Shown here: one piece after another, positions 1-64,000 of the stretch
How positions within the stretch are numbered: the stretch's first letter is position 1
Layout of the letters: every line of letters starts with the position of its first letter
Assembly (NCBI RefSeq): GCF_000203795.2
Contig: NW_006281104.1
Coordinates: 1,326,278-1,390,277 of the forward strand
DNA: 64,000 bases
Direction: 5' to 3'
Origin: Batrachochytrium dendrobatidis JAM81
Lineage: Eukaryota; Chytridiomycota; Chytridiomycetes; Rhizophydiales
Notes under the pieces: generated by a model
What the model was told of the DNA's origin: nothing
The model's database searches: none
Seen by the model: only the letters and a program-made list of their open reading frames with translations
Made by a program: the position numbers and the translations under genes

Positions 1-453
1 ATATCGACTCGGATTCAAAATATACTGACAGGTCCACATCCCGACACCAAGGATCCCACAGTTGCCATATTTTATTCTATTACATCATCTCAACGTGGTA
101 TGTGTTGAACAGTGCATGGTATTTGTGATGGCACGCAGTAGTTTAATGCATGTCATGTATAGGACTAGGAGGTGTGGATGTTAAAGTGCATTGTCTAGTT
201 TAAATACCTGGATCAAGTTTGGTTTGTATTGTATGCTAAATCACTGTTTGAATCGCTTTAGATGATATCTGAGGATACTCGATGGCTTGATGATCCAGAC
301 TTGTCACGTCACTATCAACCCATGATTGAACGGCTGTGCTCTCAATATTTAATTCTGGAAAGCAAGCGATCGTTTGCGCTAGATCCAGTTGGAAACTTTC
401 ATTTTTGAAATGGAGCAGCTATCCATCAATTAAACTGGAGAGCAGACACTTTA
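1..453 (+). pseudogene. Malonyl-CoA decarboxylase remnant (C-terminal part, broken)
   Basis: Three exon-like pieces read as the C-terminal catalytic region of malonyl-CoA decarboxylase, which converts malonyl-CoA to acetyl-CoA. Positions 2-100 encode a stretch ending TVAIFYSITSSQRG before a GTATGT donor. A piece near 169-205 continues GLGGVDV. Positions about 264-453 encode LDDPDLSRHYQPMIERLCSQ and then ALDPVGNFHF, TGA, NGAAIHQLNWRADTLG. The in-frame TGA (406-408) falls inside the conserved NFHL-x-NGA motif. The segment between the second and third pieces, which should carry the SPIPGF-type motif, is absent. The last exon after the donor at 454 is not found. I infer a decayed gene; the 5' part lies outside the window. 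Family identity rests on motif memory, not on a search. Confidence 0.68.
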
Positions 454-559
454 GGTATGTTGTTGAGATTGGACAAGCTGTTATTGGTTTGGTCAATGCT
501 TACCTTTGTTTTCTACGATTATTGGAATGTAATTGTTAGATAAACAGTCAGTGCCATGA

Positions 560-830
560 CATGGTTGACAATACAGTGGTGTTGGTGGTAATTGGCATGC
601 AAACAGCAACTGCATTACTGACATGTGCCATCATTGTTGAACTAGATCGCGATCGTATCTGTGATTCAGAATACAACAAATGGGTGTACAGAGTTGTATT
701 GACAGTCAAACACAATACATGAATATGGGTTCAGAATTGGTGATTGTACAATGTATGACTGTCAAGTGTGTAGAGGGATAGTTTCAGCTGAAGATCAGTC
801 TGTGTGCGTTATATGATGTCCGTTGTGTCT
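560..830 (+). repeat. Dispersed repeat family, copy 1
   Basis: A diverged repeat also seen at about 17795-18040 (+) and, inverted, inside a STAMBP intron at about 59875-59965. The shared core reads roughly GTAATTGGCATGCAAAC, then TTGAACTAGATCGCGA, then TGTAT. No coding potential is visible. It follows directly on the broken decarboxylase and may have replaced its last exon. Confidence 0.5.
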
Positions 831-1269
831 ATTAAAGAGTGGGTCAATGTGTAGTAACAGAGTCGATCAAGCATTCAATTATTTTTGAAGCAAAGCAGTT
901 GTCACAGAATGGGTACCAAAGTGTTTCATTTTTACGTGAATACGGCTTTAAACCAAGCGCTTGTGCAATTACACAACACTCTTGAAGGGTGTGCTTTTCA
1001 AGACACTTGACAAAGGGACGTGTCAGCATGTTGATCCATGTCAACATCAAGCTCATCAATGTGGTACTACGGTTAGGGAGTAGCATATTGTGGTGTAATG
1101 TTAGTTCACTACAAACAATCTAGTAAACCAGCCCTAGCCCTTTTAGGTTACCAACTATACAGGGCTACCATACAAAAAGTATAAATACAAGGAATATGTT
1201 TACTTTTATAATCAACAATATCAGTCTCGGTACTTTTCCATCAACTGCTCAAACCCATCAATCGATCTA
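831..1269. promoter_or_regulatory. Intergenic region with TATA box of the secreted acidic gene
   Basis: TATAAATA lies at 1180-1187, about 85 bases before the ATG at 1270. The other small secreted genes here have a similar TATA-to-start spacing. The rest of the interval shows no convincing gene; an 80-codon minus-strand frame at 844-1086 has no recognisable motif. Confidence 0.5.
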
Positions 1270-1998
1270 ATGAAATTCGTCGACATTTTATTCATACTGA
1301 CTGCAGCAGCAACTGCTAACGCGATACTGATCCCATTTAAAAAAGATGACACATCCCGAGGCCCGCAATACCTAATTGATGGAACTGGTTCAAGAACTTC
1401 CAGTCAAATGCCAGCCCCAACTAATGTAGCTGGGCCAAGCACTTCTAGCCAAGGTCAGCAACACATGGATGAAGCTGGCTCAGGCATTTCTGATGAAGAA
1501 TGGGATGACTTATTTGATGCAGATAGCTCAAGCACTTCCGACGAAGATTGGGATGACGCTGAGTTGGATGATCCAAGTGTTTTCATGCAACGCCATCAAC
1601 AATCAATGGATCAACCCGGTCCAAGCACTTCCAATCAAGACCAGCAAGAGCCAATGGAGGAAGGCGAGTCGGGAAATATTCGTCCAGAAGAAGCACTATT
1701 AGATGAAGAAGATCAACATACCCTTGCTGATCTAAAGAAAAGAGTTAAAGTCGCTGAAAGCAAACAGCGAGGAAAGTGCAGAGCGTACTTTGATTATGTA
1801 TCCCTTGGATTGAAACAAAAATCAGTGCTGGCAAAAACCAAAGTCAAGTTTGGAACAAAGCACAATCCAAGCGTCCAAAGTCAAATGAAACAAGAGTGTG
1901 AAGATGCAAAGAGCAAATTAAAAACTAGAAAACAGCAATTAACAAAGTTTATGGAAGACCATGGCTTGATATTAAAGGCAGAGCCGGAGTCGAATTAA
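1270..1998 (+). CDS. Small secreted acidic protein, function unknown
   Basis: An intronless 242-codon frame. The N-terminus MKFVDILFILTAAATANA is a typical cleavable signal peptide. The mature protein starts with a short basic patch (IPFKKDD). Residues about 40-150 are rich in Ser, Thr, Asp, Glu and Gln, with loose repeats of the type GPSTSSQGQQ, SDEEWDDLFD and SDEDWDD. The last ~90 residues are Lys-rich and probably helical or coiled coil, with two Cys in the segment RGKCRAYF...KQECEDAK. A TATA box sits at 1180, and AATAAA at about 2023 follows the stop. I recognise no enzyme domain. The layout matches lineage-specific secreted proteins of chytrid pathogens, so an effector role is possible but unproved. 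Confidence 0.7.
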   Translation: MKFVDILFILTAAATANAILIPFKKDDTSRGPQYLIDGTGSRTSSQMPAPTNVAGPSTSSQGQQHMDEAGSGISDEEWDDLFDADSSSTSDEDWDDAELDDPSVFMQRHQQSMDQPGPSTSNQDQQEPMEEGESGNIRPEEALLDEEDQHTLADLKKRVKVAESKQRGKCRAYFDYVSLGLKQKSVLAKTKVKFGTKHNPSVQSQMKQECEDAKSKLKTRKQQLTKFMEDHGLILKAEPESN

Positions 1999-2700
1999 AG
2001 ATGTACCAGGACTTGATTTTGAATAAATTTAAACTTTCTAATATCTGTCGAGATTTTTTGATATTTTCAGAATGTTGTGAATGGGTCAACAACCATATCA
2101 TTGATTGATACATTGACACGGTTTATTACATATACATCAATGACTTGATAACAACTAGTGTTGATTGTACGTGTAACTATCAATCATACTTGCAATCACT
2201 TGTCAGTTGCATGATACCATCAACTGATCATGTCGTGTATTGATCAATTAGTGCTGTATCAGTTTGCAATGTAATATACGCGGTGTGATGTTTACGCAGT
2301 AAGTCTCGGTGTATACGCATTACTATGAATGATTGCTACAATCAACGATCCCACAATGTTGGGAGACAAATGTATAAATATAGAGCATGTGTATAAATAC
2401 AAATACCGATCAATACAATAAAGCAGTGCGTTTTGAAATACACCGGGCAGTCTTTTTGGCACATCATTGACTAGTACTTGCTTGATCTTGACAGCAAAGT
2501 AGTTTCTTGTGGGTCAATAAACTCATGTAACAGAAACTCTGTCAGTTCCACATTTTGCAATTACATGTGCATTTTGTATATCTATATAGCTTTTTTTGAA
2601 AACTGATACGGACACGGCTGAATATCAATTTTGTTTTTAGAAATAATTTTATTCCTGTACCAAGCATCCATTACAGCTCTTGATCTTGTGCGATAATATG
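1999..2700. other. Intergenic, no gene supported
   Basis: AT-rich sequence. TATAAATA motifs occur near 2371 and 2389 and AATAAA at about 2417, a promoter-like and terminator-like arrangement, but no frame of useful length follows them. This may be the regulatory leftover of a lost small secreted gene. Confidence 0.4.
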
Positions 2701-3108
2701 TCAATGAATAATAGGCAAACCCCATATGCATTGCTTGTACTTGTCATCAATAACGACTGAATCGGATGACTGTTCAAAAGTTTCTAGTACCAGAATATTA
2801 CTGGCAGCTAATCTAATATGTGAAATATCCATGGTAGCTTCGAACCTGTATCCGTTCCAACAAGAAATATCATCATATTTTGCACCAAGGACTCGTCCAT
2901 GCTCAACGTATGACAGAGTGGGTCCGTTATAGGTGTTCAAGTTGGGAAATGATAGAATTGGGTCGGAAAATACCGATATACTCGCATACCAAACTATTTC
3001 AATCACAATGAATGTGAAAATTAAATGTGTCAATATTTGATTGCAATCCATGGTGATGTCTACATTGATTCTGTCGGTATTGCTTTTACTATAAACAGCT
3101 GGAAACAT
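2701..3108 (-). CDS. Orphan protein with N-terminal hydrophobic segment
   Basis: A 135-codon minus-strand frame. An upstream ATG at 3108 and an internal ATG at 3051 are both possible. From 3051 the protein would begin MDCNQILTHLIFTFIVIEIV, so a signal anchor or signal peptide would sit at the very N-terminus; I favour that start. The remaining ~90 residues look globular (NTYNGPTLSYVEHGRVLGAK, FEATMDISHIRLAASN) with two Cys. An AATAAA on the minus strand lies about 50 bases after the stop. No family recognised. It could be an exon of a longer gene. Confidence 0.4.
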   Translation of the reverse strand: MFPAVYSKSNTDRINVDITMDCNQILTHLIFTFIVIEIVWYASISVFSDPILSFPNLNTYNGPTLSYVEHGRVLGAKYDDISCWNGYRFEATMDISHIRLAASNILVLETFEQSSDSVVIDDKYKQCIWGLPIIH

Positions 3109-3540
3109 ATTCTTTCAGCAAACCAGGTGGATTTTCTGAACGAGTGAATGATCCTGGAAAATCAACTGGACTTGATCTGAAAAAGTCATTTGCATAACGA
3201 AAAAGAGGCACTGCGGTGTGATCAGTATTTTACTAGATTATTGATCAGAGCAGATTATTTTTGGTGGATAATAATTGTACAGTTTTTGGCAACCATTGAT
3301 TCGTTTACTCAGCATGTATGGTACGCTTGTGTATTGTATTCACCCTTTGTATAGGGTGTCTGTGCTTGTAGTACTATCGCTAAGACGAGTAACAAAAGGA
3401 CGGGAATGGAGATAAATGAAGGACTGCCAATAACCATCATCGTATTGCATGTATGAAAAGCCCTTATGATTCAGGACTAAACACATGATGTATTGTGGTT
3501 GTTGATAAAGCATTTTACTCGAGGCCGCTCATCAGTGCAA
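3109..3540. other. Intergenic, nothing recognised
   Basis: No coding frame or motif that I can support. It precedes the duplicated promoter segment of the first proline-rich gene. Confidence 0.4.
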
Positions 3541-3694
3541 TATAAACACGAACGATCATTGTGCTGTTATGCAGGGTGCAAAGCCAGCCCTGATATTAAT
3601 GATCAGATGCTCGATTATATAAACACGAACGATCATTGTGCTGTTATGCAGGGTGCAAAGCCAGCCCTGATATTAATGATCAGATGCTCGATTA
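3541..3694 (+). repeat. 77-bp tandem promoter duplication (2 copies)
   Basis: Two identical 77-bp units (3541-3617 and 3618-3694), each beginning TATAAACACGAACGATC. A third TATAAA starts at 3695, where the sequence becomes unique. Each unit therefore carries a TATA-like element plus a segment (TGCTGTTATGCAGGGTGCAAA) whose diverged counterpart is found once upstream of the paralogues at 8166 and 12766. Confidence 0.85.
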
Positions 3695-3700
3695 TATAAA
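3695..3700 (+). promoter_or_regulatory. TATA box of proline-rich secreted gene A
   Basis: TATAAACCG lies 100 bases before the ATG. The paralogue at 8166 has the same TATAAACCG at 8062, also about 100 bases upstream, and the third paralogue has it in mirror position. Confidence 0.6.
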
Positions 3701-3794
3701 CCGTCGGTCAATTGTCGAGTATAATCTCACAATCGATCGATTTCTCATCACTTCATCACTTCACCGCATCTACCAGCATATTTGACACTCCAAC

Positions 3795-4688
3795 ATGAAG
3801 ATCGATGTTTTTGCACTTGTGTCGATACTGGCCATTTCTGTTCACGCCGAGCTTGTTTCGACCAACAGTATTGCTAATGATAATGGTCTCCGACTTCAGA
3901 AGCGACAGCTTTTTGACAAAATCAAAAAGTTTTTTACTAAAAAACAAAGTGACGGTGATCCCAAGTCGAATCGTCCAAAGAAAAGGTCTAAATCCCCCCG
4001 TAATCCTTTTAAACAATCAAAAAAGAGTGTACCATCATCTCAGTCAGGTGAATCATCTATACCTCCACCACCTGGACCACCACCACCTAAACCATCATCG
4101 CCTAAACCATCACCTCAGTCAGGTGAATCATCTATACCACCATCACCTAGAGCACCACCACTTAAACCATCATCGCCTAAACCATCATCGCGTAAATCAT
4201 CACCGCTTAAACCATCACCTCAGTCAGGTGAATCATCTATACCACCACCACCTAGACCACCACCACCTAAACCATCATCGCCTAAACCATCATCGCCTAA
4301 ACCATCACCACCTAAACCATCACCGCCTAAACCATCACCTCAGTCAGGTGAATCATCTATACCACCACCACCTAGACCACCACCACCTAAACCATCATCG
4401 CCTAAACCATCATCGCCTAAACCATCACCACCTAAACCATCATCGCCTATACCGCCACCACCTGGACCACCACCACCTAAACCACCACCACCTAAACCAT
4501 CATCGCCTAAATCATCACCACCTCAGTCAAATGGGACACCATCTAATGCTAAAAAAGTACCACCACCTAAACCACCTCGATCACCATCTCGATCAACTGA
4601 GATACCATCCACATCTACAAAATTACCACCACCTAAACCACCTCGATCAAAAAAGACATTATCTCTCGGCCCAAACCCAACTCCTTAA
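3795..4688 (+). CDS. Secreted proline-rich repeat protein, paralogue A
   Basis: An intronless 297-codon gene. MKIDVFALVSILAISVHA is a signal peptide. It is followed by a short pro-segment ELVSTNSIANDNGLRLQKR whose Lys-Arg is a Kex2-type processing site. The mature N-terminus QLFDKIKKFFTKK would be a cationic amphipathic helix. The rest (residues ~85-297) is Pro/Lys/Ser-rich, with PPPPGPPPPKPSS blocks and a recurring SPQSGESSIPPPP unit, four copies. The signal peptide, pro-segment and start match the genes at 8166 and 12766; the repeats do not. PxxP and PPxKP motifs could bind SH3-type domains; this is inference. No enzyme domain. Secretion is well supported; function unknown. Confidence 0.78.
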   Translation: MKIDVFALVSILAISVHAELVSTNSIANDNGLRLQKRQLFDKIKKFFTKKQSDGDPKSNRPKKRSKSPRNPFKQSKKSVPSSQSGESSIPPPPGPPPPKPSSPKPSPQSGESSIPPSPRAPPLKPSSPKPSSRKSSPLKPSPQSGESSIPPPPRPPPPKPSSPKPSSPKPSPPKPSPPKPSPQSGESSIPPPPRPPPPKPSSPKPSSPKPSPPKPSSPIPPPPGPPPPKPPPPKPSSPKSSPPQSNGTPSNAKKVPPPKPPRSPSRSTEIPSTSTKLPPPKPPRSKKTLSLGPNPTP

Positions 4689-5649
4689 ATCATTCTCGAA
4701 ATAAAATCTACAGAAGTCCCAAAACGGACTTTAAAATGATGATCATCCTCCATTTAAACCATCACCTAAAAATGAAATTGATTACAAGTAATTACAACTC
4801 TGCACTCGCACAGCAAATGCACAGTGTATTGCTCAATCCATTGTTTTCAAACCCTTTTGGATTCATAACACATTGAATAATGCATACATTTAATAAACTT
4901 GGTGTTGCTGATCAAAATATTGGTGTGTTTACAACTGAATACAACACGAATCAACACAGGTATTTATATTTCAGCGACTCAATATTAGTATGTGTTCAAA
5001 CCATGCACACAGCATCAATCAGGCTGTCATGGCAACATTTTGAACCCATGAACTATCTGTTGTACAACTGCACGATTGGTTCAGGTTAGTATACAGACTA
5101 TATGTCGAATGATCAAACTTTGTCACAACAAGACCAAATGTGACACTGTCCGATATCCGATCAACATCAGCAACAGCAACAGCAGCAGATCGTTTTGCAA
5201 ACTGGTCGTGTCAACAAACCATAGTGTCACTGTAGTCAGGCAACACGATCGATATATGATCATGTCATTCAAACCAATATACAATCTACTGATATTTGCA
5301 AAACATCACCAAACAAAACCCCATCAATTGTACTTGAACTGACAGTAATTTGACACCATTTTAGTAGCAAATGCGCTTTTTGAATGAATGTATTTAAAAT
5401 AAACTCGAGTGTCAAGACAAACTGATATCATGCAAACAAATCATATCCGTACGAGCATATACTGGAAGTGTTACAAGTTTGTCAATCAACTGCTATATGG
5501 CAGTACAGGTGACGGTACCAGAACTGTGTTTGTTACCAATGGTACGATATCAGCACAAACTCGACTAATTGACCAATCAAACAGCCAGTATTCTGTGATT
5601 GGTCACTTCAACTCAAGTATCGACACAACATGACTGACAACACATTATT

Positions 5650-7746
5650 GTCAGTTACATCGAGTGATCATCAAAATATGTCGATTCAAACAGGTTGCAT
5701 ATGACCGACTAATCCAGCATTCATCCATTGTCAAACAACCATAATGCACAATACCACCAAGTGTGCAATCACATTCGCACCGATCAGTCGTTGCACAGTA
5801 TGCATTGGTCAATGTCAAACATATATGTGTTTGCAACTAAATTGCAGCGTATAGCATCAATTGCAGTCCATGACACATTCATACGATCCATACGATCCAC
5901 ACATCCACACGATTCAACATGACAAATCATGTATCATGAGTCCAAAGTTGATCAAAAACCTGATCACGATAAACCCAACATGTTGTTGTGTATCAGAGTC
6001 GATATATCAAGTGACAGTTGCACACTTGCTGATGGTGTACAGCGCATCAGTCACAATACATGTATGGTATTGCATTGCAGTCATCACAGTCATTGGATGA
6101 CAGCCATTTGCAATGTGATATCGATCGACATACATCGGCATGGTGTGATGTGACCATGATCATGATGGAATGTGTTGGAGTTGACATTGTGAGTTGACAA
6201 TCGATACACCATACACATGACTGGAACATATGCATTTGAGTGTNNNNNNNNNNNNNNNNNNNNNNNNNNNNNNNNNNNNNNNNNNNNNNNNNNNNNNNNN
6301 NNNNNNNNNNNNNNNNNNNNNNNNNNNNNNNNNNNNNNNNNNNTAATGGTGATCCAAATTCGTTTCAACAACAAGGTGTTGACAGTTGTGGATTTGTATG
6401 CATTCAATGTGTGTTGCGCATCGTTATTGACTGTCGAGTGTGTATGCAAGTCAAGTCACCACCAATCACTAACCAACAACCACATCCAGTGCGTACATGA
6501 TCATTACTAGAATGACTGCCAAACATATTCGCATCCAAAAGTTGATTGTGAGTTGGTGGTTTGCAAGAGTCGGACACAACTGACATGCTATTGAACACAG
6601 CAACATGATTATAGTCCAGTCGTATGGTGTGATACAGTGGTTCGTGAAACACAATATCCGGATATTTGTAGTGTTGAACACGACGAATCTATTGTTTGTG
6701 TAGCATCACAACGATTGTAATTTGGAATCAAAGTGTTGTGACCACGAATACTGTGTATATCATATTTAGCTACATTAAAGCTTGTTCCGTATTATTCCGT
6801 ATTGTTTCATATTGTTCCACATTGTTTGATGCATTGTTCCATTTATTGTGCAAGTACACCAGATGCCAACTGGAGTGATTGATCAGAGTTGGCAAATATC
6901 ACGATATTGTCGGCATACATGAGTCCTCACACTGATGATTTGCACAATACTCATGCAATGACAATCGGTTGATACCATTGCGCATGTCATTGATGAACAC
7001 GTTGAACAACAATCTGACAATGGACATCACAGCCGGGCTCGACGTTCAATTGTAAATGTGTCGGAAACCAATGGTTCAGCCTGAGCACGAGCTGATGAGC
7101 ATGTGTGCAGCGGTGTTAGCAAGACCAGTGTGCGTGGTGCTAACCACATGTGTTGCAGTTACCATATCAAGGTACCAATCGTGACAGTGTCGAATGCATT
7201 TTGAATGTCAATCAACACAACAATAGTATTGAACTGCACGCACAACCGTTGTTGAACGATATCGACTAGTGAACCAACTTACACAACACACTTGTTTGGT
7301 TTGAAATCGACCATGCTCGGTGGTGACGAGTTTGTTGAGCACCACGATCCATCAATGTGTGTTTGCAAGACCTTGCATACCAGTTTGAGATACACATCAA
7401 TCAGCGTAATACCGTGGCTGTCATTTGTATCAATGTGATCACTGTCATTTTTATGAATGGATACAATGAGTGCAAACTGCGAGTTCAAGTACAATTGATG
7501 GGGTTTTGTTTGGTGATGTTTTGCAAATATCAGTAGATTGTATATTGGTTTGAATGACATGATCATATATCGATCGTGTTGCCTGACTACAGTGACACTA
7601 TGGTTTGTTGACACGACCAGTTTGCAAAACGATCTGCTGCTGTTGCTGTTGCTGATGTTGATCGGATATCGGACAGTGTCACATTTGGTCTTGTTGTGAC
7701 AAGGTTCGATCACTCGACATATAGTCTGTATACTAACCTGAACCAA
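5650..7746 (-). mobile_element. Dead non-LTR (LINE) reverse transcriptase, minus-strand copy
   Basis: Read on the minus strand, this is the same degenerate LINE frame as in 9210-11270. It has a conserved upstream segment with IVSIHKN and HGITLIDVYLKLV, a stop, DIQNAFDTV (RT motif A), LFNVFINDM in another frame, YADNIV (the catalytic YADD with Asp changed to Asn), and a C-terminal Cys/His cluster near 5745-5810. Multiple stops and frame changes show it is inactive. A 100-N placeholder interrupts it. Confidence 0.7.
6244..6343. other. Assembly gap (100 N placeholder)
   Basis: Exactly 100 N. The matching part of the right arm (10613-10669) suggests only about 57 bases are really missing. Confidence 0.9.
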
Positions 7747-8061
7747 TCGTGCAGTTGTACAACAGATAGTTCATGGGTTCAAAATGTTGCCATGACAGCC
7801 TGATTGATGCTGTGTGCATGGTTTGAACACATACTAATATTGAGTCGCTGAAATATAAATACCTGTGTTGATTCGTGTTGTATTCAGTTGTAAACACCAA
7901 TTCAGACCAAACACGTGATGTAGTGATTGCGCACCGGAAAAAATAATCTTGCCTGAAATCGCTCAATACAAGAAGGCGTGAACACAAATAACTACCGTGC
8001 TGTTACACAGAATACAAGACTGACCCTAATATCAATGCTCAAATACTCAAATGATCAAGTA

Positions 8062-8067
8062 TATAAA
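8062..8067 (+). promoter_or_regulatory. TATA box of proline-rich secreted gene B
   Basis: TATAAACCGCC lies about 100 bases before the ATG at 8166. The preceding ~170 bases are the mirror image of the upstream region of gene C (about 12800-13030). Confidence 0.6.
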
Positions 8068-8165
8068 CCGCCAGTTAATTATCAAATATAGAGACAGCAA
8101 TTGATCAGCTTTTCATCACTTTAACTAAACTATCAACTATATTAACATATTTGGAATCGCTCAAA

Positions 8166-8795
8166 ATGAAAAGCGGTACTTTTGCACTTATATCGATACT
8201 GGCTATTTCGGCTCATGCCGAGCTTGTTTCGACCAACACTATTATTGACAATGACTTTCGACTTCAAAAACGACAAGTTCGAAAACTCGTAAGCTTTTTT
8301 AATAACAAACCAGGTGGCAGTGGTACGAAGCCAAGTTTTCCAAAGAAAGGGCCTGTTAACGGCCCTATAAAATCTGTCAAGAGTACTCCTAATGGACCAG
8401 TTTCAATTGGTACCAAGGCCGGAACGTCTGGAAAAAAACCACCTATAGCGCCTAAACCATCACTCGGACCAGGTAATAAATCACCAACACCTCAATCAAA
8501 CGGGACACCACAACAAAAACCACCTATAGCGCCTAAACCATCACTCGGACCAGGTAATAAATCACCAACACCTCAATCAAACGGGACACCACAACAAAAA
8601 CCACCTATAGCGCCTAAACCATCACTCGGACCAGGTAATAAATCACCAACACCTCAATCAAACGGGACACCACAACAAAAACCACCTATAGCGCCTAAAC
8701 CATCACTCGGACCAGGTAATAAATCACCAACACCTCAATCAAATGGAACACCACCACAAAAACCACCTATAGCGCCTAAACCTCAATGGATTTAA
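8166..8795 (+). CDS. Secreted proline-rich repeat protein, paralogue B
   Basis: Intronless. I start at the second ATG (8166), not 8151, because MKSGTFALISILAISAHA then forms the signal peptide exactly as in paralogue A. The pro-segment ELVSTNTIIDNDFRLQKR ends in a Kex2-type Lys-Arg. A short basic stretch follows (QVRKLVSFFNNKPGG), shorter than in A and C. Then come four perfect or near-perfect 27-residue repeats (PPIAPKPSLGPGNKSPTPQS plus NGTPQQK), encoded by an 81-bp tandem repeat at 8439-8762. The frame ends PKPQWI. Downstream bases still encode the C-terminal tail of paralogue C (DGPPSFIPPPPTRNS) in another frame, so B has lost its tail by a frameshift. Function unknown. Confidence 0.76.
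   Translation: MKSGTFALISILAISAHAELVSTNTIIDNDFRLQKRQVRKLVSFFNNKPGGSGTKPSFPKKGPVNGPIKSVKSTPNGPVSIGTKAGTSGKKPPIAPKPSLGPGNKSPTPQSNGTPQQKPPIAPKPSLGPGNKSPTPQSNGTPQQKPPIAPKPSLGPGNKSPTPQSNGTPQQKPPIAPKPSLGPGNKSPTPQSNGTPPQKPPIAPKPQWI
8439..8762 (+). repeat. 81-bp tandem coding repeat, 4 units
   Basis: Units start at 8439, 8520, 8601 and 8682 and begin CCACCTATAGCGCCTAAACC; a partial fifth unit starts at 8763. Units are almost identical in DNA, not only in protein, which points to recent expansion. Confidence 0.88.
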
Positions 8796-9059
8796 GAATG
8801 ATGGTCCTCCTTCATTTATACCACCACCACCAACACGAAATTCATAGAAATCTTAAAACGGACTTTAAAATGATGATCATCCTCCATTTAAACCATCACC
8901 TAAAAATGAAATTGATTACAAGTAATTATAACTCTGCACTCGCACAGCAAATGCACAGTGTATTGCTCAATCCATTGTTTTCAAACCCTTTTGGATTCAT
9001 AACACATTGAATAATGCATACATTTAATAAACTTGGTGTTGCTGATCAAAATATTGGTG

Positions 9060-12000
9060 TGTTTACAACTGAATACAACACGAATCAACACAGGTATTTA
9101 TATTTCAGCGACTCAATATTAGTATGTGTTCAAACCATGCACACAGCATCAATCAGGCTGTCATGGCAACATTTTGAACCCATGAACTATCTGTTGTACA
9201 ACTGCACGATTGGTTCAGGTTAGTATACAGACTGTATGTCGAGTGATCGAACCTTGTCACAACAAGACCAAATGTGACACTGTCCGATATCCGATCAACA
9301 TCAGCAACAGCAACAGCAGCAGATCGTTTTGCAAACTGGTCGTGTCAACAAACCATAGTGTCACTGTAGTCAGGCAACACGATCGATATATGATCATGTC
9401 ATTCAAACCAATATACAATCTACTGATATTTGCAAAACATCACCAAACAAAACCCCATCAATTGTACTTGAACTCGCAGTTTGCACTCATTGTATCCATT
9501 CATAAAAATGACAGTGATCACATTGATACAAATGACAGCCACGGTATTACGCTGATTGATGTGTATCTCAAACTGGTATGCAAGGTCTTGCAAACACACA
9601 TTGATGGATCGTGGTGCTCAACAAACTCGTCACCACCGAGCATGGTCGATTTCAAACCAAACAAGTGTGTTGTGTAAGTTGGTTCACTAGTCGATATCGT
9701 TCAACAACGGTTGTGCGTGCAGTTCAATACTATTGTTGTGTTGATTGACATTCAAAATGCATTCGACACTGTCACGATTGGTACCTTGATATGGTAACTG
9801 CAACACATGTGGTTAGCACCACGCACACTGGTCTTGCTAACACCGCTGCACACATGCTCATCAGCTCGTGCTCAGGCTGAACCATTGGTTTCCGACACAT
9901 TTACAATTGAACGTCGAGCCCGGCTGTGATGTCCATTGTCAGATTGTTGTTCAACGTGTTCATCAATGACATGCGCAATGGTATCAACCGATTGTCATTG
10001 CATGAGTATTGTGCAAATCATCAGTGTGAGGACTCATGTATGCCGACAATATCGTGATATTTGCCAACTCTGATCAATCACTCCAGTTGGCATCTGGTGT
10101 ACTTGCACAATAAATGGAACAATGCATCAAACAATGTGGAACAATATGAAACAATACGGAATAATACGGAACAAGCTTTAATGTAGCTAAATATGATATA
10201 CACAGTATTCGTGGTCACAACACTTTGATTCCAAATTACAATCGTTGTGATGCTACACAAACAATAGATTCGTCGTGTTCAACACTACAAATATCCGGAT
10301 ATTGTGTTTCACGAACCACTGTATCACACCATACGACTGGACTATAATCATGTTGCTGTGTTCAATAGCATGTCAGTTGTGTCCGACTCTTGCAAACCAC
10401 CAACTCACAATCAACTTTTGGATGCGAATATGTTTGGCAGTCATTCTAGTAATGATCATGTACGCACTGGATGTGGTTGTTGGTTAGTGATTGGTGGTGA
10501 CTTGACTTGCATACACACTCGACAGTCAATAACGATGCGCAACACACATTGAATGCATACAAATCCACAACTGTCAACACCTTGTTGTTGAAACGAATTT
10601 GGATCACCATCAGTTTGCTCACTTGTTGCACCGATATGACTGCATGATCAACTGGACACCAACCAAACCACACTCAAATGCATATGTTCCAGTCATGTGT
10701 ATGGTGTATCGATTGTCAACTCACAATGTCAACTCCAACACATTCCATCATGATCATGGTCACATCACACCATGCCGATGTATGTCGATCGATATCACAT
10801 TGCAAATGGCTGTCATCCAATGACTGTGATGACTGCAATGCAATACCATACATGTATTGTGACTGATACGCTGTACACCATCAGCAAGTGTGCAACTGTC
10901 ACTTGATATATCGACTCTGATACACAACAACATGTTGGGTTTATCGTGATCAGGTTTTTGATCAACTTTGGACTCATGATACATGATTTGTCATGTTGAA
11001 TCGTGTGGATGTGTGGATCGTATGGATCGTATGAATGTGTCATGGACTGCAATTGATGCTATACGCTGCAATTTAGTTGCAAACACATATATGTTTGACA
11101 TTGACCAATGCATACTGTGCAACGACTGATCGGTGCGAATGTGATTGCACACTTGGTGGTATTGTGCATTATGGTTGTTTGACAATGGATGAATGCTGGA
11201 TTAGTCGGTCATATGCAACCTGTTTGAATCGACATATTTTGATGATCACTCGATGTAACTGACAATAATGTGTTGTCAGTCATGTTGTGTCGATACTTGA
11301 GTTGAAGTGACCAATCACAGAATACTGGCTGTTTGATTGGTCAATTAGTCGAGTTTGTGCTGATATCGTACCATTGGTAACAAACACAGTTCTGGTACCG
11401 TCACCTGTACTGCCATATAGCAGTTGATTGACAAACTTGTAACACTTCCAGTATATGCTCGTACGGATATGATTTGTTTGCATGATATCAGTTTGTCTTG
11501 ACACTCGAGTTTATTTTAAATACATTCATTCAAAAAGCGCATTTGCTACTAAAATGGTGTCAAATTACTGTCAGTTCAAGTACAATTGATGGGGTTTTGT
11601 TTGGTGATGTTTTGCAAATATCAGTAGATTGTATATTGGTTTGAATGACATGATCATATATCGATCGTGTTGCCTGACTACAGTGACACTATGGTTTGTT
11701 GACACGACCAGTTTGCAAAACGATCTGCTGCTGTTGCTGTTGCTGATGTTGATCGGATATCGGACAGTGTCACATTTGGTCTTGTTGTGACAAGGTTCGA
11801 TCACTCGACATACAGTCTGTATACTAACCTGAACCAATCGTGCAGTTGTACAACAGATAGTTCATGGGTTCAAAATGTTGCCATGACAGCCTGATTGATG
11901 CTGTGTGCATGGTTTGAACACATACTAATATTGAGTCGCTGAAATATAAATATCTGTGTTGATTCGTGTTGTATTCAGTTGTAAACACACCAATATTTTG

Positions 12001-12192
12001 ATCAGCAACACCAAGTTTATTAAATGTATGCATTATTCAATGTGTTATGAATCCAAAAGGGTTTGAAAACAATGGATTGAGCAATACACTGTGCATTTGC
12101 TGTGCGAGTGCAGAGTTGTAATTACTTGTAATCAATTTCATTTTTAGGTGGTGGTTTAAATGGAGGATGATCATCATTTTAAAGTCCGTTTT
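9060..12192 (-). repeat. Large inverted repeat, right arm
   Basis: Reverse complement of 4721-7896. It begins in the 3' flank of gene B and ends in the 3' flank of gene C. It is gap-free, so it can be used to judge the gap in the left arm. Confidence 0.85.
9210..11270 (+). mobile_element. Dead non-LTR (LINE) reverse transcriptase, plus-strand copy
   Basis: A 155-codon frame at 9210-9677 contains ALIVSIHKNDSDHIDTNDS and HGITLIDVYLKLVCKVL, matching the start of LINE reverse transcriptases. After TAA the same frame continues with VVLIDIQNAFDTV (motif A, about 9738-9777). LFNVFINDMRNGIN (about 9945-9985) lies in another frame, and GLMYADNIVIFAN (about 10033-10071) holds the active-site motif with YADN for YADD. 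FNVAKYDIHSI (about 10170) fits the thumb region. Near 11107-11166 a C-x2-C...H-x4-C pattern resembles the C-terminal zinc finger of LINEs. Stops and frameshifts make it inactive. No poly(A) tail or target-site duplication is visible. Confidence 0.72.
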
Positions 12193-12199
12193 AAGATTT

Positions 12200-12766
12200 C
12201 TATGAATTTCGTGTTGGTGGTGGTGGTATAAATGAAGGAGGACCATCATCTTCAAATTTGCTCTGAGGTTTTGGTGGATTTTTTCTTGGTTTTGGTATAG
12301 GTGGTTTAGGTTTAGGCGCTACAGGTGGTGGTGATTTGTTTTGTGGTGGTGGTCTATTGTGTGGTGGTCTAGGTGGTGGTGGTCTATTATGTGGTGGTCT
12401 AGGTGGTGGTAATTGAGATGGTGATTTAGGCAATGGTCCAGTTGCTCCTGATGAGCTAAGTGGAGGTGGCCTATCAGGAGTATTCTTGACAAAATTAGTA
12501 GGGTTGCCAATAACAGGTCTTTCTGGGTTTTTCTTAGGGCGACCAGGGAATTTAGGCCCTTTCTTTGGAAGACTTGGCTTGATACCACTGCCACCTGGCT
12601 TGATACCACCGTTACCTGGCTTTTTATTAAAAAAACCCTTGACTTTGCCAAAAAGCTGTCGTTTTTGAAGTCGAAAGTCATTGTCAATAATAGTGTTGGT
12701 CGAAACAAGCTCGGCATGAGCCGAAATAGCCAGTATCGATATAAGTGTAAAAGTACCGCTTTTCAT
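12200..12766 (-). CDS. Secreted proline-rich protein, paralogue C
   Basis: Intronless minus-strand gene. I choose the ATG at 12766 (not 12781) so that MKSGTFTLISILAISAHA is the signal peptide, as in B. The pro-segment ends RLQKR, a Kex2-type site. The mature protein begins QLFGKVKGFFNKKPG, a basic amphipathic segment like that of A. Then come Gly/Lys-rich (GIKPGGSGIKPSLPKKG) and Pro-rich parts (PPPRPPHNRPPP twice) and a tail DDGPPSFIPPPPTRNS. Its upstream region mirrors that of gene B, so B and C are inverted paralogues inside a palindrome. The repeats differ completely from those of B. Function unknown. Confidence 0.76.
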   Translation of the reverse strand: MKSGTFTLISILAISAHAELVSTNTIIDNDFRLQKRQLFGKVKGFFNKKPGNGGIKPGGSGIKPSLPKKGPKFPGRPKKNPERPVIGNPTNFVKNTPDRPPPLSSSGATGPLPKSPSQLPPPRPPHNRPPPPRPPHNRPPPQNKSPPPVAPKPKPPIPKPRKNPPKPQSKFEDDGPPSFIPPPPTRNS

Positions 12767-13033
12767 TTTGAGCGATTCCAAATATGTTAATATAGTTGAT
12801 AGTTTAGTTAAAGTGATGAAAAGCTGATCAATTGCTGTCTCTATATTTGATAATTAACTGGCGGTTTATATACTTGATCATTTGAGTATTTGAGCATTGA
12901 TATTAGGGTCAGTCTTGTATTCTGTGTAACCACGGTAGTTATTTGTGTTCACGCCTTCTTGTATTGAGCGATTTCAGGCAAGATTATTTTTTCCGGTGCG
13001 CAATCACTACATCACGTGTTTGGTCTGAATTGG

Positions 13034-13410
13034 TGTTTACAACTGAATACAACACGAATCAACACAGGTATTTATATTTCAACGACTCAATATTAGTATG
13101 TGTTCAAACCATGCACACAGCATCAATCAGGCTGTCATGGCAACATTTTGAACCTATGAACTATCTGTTGTACAACTGCACGATTGGTTCAGGTTAGTAT
13201 ACAGACTATATGTCGAATGATCAAACCTTGTCACAACAAGACCAAATGTGACACTGTCCGATATCCGATCAACATCAGCAACAGCAACAGCAGCAGATCG
13301 TTTTGCAAACTGGTCGTGTCAACAAACCATAGTGTCACTGCAGTCAGGCAACACGATCGATATATGATCATGTCATTCAAACCAATATACAATATACAAT
13401 CTACTGATAT
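13034..13410 (+). repeat. Fifth copy of the ~0.4-kb alternating repeat
   Basis: Homologous to about 4935-5290 (+), 7530-7885 (-), 9070-9430 (+) and 11630-11995 (-). It begins GGTGTTTACAACTGAATAC and ends near CAAAACATCATCAAACAAG, where it runs into unique sequence. It flanks gene C on its upstream side; each of genes B and C has one copy on either side, pointing away from the gene. Confidence 0.8.
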
Positions 13411-14265
13411 TTGCAAAACATCATCAAACAAGAACCAACTTTGATCACACAAGAAAGTGGTTGAATGACTTTTATGCAAGTATTGCTTGAACACATGATG
13501 CACACTGATTTATACTGACGGTTTCTGAGAATTTTCGATTATTTTGGGATTCTCACTCTTTTGTTGCTAGCCGTGAAATGATTCTACAACGTAATACTAC
13601 TTCAAGACTTTATTGTATTAAAATTAGAATCATACAGATCAATTTTGTCATTACAGACCAAATTCAAGTTGTACTCAAGCCAAGATTGCAGTTGAATGAA
13701 TTTCAAAAACGTTAATTGTAATACACATTCAATAATGAATTCAAAGATTACTGTCAAGCCAGTAAAATAGTTTAAACCAAATCTAATCACTGATTCAATT
13801 GCTAGTCGATTACAAGTTGAAATTTGTACAAATCAAATACAAAATCAAACTGAATGGTGTGTGCTGTCAATTCAACGTGTTTTAAACTGGTCAATTGAAT
13901 TTAGCAGTTTATCTAATGAAATTATTGAATTGAATCTTAGTTTCAAGTTGATACCAACATGCTCTTTACTGGACCTATAGGTAAAAACATTTGTATAACT
14001 ACCAATTCTACACTTGAAATCAGTGAATATTCAAGACTTGATACACACTTTTATGCAGCATTCACTCATGAATACAATTAAACCTTCTCGTTTGTATAAT
14101 GCCAGACACTAACATCTGAATTATTACAATCTGTTCATCTAGGTTTTTGTAAGTGTTGTCTGTTACATTGACCAACACATCCATTGTACGACTAATTTCA
14201 TACAGTTCAATTCTGGATCTAATACATCAAATCCAAATACTATGAACATGACATTTTATGAATAG
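13411..14265. other. Intergenic, nothing recognised
   Basis: AT-rich, no convincing frame. The first exon of the UBAC2-like gene probably lies in its last 200 bases (a candidate ATG is at about 14070). Confidence 0.4.
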
Positions 14266-15536
14266 CACATGCACCATTCTCGAAAGCAGTATTTGTAATC
14301 ATTGGTGTCAACAGTCTTGTTGCGTCTATTGCAAATGCCAAGAGCAGGCTTCATTTACAACTGTTTCCGCATTTGATTCCACAATGTCAGGTCAGTAGGT
14401 TGACTTTATAGTTATCACGGAGTTGTATGTCTAATCCAGTGTAATGCCTCTGCCATGAACGCTAGCTTTGGAGACTTGTTTCTAGCCATTTCGGTAATCA
14501 GTAACTGTGCAGACTTGTACTGGTTAATGGATTCATAATCATATGCTTACTTCACGTTTCAATCCCATTCGTTTAGTACTATCTTCATCAGCAGAAGTCC
14601 TGTTTGGATCTATACTAATCTATCAATTTCGGCTTTTGGAGCGACAATGGGGATCAGCAAAGTTTGCTGCCTTTTTCACGCTCTCGTCGCTGATTTCAAC
14701 GTGTACAAGTCTTGCGTTTCTTGTCTTGTTCCGTCCATCTGTAGATCGCATTGCTTTGGGACCATTTGGGTTTATTGCAGCTTCAACTGTATTGTACTCG
14801 GTACAAGTACCAGCTTCATACTACTTTAAATTGTTTGGTATTGGCTGGAGCGATCATTCTTTTATCTATATTCTTGCTATGCAGGTAAGCCGAGCTAATC
14901 CATCTTGTGATATAGTATTTTAAATCAATCGCTGATATTTAAACATTACAATGTTTGTATTGATGCTAATCTTGACGGCTGTAGCTGGCTTTTATTTCAT
15001 CTCCTTTGTCGATTTTCGCTTGGGTTGGTGGAATAATAGCAGGAGGAATCTATACAACAAATACTGGAAATATCAAACAATGGCGGTTTCCAACATGGAT
15101 ACGATCTATAGTGTCCTCTTATATTTTACCACTTTTAGAATCTTCCCATGGCGATTCCTCAAATGATGGATCTAATCCACTTTCTACAGCTACTACACCA
15201 GCAGATCAACGGCGTGCTCAGCTGCAACGCACAGTACAACAGCAAATGCAAGTTGCTAGCATGATGGCCGGAATGGCGCCAAGACAAGGCAATACTCCAG
15301 CAGACACAACTGCTGGTGAATCTCCAACAACTGCTCAGACAATTCCAGTTCCAGGTGGTCCAACAGGTTCTACCTCTACACTTTCTTCCCACAATGCTTC
15401 TGAAGTCATTGCAGATCCTCATCTTGTAGAAACTCTCACTGGAATGGGATTCGAGCGCGAGGCTTCCATCGCAGTACTTGTTCAAGCTCGCAACAACCTT
15501 GACACTGCCATTGTGATGTTGGTGGAACATACTTGA
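14266..15536 (+). CDS. UBAC2: UBAC2/Dsc2-like rhomboid pseudoprotease with UBA domain
   Basis: An ER membrane protein of the ubiquitin-ligase/ERAD type (UBAC2 in animals, Dsc2 of the fungal Dsc complex). Exons seen: 14266-14390 (HAPFSKAVFVIIGVNSLVAS...), 14466-14493 (LWRLVSSHF), 14577-14884 (LSSSAEVLFGSILIYQF, ERQWGSAKF, several membrane segments) and 14985-15536. The last exon gives another membrane segment, the basic linker RRAQLQRTVQQQ and a C-terminal UBA domain (VETLTGMGFEREASIAVL, ending IVMLVEHT). SSxExLFGSxLxYxFRxxERQWGS is the family signature. Rhomboid Ser/His catalytic residues are not evident. The short first exon with the ATG is not fixed, so the start is partial. Total about 340 residues, normal for the family. 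Confidence 0.82.
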
Positions 15537-15850
15537 TGGCTTTAAAGTGTCATTACACGTGAGATAACACCATCTACATTATAAAAACAATCAACAGGCT
15601 ACTGATGTTTTAAAGTACTTGATTTTTTGATAAACATGGTTGTAATCTGCAGTTGTCAAGCAAACTCGGAAAAATCAATAAAGATGAGTGGATACATCAC
15701 GTAATTGTAGACGACTTTAATTAAAAATGTTACGCAAGTATACCAATGGTATTGCTGCAACAACTACAATAACATGACAAGACTTGCGAATTCATAGAAA
15801 TGCCTATAACATAGTTTAATAATGTTGGTATTTTGTAATGATAGACTGGG

Positions 15851-17639
15851 TTACCAGCCATTAAAATTAGAAAAGCCACTGGTTTTGGATTGTTTCTTTG
15901 GTGGAATAACAAGCGACTCTGATTCTTGAGTATTGAGTGAAGAATCCAATTTACGCTTTCCAAGTGCAGCATCAAGATACTTTCCAACCTTGTCTGTCGA
16001 AGACGCTACTGCAGAGGCAGCCAAGTATAGTTTATCCTTTCGAGCTTTCTATAGATTTCAAAATAGTTTTAAACACATGTATACAGTCAGAGCTCATCCA
16101 TCAAAAGAAACGATCAGATGCATACAAATAATATACCTCCATGACTCGCTGAGCAGAATTGGCAGCCTTTATCGCATCTTTGGATGCGATATCGTTTAAA
16201 ATCTCCGCATAAGGATCTTTGGTAACAGTAATTGCTAAAATTTTAATTTCTTTGACAGGTCGGTTGTCCTCGTCAGTTGAAACTGCCTCCAGCTTGGTCA
16301 GCACATCCATGCCATCAACAATTTTTCCAAAAATCGTGTGCTTGTTGTCCAAATGCTTGCAAGGTCCAAAGGTAAAAAAACTAGTACAAGGAACAGAAAA
16401 AGTTATAGTTGAATAAAAACGACTCGTCCGTGTCAAATAGATTAAACTCATTCAAGATATGCTTACAATTGCGAAGTATTGGTATGTTTACCACGATTGG
16501 CCATGGAAAGTAACCCACGCGACGAGTGAGTTAGATTAGGCTTGAATTCATCTGGAAATGGAGATCCCCAGACAGATTCTCCACCTTTTCCAGTTCCAGT
16601 TGGATCACCACCCTGAATCATAAATTTTGGAATGGATCGGTGAAAAATCGTACCATTATAGTATCCTATATATTAAATCAGAAAAGTATCAATAAAACTG
16701 TCTTGTTTAACCAATCAATACATTGATACATGCAACTTGCCCTCTTTTGCATGCTTTATAAAATTAAAACACGACCGTGGAGCATCAAAACAAAGCAGCT
16801 CAATATGAATATCGCCGTAGTTGGTTTGTAGAGTAGCAGCACCCTTTTGTTTAACACGAGTAATAGCAACTTCATCATCCGTCCATACAGCAGATTCATT
16901 TACAGAGACGGGTGTGAATGACATTGATGTGAGTGAGGATGATGCCAATCCTCTAGAAAAAGATGCGTCATTGTATGAAGATTTAGTTGTAGTAACAAAT
17001 GAAGGTGTAATGGGAGTTTTTGATGCGGATGCTTTTGCAGCAGCAGCATCCTTTTTCAGCTTATCTTTAGCAGCCATTTCTTCAAGAACACGACTAGTAG
17101 TACCAGTGGCATTAATCTTGTATGAAACCTGGGCTTTTTTCTTTTCAGCAGCCTCGTCTAACACTGAGATGTTGTTTTTTAGATAATGGAAATCAGTAAT
17201 GTTTCGCTCTGAAACATGATGGGGATCTTGCAGCGTGATGATGTCTTTCCTTGTAAATTTTTCGCCCGTAATCAGATCAGACCAGTTTTTTGTCTTGATG
17301 TTCAACTGATCTACAGCTTCATACGCATACACGTTTCCAGATGTTTTGATTGCGACAATGTGAGTATGATTGTTGAAAGTTTTATATGTGACGGGACATT
17401 GATACTCGTTTTCGTTATTTTTATGAAAATGGAGTTTGAAAAGATCTTTAGCCTCGAGAGATTGGCCAGTAACTGGATTAGTTCCTTGTTTCTTGATCCA
17501 CGGCACAATATTGAGAAGATCAAACACTATTCCTTCCTTGGTGCACATGGGATTTTCAAACGGCTGGAGTGACAATGCACAACAGTAAAAGGGAAGTTGT
17601 TTAAACTCTGAGCCCGATCCAGATGCCTTTTTTGCACCT
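15851..17639 (-). CDS. PPIL2: U-box peptidyl-prolyl isomerase PPIL2 (Cyp60)
   Basis: A nuclear, spliceosome-linked cyclophilin with an N-terminal U-box. Exon 17639-16741 carries the U-box region ([51 protein letters not shown]). Next are 16665 to about 16468 ([34 protein letters not shown]), about 16371-16132 ([33 protein letters not shown]) and about 16039-15851 ([14 protein letters not shown], ending [11 protein letters not shown]). FHR and the QGGD loop of the cyclophilin fold are kept. The intron after 16741 has a GC donor (GCAAGT). The first exon, expected to encode a MGK...YIT-type start, was not found, so the 5' end is partial. Convergent with UBAC2. Confidence 0.88.
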
Positions 17640-17794
17640 CTAAATATGAGTAATACATGCATCAGCAATGTTAGTTGGCTTGAATGAATTTACAAACATA
17701 TCCACGCAAAATGAGGATTAAATAAAGGTGAAAAATAAACAACCAGTTTCATGGAATGATGGGCCAGTTTACTGGATATAGTTGTGTAGTTTGG

Positions 17795-18040
17795 GGTTTC
17801 TTGTGGTGATTGGCATGTAAACAACAGTTGCATTCATGAGATGTTCACTTGAACTAGAACGCGAATGTATGTTTTTAGGATACAGATGGATTTGATTGAC
17901 AGCATCAACTGCTGAATCCAACTCTAGACTACAATGGATGAATTTGATGATCAGACAATGTATGGCTATACCAAAATTGGGGAAGGGAATAATTATAGTT
18001 TGATTGTATTATATGATGGACGTTGATTTGAATTGAGAGT
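17795..18040 (+). repeat. Dispersed repeat family, copy 2
   Basis: Diverged match to 560-830: GTGATTGGCATGTAAACAAC, TTGAACTAGAACGCGAATGT, then ACAATGTATGGCT and ATATGATGGACGTTG in the same order. No coding frame. Confidence 0.5.
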
Positions 18041-18509
18041 ATCAAAAGTCGGTTTCTAGTAGAAGAACACAGCGGATATTAAGCATTGCCTATTTCAAAA
18101 ACAAATAGTGACTGAAAGATGAATACAAGTGTTCCATTGTCATGAGTGACTTTAATTGATTGATAATGTCAAACTTGCCCGAATTCAGACTTCCATTCTG
18201 ATTGAGAAATGTATAGTTTATCAGTGTTTCTACCCATATATTTAAATCAATTCAATGAGTTAAGCAGAGATTAAAAGGCAGTCCAGATGGTCACCAAGAA
18301 TCGATATCACTTGAATGTAAATATCTGACAAGATTTCTTGATAGGAAAACAAGTGAAATTGTACAGCATACTACCACGTGAGTCCACGTTATATTTATTA
18401 TTAGTTGCAGTGAATGTTGATGTGGTGAATATATTCGAGTCAGTATACAGCAATCATAGCATGAAGTTGATGTGTATTTACAAGTATATTTGAGTTTATG
18501 ATTCGACTA
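18041..18509. other. Intergenic, nothing recognised
   Basis: No frame or RNA-like structure that I can support. Confidence 0.4.
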
Positions 18510-19632
18510 TCACCAAGGACACGTAGCGGGCAAGACTGGAGTAGAATGCGACGATTTGTCCATCACTTGACCCAATCGAGCGTTGGGACTGCTGGCATTC
18601 TGGCGCTCTTTGGATTTTTTAGACTTTTTTGTTCTAGTGGATTGATTGTCTTCCGAGTCGGAATGTTTGGAATGTTTGGATTTCTTTGACTGTTTTTTAA
18701 CCTTTCGGGTCTTGGATTTATGCTTTCGTTTGCGAGAGTCATTATGAGAGTTTGTACTGGTCATCTCGTCACGCTCTGTATTTACAGTGCAATGATCAAG
18801 TGTGCTATCTAAGCTATCAGAGTCCTGACTAATACACCTTTTTCTCGGTGTGGCTTGTTTGAGTTTTTCAAGATTATCCACATACACATCTAACGATTCG
18901 TCGTCAAAGTTGTTGATATCAAGACCAGGCAAGTATTTATCTTGAAAGAATCGATCTAGACTGCGTGGTCCAGTTGCGCCTCGACCTCGAATCTTGCGAC
19001 ACTCTTTTACTGTTTCTTGACGAGACTCGGTGGAGATAGAGTTGCAGTCATCGTTGCTATAGGATTGGTTTGTAAGCAACTTTTTTTGAATAGGTTTAGA
19101 TGGTGACAATGAAGAACGTGAACCATGCAGTTTGGTAGTTTGTGAAACTGGCTCGGATACATCTCCAGAATCCAGTCTGGCTAACCTTTTAGCAGCATCC
19201 CGTTGTTCTTGATGAGCGAGGTTTTCATTATGTGCGTCTGTACCACGAATGATATTTGCCAAAAAACGCTTGTTTGTAACCAACAAACTAATGATTTATA
19301 TGATTAATCGCTTGTTATGCAATGAATTCAAAAAGTTGAAGGTTTACTAACCGATCTCTAGAAAGAAGAGCACTTGTACCAAAAGTTTCATACTGCTCGT
19401 GCTTCTTATTTGCCTCTTTCATAATCAAATCAGCAATATATTGTTCCATATTCTCGTCAGGCACATTTCTAATCTCCTGTCCATATGCCTAAGCAAAAAA
19501 CATTCAAAGGCTTTAGTAAATTGCAGTCTAAATAACATGACATTTTAGAAAAATACATACGGCTCTAGTCAAATTTCGAACAACAGAATCCAATACAGAT
19601 CCAGCAACAGGCTGACTCGCACTTTTGTCCAT
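18510..19632 (-). CDS. Lysine-rich nuclear protein, NKAPD1-like (tentative)
   Basis: Three exons: 19632-19561 (MDKSASQPVAGSVLDSVVRN), 19488-19352 (AYGQEIRNVPDENMEQYIAD, ending LLSRDR) and 19287-18510. The third starts TNKRFLANIIRGTDAHNENL, which resembles the LxNxIRxTDAHN motif of NKAP-domain-containing protein 1. It continues with a Ser-rich middle, FFQDKYLPGLDINNFDDESL and a Lys/Ser-rich stretch (RKRKHKSKTRKVKKQSKKSK) typical of nuclear or splicing-associated proteins. About 327 residues. The gene is real by exon structure and splice signals. The family name is a tentative reading of one motif plus the basic tail. Confidence 0.6.
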
Positions 19633-19749
19633 TATTCGATTAGTTTGATGAGAAGCAAACTTCAAGAAATATATTCATTGTCACATGACAAAACACGTGA
19701 TGATGAATGCAGTTGAAAACAAGATTTCACTTCAAGACAAATAGTTTTG
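19633..19749. promoter_or_regulatory. Short divergent promoter region
   Basis: Only 117 bases separate the start codons of the minus-strand lysine-rich gene and the plus-strand IQ-motif gene, so the two probably share a bidirectional promoter. CACGTGATGA at 19693 is an E-box-like element. Confidence 0.45.
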
Positions 19750-22530
19750 ATGGCGACCTGTGAGCAGATGCAGTTGTTGATGGACAGTGATGGTCGGGCT
19801 AGTGCTGTTATAAGTAAAGAGAACAGCAATGAAATGTCTTTTATAAATCACTGTGATGACAGTGACAGTGAAACTGTATTTTTTGGAACTCCAAAGGCAA
19901 AAGAGTTGCAACTCAGACAGCAACACAATGACTGGACCGGACCTGCTACAGTCCGTAAACTTCCAACATGGAGTCAATCACCAGCTGCTGTTCCACAAGT
20001 AAATCTGTTTACTGATTTTTCTGCAAATCTATCTGTTCAAACTTCTATTTATTCTTCAGCCTTGAAAGTGGATAGTTTGACATCCACTCGGACAATCCTT
20101 CATTCAGCATCCATCAATGATTGTACCAATACTTCTATTTATAATTCATCAAGCCCAAGTCTGTTTTCCAAATCTACTAGAATTTCAAAATCTGGATTAC
20201 CATTGACTGGTTTGGAATCTACAACTTCTACTCTGCTTGCACATAATCCACTATTTCAACATCTATGTATATCTTATTTGGATGAGGATGTGTATTTTTG
20301 CATTCCAGATTCACAGCCATTTTCTACTAATTCATCAACAGATCTTCCTTGGGAACCCACCTCTAAAAGCGATACTCCCAATAAGACTCCGCAATGGAAA
20401 ACAGCACGCCAATTTAAAAGAAACTCGGACATTTATTCAACAGTAGAGACCAGCAATGAACAGCTACCAATCTTACCATTGATTTCAGATCTACCCACGA
20501 CTCCAACAAAATTATGTTGCTGGAATGCGTCTACTCCATCCAAATCTTCTCAAACACCATCCACTGTTCTTTTTATAGCCACACAGCTACAACATAGCGC
20601 TGCATTACGAATTCAACGGTGGATACGTCATATTTTTGTCAAGAAATGTGTATTTCATTCCATTCGTCAGCTTTCTGCCCAGTACAGACTACAGCAATGG
20701 GTATATATGAGCTCTGTGATTACAATACAATATGCTTGGCGAAGGTGGATCCGATATAAGCAACTATTGCGAATGAAAAGTGCTACGATTATTCAAACTG
20801 CATGGCGCGAGATGCAGAGCAGACATCATCAGAAATTAAACGTTTTAAAGAATAAGGCTGCAACCAAAATTCAGTTGGCTTGGAAATGCTTTACTGCTCG
20901 CAACATTGCTAAAGCCCTTTTTTGTCAAAAAGTTATTCATAAACAGAATCTGGCGAGGTATAACTCTGTTTGTACTATTTCTCGATGGTGGTATCGAATT
21001 ATGCGTGATAGAAAGCATCGTCAATATCATGCAACTGTGATAAAGTTGCAATCTCTAGTTCGACGGTTCCAGGCACGGAAACGTTTCATACAGATCAAAA
21101 CATCTGCTAAGCAGATTCTTCAAGCATGGCGGTCATACAAACGTTTGAAGCGCAACGTACATATTCCTAATTCACCTGATGTACTAGCACAATCTTTGAA
21201 TCATGACACAAGCCATCTTACTACATTTAATGCGCTGCCGCCAGTCATTCCTATACTCTTTGAATCTTTGACTGCCTTGCCAATATCTACGTTCAAGAAG
21301 TCATCCTTGAACGTACCCACTACTCTGCAAAGCGTCGCGACTACACCTTCACAGTCTTTGATGGTAAAGTCCACATCAAGAGAAACGGATAAAAAGTATC
21401 AAGCTATTATTGAAGAGAAAAAAAAACAACTCGAAGAAATTCGTCAGAAAAAATTGAAGCTTAAGCGACAACTAAGTGGCGAGCTTACAATGTCCATGCC
21501 CAGCAACATATCCAATGCAACTACAGCTTCATTGATTCCTAATGCCATACCCTCGCTTAGTTTTGAGCCCTCTAGCTCTAACCGACTTGTACATCAACAA
21601 CTGCATACATCTATACATCAATTAAATAATGGTTTGATTCAACCGGTTGATAACACGTTGCCCACTCACTTACATGGTTTTACTACCGCGTTGAAAACAG
21701 TTCAACAAAGTATTCACTCGATGAAAGCGCTTGATTTTGACCGACTTACAAGAGAGAATACTCGTCGTAATGCACTTTGTAGAAATCGGTATGTGGTCAA
21801 AGTCGTCAACAATTATGGGACTGCGCCACCTAGTCCAACAACGCAGTTGATGGATCGTATTAAACAGCGAAAACAATCCGGCGTAGCTCGAACGTTTACT
21901 CCTGATGATGGCGTTGTAGAAATTGAGCCGCCTAAAGTACGTCGAATCCAATGGGACCCAGCATTAATTGACATATGTGAATCGATAGAACCAGACAGCA
22001 ATATTGATCTATATACTGATGTGGTTCAAGCTACTGCAGTAAAAGCTCAACCTGTTACATATGGGAGTATCAAACCACCCAACGTGGGTATGAAACGTAA
22101 ACTTGCAGACTATCATTGCGAAACTACTTCTACGTGTGTTTCTTTACCTATTCGTATAGATTCCAATGGATTCAATCCTAGCTTGACGGGTCAACAACTA
22201 TCCGATGAAGCGATACGGTCAAAACGAAGAAAATCGTGTTTGCGACCTGTTTTGTCCATGTCGGATACCACTGACATGATATCGTCTAAAAATACCGAAT
22301 CTGTAGTGATTCAACGAATACGATATGTGCCTAGACCGGTTATTTCTAACCCTGCACGTGGTAGTAAGATACCACCCAAAGTCAAAAAAGCACAGCATGG
22401 ATCACAAGCAAAAGCAAATTCCACTTTTAGAAACTCGAGTGGTACTGCATCTGGCTTACCGACATCTTCAACTGCAAAAGTTGGTATGAATAGCACTATA
22501 AAGAAATCTACGACACATGTTCACAAATAA
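19750..22530 (+). CDS. Multi-IQ-motif protein, intronless
   Basis: A single exon of 926 codons from ATG 19750 (the codon before it is TTG). Residues 1-270 are Ser/Thr-rich and disordered. From about 280 to 470 run six or seven IQ-like calmodulin-binding helices: AALRIQRWIRHIFVKK (281), VITIQYAWRRWIRYKQ (321), TIIQTAWREMQSRH (345), TKIQLAWKCFTARN (371), ISRWWYRIMRDRK (407), IKLQSLVRRFQARKRF (430) and ILQAWRSYKRLKR (455). A Lys/Glu coiled coil (about 547-580) and a basic disordered C-terminus follow. Tandem IQ arrays of this kind occur in ASPM-, IQCE- and myosin-type proteins; no motor, CH or GAP domain is present. A cytoskeletal or spindle/basal-body role with calmodulin is plausible. Unusual here for lacking introns. 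Confidence 0.75.
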   Translation: MATCEQMQLLMDSDGRASAVISKENSNEMSFINHCDDSDSETVFFGTPKAKELQLRQQHNDWTGPATVRKLPTWSQSPAAVPQVNLFTDFSANLSVQTSIYSSALKVDSLTSTRTILHSASINDCTNTSIYNSSSPSLFSKSTRISKSGLPLTGLESTTSTLLAHNPLFQHLCISYLDEDVYFCIPDSQPFSTNSSTDLPWEPTSKSDTPNKTPQWKTARQFKRNSDIYSTVETSNEQLPILPLISDLPTTPTKLCCWNASTPSKSSQTPSTVLFIATQLQHSAALRIQRWIRHIFVKKCVFHSIRQLSAQYRLQQWVYMSSVITIQYAWRRWIRYKQLLRMKSATIIQTAWREMQSRHHQKLNVLKNKAATKIQLAWKCFTARNIAKALFCQKVIHKQNLARYNSVCTISRWWYRIMRDRKHRQYHATVIKLQSLVRRFQARKRFIQIKTSAKQILQAWRSYKRLKRNVHIPNSPDVLAQSLNHDTSHLTTFNALPPVIPILFESLTALPISTFKKSSLNVPTTLQSVATTPSQSLMVKSTSRETDKKYQAIIEEKKKQLEEIRQKKLKLKRQLSGELTMSMPSNISNATTASLIPNAIPSLSFEPSSSNRLVHQQLHTSIHQLNNGLIQPVDNTLPTHLHGFTTALKTVQQSIHSMKALDFDRLTRENTRRNALCRNRYVVKVVNNYGTAPPSPTTQLMDRIKQRKQSGVARTFTPDDGVVEIEPPKVRRIQWDPALIDICESIEPDSNIDLYTDVVQATAVKAQPVTYGSIKPPNVGMKRKLADYHCETTSTCVSLPIRIDSNGFNPSLTGQQLSDEAIRSKRRKSCLRPVLSMSDTTDMISSKNTESVVIQRIRYVPRPVISNPARGSKIPPKVKKAQHGSQAKANSTFRNSSGTASGLPTSSTAKVGMNSTIKKSTTHVHK

Positions 22531-22679
22531 AGTGTAGCTATTCAAGTAAACTGGAAAGCGTCGAGTTGATTCAAATATGATTTTATTTTAGTAGCTTTAA
22601 ATACCAATCTGGAATCAGTAAAGGATGCGTTCAATCCTAATCAGAACAGTAGCCAGTAGATAAAAAAAGCTTGAGTTGG

Positions 22680-25600
22680 TTACAGATCTGAGCTTTGTGT
22701 ACGTGCATGCATATCATACTGTGTCGTATTGGCGATTCCAGTCAGTGCATTTGGGGGACGAAAGTTGAATTTACGACCCTCTTGATAAATCTCCTCTAGT
22801 AATGTATCAAACCTTGCCTGTTCCTTTGCCTCGAGATATTTTTGATAAATGCGCAGTGCCTAACACAATCAATACAAACCCATTCAAAATGTATGGATTC
22901 ATCACATGAGTCGAGGCATGTTTTAACCAGTACAACAAGATCATCAACTACTTACGCCTCGGGCATCTTCCACACTATCGTGAGAGCTTGAGTGAATATC
23001 TTCCTTGAAAAAAAACCATACAAGGAACCGCAGTGACAACTTTCTGTTTGTAGATCAGCAATACAACCCAACATCATATATTAGGACAATGCAAGCAAAA
23101 TAGTTTCAACATCACAGATACCACTTTAAAAGGCAGTAGTACAATTGGTCGATTACATACCGGCTGTATTGCTTCAAGTAATAAATATCAACCGTGTCAA
23201 TAATTTGATGAGGCGGAATCAAGATATCTACAAATAGTCAAATTGTTAGAGTGAATGGTATCAAATGATTTCAAGAGTTGACTACAGTCATTCAATACTA
23301 GTCAAAGCAGTTTAAAGTAAATATGACATACTGATTGTGCGACAATCTTTTTTGAGTCCGTGGCCAACGAATATGCATCCAATGTCAACTAGCAAGCGTA
23401 GTTTTTTGTACGCAATCTGCACGTAAAATGATGATGGGCAGCCGTTAAACTCGACTGAATGGAATGTGTAGTTGTCAACATAAATTCGACTTACTTTGAG
23501 AGATACAATCGGAAGTTTAGAGGTTCGAACATCCAAATCACTGGCTAATTCACCCATCGACATCAGAAAATAAGCACAACGTATAGTATTTCCAATTTTT
23601 GATCGTCATGCATATACTCTTACCAATAATTCCAGAAAACTCGGTCAGGTAATTGACAACAGGCTGCGATATGAAAATGTAATCGTCGATAAATGGCACA
23701 CCCATTCGAGGCTCTATTCCACGAATTACACTGACTCGAGCAAGACCTGATTCAGCAGGACGAATAATCGATTTTGATCCATCACTTTTAATCTCCATCT
23801 CTGCCTAAATTATCAATTGGTTGAAGTGAAACACCACGAGTCAACAAAACAGCACATGAATAGATTTAAAGTCAACACTCAAGACGCTTACTTCCGTCAT
23901 GACAACAAACTCGGCATCAATCGCACAAATGTATTCCGAGATACAAGGTATTTCCAACTCGGTAAGCAGCTCATAGTTGAAACAAACATCTTTTTGCTTG
24001 CTAACATGCATGTCAAAATTGCAAACATATCAACGTCTGTATAATCGACACACTTGTCTTGAAACTTTAAACAAAAATAATCAACTTACTTGATATTTTG
24101 ATGCTTAATCAAAATAGAAAAATCAGGTTCGACAGGAGACAAAAAGAATTCATTTTTATCTGGGTGTGTCCGTCGAATATACTGTATGATTGCAGGCATC
24201 TAAATACCAACAAAAAATAAAAATTAGATTCGCAAAATAAATCGTATACTACAAAAAGTCTAAACAAAAAACATCACACTAATGGCTGAAATAACAATCA
24301 AACAAACCTTCCAATCTTCAAACCGACATTCTTCTCCATTAAAAATCTCTTGCACTAAAAAGTCATTAAATAGGTACCATTTGGGAGCGTCATAATCATC
24401 AGAAACTAAAGCATTAATCATAGCAAAAGGTGTTTATATATGTTATTGAAAAACAAATCCAAACAAAAATATGTTAATAACAACCGTCAAATGGTCAACA
24501 GTCAGTTTACCATTAATACATGCTACAAGATGAGTCGGCTCGTTTTCAAATTGAATTGCCGATACAACAGTCTAAAATTTGAATACAGTTGAAACATTTC
24601 AACAAGAATAATGTCAGATTGGCTACACTATTATTAATCCCCAATTCAAAACAGTACATGTAAACCTACTTTTAAATCGTAAATAGCAACATCAGAAGAG
24701 TTTAGATCAACATCAACGTCAACCCCGCTTTGATCAACTATCAAATAGCCGTCCGCATCACGTCGCAATACAAAACTGTATAGTCACATAAAAACGTTGA
24801 TATAAATAAAATAAACGTTTGATGGCATTGAAAAGGCATTCAAACAATAGTATGCACCTTTTAAGAAGAAAGCACGATGATCCGTCTTGTGCTAACCACA
24901 ATATCAAACTATATTAGATACGGAATTCTTTAAACATTTACAGTATGCAAGCAATTTTTTCAAATATACTTACTATCTCGACGCCAAAGTTCAGACTCTA
25001 GATCATTGGTAATATTGGCATTCAAATTCAAAAAATTGGGAAGTTTGGTAAGTTTACGAGACTGTTTTATATTCTGATACTTTTGACACTTGTCACACCA
25101 GGCACGAGTAGAAGACTCCTTGTTGATACTGGCATGTAAAAGCTCCAAAAAGTTTGCAGGTAGATTCTACATGTTTAGTTGGTTGGTATGGTCAGCACAA
25201 GTATCATGAAACAGCCTGATGATCATTATAAACAGATACATTACTTTGTGATCATAGTGTAAATCAATGACAAAAGGTACGCTATCACGATTATGATCAT
25301 GGTTTCCATGACATTTGATCAAAGTCCAAAGTGGAATACCATAAATTGTTTTGATGTACTCATCGGGTGGATAATCAATTGCCTGTGAATGTTTTGTGGA
25401 TTTGGCCCCCAGTTCTTGATGAAGCTGCTCCAGCAAAAATCGCATTGTGGTTTGGATGAGTTTATCATACTGCAAGGTTAATACGCTTTGCGGATCTGTA
25501 TGTGAAACTTCAGCATCAACCAATCCCAGTGCACATGCTAAATGGTTATAAAGCGTATACGTGTTAAACAGATAGTCGATCATTACAGACGCAACCAATA

Positions 25601-27704
25601 ATGTTGAGCAAAATACAATATTTAAGAGTTACATCAACCTACCTTCAGGAGTAGCGCCAAAGGCTCGTAAAAAATTGGACGCCTGACAGTTGGCACCTTT
25701 TGAATCTTCTAGCATACGAAACAAAAATCCAAGCTCGCAAGCCAAACACAAATCCTTCATACACGCAGTGCGGATATGTGACTTGACAAGTTCACATAGC
25801 GGACGATTAAAAAACAGTATTTGAAGAAGCGGATTGCAATACGAGTTTTGAATATGTGTTTCCAAACCACCGTAAACTGTATGATTGTAATACTCAAAAT
25901 CAAAGTCTTCTACACCAAATTTGCTATACTTGATTTCAATCTTGTGCCAATGGTATTCAGAAATTTCAGATTCTTGTAAAGACGGATCATTGGTTTCTGG
26001 CGATTTGAGAGATGATTTGGCTGAATGACCTTCAGTTTTCTACAAGAGTCGAGTGATGAGCATACACGCACATTGACACAATTGTACACGTATAAACCGT
26101 CAAATTCGGATTTCATATACATATAAACAAGTTATATTATCAACCACTTACAAATTTTCGATGAAGCCTGTCACGTTGCTGCTGCGATCTAAACTTGGGA
26201 CCACTTAAGCCCGGTGATGCACAGGTAGGTGTAGAAGCGCGGATTGACATGATCAAATTTTGATTGCGCTTTAATGGCATATCTTGCACATAACCAACAA
26301 AATCGCTCATTTTGACATTTTTCAGTACTTCTGGTGGAATACGAGGTTGAGGCCGACCCACATTGATCAAGAGGGAATTTGGCCAGGCAGAGAGAAGTTC
26401 AGAAGTATATCTTGGCATACCAACAGCAGAGAGTGGAGTATCATCTCCGATTTCAACAGTGGATTTGTCTACAAACATGCTTCTGTATTCGCTCTGTCGA
26501 GAATATGGATTGTATCTAATAGTCTCATGCGTAGAAAAAACAGCGCAGGAATTTGTTGTGTCGCCAACAGCAAATGCATCGCTATTTGACGATATATCCA
26601 TAGAAGATATCATTCCAGGCATATCGGCTCTAATGAATGTTACACCGGTGTAGTTTGGCGATGTGATGTCGCAGATTTGAACCGCGCCAGTTTTAGATAG
26701 AATCAAAAGACGAGAAGGTTGTTTTGGATGGAATCGCACATGTTCTGGTCCTACAGAAAAGGGGATAGGAGAAAGAGCTCGCATTGTTCTGATATCGTAC
26801 AATTTGATCAAGCGATCGGGCAACAAGGCGCCATTTCGAATGGAGTAACCACACGTAGCCATAGTATTGCCTATGATGTCCATGGATAAAATTCCACCAG
26901 CATGAGCTAAGATGGTATGTTCGATTTCCATTGTTCTGGGATCAAGAAATTGAACTCTTCCACTTTCAGTAGCATGTGCCATGAATTTCCCCTGTTTCAT
27001 GGCAACAATGGGCTCGTCCAGCGAGATCTGATTTTTAAATTAAGATTACAAACCAAAGTGAAAAATCTGACCAACAAGAAATAAAAATACCTCGTTGACG
27101 ATAGTTCCTCGATACATGTTGACTACAGAGAGCGTTGTTGGAGAGCCAACGACATGTAACTGAGAAGAAGTGTTTGTAAATGACATGCATCGAGCATCGG
27201 ACATTCTAAGATAAATATTAAACAAGAATTAGATTTTAATAATAGAATGCAAGGTCAAAGACATACAATTTGTTCCATCGTTGAATGCCGCATCTAGAAG
27301 TGAATCTGACATTTTTAGAAGACAGACTGATGACACCGCTATCGTGAATCAACAACTGAGAAGCAGGAACACCGTGATGAGCAGGAAACGAAGTGTATCT
27401 TGGAGAAGCATCACCAATGTTAAGGAATGAAGTGACCTGACCCTGCAAGCGAGGTAGAAGACCATGAGTGTTAGCCATCCAGTTTTATCCAGTTTTATCC
27501 AGTTTTATCCAGTTTTATCCAGTTGGATTGTTCTATTCATCCAGTTTTATTCATCATTCAACTACAACGTATTCTTACAGAAACATCACCAATCCAAACC
27601 AACTCTTCATAAGGATCAAAAGCAATACAAGACAAGCCAGGACTAGACCGAACTGCAATGGGAACATGCAGTCGGTGTCGCTCTTCCCAAGTCATACAAG
27701 ACAT
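22680..27704 (-). CDS. PAN2: PAN2, poly(A)-specific ribonuclease catalytic subunit
   Basis: The deadenylase that, with PAN3, trims mRNA poly(A) tails in the cytoplasm. About 15 exons. The WD40 part (27704 to about 26151) includes [44 protein letters not shown] and NPYSRQSEY. The UCH-like pseudoprotease part begins with [20 protein letters not shown] near 25860 and includes a CDKCQKY zinc-type pair near 25105. The DEDDh exonuclease has AIDAEFVVM (about 23915), [38 protein letters not shown] (about 23380) and [13 protein letters not shown] (about 22975): all four acidic residues and the His are present. The start at 27704 or 27695 ([12 protein letters not shown]) fits; an upstream in-frame ATG at 27857 would overlap STN1. 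The C-terminus is ...TQSSDL. Confidence 0.9.
27481..27524 (+). repeat. 10-bp minisatellite in PAN2 intron 1
   Basis: Four perfect copies of AGTTTTATCC followed by AGTT, with two further degenerate copies to 27551. It lies wholly inside the first PAN2 intron (27443-27578). Confidence 0.85.
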
Positions 27705-27831
27705 GAGTTGATAATACGATGTGTCTTGTAGTAAAATCACACTTGAACCAATGGAACAAGTTGAAGTGTTTGATGGAAACAACGGATCGACTGATTCAAC
27801 ACTTGGATGGTTTTCATTCAATAATAGTTTA

Positions 27832-29086
27832 TTAAACTGCTGCGTAGTGAGTTGCATCCACACTGTAAATGTCTGCTGTTGAATTCAGTTGTTGAATCGA
27901 TTCTATTATTCTGAGTTTGGGCACTCGTTGGAATCGTTGTTGTTCTTGCAGTCGCAGCACTACAAAGTCTTGCGACACTCCTTTCATTCGACTTTTTGCT
28001 TGTCGACTTTCTTGTCGAATAATCTCCAAAATTTCTATTCCCAAGTTACCTTGGTGTGTAATCTTCTCATAAGTGTCGCTCTCTTCATCCCGTAATGCGA
28101 GTATGCCTTGTTCTACCATTCTCTTGAAACCATAGCTAAACTGTCTTGCAACCAGTTGCGTTTGCTTGTTCGCGTCCGTTGTTTTGTTCTTGAGACTTTG
28201 GATTGCTGCCAGACGAAGTTGTGCATCTTGACTGGTTTTCGAAAAATGAACTATCGCACTGTCTGGAAGTGCACCAATGTGGTCCTGTAATGCATCTACA
28301 AACTGTTTATTCTCATTAGTCACCTGTTTGACTGTCGAATCTTGAGCTGCATCCGTTCCGTATTTTGAAATAACTGCTTGCTTGATAGATTTGGGAACAA
28401 CAAGTGGTTTGTCATACACATCTTGCTTGAGCGACATCACTGTCAACCATTCTGTTGTTTCGTAATTGGGATTCGTTTGGTGTGCTGCATTTAGACTGTT
28501 TAAACAAGTAGTCATAAACTAAAACAAGTCTTTAAACCGTGACTCACCTATAGAATGAATAGTAATATGTCGTTCATCTTCAAATGTAGATAATCGACCC
28601 ATAATACAAACTAGATCTCCAAGATGTTGTGTATCATTTGTACTAGTATGAGAATTGTTCCATTCTATACATGATATGGATCCAGTTCCATCATCCACTG
28701 TATTTCTGTTTAGAATAATTTGATACCACACACAAGTGGATTACATTGTGACATACCAGAATACCGAATGTATTTACTTGATTGATGAACTGACATGATA
28801 ATTCCAGATATTCGGACATTACGAATAGGATGTGTTTTGTAGAGATAAACAGCTGTTCAATCCCAACAGTACATGAATTACATTAAAAAGAATCATTCCA
28901 ATACATACAAATCTCAACAGTCTTACTTGAATCTACTGCTGGATGAACTTGACATGTCCACAATATATCAAAAATGAACAGAGCAACATGTACAGCAAAC
29001 AGAGAGTCAATCCCTAATAGCAGTTGCTGATGTTTCAATTCAAGATCAGATTGAACTTGCATTTGTAAATCCACTTGCTGCTTCAT
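27832..29086 (-). CDS. STN1: STN1, CST telomere-capping complex subunit
   Basis: An OB-fold protein of the CST (CTC1/Cdc13-STN1-TEN1) complex that protects telomeres and assists polymerase-alpha fill-in. Exons: from ATG 29086 (MKQQVDLQMQVQSDLELKH...LLLGIDSLFAVHVALFIFDI) to about 28928; about 28856-28757 (VYLYKTHPIRNVRISGIIMS, the conserved YxxHPIRxVxIxG block); 28690-28550 (VDDGTGSISCIEW, GDLVCIMGRLSTF); and about 28490-27832. The last exon begins AHQTNPNYETTEW and holds the winged-helix C-terminal half, ending SVDATHYAAV. The OB fold and the order of blocks match human STN1. About 370 residues, normal length. An earlier TTG-initiated extension is not needed. Divergent from ELOF1 by 73 bases. 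Confidence 0.85.
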
Positions 29087-29159
29087 GTCTGAATTCAACA
29101 ATTCAAGAATAAAAACAATTCAATGAATTCTTTACTGTTATTTTTGTTGAATTCAAATA
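29087..29159. promoter_or_regulatory. 73-bp divergent promoter, STN1/ELOF1
   Basis: The entire interval between two opposite start codons is 73 bases, AT-rich, with AATAAAAACAATTCAATG; any promoter must be shared or overlap the genes. Confidence 0.4.
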
Positions 29160-29627
29160 ATGGGCAAACGCAAGTCCAGCAAGAAACCGCAGGCAAAGAT
29201 CAAGATGGTTTTGGACAAGGAGTTTTCATGTCTGTTCTGTAACCATGAAAAGACAGTCACTTGCAAGATGTAAGAACTCGGTCTGTTGTTTCCAACTCAT
29301 TAAACTTGATTTAAAATTCATGTACAATCAACAGGGACATGGAGAACAAGATTGGTCAATTAACCTGCAGTGCTTGTGGAGTGTCGTTTCAATCCATGGT
29401 TACAAGTAATGTATTCAACCTTGATACTTGTCTTGAAACTAGAAACTAACAGAATCAATATCATTCAACAAGAACTCAGTGAACCTGTAGATGTATTCAG
29501 CGACTGGATTGACGCTTGTGAATTGGCAAATCAAGAAAAACACTCTTCCGCTCCATCTGCACGCTCTGCAAACAGATATGACGATAGTGTAGGCGAGGAT
29601 GACGAGGATGACGACGATATTCGATAA
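29160..29627 (+). CDS. ELOF1: Transcription elongation factor ELOF1 (Elf1), zinc ribbon
   Basis: A small RNA polymerase II elongation and transcription-coupled-repair factor. Exons: 29160-29269 (MGKRKSSKKPQAKIKMVLDK, then FSCLFCNHEKTVTCKM), 29335-29405 (DMENKIGQLTCSACGVSFQS) and 29473-29627 (LSEPVDVFSDWIDACELANQ). Two Cys pairs (CLFC and CSAC) form the zinc ribbon. The SEPVDVxSDWIDACE block is the family signature. It ends in an acidic tail (GEDDEDDDDIR), common in fungal forms. About 112 residues. The third acceptor is read as ...CAACAAG/AACTCAG because only that phase restores the conserved block. Confidence 0.92.
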
Positions 29628-29763
29628 ATGCTTACAAAGAATGTACAGTCTTGTCTAGCAATCTGATTTTTGAATGAATTGTCAAAAATATTGCATAGTA
29701 CTGTCTGTCCATTCACACCCATTCGAACTTGATATAAAAAGCACTATACTCTTGACAATTGGT

Positions 29764-31320
29764 TTATTGATTCTGTCGACGATCCAACTGCTGTTGCTTG
29801 AATCGTGACAGTTTGGGTTTCTACATTCAAAATCAAAATATGAGTTGCAGAAAAACTACATATAACCAATGATTTGCTTCAAAATATCATTTTACCTGAA
29901 TAGATGGCGGTATACTGGCTGGCATGGGCAATACAATAGACGAATCGGATTTTCTTCCACTAGATTCCGATACATGCAAAGGTACTACAGATCCACTCGG
30001 TAGTTTTCCTGAATGAGAAATACTTGGCGGTAACCCAGATGGAACTACTATTTTGGCATCAGATTCAGGATCGCTTGGCTCATAGTGTCCCATTTCCTCG
30101 TCATTTGGATCAATTGGCTTTTGGAGAATATCAGCTTTGAGAAATTGATTGCGCTTGTGATGGTATTCAATAGAAACTTGCTGTCCAAGTACCATATTAT
30201 CAAGATCGCTTTCATCATCACTATCTCCTTCAAAATCGTCACCAAAACCACGTTCAATCACACTAGTTTGAACAGGCTGTTGTCGATTTCTGTTTTTGGT
30301 CACAACTGCCTCGCTATTGTCCAATTCAGCACCGTCTGCCTCCTGTTTCTCCTCCATTTCCATCAGTTTAAGCTTTGCCAACAAATTCTTGTCAAAATCT
30401 TCAAGCTCATGCTCCTCGAGTCTATTGTCGTCATAATCAATTTCCTCGGCATCTGCATCTGCATCTGCAAATTGATTTTGCAAAAGTTTAGCAGACTGAC
30501 GAGGTGGAGATTTTGTCGACGCATGAGTAGATTCTGCTGTTGGGTTACTGATTGGTTCTTGGTAAGGTTCTTGAATATCAACATATTTAAGACCTTCTTC
30601 GTTGACCTCATCATCGTCAAAATCAACTGTACTGGATTTGTGCTCCAGCACCATTTGAGACCTGACCTCCAATTCCTTGTAGACCGATTGACTGCGATCC
30701 AGTTGTTCAGCAACAACTAGCATTGGTCATATATGTTCAATGTATCAAATTAGATTTAGAATATAAGGAATCATTTCCTAGCAAGATTTTAAAAACCCAC
30801 AGCTGCAGCGACGCTTGTGAATTCGCTTGGCTTGATGGAGACTGGTTTCGGCAAACCAATTAACTCCAAGTGATACTAGGACTTCCCCAGTGCAATAGAT
30901 TTCGCCTGGCATATATGCAAGACATCCAGTTCCAATAGGAACCTAATCATTTACAAAATACATTGATGTCAACCAATATTGAATACAGTTGTAATATGCC
31001 ATGTATTCAATACACTGATTCTAAACTATCAAGTAATCAATGGATTGGTCTCAGTCTACAACATCGTTTACCATGACTGGTTTGCGATAACTCTGACCTG
31101 CTAGGTCAAGGAATCGTCCAAGATCATCCAGTTCTTTTTTTCTCTTTCTCCATTCAGCAACTGTGTGATCCAACTGGCTTTGAGCCTATACCAACATGAA
31201 TTCAAACAGTTTAATCATAGGAATAACATAAAACAGTATAAATACAATCAACACTTTCAAACTACTTGCAATCGAAATTTGATCTTTTTGGGAAGTAGTG
31301 TGCATTATGTTGTTATTCAT
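29764..31320 (-). CDS. URI1: URI1/Bud27, unconventional prefoldin RPB5 interactor
   Basis: A prefoldin-like scaffold that helps RNA polymerase assembly through RPB5 and links to TOR signalling. Exons: 31320-31255 (MNNNIMHTTSQKDQISIASS), about 31184-31072 (AQSQLDHTVAEWRKRKKELD), about 30941-30803 (VPIGTGCLAYMPGEIYCTGE, VSLGVNWFAETS: the prefoldin-alpha core), about 30712-29897 (acidic, LEEHELEDFDKNLLAKLKLM, GQQVSIEYHHKRNQFLKADI) and 29820-29764. The last exon, KPKLSRFKQQQLDRRQNQ, matches the conserved C-terminal URI box (SRFK). The long acidic middle is usual for the family. Exon 1 is the least certain part; its splice phase fits. Confidence 0.88.
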
Positions 31321-31482
31321 TCTCTTGCAGTTGTATTCACTAAGAGTGTAATCAACTGTCAATAAACAGCCAATTCCCATCAAATTTATTAAAACTGTTT
31401 TTTGAATTCTGACTGTTTGATTTTAATAGATTATTATCTGAAATATGTATTTGATACAATCAATGTGATTGATTCTGTAACA

Positions 31483-31959
31483 TGTCCTGGCAGAATGTAA
31501 TGAATTCAGCATCTAGATCTACCTATTTCAGATTCACCTACAAATCGGTGTATTTTGCTTGATGGTGCACACAACCCATTGGTTGCTGTAGTTCGTGCAG
31601 ACTAGGTCAACCATCAACAAAATGCAATAGCGTTACTTGCACATGTTTACTGGATTGTTGAATTTACTAATGGAATAGATATCCATAATTTACTTTCATG
31701 CCTTGTTCAACCCAAGATCGTGTTTGTCGTTCCATTTGCACAACCACTTGATATGCCTTGGATTCATTCAGAAAATGCTCGTATTATTGCACATGTGGCC
31801 GATACACTGATTCAAGGCGATACGCCATCACAATGCTTTGACAGTTTTGCAAATGCGTGGAACGTTATCACATCTAATAACACCGATTGCATTGTTGCTA
31901 TTTGTGGTTCACTTGATTTGGTATCTGAAGTGTATCGCACTCTACACATGACGTTTTAG
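31483..31959 (+). pseudogene. Dihydrofolate/folylpolyglutamate synthase fragment with three stops
   Basis: One uninterrupted reading phase resembles the C-terminal domain of dihydrofolate/folylpolyglutamate synthases: CPGRM, TAA, TGA, IQHLDLPISDSPTNRCILL, then DGAHNP (the family hallmark), RAD, TAG, VNHQQNAIALLAHVYWIVEF and VVPFAQPLDMPWIHSENA, ending EVYRTLHMTF. Stops are at 31498-31500, 31501-31503 and 31603-31605, with no frameshift. The ATP-binding N-terminal domain is missing; URI1 begins only 160 bases upstream. I infer a truncated, dead copy of a folate-pathway gene. Confidence 0.72.
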
Positions 31960-32379
31960 AGTCTACTTGAATTTGTGTTTGATGCACCATATTTGTAATA
32001 AATACATTTGCATTGGTTGATGGCTTGCATGCATACTATCGTGTATTTTGAGATGCTCTAATGCATTGAATTGACTAACCATCTAGATGCAACCCAACAT
32101 GAATGTGCGGAAAATATCACATCAATGTACTAAACTACTCTAAACAATACACTATAATCAAAGTAAATTTGAAATCTACACATTCATCAACACAATCCAA
32201 TAGACATACATATACAACAAGATTGAACCACAAACAGTCTAAAGTTGTGAAAACACGACGGTAGAATCAACAAAATGGAAACTAAACACCATGTGGCAAA
32301 TGAGTGTTTAAACCAAGCTTTTTTAAATTCAAAGTGATTTTATAAAACAATTTAATGGTTTTGTTTAAAAGTTTATTTA
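31960..32379. other. Intergenic, nothing recognised
   Basis: AT-rich, no gene supported; it leads into a GGGTAT-rich repeat. Confidence 0.4.
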
Positions 32380-32590
32380 AAAGGCATTTAAAAGATATTA
32401 GGATAGGGTATTTTTAAAAGGGTATTTAAAAGGTATTAGTGGGGTATTTTTAACAAGTTATTTAAAGGGTATTTAAGAGGTACTAATGGGTATTTTTAAA
32501 AGTTATTAACTGGGTATCAGTTGGGTATAGTGGGTATTTAAAAGGTATTAACTGGGTATCAGTTGGGTATAGTGGAAGGGTAGATAGTGG
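32380..32590 (+). repeat. Degenerate GGGTATTT/GGGTAT minisatellite
   Basis: Irregular repeats of GGGTATTTTTAAAAG, GGTATTTAAAAGGTATTA and GGGTATCAGTTGGGTATAGT; the unit ATTAACTGGGTATCAGTTGG is present twice (about 32504 and 32548). It lies just beyond the 3' end of the minus-strand gene. Confidence 0.7.
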
Positions 32591-32642
32591 TGGAGGTGGA
32601 GATGGAATTGAAGCTTCCTTCCAAAAGCTTCAAGTCCAAAGT

Positions 32643-35600
32643 TTAGATCATCCATCTCCGCTTTGGATTTCGCGGAGGATGGGGTTGATCTGCGTCAACC
32701 TCGCAGTTGATCTTCCGTTTTTTGGAAGATCGCTCCTTGATACAAGTATCAATGACAGGAGTACTGCTCGTGTTGCGCCGCCGCGCCGCTCGCAGGTCTC
32801 GCTGTTGGTTAAGTAACTCCAACTTTGCAACGTCTTGCAAGGTTGATGCTACTTTAGCAGACCAAGTATTTTTTGGTTTGGTCTGCTTGACCAACTTGGA
32901 GACCTGCTCCGGCTTGACCCGCTTGACAGACCCACGAGCCTTTTTCAGCTCGGTCTGCTTTGCAAGTTTGGGCATCTAAGTGTGAAAATGGTAAAGTTTA
33001 AATGTAAGTCATTGCTGTTAATAATGACATACAAATGCGTCAACTTACTTTTTTTCCAGCCTTGGACTTGGACTTGGCGCTTGGCTGCTCCACTCCTGCC
33101 AGTGTGTCCTTTACCGGATCACACGCATTTGTAGTCTGGTAAAATAAAAAGGATGAGTACAAACATCTATACAATTACTAACCGTTTCAAACATTTCAAG
33201 CACTATTACACTTACATTTAGTGGTTTGGATGGAGCGTCATCCAGAGCGAATCGGACCGTCTTTTTTGGTCGCTCATCCAAAAAAGACTCGGAACTGCCA
33301 GCATTCTGGGATCCTTGCTGTTGCTGCATATGATATCCATCTTCATATGCAGCAATCAGACTCTCCAGGATCTTTCCAAACCCAGCCCCGGTTTGGGAAA
33401 GATGCTGAAGAGTCTCAGCAAGGCGTGGAACTTTGACAGTATCCACCAGAATGCGCACTCCTGGCATGAGGTCAACCTCAATACCTGGGAATGTAGGTGC
33501 TAATGTAATATAAAGTAAACAATTGATTTAGTAAATCACATACATTGATATACCGCTGACATTTAAAACTATATATTACGCGTACCTGGCAGATCCTCGA
33601 CACCCACGGGGATGTCGGTGTCATCCATGTACACGTCAAAATCCATGGGATTTTCGACGTCCATGGGAATCCCGGAGCAATTCGCAACCGGTTCGGTTAT
33701 GTCCACCGAGACATCCGACCGGTTGCATTGCTCCATCGAGTCAACCATGTCCACCGAGTTATTCGACAACAATATGTTGCATAACTGGCGACCTATGGGT
33801 AACTCGCGCAGGAACCCTTGCTTTCGGTAAACTTCCCGGAAGCTGATAGAATCCCTCAGTGATGACATGGGCTGCCACATTCTCAATCTATCAGCTTCAC
33901 CGGGAAGCTTACTGCTTGTGTACATCATCTGGTCAGCCTGTCAAATATAAATGGTTGACACATACCAATAAATAAAACATTAGTCAACCATAACTATACA
34001 GTTGTATCAATCCAGCACAGCTTGTGTAATTTCAAAGCTAAACCCAAGATTTATACTAATACAACCAACTTACTTTATACCGAGTTTCAAAAGGCGGTTT
34101 GTCACACGCCAAAACCCGTTTAGCATAGCTGTATGACAGCATATATGCTTGAGCATCGGTATAATGCTCAACGGGTCCTGATGAATGGCCAGTCACTGCT
34201 GAATCTGGTGCAATGGACTCTGCAGTATATATGGTTGATACTGTAGAGTCACATTGCTTTCCAGACTGCAGTATCATAGCTGCCTCAATCAGGGACGAGA
34301 CTATAATGTAAATATTTTAAAACAATCAATCCATCAGTCAATATAATCAGTATAGTTACCATCAACACACTACAGCCTAAACAATCCACAATACATGCAT
34401 TCACACCCAAAACTCGTGAGAAATTGATACAAAAATCACACACTTACTTGGTGAAGTAGGGATTCTTGGATCATTGATTGCACTGATTGGACTGATTGGG
34501 CTGGATGTATACATATCAGTATATATGTTTTCCTGATTTGAACTAGTCAATCACAACATTACAAAATTATTCACAAACAACAGTAAAAGTTTAAAGTAGC
34601 ATTCAACCCATTGTCCCATAAATCAAATTAGGCATCAACCAATTCAATCCCAAATAATAATCAACCAGCACATCATACCAGCCAACACAAATCACAATTG
34701 ATACACATTGAATGACGTTCAATGACATTAGATAGCATCAAAAACAGTCAAAATCATTACCATCAAAGTCGCGTAGTCGAATCAACAAAATTAAATTCGG
34801 CAACGTTTCGAGTCCATCCCAAAATACCGTAAATGCAATCATCAAATCGTAAATAATACACATGCAAGTAAACAGTCATGTTAGCAATGTGCTGTGTAAC
34901 CAAAATACAATATTCAGATGCACAACTATAATACAAATACTGTACTGCATACCTTTCTGGATTCATGCTTGCTTCGGCAAGGTGTGGTGCATTTTCACAA
35001 GTATTGGTTGGTTGGGGAATAGTGTTTTGCACACTACGGCGAGGCTGTCTTGGAGAACCAGCCGATAAGATGTTGAGACGGGACCACAGTGAATTCATTA
35101 TTGGTATTTGTAGGGTGTCAGGAAATGAAGATGGAAAACGAGTTGATCTCGAAACTTGATAACAATAATATGGGTAGCAGTTGTAATAGTTGCAATAGTT
35201 GCTGCAAACTAATACGTTCAAACAAGTAGTGTGTATGACTGTTTAACAAAATACACAAGGGAAGCAATCAGATCTGAGATTTGGATCAATAGGTAGATGG
35301 ACAAGCGAGTTTTGGATCAATAGGTAGATAGGCAAGTAAGATCTTGATCAACAACTAATAATGGTGTCGGATCTGGACAAACGATGCACTATTTAACTGA
35401 AACAATTGACATGCGAATCCCCGACAAGCCAAACTCTCAGCACGTAATAATCAAATACATTGCAAAAACGTCCCGTAATAATCAAACTATCATCAATTAA
35501 TTCGTTATTTTACCTTGAATCCCAGACTCCGCACGCATCGACCTCGTGGAATCGAGTAACACAAACTAGCTGCATTAATGCATCAACACATAATACTTTG

Positions 35601-35773
35601 AGTTGATTGGACCATATCATCATCATCCCTCCGACTCTGACGGATCGGGGATCTATGTGCCAGCTTGAAGTGTGTGGGGTGGCTGGGTAGTGCGGTGAAC
35701 GTTCCCAATAGTCAATCCATGTACGATGGACAATGCGTAATGCTGTGCTGCTGACAACTCCTGCAGCGGTCAT
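32643..35773 (-). CDS. Unrecognised multi-exon gene, probably nuclear
   Basis: A set of minus-strand exons with good splice signals. First: 35773 to about 35512 (MTAAGVVSSTALRIVHRTWI...GVWDSR). Then about 35125-34955 (RFPSSFPDTLQIPIMNSLWS...), about 34302-34077 (MILQSGKQCDSTVSTIYTAE, KRVLACDKPPFETRYK), about 33940-33588 (MWQPMSSLRDSISFREVYRK, ending VGVEDLP), about 33500-33213 (PTFPGIEVDLMPGVRILVDT...KTVRFALDDAPSKPLN), about 33135-33052 (TTNACDPVKDTLAGVEQPSA) and about 32975-32643. The last is strongly basic (KKARGSVKRVKPEQVSKL, SSKKRKIN, NPKRRWMI), suggesting nuclear localisation. I do not recognise the family. Linkage of the first exon to the second is uncertain. The 5' two thirds is duplicated at 45287-47217. 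Confidence 0.55.
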
Positions 35774-37164
35774 GGCTGATGATATTAGATTCGTTTGTAC
35801 TGCAGTTGATAATGCACAACCATCTCATACAACTATGCCAACCGTATGCTGTAATGTGGTCATGTATTGTATCTGTCTGACTGTCTGACTGTATATGTGA
35901 TAGGCAGATCTACTCGATTGAATAGTGACCAAGATCCACTCGATTGAATAGTAACCAAACGCACTGCATGTTCATACTTGTAGACGTCTAGTACGACTGT
36001 AGTGGTTGATGGTTGTGTATGACTGTAGTGACGAGTCTGTTCACACGATTATTGCATGATACTCCAACTGCATCGAATACAAACTGCTCAAGTAGTCTTG
36101 AACGCAGTGACACCCGGTTCAGCTAGTTTACATGAGCAAGTATATCCACACATCTTCCGTATAATCTGTGCAACACATTGATGGTATACACAGATCCAGT
36201 CAGTCAATCTACACAAATCTGCACATTTTTACGCGTCTGAACTGCAACTCTTCACTACTACCTAAAATACATTGGTAATGCATACCAGACAAACAAGGTT
36301 TCATGCATTGCTAAAATCAAAATAGTACTACTGGATCTAATCAATACACTAGGTTAGTAAATACAACCCACGTAAATGTCTGTTTGGTATTCATTGCATG
36401 GATCAAATATACTGAAAATACAAATGTCTGTTATTCTGTTTGACTGGAAAATCAAGCACGCTAATATCAAAGTACTCTCTTCATCTGATATACCCATAAC
36501 ATATATGTCATCAACTCAACACTGGTGATATTATGACATTGGTAGAAACCTGTCCTTTCAACTTACTGCTGATGGATTATCAAATCATTGAATTTTGAAC
36601 AAATCGTTGGATTTGGTTCAATAGCAAGTCATAGTATACGAACAACCGATGTGTGCATTGTCGACAGTTGAATTGGATATGGAAACGGACCTAGTCACTG
36701 TTTTTCTGATAGCTTTGAAAGGCTGGCAACATCAACACTCACCACTGACCAACCTCATGTGCTCCAACTCACTATAAAATGTAGATCTACATATCAAAGA
36801 GTATAGTCGACCATGCTTCATTCCAAATACACAACAGTTCAAAGTAGTCCGTCATGCTTCATTCCAAATACACAACAGTTCAAAGTAGTTTGATGATAGC
36901 CAAGTAAAATACAACCCCATATGAACAAGACAGCTTTGTTGGACAGTTACCATTGCCAAGATGATGCAAGACCATAATATTGCCATTTACATTTCTTTAG
37001 CCACAACTTGCTGAATTTGGCAACTCGTGCAACCCGCGCAATTTCAAAATCAGATCATTGGATTAAATTGGATTCAACCCAGTATTGGCTTGTTGGGTAG
37101 GCTGTTGGATCATTAAAATGTAACTTGACAGTTTCAGAATTCAGTATTGGCCAATTCATACAAA
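33843..37164 (+). repeat. Segmental duplication, copy 1 (3.3 kb)
   Basis: Direct repeat of 45287-48583, offset 11444 bases over most of its length, with very few substitutions. It starts inside an exon of the unrecognised gene and ends at CCAATTCATACAAAT. Copy 1 has an extra 41-bp tandem unit at 36812-36852 (CATGCTTCATTCCAAATACA...). Confidence 0.92.
35774..37164. other. Non-coding part of the duplicated segment
   Basis: No supportable frame; AT-rich upstream flank of the unrecognised gene, shared with copy 2. Confidence 0.5.
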
Positions 37165-40100
37165 TCTGCTCATCATTTACCCAACAAGTCGATACTAATG
37201 ATTTTAGATTCATCATGGTCGCAGGCTATTCATAATGCATTAGCGTGAAGTTCCATAAATTGATTTCAAAGCTAGTTTAAATGCATCAACCCATTTTAAA
37301 CATTAATCAATGTCATTTCAAACATATCCTAAAATGAATGGTGCGGATGCAGAGCCATGCCACAGTTGAATGTGCTCCTACCATACCATTTCCTGTAAAA
37401 CAAGTGTCTGTGTATAGACATGATCAGTGGCCATGTATTACACCCATTCCAGCATCAACTATTGAGTCATTGACACCATTGACACGATTATCTAGCACCA
37501 CATCATTGTAAACATATTGTGCAGTACCTAGTCGTACACATGGAACATCAAATGCAATCCCAGTTCACTCTGACATACTCGTATTCAAAGTTGGCAGCAA
37601 ACAAGTCATTATATACATACTGTCAAACAGCAAATGCCTTGGTTTGGATCGTCGAGGGCACTACATTATCGCGACATCAGTGACATCAGTGACACCAGTG
37701 ACTTGAACCAGATCTCATTCAGCGCGTCGATGGATGCATTTGGTATTGATGGTATGGAGGTGTTTGAATCTGGCGATGATTTAACAACTCAACCCATACA
37801 TTATTCGTTGCGCTAATGTTATGACGTATCCAGCTAGGACATGCATAGTGTGTCAAACGAGATCAATGTTCCGTATGGGGATCCGAGTCAACGTTTTTCA
37901 CCCATGACCAGTTCAAAGATCTGGATGTTTCAACATACACTAACATGGAGTGTCGAGTTTGGACAATATGTAGACTCAAGTACGATCGGAGCTGCGTTGA
38001 CGTGACAAGGTAGACAATCTGATGAATGATGGAATGTATAATATCGAGGTTTCACAAATCCAAAATTGGAGAGATGGTGAAACACGTCTGATTGTATCAC
38101 TCGGATGCCATGTTTAGTATTCAACATGAGATTTTGACTAAACTGCGCTCAGATGTAGCACGTTCAAACCAGCACTTGCATTCAGCACAACAATTCAATA
38201 TTATGCAACGTATTCAACACAGATCGGTATGATCAAGAGCATGTCAGTGATGAATGAGTGAATGCTAGTGATGAATGCCAACGTGTATCAACTTACAACC
38301 ATGATGTGGCATCACAATAACTCGACAGTGCGTATCCCAGACACTACTGGACAAAATGCATTGAAAACACCCCAAATATTGCAATCTACCTACACAGCGT
38401 TGGTGGATTATCTGTCACTGAATTTGGAGCATAAACTGGCAACTATACATGCAAATATGCATAGACTCTGATAGTCCTGCAACCAAGTTCCAGATGCCAA
38501 TTCAAATATGTACTTGGATAGTCAGGGGTTGTAACACGATCATTTATTCAAATCGCATATATACACACATGTTATTGTTGAATGGCAGCAATATATAATG
38601 TCTCACAATAACGGGATATTGCTGGCATTGGATACCGTACCACAGTCGCTGTCTCGTGTGGTCAAACCGTGTGTAAGCTCCATGTATATATCATCACATA
38701 GATTGAATACAAACCATGATAATCTGGAATTACAAACTGTTTCACTCAACTCGATCCGACTCGGGTTGACTCGGATTGACTCGAACTCAAAAGCCATTTG
38801 ATTATTGCATGACATTAAATCAATTGCAATGGAGGCTGCAACGTATGGATCAGTCACGTCACCAACAGAAACATCAAAAGCAAATCAAATGGCCAAACAA
38901 TGATACAATATATACAGATATTCATAATGTGAATAAGCAAACATCGTGTAGTAACAAATTATGGACTGAATATATATAGTAACAAAACTGGTTATTTATG
39001 CAATAAAATATATCATTGATCATATTATAGTCGATATGGTGTATGTCGTTTTACATCATATAGCTTTTACACTAATGGTAATGGTTGTCACAATGGTGTC
39101 AACACTATGCTTGAAACACTAGAACTCTCAATTCCAACAGTATTGTGCTGCCTGACTGCATCTATGGTGTCAATCAATGTCAATCAGTAATGCATTTGTA
39201 TTGATCATGGCTTGTGTGCAGTGATCTGGCAATATCGTGATGTATGGTATCATGATCAATGTAAACCATTACTTGATCAAACACGGCAATTGTGACTGAT
39301 TACAATCTATAATTGGATGTGGAATACAATCACAATCACAATTGACAGGATATTGGGTGACTTTGTGTACAATAGCCATTATTGGTAGTTCAATCAGGAT
39401 ATTCCAACAAGAACAACCAATTGTTGCATAGTTGTCAATATGTGCATAGACTGTATTTGAATTTGTATGATAGCAAGTCATTGAATAACCTGATTTATAT
39501 ACAGATTGACCAATAAAGGACAAATGGGATCAATTTAAACTGCACAAAATATGACCAATCAAACAATCAGCCAAATATTTGGTATACAGTGACAATATAT
39601 GTTGTAGTAATGGATTGTATATGTGATGATAACTATCCATAATCAAGGTGACACTATCTGATTACTGGATACATGACCGCAGTTGAAAAGATCATTCCAG
39701 AATATTACCGAGGTTGATTATACACCAACAGCGATGTTTGTTATTGATCGACTATATGGTGTATTTGGCGTTTTCTGAATATCCATTTGAAAGTGCTGAT
39801 TGTCACCCTTGAAGCTGCCGTTGTTATAAAATAACAGTCATGTATCAGATTCAACCCATTTTCATCAAACTGATCGATGCAATGCATTGCAACATTGACA
39901 AGATATGCGATCGTGTGTTTGATTATTTTGTGATCCAAGAATGTCAATATTCAATGACTTACAATTCTGATTGTGGTGGAATGATTGACTCTACATGTTG
40001 AACCCTTTCCATTGTCCTGGTGTTTGGAATGACGATCGGTCATCATGTGTTGTCGTTTAATCCAGACTATTGGCTGGTTATTACTTTGAACATGTCAGAA

Positions 40101-40513
40101 TTGACAAATGTTACACTGGTAGCATCTACTTTTGCCTGTAAAAATACAAATCACTTGTTGCGGAACATGTTTGGATCTTGGCAACTATGTCTGTTGTTGA
40201 ATGGAGTGAATGCATTCATGCATCTGTCTTGCTATCGTCAGTATTTCCAAGTTTAGCATCAATTCAGTTTTGTGCAAACCCATCAATATACACAAATGGA
40301 GTTGTGTATGCAATGCAATGCAAGGATATTTATAATGACGACTGGATTCCTATGTTTTGGAACAAGTTCTATTTGCAATTACGAATCATGATGATAAAAT
40401 TGATCATTGAGCTCATATTCAAGGTTCCGTGTTTGGTGTTGGTTGCATATGACTAATCAAAGTTATTTTTGATTTTGAAAATCCAATCTGTATATCAATC
40501 TCATCTTGAAACT
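37165..40513. other. Long stretch without a supportable gene
   Basis: Only short frames on both strands (for example 37634-37816 +, 38262-38471 +, 40020-40256 + and 40178-40456 +). None has a recognisable motif, clear splice partners or repeat counterparts in this window. Composition resembles the decayed repeat DNA at 5-12 kb (many TGATCA, CAATTG and GATATC words), so old transposon remnants are likely. Confidence 0.5.
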
Positions 40514-42743
40514 TTATTGAAGGTTATTTCTAATTAAATTCAAAAAATCCCAAACACCGTTGCCAATTTTGTCAAAAAATTGAGGCGAGTTTTGACTATT
40601 GATGATTCTCATATCTTGAGCGTCAACGGGGTTCTTTTCAGCAGTATGAATAACCAGAGTCTGTTGCAATGAGTAGCCTGATTCGTGTAGTTCCGACAAA
40701 GTGCTAAGAAGGTAGGTTCGTTCTTCTTCAAACCCTTTCAACACTTCAAGTTTTTTCGACACTCCACCGCCATTACGTTTGCAATAAAAGCGTTCAGGAT
40801 CTGTAGTATTGTAAGCGTTTGCAGCTTCTTGTTTTGACATTCTCTTGACAAATTTGATTTGGACAATGTATACAGTCTTTGTATTGGCACACTTGTAGAT
40901 GATATCTGGCCCACACATATGATCGGGAAAGTATACTTGACTTGAATCACCAAATAGTAAATAGCTGGATGCAGAAGCTCGGGATGCCTTGATACTATTG
41001 GCAGCATCAGGACCAGAATGGTTGGCTACTAAAGCAAACGCAACCAAGTATTCCATCAAATAGCCAACCATTTGAGGGTTAAAAGAGGAGCCAATTCTTT
41101 GGTATAAACTTTGACANNNNNNNNNNNNNNNNNNNNNNNNNNNNNNNNNNNNNNNNNNNNNNNNNNNNNNNNNNNNNNNNNNNNNNNNNNNNNNNNNNNN
41201 NNNNNNNNNNNNNNNNGGTCATCACCAATAAGTTTATTGCATCAGCACCGTCATTTCCAGTTACATTAAGTTGCATTTTTCCCTTCCAGATGGCATCAAG
41301 AAATGCGTCGCGAATGATTCTCGACAGGGTATCACCATCAATGACTCTGTCAAATGAACGAATGTTTTTATCAAGGTCATCTTTCAAGAATCTAAGCGGG
41401 AAAATCTGGCCATCAACATCGGATATTCCAGTGATAAATTTGCTAATTGCAGTGTCAATATCATTTGATTTCATATATGCATCCAGAATATACGATACGA
41501 AACGTGGTCTTCCATGACATAATTCAAAGTCTGAAATTCTTGATACAATAGCATCCAGTTGATCGACTTGATGGTCTTGTAAAAATTGTCTAGCATACTG
41601 TTCGACCTCGAGCTTTTTCAGAGGATGGAATTTTGATATAACTACATAATCTGTGACTTGACCATCCTTCATAACACTGGACTCCATTAGCTCTTTGATA
41701 GATTCAAAGTTAATACCGGTACCAGACAGTAGGAAATGAGGAAATATTCCCATCATTTTGGAATGGTATACAAATGGAGAGAAGAAAGGACGCAGGTTTT
41801 TACTCTCTGGCAGGTAATGTAAACAAAGACCTTCTGCAAGAGCCTGGATTTCATCAATGGCAGTAAAAGGAAATGGGTTTATAATAGCAGTTGGGGAAAG
41901 TCCAGGATCTTTTACAAGGATTGTAAAAAGACGCTCAAACAAGTCAAGCCCAAAGAATGCGATAGGATGGAGTTGAGCCAGAAGAATTTGCCAAGGTTCC
42001 TTGAATCCCTTGCTTATCAAGTAGTTGCAAACAGAAACCCGAACGAAATACAACAGTTGGATAGCATGCTTAGTGAGTTCAGGTTTACTGTCGCAATACA
42101 CACGGCATTCATACATGTCTTTAGAACCAAAGTCATCTTGAGAGCTCTTGGAAGTGAAGTAGTACCCAAAGTTTGAATAAAGCAACTCTAGAAGCATCCT
42201 TGTTTTTCCTGCACCAGAAACAGCAAGAAACAGTTTGACATTATTGACATCGTCAATCGCATAGCTAGTGCTCCTTCTATCAAGACGATGCTCCAAGCAA
42301 TTGTCGTGAAATACGGCGTTATTTGGAAACCTTGAGACATTGACAATCTTTTCCAGATGATATATCAAATACTTGAAAGCGTCATTTGGGGTTTGCAATG
42401 CCAAATTATTGGCGTCGATGAATTCTTGGTCACTTTTACTCCGTACAAAATTACTCTTGGCCTTGATTATCAGTGGATGGTCGTAGGAACTAACTGGTTC
42501 CTGAATGGAGGTCAACAGAGTATTCCCGGAAATGGCTGGACCATCCACCACAAAATGTAGAGTGATTGGCCCATAGTCTTCTGGGATACCAGCAAGCCTT
42601 CTAGTTGGTTCGACAACGATGGCTGCAATTAGTTTCGATACATTGTTGAGTGGTCTTTTTCTCTCTAGTTCTCCATCAAAGTGGGTTTCGATTTCCACTG
42701 GCTGATTTTCAAGATATTTGATGTATAACTGCTTGTTTTCCAT
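40514..42743 (-). CDS. Crinkler-like (CRN) NTPase with C-terminal nuclease-like domain
   Basis: A protein from ATG 42743 (MENKQLYIKYLENQPVEIET) with a ubiquitin-like or CRN-header-type N-terminus (about residues 1-70), a linker, and a P-loop NTPase. The Walker A is FLAVSGAGKTRMLLELLY (about 170-187) and the Walker B-like motif is FTAIDEIQAL (about 294). A helical lid/sensor region follows. After the gap it continues QRIGSSFNPQMVGYLMEYLV, then GPDIIYKC...VYIVQIKF. The Asp...Gln-x-Lys pattern fits a PD-(D/E)xK restriction-nuclease fold. CRN proteins of oomycetes and Batrachochytrium share this NTPase-nuclease layout and are candidate host-directed effectors. No signal peptide is visible. The gap makes frames appear broken, but both sides read through. 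No introns. Confidence 0.72.
41117..41216. other. Assembly gap (100 N placeholder) inside the CRN gene
   Basis: Exactly 100 N. The true length is unknown. The apparent stop just downstream (41079) arises only if the gap is taken as exactly 100 bases. Confidence 0.9.
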
Positions 42744-43805
42744 TGCAATTTGAAAGAAAAGAAATATAGTAGAATGAAATAGAATATATAATATAGAATA
42801 GAATAGAGTAATAGAATAAAGTGAAACAATGAAATGACAAAAAAAGATCAAAACGTGAATTTGTCTCACATTCAAAACTCGATATCACGTGAACAATGTG
42901 AGACAAATTCACACTTTGAATAGTGTTTAAACATTTTTGTGTGAAATTAAAATCAAATTAAACATTTGTCATGTGATTATTTGTATTGTTCAATCGAGTG
43001 TCAACTCAACAATTGATTACGTCATTCATATAATGACTCGAGTCTTTTATTCAACATTTTAATATTCAATTATTGTTAATCAGTCAATTGTTGGATTGGT
43101 AAATACGCTACAAAACATGCATTTACATGCTGAATCTGACAAGTGAATAATGATTGTTCCAATCAACACATGGATTGGATCGACTGCAATATTGTCATTG
43201 ATTACAGCCACTGTTGACCAATACACTGTAATACATTGACAGTCTCGATATCAACATTGTCATTCATGTCAAGTTGTGTGTAGTTGCTAATATTACACCA
43301 CAACAATACTGTTGCTCTTGGACGTATGACAACATATTAATGTAGTATAGTTTTGGAGGAATATCACAAAAGTAAAAGATGAGAATGAAGGAATGAACCA
43401 ATGAGTTAATTGTGTTGTTTATTGATAAAAGAAAACATTGATCATTTTATAAAGATGTAAATAACGGTTATGCGTATCCGTGAATTAGACGTCATAGCTG
43501 AGAAAGTCTCTTGTTATTGCACAAGTGATGGCTGCGATAGACATCGCCTCAAACATATATGCGTCGCGTATGAGTCTCTGAAATATCTCGTTATTTATGA
43601 TATTTCACATTACCAATGTTTAACAATTCTGACACAGTAATGCGGACTCGTGCACCGAGTTGAGTTGTCCAGCAATCGATTTTGGAAATGTGTTTGATGT
43701 GATGGTTTGAGATGGATGCCAAATGACCACGAATGTTACCAATTGTCATGACAGTTGATTGTTGATTCAAAACGTTGTTTATTTGGTATTAATGGTTAGT
43801 GTCAC
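42744..43805. other. Intergenic, nothing recognised
   Basis: Upstream of the CRN gene there is a simple AGAATAGAATA-type tract (about 42765-42815); the rest shows no gene. Confidence 0.4.
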
Positions 43806-44671
43806 TCATTGACCTGTCAGATCAGCAAGTGTTATTTCGGTGAGTTTCGTGTTTATTGTAGTCACATCAACATCAGCAGGTTGCACTACGGATTTGCTTG
43901 ACAGAGTTGCAGATCCAGTTGGATTGATAGACGAGCAACTGTGCAAACAACTGTGCGAGTTGCAGGATGTTTGAGATCCAACAAAACACTGCTTGCACAC
44001 AAGTTCACGAATGCAGATTGCCAGACTTGACCACCAACTTGCAGTATAAATTGCGTGTACGACAGTTTAAACGCTTATCCATCAACAATAAACCCACATA
44101 ATCAGCAAATCATCAACGAGCAGCCAGCTCAGTGGTCGGATTGATGGTTTTTGTTGGAGTTTCTGGATCAAACTTGACCTGATTTGTACCGAGTTGGGTC
44201 ATGACTACAAGTTTGACAGCAATAGATTGATGTACTAATAATCTGATTGTGTTGTTGATTGTATGGATGTTGGTAATCCGTTGCAGATTGATACGGAATG
44301 TGACCAGAATACCACAAAGTTTATTGAGTGTGCACATTGCATTCGATGCAAAACGCAATAAACAAATGCGAGTTGCAGCATTCATTCAAGGTTTGACACC
44401 AGTTGATACAGCATTGACCACAATGGTATTTATGTCAACAATTGCACGACTACGGAATAAGTTGATTGTTGCTTGACATTCCGTATCGACAGTCTGCGTG
44501 TGTGTGCAACGTGCTGTTGTCGCATATGAACAACTTGGATTGACTTTGTGGACAAAACACAGTCACTGTTGCGGTGGTATTCACAGTCGTGGAAATGGTT
44601 TCGAATACCGCAACTGGTATAACAACTGCATGTGTTGGTGAGCAATCAGAGTCCAGTTTGACCAAAATCTG
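43806..44671 (-). other. Decayed minus-strand reading frames
   Basis: Short consecutive minus-strand frames (44665-44450, 44385-44113, 44000-43806) broken by stops. One is Cys-rich (MCKQCFVGSQTSCNSHSCLH). They could be the degraded 3' part of the gene fragment that ends at 44672. No family recognised. Confidence 0.3.
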
Positions 44672-45133
44672 TCACAGTAATGATTGAATGACATTGTCGT
44701 GTTTGGTCATCATGACAACAATGACATTGGTTTGGCTCTGCAACTGACCAAATGCGCTAGTCACAGCGGCCAGATCAGTTTTCAAGGATACAACTTGCAT
44801 GGTGAGGTATTTGACTGTTTGTCGCATCTCGTCCATCAATGTGAAAAAGTCAACGTTTCCAATCGAGTTCATATTACCTCGAGTTGCCCTGCCAGTAGTT
44901 TGGATTGGACTGATACCACGCAAATTGTTGGTCTGCGTGTACACTGACAAATCGCTGTTGATCAATCGCATGCACACAGATCCAACTACATATACCAGTC
45001 GAGTTGCATCAGACGCAGATGCACTGTCTGGATCAATCGAAAGCACCTTACATTTGTCACGGATGCATTGGGTGGTCGAGTAAACGGTACTGGTTGATTG
45101 ATACGGTGATCTTGCCATGTTTTCAGCAATCAT
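44672..45133 (-). CDS. Hypothetical coiled-coil protein or gene remnant
   Basis: A 153-codon minus-strand frame, MIAENMARSPYQSTSTVYST..., with a probable C-terminal coiled coil (FFTLMDEMRQTVKYLTMQVV, then SLKTDLAAVTSAFGQLQSQ). Its ATG overlaps the stop of the preceding frame (ATGA), which continues from the duplicated gene exon. It may therefore be a frameshifted 3' part of that gene copy. Gag-like proteins of retroelements can look similar, but no nucleocapsid zinc knuckle is seen. Confidence 0.35.
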   Translation of the reverse strand: MIAENMARSPYQSTSTVYSTTQCIRDKCKVLSIDPDSASASDATRLVYVVGSVCMRLINSDLSVYTQTNNLRGISPIQTTGRATRGNMNSIGNVDFFTLMDEMRQTVKYLTMQVVSLKTDLAAVTSAFGQLQSQTNVIVVMMTKHDNVIQSLL

Positions 45134-47217
45134 GAGTTTGGTCCAGTCACCACTGCAGAGACTGCAAACACTGAACAGGATCTGGTTGAGTACCGTGATT
45201 GGGTCTTATTTTTGACTGTAATGGATGTTTTGTTATCAATGATTGTTGAACCAGAAACTTGTAACTCGCGCACATACTCACAGAGACTGATAGAATCACT
45301 CAGTGATGACATGGGCTGTCACATTCTCAATCTATCAACCTCACCGGGAAGCTTACTGCTTGTGTACATCATCTGGTCAGCCTGTCAAATATAAATGGTT
45401 GACACATACCAATAAATAAAACATTAGTCAACCATAACTATACAGTTGTATCAATCCAGCACAGCTTGTGTAATTTCAAGGCTAAACCCAAGATTTATAC
45501 TAATACAACCAACTTACTTTATACCGAGTTTCAAAAGGCGGTTTGTCACACGCCAAAACCCGTTTAGCATAGCTGTATGACAGCATATATGCTTGAGCAT
45601 CGGTATAATGCTCAACGGGTCCTGATGAATGGCCAGTCACTGCTGAATCTGGTGCAATGGACTCTGCAGTATATATGGTTGATACTGTAGAGTCACATTG
45701 CTTTCCAGACTGCAGTATCATAGCTGCCTCAATCAGGGACGAGACTATAATGTAAATATTTTAAAACAATCAATCCATCAGTCAATATAATCAGTATAGT
45801 TACCATCAACACACTACAGCCTAAACAATCCACAATACATGCATTCACACCCAAAACTCGTGAGAAATTGATACAAAAATCACACACTTACTTGGTGAAG
45901 TAGGGATTCTTGGATCATTGATTGCACTGATTGGACTGATTGGGCTGGATGTATACATATCAGTATATATGTTTTCCTGATTTGAACTAGTCAATCACAA
46001 CATTACAAAATTATTCACAAACAACAGTAAAAGTTTAAAGTAGCATTCAACCCATTGTCCCATAAATCAAATTAGGCATCAACCAATTCAATCCCAAATA
46101 ATAATCAACCAGCACATCATACCAGCCAACACAAATCACAATTGATACACATTGAATGACGTTCAATGACATTAGATAGCATCAAAAACAGTCAAAATCA
46201 TTACCATCAAAGTCGCGTAGTCGAATCAACAAAATTAAATTCGGCAACGTTTCGAGTCCATCCCAAAATACCGTAAATGCAATCATCAAATCGTAAATAA
46301 TACACATGCAAGTAAACAGTCATGTTAGCAATGTGCTGTGTAACCAAAATACAATATTCAGATGCACAACTATAATACAAATACTGTACTGCATACCTTT
46401 CTGGATTCATGCTTGCTTCGGCAAGGTGTGGTGCATTTTCACAAGTATTGGTTGGTTGGGGAATAGTGTTTTGCACACTACGGCGAGGCTGTCTTGGAGA
46501 ACCAGCCGATAAGATGTTGAGACGGGACCACAGTGAATTCATTATTGGTATTTGTAGGGTGTCAGGAAATGAAGATGGAAAACGAGTTGATCTCGAAACT
46601 TGATAACAATAATATGGGTAGCAGTTGTAATAGTTGCAATAGTTGCTGCAAACTAATACGTTCAAACAAGTAGTGTGTATGACTGTTTAACAAAATACAC
46701 AAGGGAAGCAATCAGATCTGAGATTTGGATCAATAGGTAGATGGACAAGCGAGTTTTGGATCAATAGGTAGATAGGCAAGTAAGATCTTGATCAACAACT
46801 AATAATGGTGTCGGATCTGGACAAACGATGCACTATTTAACTGAAACAATTGACATGCGAATCCCCGACAAGCCAAACTCTCAGCACGTAATAATCAAAT
46901 ACATTGCAAAAACGTCCCGTAATAATCAAACTATCATCAATTAATTCGTTATTTTACCTTGAATCCCAGACTCCGCACGCATCGACCTCGTGGAATCGAG
47001 TAACACAAACTAGCTGCATTAATGCATCAACACATAATACTTTGAGTTGATTGGACCATATCATCATCATCCCTCCGACTCTGACGGATCGGGGATCTAT
47101 GTGCCAGCTTGAAGTGTGTGGGGTGGCTGGGTAGTGCGGTGAACGTTCCCAATAGTCAATCCATGTACGATGGACAATGCGTAATGCTGTGCTGCTGACA
47201 ACTCCTGCAGCGGTCAT
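45130..47217 (-). pseudogene. Second copy of the unrecognised gene, with a different 3' end
   Basis: Exons identical to those at 35773-34056 recur at 47217-45500. The next exon (about 45384 down) begins like the first copy (LRMWQPMSSL) but then reads SDSISLCEYVRELQVSGSTI instead of RDSISFREVYRKQGFLREL, and stops at VVTGPNS (45130). The downstream exons of copy 1 (PTFPGIEVDL, KKARGSVKRV) are absent. Either a truncated duplicate or a diverged paralogue whose 5' part was overwritten by gene conversion. Confidence 0.55.
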
Positions 47218-48583
47218 GGCTGATGATATTAGATTCGTTTGTACTGCAGTTGATAATGCACAACCATCTCATACAACTATGCCAACCGTATGCTGTAATG
47301 TGGTCATGTATTGTATCTGTCTGACTGTCTGACTGTATATGTGATAGGCAGATCTACTCGATTGAATAGTGACCAAGATCCACTCGATTGAATAGTAACC
47401 AAACGCACTGCATGTTCATACTTGTAGACGTCTAGTACGACTGTAGTGGTTGATGGTTGTGTATGACTGTAGTGACGAGTCTGTTCACACGATTATTGCA
47501 TGATACTCCAACTGCATCGAATACAAACTGCTCAAGTAGTCTTGAACGCAGTGACACCCGGTTCAGCTAGTTTACATGAGCAAGTATATCCACACATCTT
47601 CCGTATAATCTGTGCAACACATTGATGGTATACACAGATCCAGTCAGTCAATCTACACAAATCTGCACATTTTTACGCGTCTGAACTGCAACTCTTCACT
47701 ACTACCTAAAATACATTGGTAATGCATACCAGACAAACAAGGTTTCATGCATTGCTAAAATCAAAATAGTACTACTGGATCTAATCAATACACTAGGTTA
47801 GTAAATACAACCCACGTAAATGTCTGTTTGGTATTCATTGCATGGATCAAATATACTGAAAATACAAATGTCTGTTATTCTGTTTGACTGGAAAATCAAG
47901 CACGCTAATATCAAAGTACTCTCTTCATCTGATATACCCATAACATATATGTCATCAACTCAACACTGGTGATATTATGACATTGGTAGAAACCTGTCCT
48001 TTCAACTTACTGCTGATGGATTATCAAATCATTGAATTTTGAACAAATCGTTGGATTTGGTTCAATAGCAAGTCATAGTATACGAACAACCGATGTGTGC
48101 ATTGTCGACAGTTGAATTGGATATGGAAACGGACCTAGTCACTGTTTTTCTGATAGCTTTGAAAGGCTGGCAACATCAACACTCACCACTGACCAACCTC
48201 ATGTGCTCCAACTCACTATAAAATGTAGATCTACATATCAAAGAGTATAGTCGACCATGCTTCATTCCAAATACACAACAGTTCAAAGTAGTTTGATGAT
48301 AGCCAAGTAAAATACAACCCCATATGAACAAGACAGCTTTGTTGGACAGTTACCATTGCCAAGATGATGCAAGACCATAATATTGCCATTTACATTTCTT
48401 TAGCCACAACTTGCTGAATTTGGCAACTCGTGCAACCCGCGCAATTTCAAAATCAGATCATTGGATTAAATTGGATTGGATTAAATTGGATTCAACCCAG
48501 TATTGGCTTGTTGGGTAGGCTGTTGTATCATTAAAATGTAACTTGACAGTTTCAGAATTCAGTATTGGCCAATTCATACAAAT
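45287..48583 (+). repeat. Segmental duplication, copy 2 (3.3 kb)
   Basis: Direct repeat of 33843-37164. It lacks the extra 41-bp unit of copy 1 but has an extra GGATTGGATTAAATT near 48476. It ends 111 bases before the NUP58 start codon. Confidence 0.92.
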
Positions 48584-48694
48584 ACATTGATGGTTGATAT
48601 TATCACGAGTCATGTTGTGATAATACCACATGAGATGCAGTCAAACTTCAATTTATTGTCGAATTTTACTTTTGCACATCAATTACCAACCATC

Positions 48695-51187
48695 ATGTTT
48701 GGGTGAGTTGGGTTTATGTTCAATCTTATCAACTACTAATATGGAGAAGTTTACCTCAATATTTATCTGTTCAATGCATTCTTGAAAGCCAACTTGACTG
48801 TTCAAGTGAATTGAAGCAACTATTCATTACTCAACCTAAACTAAGCTATTTAATCCACAACTAATATATCTTGTATGTACATCTACTAGTGCTCAAGGTG
48901 CTTCTCAGTTTGGGGGAGCTTCTACTGCTGCTACACCATTTGGATTAGGTGCTGTTTCTACTCCGGCCTTTCCTGCTGCAACTAAACCTGCTGCATTTGG
49001 CTTTGGTATGTCTGCACTACTATTTGAACTTGCTGATATGTCTGTCTGTTACTTTTCCTAATGGAGTTTCTAGCTGCACATCATTAGTAACAACTACAGC
49101 AGTACTCATGCTTTTGGAATACTTGATGGTTAAATATTGGTGGCATTTTTTACTACAAATTGATGGCCTCTTCAATAGATACTATCCATCATATGATCTA
49201 CAAGCTATGATTTTTAACTGGAATTGCCCTCATTTGAAAATCATATATTGTACAATCACCAGATTCACAACAATCCATATATTGGATTCGATTGTTCTGA
49301 TGTTGTCAACAAAACTTTTATTTAGCATTTCATTTTATATGAATACAGCTGTAACTGCAAGCCATTTCAAATACTGATTTTAAATATATTATTTCATTTT
49401 GAATATTAATCCTTTACATTCCAACTATAGGATCATCAGCTCCTACCTCTACTGCGCCATCGTTGTTTGGAGCAGCTCCAGTTCAAACAGCAGCACCATC
49501 GTTGTTTGGAGCAGCTCCAGTTCAAACAGCAGCACCATCGTTGTTTGGAGCAGCTCCAGTTCAAACAGCAACACCATCGTTGTTTGGAGCACCCGCAGCG
49601 ACCATATCCACGGGTATATATTTAAAACCATATCTAAAAATACTCAGTTTGAGGAACATTTTTAAAAGATCTGACGTATATTTAATATATCATATGAATA
49701 CAAGGATTTGGAAACCCATCTGGTTTAGGTACTGCAACGTTAGTACCAAAAGCTACCACTTCCTCATTACCTATGTTTGGTAATACTGCACCCGCTGCAG
49801 CGGGTGGATTTGGTTTATTTGGGCAACCAGCAGTCACAGCCACCCCTGTAGCTTCTGGTCTACAATTAACTGAAAAAACCAAATATTCCGAAGTTCCAGA
49901 AAATGTGCGCCAAAAGATTGATGAGATTGAGTAGGTGTAACACAATTGTGAAACTGTACAGACAACGCTTGTGTATATTAATTGTGTGATTTTATTACCT
50001 TTTTTGAATTGAAATGCGTTGCTAGACGCTTTATTCAACAGCAAATCCATGCTTCAGATTCAATTGGCATCTCAACGACTGATGGCTCTACCGCGTCAGT
50101 CTCTGATGAAGCAGTGTCGATCATGCAGGTAAATATGTATTGCTGTTTTATATTAATATAGCAGAGCAATCAATTCTATATGATGGCTCAAATAACTCAT
50201 GACTGTGACGTATTTTAGCGACTTGTTGGTGCACGAAATCTGATTGAACGTGACTCGCATGTTTTTGAAAATCTCAAAAAGCAAGTGAGTCAAGAGCATA
50301 GAAACATTGATCTTGCATCTCGGTTTATTGAGCGTGCACAGAATGGAGTGCAGGCAAAATTTTCATCACCTCACCAAGACGCCTACTCAAAGTACATACC
50401 AATCTTTAGTATTTTTGATTCCCTATACTATTATGTGATGAAACTAGTGTTGACTTGAAATCGTGTGGTGTATTTTCTAGTTATTTTACGACATTTGCAA
50501 ATGATTTGGAGCAAAGAATGCAGATTTATCGTCAAAACATTGAAGAAATTGAGCTCAATGTACGAAATTTGATGATTTCACCAACAAAATGCACACCACA
50601 AGGTATGTTGGTACTGTTATCCAAGTATTGCCTAGAGTAGTTTTCACGTCATCCATTTAATAATTTTACTTTCTCTGAAACTTATACTGATAGTTATTCA
50701 GGATATCATTCGAGACCAGTACCAAGGCTTTGTTACTATTGCTGGCAGAGTAGCACAGCTGCATGATCAAATTGACCGTGAATGTAGCAAATTTGCCAAG
50801 TTTCAGCAGCGTTATCTTGGCGAATCCAAAGGAGTCCGTGTTTCGACTGATGCATATTCTACACAGTTACAATACCAATCATACCCACAATTGAATCCCG
50901 CACAACAAACTCGAGGTGGTATATCAGGATATAATGCGACTGGAAATGAGGCTACCCCACTTGCAGTCATTGCTAGTACTCTTCAGCCTACAGTTCAACA
51001 AGGAAATCGACAAGTAGTAGCATCGAATCCAGGAAATCCAGCTCCTAGTATGTTTGGAGGATTTGGTGGTGGTGTGGGAGGATCTACACTTGGACAGCCA
51101 AACGGATTAAATGCATTCAGCACGCCAACCACAGTACGTACTATGAGTACAGGACCACAAGTTTTTGGAAAGCGATCCAAAACCTGA
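48695..51187 (+). CDS. NUP58: FG-nucleoporin NUP58 (Nup58/45; yeast Nup49)
   Basis: A central-channel nucleoporin of the Nup62-Nup54-Nup58 complex. Eight exons: 48695-48702 (MFG, only 8 coding bases), 48890-49005 (AQGASQFGGASTAATPFGLG), 49431-49613 (three near-identical 42-bp repeats of SLFGAAPVQTAAP), 49705-49930 (FG/GLFG-type, then LQLTEKTKYSEVPENVRQKI), 50026-50128 (RFIQQQIHASDSIG), 50219-50391 (RLVGARNLIERDSHVF), 50481-50602 (YFTTFANDLEQRMQIYRQNI) and 50694-51187 (VIQDIIRDQYQGFVTIAGRV, ending FGKRSKT). FG repeats at both ends flank the coiled-coil core, the usual Nup58 order. All splice phases join. Sits just downstream of a segmental duplication. Confidence 0.9.
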
Positions 51188-51339
51188 TAAAATGCCACTA
51201 GGTTTAAAAATACAGTTTACAATCTGATGAGTTGATTTAGAGGTTGAACAAGTAGAAAGTGAAATAGAACACGTGACAAGTCATGATTGATTTTGAATTT
51301 ACACAACTGCAGTTTTAGCGCAGCAATATCTTCCACTAC

Positions 51340-53353
51340 ATGACTGATATGACGAATTCATCTGAATCTATTGCTCGTAATATTTTGTCTTTTAGACAGG
51401 AAAATGAACTGTATGTATGACACTTGAAATACCGTATCTTGCTAGACATTCACTGCCGACAGTCACTTGTCCATCACTTTATCTTGTTTAGGTGGAAATA
51501 TACTATCAAGACATTGATTACCATATCTTGTTTCTTATACATCCGATACTATGCAAATCATAGTCTGGATTTCAATCATCATTGGCTTACATTTAACATT
51601 TAAACGCATCTACACTACCATTCGTACAAGGCGGTATGCCATATTAGACTATCTGTGGTCGTCTGGAATGAGCAAGTCATTTGAAACATTCCATGCTGAA
51701 TCGGGTATTAGTCAAGGCAGTGGTTTGCCTTTTGAAACAGATGGAAAACAAAAGTATTCTGGGTTGCTGGCAAAAAAGTGGATTTCAGTAATTCGACTTC
51801 AGAAAAAGGTAACCATTTTATAGTAAACTGGCGTTGTATCTAATTCTTGGTTGCATTACGTTTATTCCAAGTATGTAATTTACCCAATGATGATTACGAA
51901 GTTGGTATTAAACTTGACGTGAATTGGCCATCATTTGGAGTAGATTATGGATCTAGAGTCACAAATGACACAACTCAAGGCGGATCTTGATATTGCTGCT
52001 ATGCGTAGACCATCAAATACTACTGCATTATCCAATGGTAAATCTTTAAATTACTTGCCTTGTGCACCTGAAAAACATCGGCTTGCTGGTCATCGAGGAG
52101 CCATCACCAAAATTGCATTTCATCCCGTTTACTCCATCATGGCTACTGCAAGTGATGATACCACTGTCAAAATATGGGACTATGAGACTGGTGTGTTTGA
52201 ACGAACCGTCAAGGGTCATACGAGGGCAGTGAACGATGTCGCATTTCACCCAAATGGCTCTTGCATGTGTAAGTCTTCCAACTCGAGATTTGTTTGAAAT
52301 AGATACATGGCGTGATTAAGCATTTGGGTTAATTTAAACGAATATATTCAGTGACATGCTCAGCAGATCTATCAATTAAAATGTGGGATATGGAAAATGA
52401 ATACGAATGTATACGCACACTACATGGTCACGATCATTGCGTTTCAGCAGTTGCTTTCTCTCCCATCGGTGATTTTTTTCTTACTGCTTCAAGGGATAAA
52501 ACCATTCGTTTGTGGGAAACAGCTACTGGGTAAGATAGTATGATGACAATACATGCACAAAACAACCACTATTTGAGCCAATGTAATTACAACTGTTTAT
52601 AATTAGATATGCAATTCGGACGATCCAGGGACACGATGATTGGGTGCGGGGTGTTGCTTGGAATTATGATGGTTCCTTGGCAGCAAGTTGTTCCAGCGAT
52701 CAAGTAGGTCAAATACACGCAGTTTTTGGCTAGTGCTATGATAACTATGATATTGACTTTTGTTTTATCGATCAATGATACAAGTCGATTATTGTATGGG
52801 ATACATCATCATGGAACCAAATATCCCATTTACACGGCCATTCACATGTAGTGGAATCGGTAGTTTTTTCACCCTTGTCGATTGCATCTGCCATTGATAA
52901 ACTGGCACTTCAATGCATGGTCAAGGTGCAGCCTAGCACTCATGGAACACACCATTTTGTTGCTTCAGGATCTCGAGACAAGACCATCAAGATGTGGGAT
53001 GCTATTTCTGGCCAGTGCATATATACCCTTGTATGTTTTTAATTCCTAGTTTCATTGTTTGAATCTATACAAGTGTGCCATGATTATACTAATTTAATAT
53101 GTTATGATGCGACTTATTTTAGACTGGCCACGAAAATTGGGTTCGAGATTTATCATTTTACGCAAACTCTGCGTATATTCTCAGTGTTTCGGACGACAAA
53201 TCGTTGCGTGTATGGGATGTTGCGACTGGAAAATCGGTTAAAACGCTTGAATCACATTCTCAGTTTACCACTTGCTGTGCCATTCATCCGTCTGAACGGA
53301 TTATTGCAACGGGGTCTGTGGATCAGACTTGCAAGCTGTGGATATGTAGTTAG
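51340..53353 (+). CDS. LIS1: LIS1/PAC1, dynein regulator with LisH and WD40 repeats
   Basis: A cytoplasmic dynein-binding protein needed for nuclear migration and dynein activation. Exons: 51340-51410 ([20 protein letters not shown]), 51631-51808 ([39 protein letters not shown]: LisH and dimer helix), 51944-52268 (coiled coil, then [20 protein letters not shown]), 52352-52529, 52607-52703, 52785-53030 and 53123-53353 ([18 protein letters not shown], ending [14 protein letters not shown]). Seven WD repeats are visible. The joint [12 protein letters not shown] restores the normal LisH motif; a membrane-like frame in the first intron (51551-51625) is not coding. About 400 residues, as in other species. 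Confidence 0.93.
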
Positions 53354-53606
53354 ATATCGTTGATTTTATCACGAATGTGGATGGATGTGCAGTATATTAC
53401 GAATTGAAAAACACTTTGGGAGTTGCAATGCTTACCAAGATTACGAAACTTGGAAATGAAAAAAGACGAGTTTCTATATAGCATAGTTTAATGTTTTTTA
53501 GAACATTCTGCATTGGTTTCAAGCCAGTGTAAGGATTCTGATGATGACGATATGAATTGCAACCATTTTATAATCGGAGTTTCAGCTGTAATATTTCTGC
53601 AGTATC
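53354..53606. other. Intergenic, LIS1 3' end and TBC1D32 promoter
   Basis: No gene; short spacer between two plus-strand genes. Confidence 0.4.
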
Positions 53607-56600
53607 ATGCTGCCACGTGCAGGAAGCGACTGGCTGATATCAAATCTACTAATGAACAAGACTGGTTTGAATCTCCTTGAACAGCAAATAAAGTTTGCAT
53701 ATATCATGTACATTCATTCGTTAAGTAAGACGAACAACATTGCCTCTTCACAGCCATTTACAACAGCAAGCACAAACCTGCATGAACGCGGTCTTGCTGC
53801 AGAGCATTCATTAGCACACGGCAGTAGTAGATACACGGCAGGACATCCTTCTTACTGTCATCCACGACATTCGAGTACAACGCATATGGAAACCATTTCA
53901 TCCATATCTGGTCGACGCTCAATCACACCAACTCCTCATGCTGCACATTCGTCCAACAACCATCATTCAAAAAGCCTATCTCAACTTACCCTACAGCCAT
54001 CTAGTCATGCTCATCAGACTATACCTATTCAAAAAAAACATATATTTGAGCCTATCGATTCAAATCAATTCAAGTCGGATTTTGAACACAATGATAAAGA
54101 GTTGCTGGCTTATATACGTCATTGTCTTGCTCAATCACTCGCTCAAACTCGAGGAAAGTCCAAACCAGACATGAGAGCCGGAAAGACGGATGAAAATTTC
54201 CATGTAATTCTTGACTGTGAATGTTGAGCATTGCATACCAGTTTAAATGATGTTTTGTAGTGAGAATCTAGAATTTGGTTTAAATAGCTAGTATTTTCAA
54301 GTATTTGTTAACTCGTTGCTTATATACTAAAATGGTCAATCCAGAACTATACATTCGTAAAAAATATCCGTAAACGAGTTGATCATTTTGTAGCATGTAT
54401 GCTTAATGAGCATCTAAAATCGCAAAGTAAATTATACTAATTTGTAAACTATTCAATCATTCAGATATTGATTCTATTTTTTTGTTTATTTGTATCTGTT
54501 ACACCAGAAGCATCCTCGCCTGTAGAAAACCTTGTTTTGTCGTTGATGGACAAAATCATCACATCGCAAGAATATGCTCGTCTTGTTCATCAAATCACTC
54601 AAGATGCGAAACTCAGTGTAGAGCACCTTCTCGATCATGTTGGTAGCAAAGGATATCTTGAAGATGCGCCTTCAAAAGTATTTCATAGTCAAGACTCGTC
54701 ATTTTCTGCCCATTCGGCAGCAACATATGAAAGTTCCTCTATCGGATCAATTACTTCTGGCGTATGTCCCGGAGCTGACGAACTAAAACACATGTTTGGA
54801 CATTTACATCCCGGACAACCTTTCGAGTGCCGTGTTTCTGCTGTCCAAGTGGGTTGTTTTAAGATCTGAGTTGGTGATGATTCATGAACAAAAGTTAATT
54901 GGTTGCAAACTTAAATTGAGTATCGTTTAGAGACTGGCATCATTTTCTATTGGAGATATGCTTTCAGACGAGTTTTGGCCTGATGCTAAACGGAATCTTG
55001 AACTGAGTTTGGGGGATCCTGATACACGGTATGTGTTTCGTACTAGATGCGTTGCTTGCGTTTCAAACAAATAAGCATACAAATGACAAAAATGGACTAT
55101 ACTACTTATGCTAGAATCACGTTAGTTGTGCTTCGAATCGTTGCACGAGCATTCAAAACTGCTCCAACATATATGATTCCCGAGGTGTACCAGTGTTTGG
55201 TTTGGCACCTTGTCCAAACCTTTGAAAATGCCAGTCTTGACAAGATTTCGCTTGGACTGGATATTAGGGATCACCGGATCGAAGTCACATTGAAAAAGGT
55301 TGTACATTTTATCCAATCTACACATCGCAGTCTGTATCTACAAACCCACTTCAACCATTTAAAAACCTGGTCATTATGGCTAAATATGAATTTATATTTT
55401 CTAGTTTCGACTACTGAATCAGTTCATGATGGAGATACCGTCACTTTGGTTTCGATTTCCCGAACACGTATTCAAAAATGTCATGAATGTAACATTTCGT
55501 CTTTTATGCTCTCCTCGAAAATGGGATGCATGCATTACTCCAATGCATTATCTTTCAATCATTGATCCCCATTCAACATGGTTTGAAAAATGGACACTCA
55601 GCAATCTCGGTCGAGCACATGTCATTGGCGCAATGTCCCCGTGTGGATGCATATCCGACTTTTCCAATGCATTCATCAACCACATTGTTAATGTGAGCGT
55701 ATCCGAAAAACAGATGGCTACATCTCATGATGATGAGATTTTGGTTGAAGATGTTGATCAAAACGATGACGGTGATGTCAGATATTTAATCACAAAATCT
55801 GATTTGGAATACGTATATTTCTTGCATGTCACAGTGATGCTTTCGCGTTTGAGTCTAAGTACTGCTGGACGACTGCACTTTCCAATTAAAATTGAAGAGT
55901 CCGCCATGCTTCGTGCATCTCCCATTGCGCAATTTTTACTTGTTCCAGGTAGATCTTGTTGATTTGAATGCTGTTGCATTGTTGAGTATCATTCAAGTTT
56001 ATGTTGATACGATCCTATTGGGTTTGAATTATTTGACGTTTATTTTCCATTACTGTAGATGTAGATCCAAATACTTTTACAGAAAAATATGAGCTGTCTC
56101 TGAGATCATTTATTTTGATACTGATTCGGCAAATGAGCTCCAATGCAAAACTACTCAATGCAGGCAATTCGACAGCAGAAAACAGCAGTATTGATGTATT
56201 CAACATGTCAAAATTTATGTCACGGATTCTCAAAAGTATGGCACTGGCTGATTCGCAATACCGAGAAGAACTCTGCAAGGTAAGCTTGCTACAAACTATA
56301 CAATACATTGATACGTGGTAAATCTAACCTTGTTAAAAAGGACGATTTTTTAAAGGAGCTGGTTAAACCAATCGAGTTGACAGTTAAAGGACAGACAACA
56401 TCTTTTGACGAAGCCTCACTTTTAGCAATAGCTGAAACTCTTTCAGATATTGCTGCAACAGACACAGGCAGAAGATTTATTTTACGTGGTCAAGTCAATC
56501 TTCATTGTCCACATTACAATGCCATGTCTGCATTTAGTGGCAATAGCATCAATCCAACTCTTGATACGATTGCTACGTTTGTCAAGCACACTCTCACGCA

Positions 56601-59153
56601 TTCAACTCACAATGTGGGTGCATCTCGCCAGGTTCTAGGCAGCTATATATTTTTTTTGCGACAATTTTATCGTTCTTGTGAAGGGCTGTTGTGGCTACAG
56701 AAATATAGCCTGCATACTGTTTTGGAACCCATACGTGACAGTGGTGGTATGAGCAAGGAAGACGCTGAGTGGAATATGGTGCTGATGGATAATTTACTGA
56801 ATTTTGCCGCGACACCCAAAGGAGTACTGCTACTTCAGCAAACTGGATCCATGGAGCCTTGTGTTGCATACATGTTTCAAAGGTAAATTTGATTTTTTGT
56901 AAATGTTGAAGCACTTTGGTTAATCCTGACTGATGCCATCACAACTACTGTTTTTGAATTGAATCGCAGATATCAAAAAAAACTCAAGGTCAGCAAGTCC
57001 GAAAAATTTGGATATGGAACCCTTGTATCGCAAGTATCGACCACATCAGCTGGAATGGAAGCTCTATGCAAAGCAGGACTTGTTGGTTCATTTATTCGAG
57101 ATGTATGGTCCTTATTATCTGGCGATCGACCTTTTGGCGCGCCTAATTTGGAAATAGACGATCACAGTGCAATCAAAACAGTTTCAAACGTGCTAAAAGT
57201 GTTTACAAGCTTTACTGCATTGTCAACTTGCCTTTGCATTGAAAGTGATAACAGCGTTGTACCCAACACGTTTACTTATTTGATACGAAAACTGGTGCTA
57301 TTGGACACTGATGTGGACAATGATTGGCTTGTATCGTACGAAGACTCGCATCAGGTATTAGTGTTGATATTAAACTGCATTTTTTCATAGTACTGCAATG
57401 CCGTGCTAATTTCAATGGGATTATCATTACAAATGGCTTTGACAGATTGGATTGAGGATTTTGAGGCTTGTGACATCATCTCTTGACTCGCTTATACTAT
57501 TGGAGTCTACATTCAAATATATTGATTTTTTTTGGAAACTTCAAGACGACTCGTTCATTTGTACAGGTATGTTTTAAACCATTTTGATACATGTTGCATT
57601 TTAAATTGTCTGAGATATATATTTTTATTTGTTCATGTAGTTGATGGAAAAGATGCATCAACTTTTGTTATTGATGAAAACTCGCTGTTAAGAAACTACA
57701 TCCTATCCATGTCGCTTAGTGTTGGCGGAGCAGGAGAACGGCATCCGCCTCCAACTATGATCCCAATAGTCACAACTCTTTTAAATACCTCCAATATAGT
57801 TGTTATGAGAGATAGAGTGATTCCCGAATCTATTCTTCCTACTTTGGATAAACAGGCTTATACGAATATTTCTGGCAGGTAATTACGCGTTCATTATATT
57901 TTACTTGGTTTAAAGTCATCAACCCACTTGATCCATGTAGGTTGACATGCATTTGATATATAGCGAAAATGCAAAACTATGCAGGGTTTTTTCCGATGCG
58001 GACAAGTTGACAGACTCGACGAATGCTGATTTGTGGATTAATGATCTTCAAAATATCATTACTTTGTGTATATCGCACAATCTGACTCATTCCATTCCGT
58101 TTTCACTCTGCAGTCAACTTTTTACTGTGCTGGCTAGTGTGCTTCCAAAATGTAGTGATGAAATTTTGTCTACAATGGGATGGAATGCAGTACAGCCCTG
58201 TACGCGCCATCCATCTGCATCCCAATCCGCAGATAACGAGCCCAAGGTATGTTTGTGTTATCTTGTAAATCACATTTGATTTATGCATATATATTTTAAA
58301 CTCGACTATTTTGCCTAGTTTTATCCTACCTGCAAGCTTGGAGTAAAAATGGTAGCAAATTATGCTTCCAGATTACTATCGCAAGATTCCAAAATTCTTG
58401 CTAAAAGCATTGAGGAGTTTTACAGATCTATCAAGCGAAACCACTATATATTTGAACCACCAAAGAGAAAATTCACAGGCTTTGATTGGTTTATTGCAAC
58501 TCTGTATATAATGACACATGGCGACGGTGAAGCAGTACAAGCGTTTTTGGACTTTTTCTCATTCCGCATGCTTTCATTATTCATGTGGTCGCGACCATTA
58601 GAGTTTTTCTCCAAAGATACTCTAGGTTTAAAGTCGACGATGGAGTTGCTAAGGCTTACCTCGTGCCATTTGGTTGAATATATATTATCCGATGAGTTGC
58701 CAATGATATCTTCAGCATTTATGCTGAGTGGATGTACTCCCACACAGGTGTGTATGCATGTAGATGAACGTGATATCAAAATGATGAATTCAATTACCAA
58801 AACTAAACTTTCTGCACACAACTTTGCATCTACAGATGTGCCAACGATGGTTTCGTGAATGTTTCTGGACAATCCTTCCATTCAGTGAGATTACCAATTA
58901 CATTACAATTAGTCTAGTATTTGGAATCGACTACCATATCTACTTTGCCATTGCACTGATCCGTCATGTACGCGAACAGATTCTGGTTGCTACACGAGAC
59001 CATACACTGATTGAGTTTATGAATGATGGACAGCAGATTGGAAAGGGATTTATGGTTTGTGAATGCATGGAATACATGCATGCGTTGCGAGATCGACATC
59101 GAGGGCTTGTATTGGCAGAACTTAAGCTGGCTTGTGGTGCCGACAGATTGTAG
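53607..59153 (+). CDS. TBC1D32: TBC1D32/Broad-minded, ciliary TBC-like protein
   Basis: A large protein of the cilium (partner of CCRK/CDK20 in animals). From ATG 53607, about 12-14 exons encode roughly 1100 residues. The first exon (53607 to about 54203) is N-terminal with a disordered part; then NLVLSLMDKIITSQEYARLV (about 54530), PSLWFRFPEHVFKNVMNVTF and MHYLSIIDPHSTWFEKWTLS (about 55430-55600), FLRQFYRSCEGLLWLQKYSL (56650) and FGYGTLVSQVSTTSAGMEAL (57010). The C-terminal TBC-like domain has FTGFDWFIATLYIMTHGDGE (58475), CQRWFRECFWTILPF, FGIDYHIYFAIALIRHVREQ and ends ACGADRL. The C-terminal pattern matches TBC1D32. The catalytic Arg/Gln fingers of active RabGAPs are not evident. Exon joins in 54.2-55.1 kb and 57.4-58 kb are approximate. 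Identity is from remembered motifs. Confidence 0.72.
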
Positions 59154-59313
59154 TCATATCAATAGAATGAAGATTCTAGAACAAGTTGTTTTATAAATGC
59201 AGTCTAGTTTAACAGTGTTTTAATGAGTTTTGACATGCTTGCAGATGGAATAAGTTGGACTGTTGAGCGGAATTCATGGTTTATCCAGTCTTTCAAAGTG
59301 TTTAGGCTGAATC

Positions 59314-61743
59314 ATGGCTGGGAATGCAAGAGACTCTGCACGAAGCAGTCTCAAGTCTGCAAGCAGCAACATTGTGTCAACTGGAGCTACTCAGTTTGTC
59401 AAGGAATCATTCAGACAACTCAACAAGCGAGCTGATGTTCATGTGGATTCGACTGTACCAATTAAAGCAAGTTGTTGTGTCAATTGGCTTGATTCTAGTT
59501 GTTTGAATGGAATAAACTTGTACTGTCTTATAAACTAACTTCAAATTCAATTCTACAACAGAGATATGTCCAGTAAGTTGGGCATGGTTTGGCATGGAAT
59601 TGGCTTCAATTTGTCGGTTGTTTTTACTGTCGCATTCATGTAAAACACTCCATTTTCATGTCTTGCAATAGTCGTCGCTTGCTCTGGACATACACTATTT
59701 GCTTCATTTTTAAAAATCGTCTTGTTTTTTATGCACTTTACTCATCATATAATACAAACTATAATCTTGAACTGAAATAGTCTTGATTGACATAGTCGTA
59801 CATTAACAACACCAGATTCATTCATTTTAATCCAGATATTGGATTCTGGTGTTGTTAATGTAACTCTTATTCCAAAATCTCAAATACACTCGCGATCTAG
59901 TTCAACAATTGTTTTCATGCCAATCACAATGACATTATGTTTGAGTGAAACCGACTGTTATGCACTTTGATTCAGTATTCCATGTTTGTACATACGACTG
60001 ATGGATTCATTCAAATCAACTAAAATTTTAAATATACTTTATCTGATCAACATTGATTAGGTCTGCACCTAATATCTGGAGACAGGTTAGTGGCATTTGA
60101 GCATGAACTGTATTCAGTATTAACTGGTATAATGTAAATGTGACCAACATGAGTTTGTTGACTTGTCATTCTACTCTAGGCGATTTCATACGAAAAAGAA
60201 AATGATTTGGTTCAGACATATATTATGTTTATGCGATACACAGTGTAGGTTGAATCGAATAATGTTCGACTAAATCTACTAATTAAGATTGAAGCTAATC
60301 TAAACGGAATGTGCACATTGCAGACTCGGAGTTACAGAGCTTAAAAAACATCCAGATTACAAGTCACCTGCTGTTCAAGGGGACATTCAAAAGATTCAAA
60401 TGGTACGATGGAATAATTAAACAATATGCAAAATATAATCGAACTGACTTTTTAGCATGATATACTTTGGATTTGATATGTTTAGAATTGTGCCATGGCT
60501 ATTACAAAACTGGAGCGAATTCGTCCACTTCTTGAAAAACGGTATTCAGCGATCGAGCAAGCAAACATAATAGAAATGGACCGGCGAAAGCGTGAGTATG
60601 CAGCAAGAGTCGAGGCAGCACAGATTGCTTTGAATGCAGAGAAAATGAAAGCAAATCAGCACTCTGACATGAGTGTACATACCGAAAGGGTGTCTAGCGG
60701 ATCTGCTATGGAGGGTCAACTCTATGATGATGAATGGTGGCGTATGGAATCTGGATCAAAGAGTGATGGTCAATCCATGACAAAATCTATTCAGTCGGAA
60801 TTACCAGCAGCTATGCCCACATACTCACTTCCTGTGCAGGTACATTATTATTTCACAAGCCACTTGATTGATTTTTGTGAATTGACTGGATTTTACATTG
60901 TTTGATAGTCTACATCAAACATTTCAGCATCACTACCTCCACCTATACCATTCAAGCCAAGCAATGCAATGTCTGCTCTTCTTGGACCTGAACCTTCATA
61001 CGAATCATTGACATCTCCTACTTGTAAGTTAATTTTACCTGTTGAGGTGTTAATTTTGATACGTTTTAATGATTAGTACTGACACGATTTGTCAATATTC
61101 TAAATTAGACAAGACTATTTTTGACGATTCTCTTGAAGGAAAGTTACGAAAAATGCATCTTCCACGCAGACTGATGCAAGAGTTTTTGAAACGAGCGCAA
61201 CCCAATACCAGTCGCAATCTAGAAACGTGTGGTATTCTTTGCGGAAGACTTCAAAAGAACGAATTTACAATCACCAACTTGGTGATTCCCAAACAAACTG
61301 CCACGTCAGATACATGTTCCACGACAAACGAAGAAGATTTGATTGAGTTTCAAGATAAAAGAGATCTGATTACTCTAGGATGGATTCATACACATCCCAG
61401 TCAGAGTTGTTTTTTGAGTTCGGTAGATCTTCACACGCACTGTTCATACCAGTTGAGTTGATGACACAAGATTGAGCCTTTTATTGAGTACTAACACATG
61501 AATATGTGTAGATTGATGTTACCAGAAGCCATAGCAATAGTGATGGCACCCTCCAAGACTCCATCACAGGGAATATTTCGTTTAACCGATCCACCAGGAA
61601 TTGATGTGGTAACAGCGTGTCGCGATCCACAAATGTTTCATTTGCATGAGGGATACGAAGGACAACTGTATGAATCAACAGAAAAAGGACATGTTTATGT
61701 TTCTGATGAGATGATGCTGGACATAACAGACATGCGAGTATAA
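59314..61743 (+). CDS. STAMBP: STAMBP/AMSH, JAMM-type deubiquitinase
   Basis: A zinc metalloprotease that cleaves Lys63-linked ubiquitin at endosomes with ESCRT-0/III. Nine exons: 59314-59466 ([33 protein letters not shown]), 59562-59572 (RYV plus 2 bases, an 11-nt microexon), 60061-60085 (SAPNIWRQ), 60181-60245 ([20 protein letters not shown]), 60324-60402, 60486-60839, 60909-61023, 61109-61451 and 61512-61743. The N-terminal USP8-dimerisation/MIT-like helices run to ~residue 150. The C-terminal MPN+ domain has [30 protein letters not shown] (JAMM HxH...D) and [15 protein letters not shown]. The AMSH zinc-site extension is partly kept ([10 protein letters not shown]). Intron 1 uses a GC donor (GCAAGT). 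Confidence 0.92.
59800..59861. repeat. Perfect 17-bp inverted repeat in STAMBP intron 2
   Basis: ACATTAACAACACCAGA at 59800-59816 and its exact reverse complement at 59845-59861, separated by 28 bases, can form a strong hairpin. It lies next to a copy of the dispersed repeat (about 59875-59965, minus orientation). Confidence 0.8.
59875..59965 (-). repeat. Dispersed repeat family, copy 3 (intronic, inverted)
   Basis: On the minus strand it reads GTGATTGGCATGAAAACAAT then TTGAACTAGATCGCGAGTGT, matching the core at 590-660 and 17805-17870. Confidence 0.5.
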
Positions 61744-61843
61744 ATCACAATAAAATGAATTGTCGATAGTAAGATTTCCTGAGGACGAGTAGTGTAAAAA
61801 TTTGGTGATGAAGCCGATCAGCAGTTAACATTACATTGGAATC

Positions 61844-64000
61844 ATGCCGTATCTGGCATCCATGCGCTACCTCGCATTCACTGCAAGGAAACCGTCATTA
61901 ATACAGCCACTGTTTTGTTCGTCAATACTTTTACATGTTCGTAGTTTTACTTCAAAAAAACTGTTTCAACTGGAATCAGAATGCCTGGAACTTGGAAACC
62001 GATCGGATCCTACAAAACAGAGAGAGTTGTACAAGGCTTTGTACAAGTCTGGCAGCAACTCCACTCTTATTTCTCGGTTTGAAATGCAGCCTCAGCTGAT
62101 GCCAGTGTCAACTAAATATTCAGCTGCTATGAGGGCTGAAGATGCTCGAAGAATTCAACAAGATCCAGAATCTCTGAGTGTTTATATTGCAGCACTTGCA
62201 AAAGAACGGAAACTGGACCGACTTGTTGATTATATTGCTCCGTTGGTATCTGGTGCTTCCCTTGATGGGGATGTTGCTCCATTTACTCCAGGCTCTAGAG
62301 CATCCATGGAAAACATGGAATCCTCATCCAGGAATATGCAATCCTTTGGTGGTGCATCGGCTTCAGGATTTATTACTCCTGGTAGAGAGCATACTGTTCA
62401 TACTAATGTTTCTCAATGGGAAAGTGCTTTGGGTTCAAATCCTATTCATCAGCAGCAATCTTTGTATTCGCGACCTGCTGCTCCTGGAAAGACTGAACCC
62501 TTTTCAGCCCTGCGTCGCTCCATTGGTTTGGGTAAAAATTCTTCCTATCCAAACAGTCAACCTATTCAGGTTGTCATCAGCGAGGCTTGGTCTTGGAGTA
62601 AACTTGCTCGAAAACTGGGATCTCGTCTTTTGCTTGGTATCTTGCTCATGACAGGTCTTTCTGTGATTCTTGATCAGCAAGGTATTATGAAATCTGGCAT
62701 GGCTTCTGGGGAAGTTGAACCTACAGTTCAAACTCAGACGATTAAATTTGCCGATGTACAGGGAGTAGATGAAGCAAAACAAGAACTGGAAGAGATTGTT
62801 CAGTTTTTGAAAGAACCACTCAAGTTTATGGAACTTGGAGGTAAACTACCCAAAGGTGTGCTTCTTTATGGTCCTCCTGGAACTGGAAAAACTCATCTTG
62901 CTCGTGCCATTGCTGGAGAAGCTGGTGTTCCTTTTTTCCAAATGAGCGGATCTGAGTTTGACGAACTGTATGTTGGCGTTGGTGCTCGTCGTGTTCGAGA
63001 ACTGTTTGCTGCTGCAAAAAAACGTGCACCGTGTATTGTGTTTATTGATGAGTTGGATGCTGTAGGTTCAAAGCGATCTACAAAAGATCAAAGCTATATG
63101 CGTCAAACACTAAACCAGTTGCTTGTAGAGTTGGATGGATTTTCTCCTACTGAGGGTGTTATTTTAATTGCTGCAACAAATACTCCCGATTCTCTTGACA
63201 AGGCACTTGTTCGTCCTGGACGATTTGATCGTTTGGTGCCTGTTCCACTTCCTGATGTCAAGGGTCGAACACAGATTCTCAAGGTACATATGCGTGGTGT
63301 TCAAATGGATCGTGGTGTCGATGCCAGCATTATTGCTCGTGGAACCCCTGGGTTTTCTGGTGCTGATCTTGCCAATATTATCAATCACGCAGCCATCAAG
63401 GCATCAAAAGACAGTTCAAAGTATGTCACCATGGCTGATTTGGAGTGGGCTAAAGACAAGATTATTATGGGTTCAGAAAGAAAATCTGCAGTCATTACCG
63501 ACGAAAGCAAAAAGTTGACTGCTTACCACGAAGGTGGGCATACTCTTGCTGCTCTATATACTGAGGGTGCCATGCCACTTCACAAAGTCACTGTGATTCC
63601 TCGTGGAAATGCTCTTGGAGTCACTGTGCAGCTCCCCGAAGGTGATCGAAACTCCCAAACAAAACGGGAACTGATTGCAATGCTGGATGTCTGTATGGGT
63701 GGCCGTGTAGCCGAAGAATTGATCTATGGAGGAGACTACGTAACTACTGGCGCATCAAGCGATCTTCAAAAGGCAACAAGTGTAGCACGACAAATGGTGC
63801 TTTCGTATGGTATGAGCAAGCAAGTTGGTCTACAGAGCTTCGATAATGAAAGTTTTGAGCAAGCAAGTTCCCAAACGCGTGCGACTGTTGAAGCAGAAGT
63901 AAAGCTTTTGTTGGACTCCTCTTATGCACGCACGTTGGAGCTATTACAGAATCATAGTGAGGAACTGCATCGTCTTGCACAGGCTTTGATTGATTATGAA
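61844..64000 (+). CDS. YME1: Mitochondrial i-AAA protease YME1 (3' end beyond window)
   Basis: An inner-membrane ATP-dependent zinc protease facing the intermembrane space. From ATG 61844 the N-terminus ([20 protein letters not shown]) is basic/hydrophobic, a likely mitochondrial presequence. A membrane segment is at [19 protein letters not shown] (about residue 262-280). The AAA+ domain has [17 protein letters not shown] (Walker A, near 62870), [15 protein letters not shown] (Walker B) and [20 protein letters not shown] (second region of homology). The M41 zinc site is [12 protein letters not shown] (HExxH, near 63525), followed by [12 protein letters not shown]. No intron in 2.15 kb. The frame is open at the window end after LAQALIDYE, so the last ~30-60 residues are missing. 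Confidence 0.93.

What the first reader, a model, noticed from the sequence alone, without database searches (positions are those of the whole stretch)
4721..13410. Secreted proline-rich genes held in a nested palindrome built from repeats and dead LINE copies
Five copies of one ~0.4-kb sequence alternate in orientation. Genes B and C each have one copy on both sides, pointing outward, and gene A has one downstream. Between them lie two inverted copies of a dead LINE. This makes a 3.1-kb inverted repeat (4721-7896 / 9060-12192) inside a larger gene B/gene C mirror image. Genes with a fixed secretion leader and freely changing repeats thus sit in recombination-prone cassettes. I infer this layout may copy, invert and diversify secreted proteins. 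It is the best candidate in the window for an undescribed arrangement.
Basis: partly seen in the sequence, partly recalled or inferred. Interest (0 to 1): 0.75.

Follow-up and report, generated by a model that had tools for sequence, protein, structure and literature searches.

The report
LINE-bearing palindrome around three secreted genes
In the amphibian-killing chytrid fungus, three related genes for probably secreted proline-rich proteins sit in a DNA mirror image apparently made by local copying, where the surrounding DNA is nearly identical but the protein tails differ; it looks like a striking local rearrangement rather than a genome-wide gene-shuffling system.

Summary
The layout is in the sequence. 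Five ~0.4-kb copies (R1-R5) alternate in orientation at 96-99.8% identity; two inverted, 99.9% identical copies of a dead, 5'-truncated LINE lie between R1/R2 and R3/R4, giving a 3.1-kb inverted repeat (4721-7897 / 9059-12192) around gene B. The left arm contains a 100-N assembly gap, so contiguity is unproven. The genome is Batrachochytrium dendrobatidis, evidently JAM81. Near-identical R copies were found only here (5 of 5; capped searches). R-like DNA is an old dispersed family: 73 other listed elements, none within 10 kb of the three leader genes outside this locus. Best reading: inverted duplication about R, an old LINE in the short spacer, then ectopic conversion copying LINE and R into gene A's 3' flank. 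B and C promoters match 266/266 and 3' flanks 259/263, but tails only 210/362: flanks look homogenised, tails do not. 'Copy' is supported, 'invert' is possible, 'diversify' is not shown; the one resolved length difference among public gene B sequences is an exact loss of one of its own repeat units. Near-identical R-like pairs occur at four other loci, three with recognisable ORFs between, not all secreted.

The parts
3795..4688 (+). gene A, 297 aa, shared leader then proline-rich repeats
   Evidence: ORF; no Pfam family; leader alignment
4704..4924 (+). 3' flank of gene A, of the B/C type from 4721
4925..5346 (+). R1
5347..7475 (-). LINE copy W1 (5'-truncated, dead) with about 30 bp of non-LINE spacer at its 3' end; holds the N gap
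6244..6343 (.). assembly gap of 100 N inside the left arm, opposite 57 bases (10613-10669) of the right arm
7476..7897 (-). R2, next to the gene B promoter
7898..8165 (+). promoter region of gene B, identical to that of gene C at 266 of 266 aligned bases
8166..8795 (+). gene B, 209 aa, leader plus four 27-aa (81-bp) units
8796..9058 (+). 3' flank of gene B, with AATAAA at 9026-9031
9059..9480 (+). R3
9481..11536 (+). LINE copy W2; reverse-transcriptase motifs readable by eye across frames, with stops
9475..9484 (.). possible target-site duplication, 5' side (CGCAGTTTGC); overlaps the first bases matched as LINE
   Evidence: best 10-mer edit distance 1, 8 of 300 random pairs as good; the pair was picked by eye
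11538..11546 (.). possible target-site duplication, 3' side (CGCATTTGC)
   Evidence: as above
11567..11988 (-). R4
11989..12199 (-). 3' flank of gene C
12200..12766 (-). gene C, 188 aa
12767..13032 (-). promoter region of gene C
13033..13436 (+). R5, the most diverged R

Best explanation
This is a local inverted segmental duplication whose non-coding parts are kept alike by ectopic recombination, with an old LINE inside. Inferred order: (1) a leader gene with R in its flanks was duplicated head to head about R, giving gene B - 3' flank - R3 - short spacer (about 35 bp) - R4 - 3' flank - gene C. (2) A 5'-truncated LINE inserted in that spacer. (3) Break repair or template switching, using R and the 3' flank as homology, copied the block R-LINE-R plus C-type 3' flank in inverted orientation between genes A and B, ending at 4721 in gene A's 3' flank. 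(4) Later conversion kept the arms alike. Alternating inverted R copies are what repeated switching between inverted repeats would leave. The tails escaped homogenisation and change at least partly by gain and loss of their own repeats. Shown: identities, boundaries, and that the near-identical R copies found are all here. Inferred: order of events, conversion as the agent, the LINE's insertion in the spacer.
For: Identity is a mosaic. B against C: R 389/397 (32 gap columns), promoter 266/266 (2), leader 137/150 (3), tail 210/362 (118), 3' flank 259/263 (0). Tail codons 91-209 have dN 0.61 and dS 0.53, and 9 of 31 fourfold sites differ, on an uncertain alignment, so silent sites there are old while flanks look young. 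Gene A against B: promoter 148/256 (the best local match, 3638-3989, is 70.3%), yet A's 3' flank is about 99% C-type from 4721. Arm differences cluster: 6 in 399 bases (4721-5119) against 3 in 2,678 beyond; the cut was chosen after seeing the data, and 5 of 1,000 random placements gave a cut as extreme (3 of 1,000 without the gap-edge base). At R sites 185 and 191 R1 shares R5's base against R2-R4; at 176 R1, R2 and R5 agree against R3/R4. The LINE differs from the majority of eight other copies at 173 of 1,740 sites (those where at least 6 of 8 agree), while those copies are 92-95% alike and W1/W2 99.9%. A TSD-like pair brackets it. The order gene - 3' flank - R-like - LINE tail also occurs at a C9 paralogue of gene A, at 66% (flank plus R) and 77% (LINE tail).
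Against: The left arm carries an assembly gap, and a recent paper suggests that an older assembly of another Bd strain held false duplications (PMC11797018). Fresh duplication of an already old LINE, without conversion, would also give 99.9% identical copies. In codons 38-90 none of 13 fourfold sites differs although 27 of 123 bases do, which fits amino-acid change there rather than plain age. The TSD match is weak (8 of 300 random pairs as good). At C9 the LINE tail runs in the sense of the gene, as behind gene B but unlike behind gene A. Only one assembly could be read at DNA level.
Confidence: 0.6

Rival explanations
1. Assembly artefact, in whole or part: the left arm (R1-LINE-R2) is a misplaced or collapsed copy, or a second haplotype of a diploid genome joined in inverted orientation.
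For: A 100-N gap lies inside the left arm where the other arm is continuous; beyond 5119 the arms differ at only 3 of 2,678 bases, one at the gap edge. PMC11797018 suggests that many M36 genes of an older JEL423 assembly were incorrectly identified duplications (passages; it does not mention JAM81).
Against: R1 has its own variants (5 differences from R4 in 422 bases; shares two bases with R5 alone), and the R1-LINE junction lies 228 bases beyond the last of them (5119 to 5347), within a usual Sanger read (inference). Gene B is also annotated in JEL423 and BDV3 sequences and gene C in QVD99, so B and C exist outside this assembly.
Confidence: 0.22
2. A working diversification locus: inverted arms let cells flip gene B or convert leaders and flanks between cassettes while tails vary, giving a changing set of secreted proteins.
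For: Identical promoters, near-identical leaders up to the KRQ site (2 differences in 111 bases) and unlike tails; gene B length differs between public sequences by one exact repeat unit.
Against: Only six family genes were found and three lie outside any such palindrome; no inverted allele or expression switch was seen; R-like pairs also flank ORFs that do not look secreted.
Confidence: 0.1
3. R is the terminal repeat of a DNA element that carries genes or the LINE as cargo.
For: R copies are inverted at both ends of gene B, of gene C and of each LINE block; inverted R-like pairs also flank an ORF at C2 and a gene at C31.
Against: The sequences outside R around the second LINE block are themselves inverted copies, not short direct repeats; R-like pair orientation differs (outward at C2, inward at one C31 site, direct at another); no transposase-like ORF was seen by eye among those of 1-15,500.
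Confidence: 0.04

Closest known systems
LINE-flanked M36 metalloprotease genes of B. salamandrivorans (two-speed genome; PMC9926174, passages)
   Same: Genes for secreted proteins beside LINE copies that have lost their domains; ectopic recombination between repeats proposed as a source of duplications; uncharacterised repeats downstream of the genes.
   Different: There dispersed and many; here one palindromic locus with three genes. Whether R is related to BatrREP-1 or -2 was not tested: no sequence of them was seen.
Inverted-repeat template switching with arm homogenisation and spacer inversion (PMC8604942, abstract and outline)
   Same: Predicts alike arms and a spacer that can flip.
   Different: Described for short inverted repeats in yeast; here arms are 3.1 kb with a 1.16-kb spacer holding a gene.
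Origin-dependent inverted-repeat amplification, inverted triplications (PMC4689423, abstract and outline)
   Same: Interstitial copies in inverted orientation without loss of flanks.
   Different: No plasmid intermediate or origin is known here; copies are mosaic in identity.
Gene-conversion palindromes such as those of the human Y chromosome (recalled)
   Same: Long inverted repeats kept near-identical.
   Different: Far shorter; between B and C the identity stops at the coding tails.
Non-LTR LINE (class features recalled)
   Same: Reverse-transcriptase motifs, 5' truncation, short A-rich 3' end, possible target duplication.
   Different: Dead: frame broken by stops and shifts.

Membership tests
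inverted segmental duplication with homogenised arms | near-identical inverted arms at one locus | tested here: met
inverted segmental duplication with homogenised arms | identity mosaic with tract edges, not uniform divergence | tested here: met
   arm differences clustered, 5 of 1,000 random placements as extreme
inverted segmental duplication with homogenised arms | present in the living genome, not only in the assembly | not testable with these tools
   no reads or other Bd DNA were at hand; N gap in the left arm
non-LTR LINE | reverse-transcriptase domain | tested here: inconclusive
   Motifs read by eye across frames; the RVT_1 search gave 3 matches, all elsewhere, none in this family's listed places; no Pfam hit on two pieces
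non-LTR LINE | 5' truncation and dispersed copies | tested here: met
   38 other places among 40 of 94 candidates scored; eight fetched copies all extend upstream of the window copy's start, six for about 2.5 kb without interruption
non-LTR LINE | target-site duplication | tested here: inconclusive
   10-mer at edit distance 1; 8 of 300 random pairs as good
genome-wide leader-gene cassette flanked by R | R flanks most genes with the leader | tested here: not met
   R-like flank at 1 of the 3 leader genes outside the locus, on one side only
genome-wide leader-gene cassette flanked by R | R found mainly beside such genes | tested here: not met
   near-identical R 5 of 5 here, but R-like DNA at 73 other listed elements (counted), none within 10 kb of the three outside leader genes by coordinates
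DNA transposon with terminal inverted repeats | short target duplication outside the repeats, and a transposase | tested here: not met
   flanks of the second LINE block are inverted copies of each other; no transposase-like ORF by eye in 1-15,500; no dedicated search was made
inverted triplication by ODIRA or DUP-TRP/INV-DUP (the latter recalled) | pre-existing short inverted repeats at the junctions | tested here: inconclusive
   R copies are at the junctions, but whether they came first is unknown

The most novel reading that the evidence does not exclude
Bd has a local copying process that spreads ~0.4-kb intergenic sequences to both sides of a gene and keeps each locus's copies private and nearly identical. 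Here it has built a self-homogenising palindrome in which promoter, leader and 3' flank are shared while the mature tail is exempt: a natural module-exchange locus for secreted proteins.
Probability: 0.13. Interest if true: 0.7.

Novelty: new member of a known kind. Interest (0 to 1): 0.38.

Why it matters
If the palindrome is real it is a compact place to measure ectopic conversion in an amphibian pathogen: promoters with no substitutions beside tails at 58% identity separate homogenisation from tail change. It also shows that duplicated secreted genes in older Bd assemblies need a long-read check. The locus-private R-like pairs at four other loci raise a separate question of how short intergenic copies spread locally.

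Tried and rejected
R as a piece of the LINE: an ORF reads smoothly across the 9480/9481 border, but other LINE copies have different sequence upstream of that point, so the border is a join. R as a transposon end: disfavoured because the outer flanks are inverted copies and pair orientation varies. R as a marker of leader genes: rejected by genome searches (lists capped). LINE identity by Pfam: RVT_1 did not reach this family. One Rfam family hit in each arm is below its gathering score (26.4 against 39 bits) and is taken as chance. Print: no paper holds any of the four locus tags searched (0 papers). Listings (11 of 11; 12 of 12; 12 of 12; 12 of 351) show no paper that, by title and start of abstract, describes this locus; more than that is not claimed.

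How often R-like elements have a private near-identical partner, against random stretches, could not be tested. Four pairs within 5 kb were seen among 73 elements, from lists cut at the 40 scored of 120, 139 and 157 candidates; at least three of the four loci (C2, C3, second C31 site) were fetched because they were paired, and at the fourth both copies were visible before it was fetched, so this is no rate.
Full report
Source. The window lies in a 23.49-Mb, 33-contig genome, on contig C27 of 1,484,462 bases. Homologues of gene B are named Batrachochytrium dendrobatidis. The JAM81 protein P0003 has a longest contig of exactly that length and is reproduced from the window by removing one 219-base GT-AG stretch (8473-8691) from gene B. 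The window is therefore taken as the JAM81 assembly.

Anatomy. Gene A (3795-4688, +), gene B (8166-8795, +) and gene C (12200-12766, -) share a leader ending in a KRQ site; none has a Pfam family. That the leader is a signal peptide and KRQ a processing site is inference. R1 to R5 alternate in orientation. A LINE copy lies between R1 and R2 (minus) and between R3 and R4 (plus). The arms 4721-7897 and 9059-12192 pair, with gene B in a 1.16-kb spacer (7898-9058). The left arm has a 100-N gap opposite 57 bases of the right arm. R3 starts 28 bases after an AATAAA (9026-9031); R2 and R5 instead lie upstream of promoters.

R. In the whole genome five near-identical copies were found, all here. R-like DNA is dispersed: one search lists 35 rows outside the window (40 of 120 candidates scored), mostly a ~120-base core at 75-80% identity, at least 13 of the 35 within 50 kb of a contig end (by hand from coordinates and the contig lengths). 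With two R-like queries from other loci the lists hold 73 distinct elements outside the window. Among ten fetched core loci, in five the core belongs to a longer repeat, 89-93% alike over 0.9-1.4 kb. Four pairs lie within 5 kb, and each pair is nearly identical: C2, 404 bases inverted, 94%, around a 550-aa coiled-coil-like ORF; C3, 460 bases inverted, 98%, with only short ORFs between; C31, 389 bases direct, 98%, with two ORFs between; C31 again, 467 bases inverted, 99.6%, around a tyrosinase-like gene (the coiled-coil and tyrosinase labels are recalled from motifs, and the C2 ORF has no Pfam hit). At C15 a 422-base direct pair (96%) lies next to an R-like stretch. At least three of the four pairs were fetched because they were paired, so no rate is claimed. 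Of the R-like loci fetched without regard to a partner, L041, L036 and L037 showed no near-identical pair holding the R-like stretch.

LINE. One search finds the interior in 38 other places (52 rows less 3 from the window and 11 continuation pieces; 40 of 94 candidates scored), at 77-87% identity. Of eight copies fetched with more upstream sequence, six run about 2.5 kb further, the limit compared, one about 1.8 kb and one in rearranged pieces; so this copy is 5'-truncated at about 9481. Reverse-transcriptase motifs can be read by eye across frames with stops; RVT_1 did not detect the family. The copy differs from the majority of eight others at 173 of 1,740 sites, 140 of them transitions in both directions, while the others are 92-95% alike, so it is older or a separate subfamily. 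W1 and W2 are 99.9% alike. CGCAGTTTGC before and CGCATTTGC after the copy may be a target-site duplication; 8 of 300 random pairs are as good. If true, the LINE sits in a spacer of about 35 bases between R3 and R4.

Mosaic identity. B against C: R 389/397 (32 gap columns), promoter 266/266 (2), leader 137/150 (3), tail 210/362 (118), 3' flank 259/263 (0). To KRQ there are 2 differences in 111 bases; codons 38-90 have 27 in 123, none at 13 fourfold sites, with dN and dS both 0.26; codons 91-209 have dN 0.61, dS 0.53 and 9 of 31 fourfold sites different, on an uncertain alignment. Gene A's promoter is 148/256 like B's, yet from 4721 its 3' flank is about 99% C-type. Arm differences cluster near the outer end: 6 in 399 against 3 in 2,678 bases; with the cut free, 5 of 1,000 random placements are as extreme. 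(One search had used 2,675; the p-value, 3e-4 for that cut, is unchanged.) R1 and R5, the outermost copies, share bases at two sites against R2-R4 and, with R2, at a third. Together these favour repeated exchange among non-coding flanks, with the tails left out. Recent duplication followed by unusually fast tail change is the alternative within the same picture, and the fourfold sites of codons 38-90 lean that way.

Relatives. Six leader-family genes were found: A, B, C and single genes on C9, C26 and C16 (the C16 match is weak, E 0.01-0.12). The C9 gene is a short (85 aa) paralogue of gene A with a conserved upstream stretch (77%) and promoter-leader (84%), a 66% 3' flank plus R-like stretch from about 125 bases past its stop, and then a LINE tail. 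C26 has only an R core 2.7 kb away; C16 has no R hit but a LINE fragment about 2 kb away. So gene - 3' flank - R-like probably predates the palindrome, and LINE pieces lie within a few kb at two of the three other loci. With LINE pieces at dozens of places in 23.5 Mb, two of three is suggestive only.

Other sequences. P0001 (BDV3) equals gene B minus one 27-aa unit. P0002 (JEL423) is 171 aa. P0004 (QVD99_007618) is 83% identical to gene C by BLASTP with 10 gap positions in 190. Gene A has no counterpart in the protein set: one search returned one protein, the gene C homologue. These show that B and C are annotated outside JAM81, not that the palindrome is there. Whether BDV3 and QVD99 are other strains was not established.

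Literature. Wacker et al. (PMC9926174, passages) describe LINEs beside M36 genes in Bsal, propose mitotic ectopic recombination, and report no RIP signature and one LINE/RTE-X family in Bd. Helmstetter et al. (PMC11797018, passages) suggest many M36 genes of an older JEL423 assembly were incorrect duplications. PMC8604942 and PMC4689423 (abstracts and outlines) give template-switching and inverted-amplification mechanisms. In Farrer et al. 2017 (PMC5364385, passages) the terms 'inverted' and 'proline' do not occur in the main text.

Verdict. The most likely account is ordinary in kind (local inverted duplication, LINE insertion, conversion), striking in form, and must be checked with long reads.

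Noticed in passing
window 33843-37165 and 45287-48583: A 3.3-kb direct duplication at 98.1% identity; between the copies lies a long ORF (41079-42875, no Pfam hit) that contains the window's second 100-N gap (41117-41216). Possible further assembly or duplication problem.
   Followed up: no
window 8473-8691, gene B repeats: The JAM81 gene model is reproduced by a 219-base GT-AG 'intron' inside the 81-bp repeats, so the model may be spurious or splicing may be optional.
   Followed up: partly
window 3540-3624 and 3617-3701: A perfect 85-base direct duplication (overlapping by 8 bases) lies upstream of gene A.
   Followed up: no
L035 and L036 (C9:186000-203000): Three copies of a 209-aa secreted-looking gene in 90-97% direct duplications beside the gene A paralogue, each followed on its downstream side by a LINE 3' piece.
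   Followed up: partly
L057 (C31:1037900-1042300): A 467-base inverted pair at 99.6% identity surrounds a tyrosinase-like multi-exon gene (label recalled).
   Followed up: partly
L058 and L059 (C18): A 1.2-kb direct pair at 99.2% identity, about 10 kb apart on a 16-kb contig.
   Followed up: no
window 8775-8830 against the gene C end: Gene B stops earlier than gene C; the DNA matching C's last codons continues in B's 3' flank (by eye).
   Followed up: no
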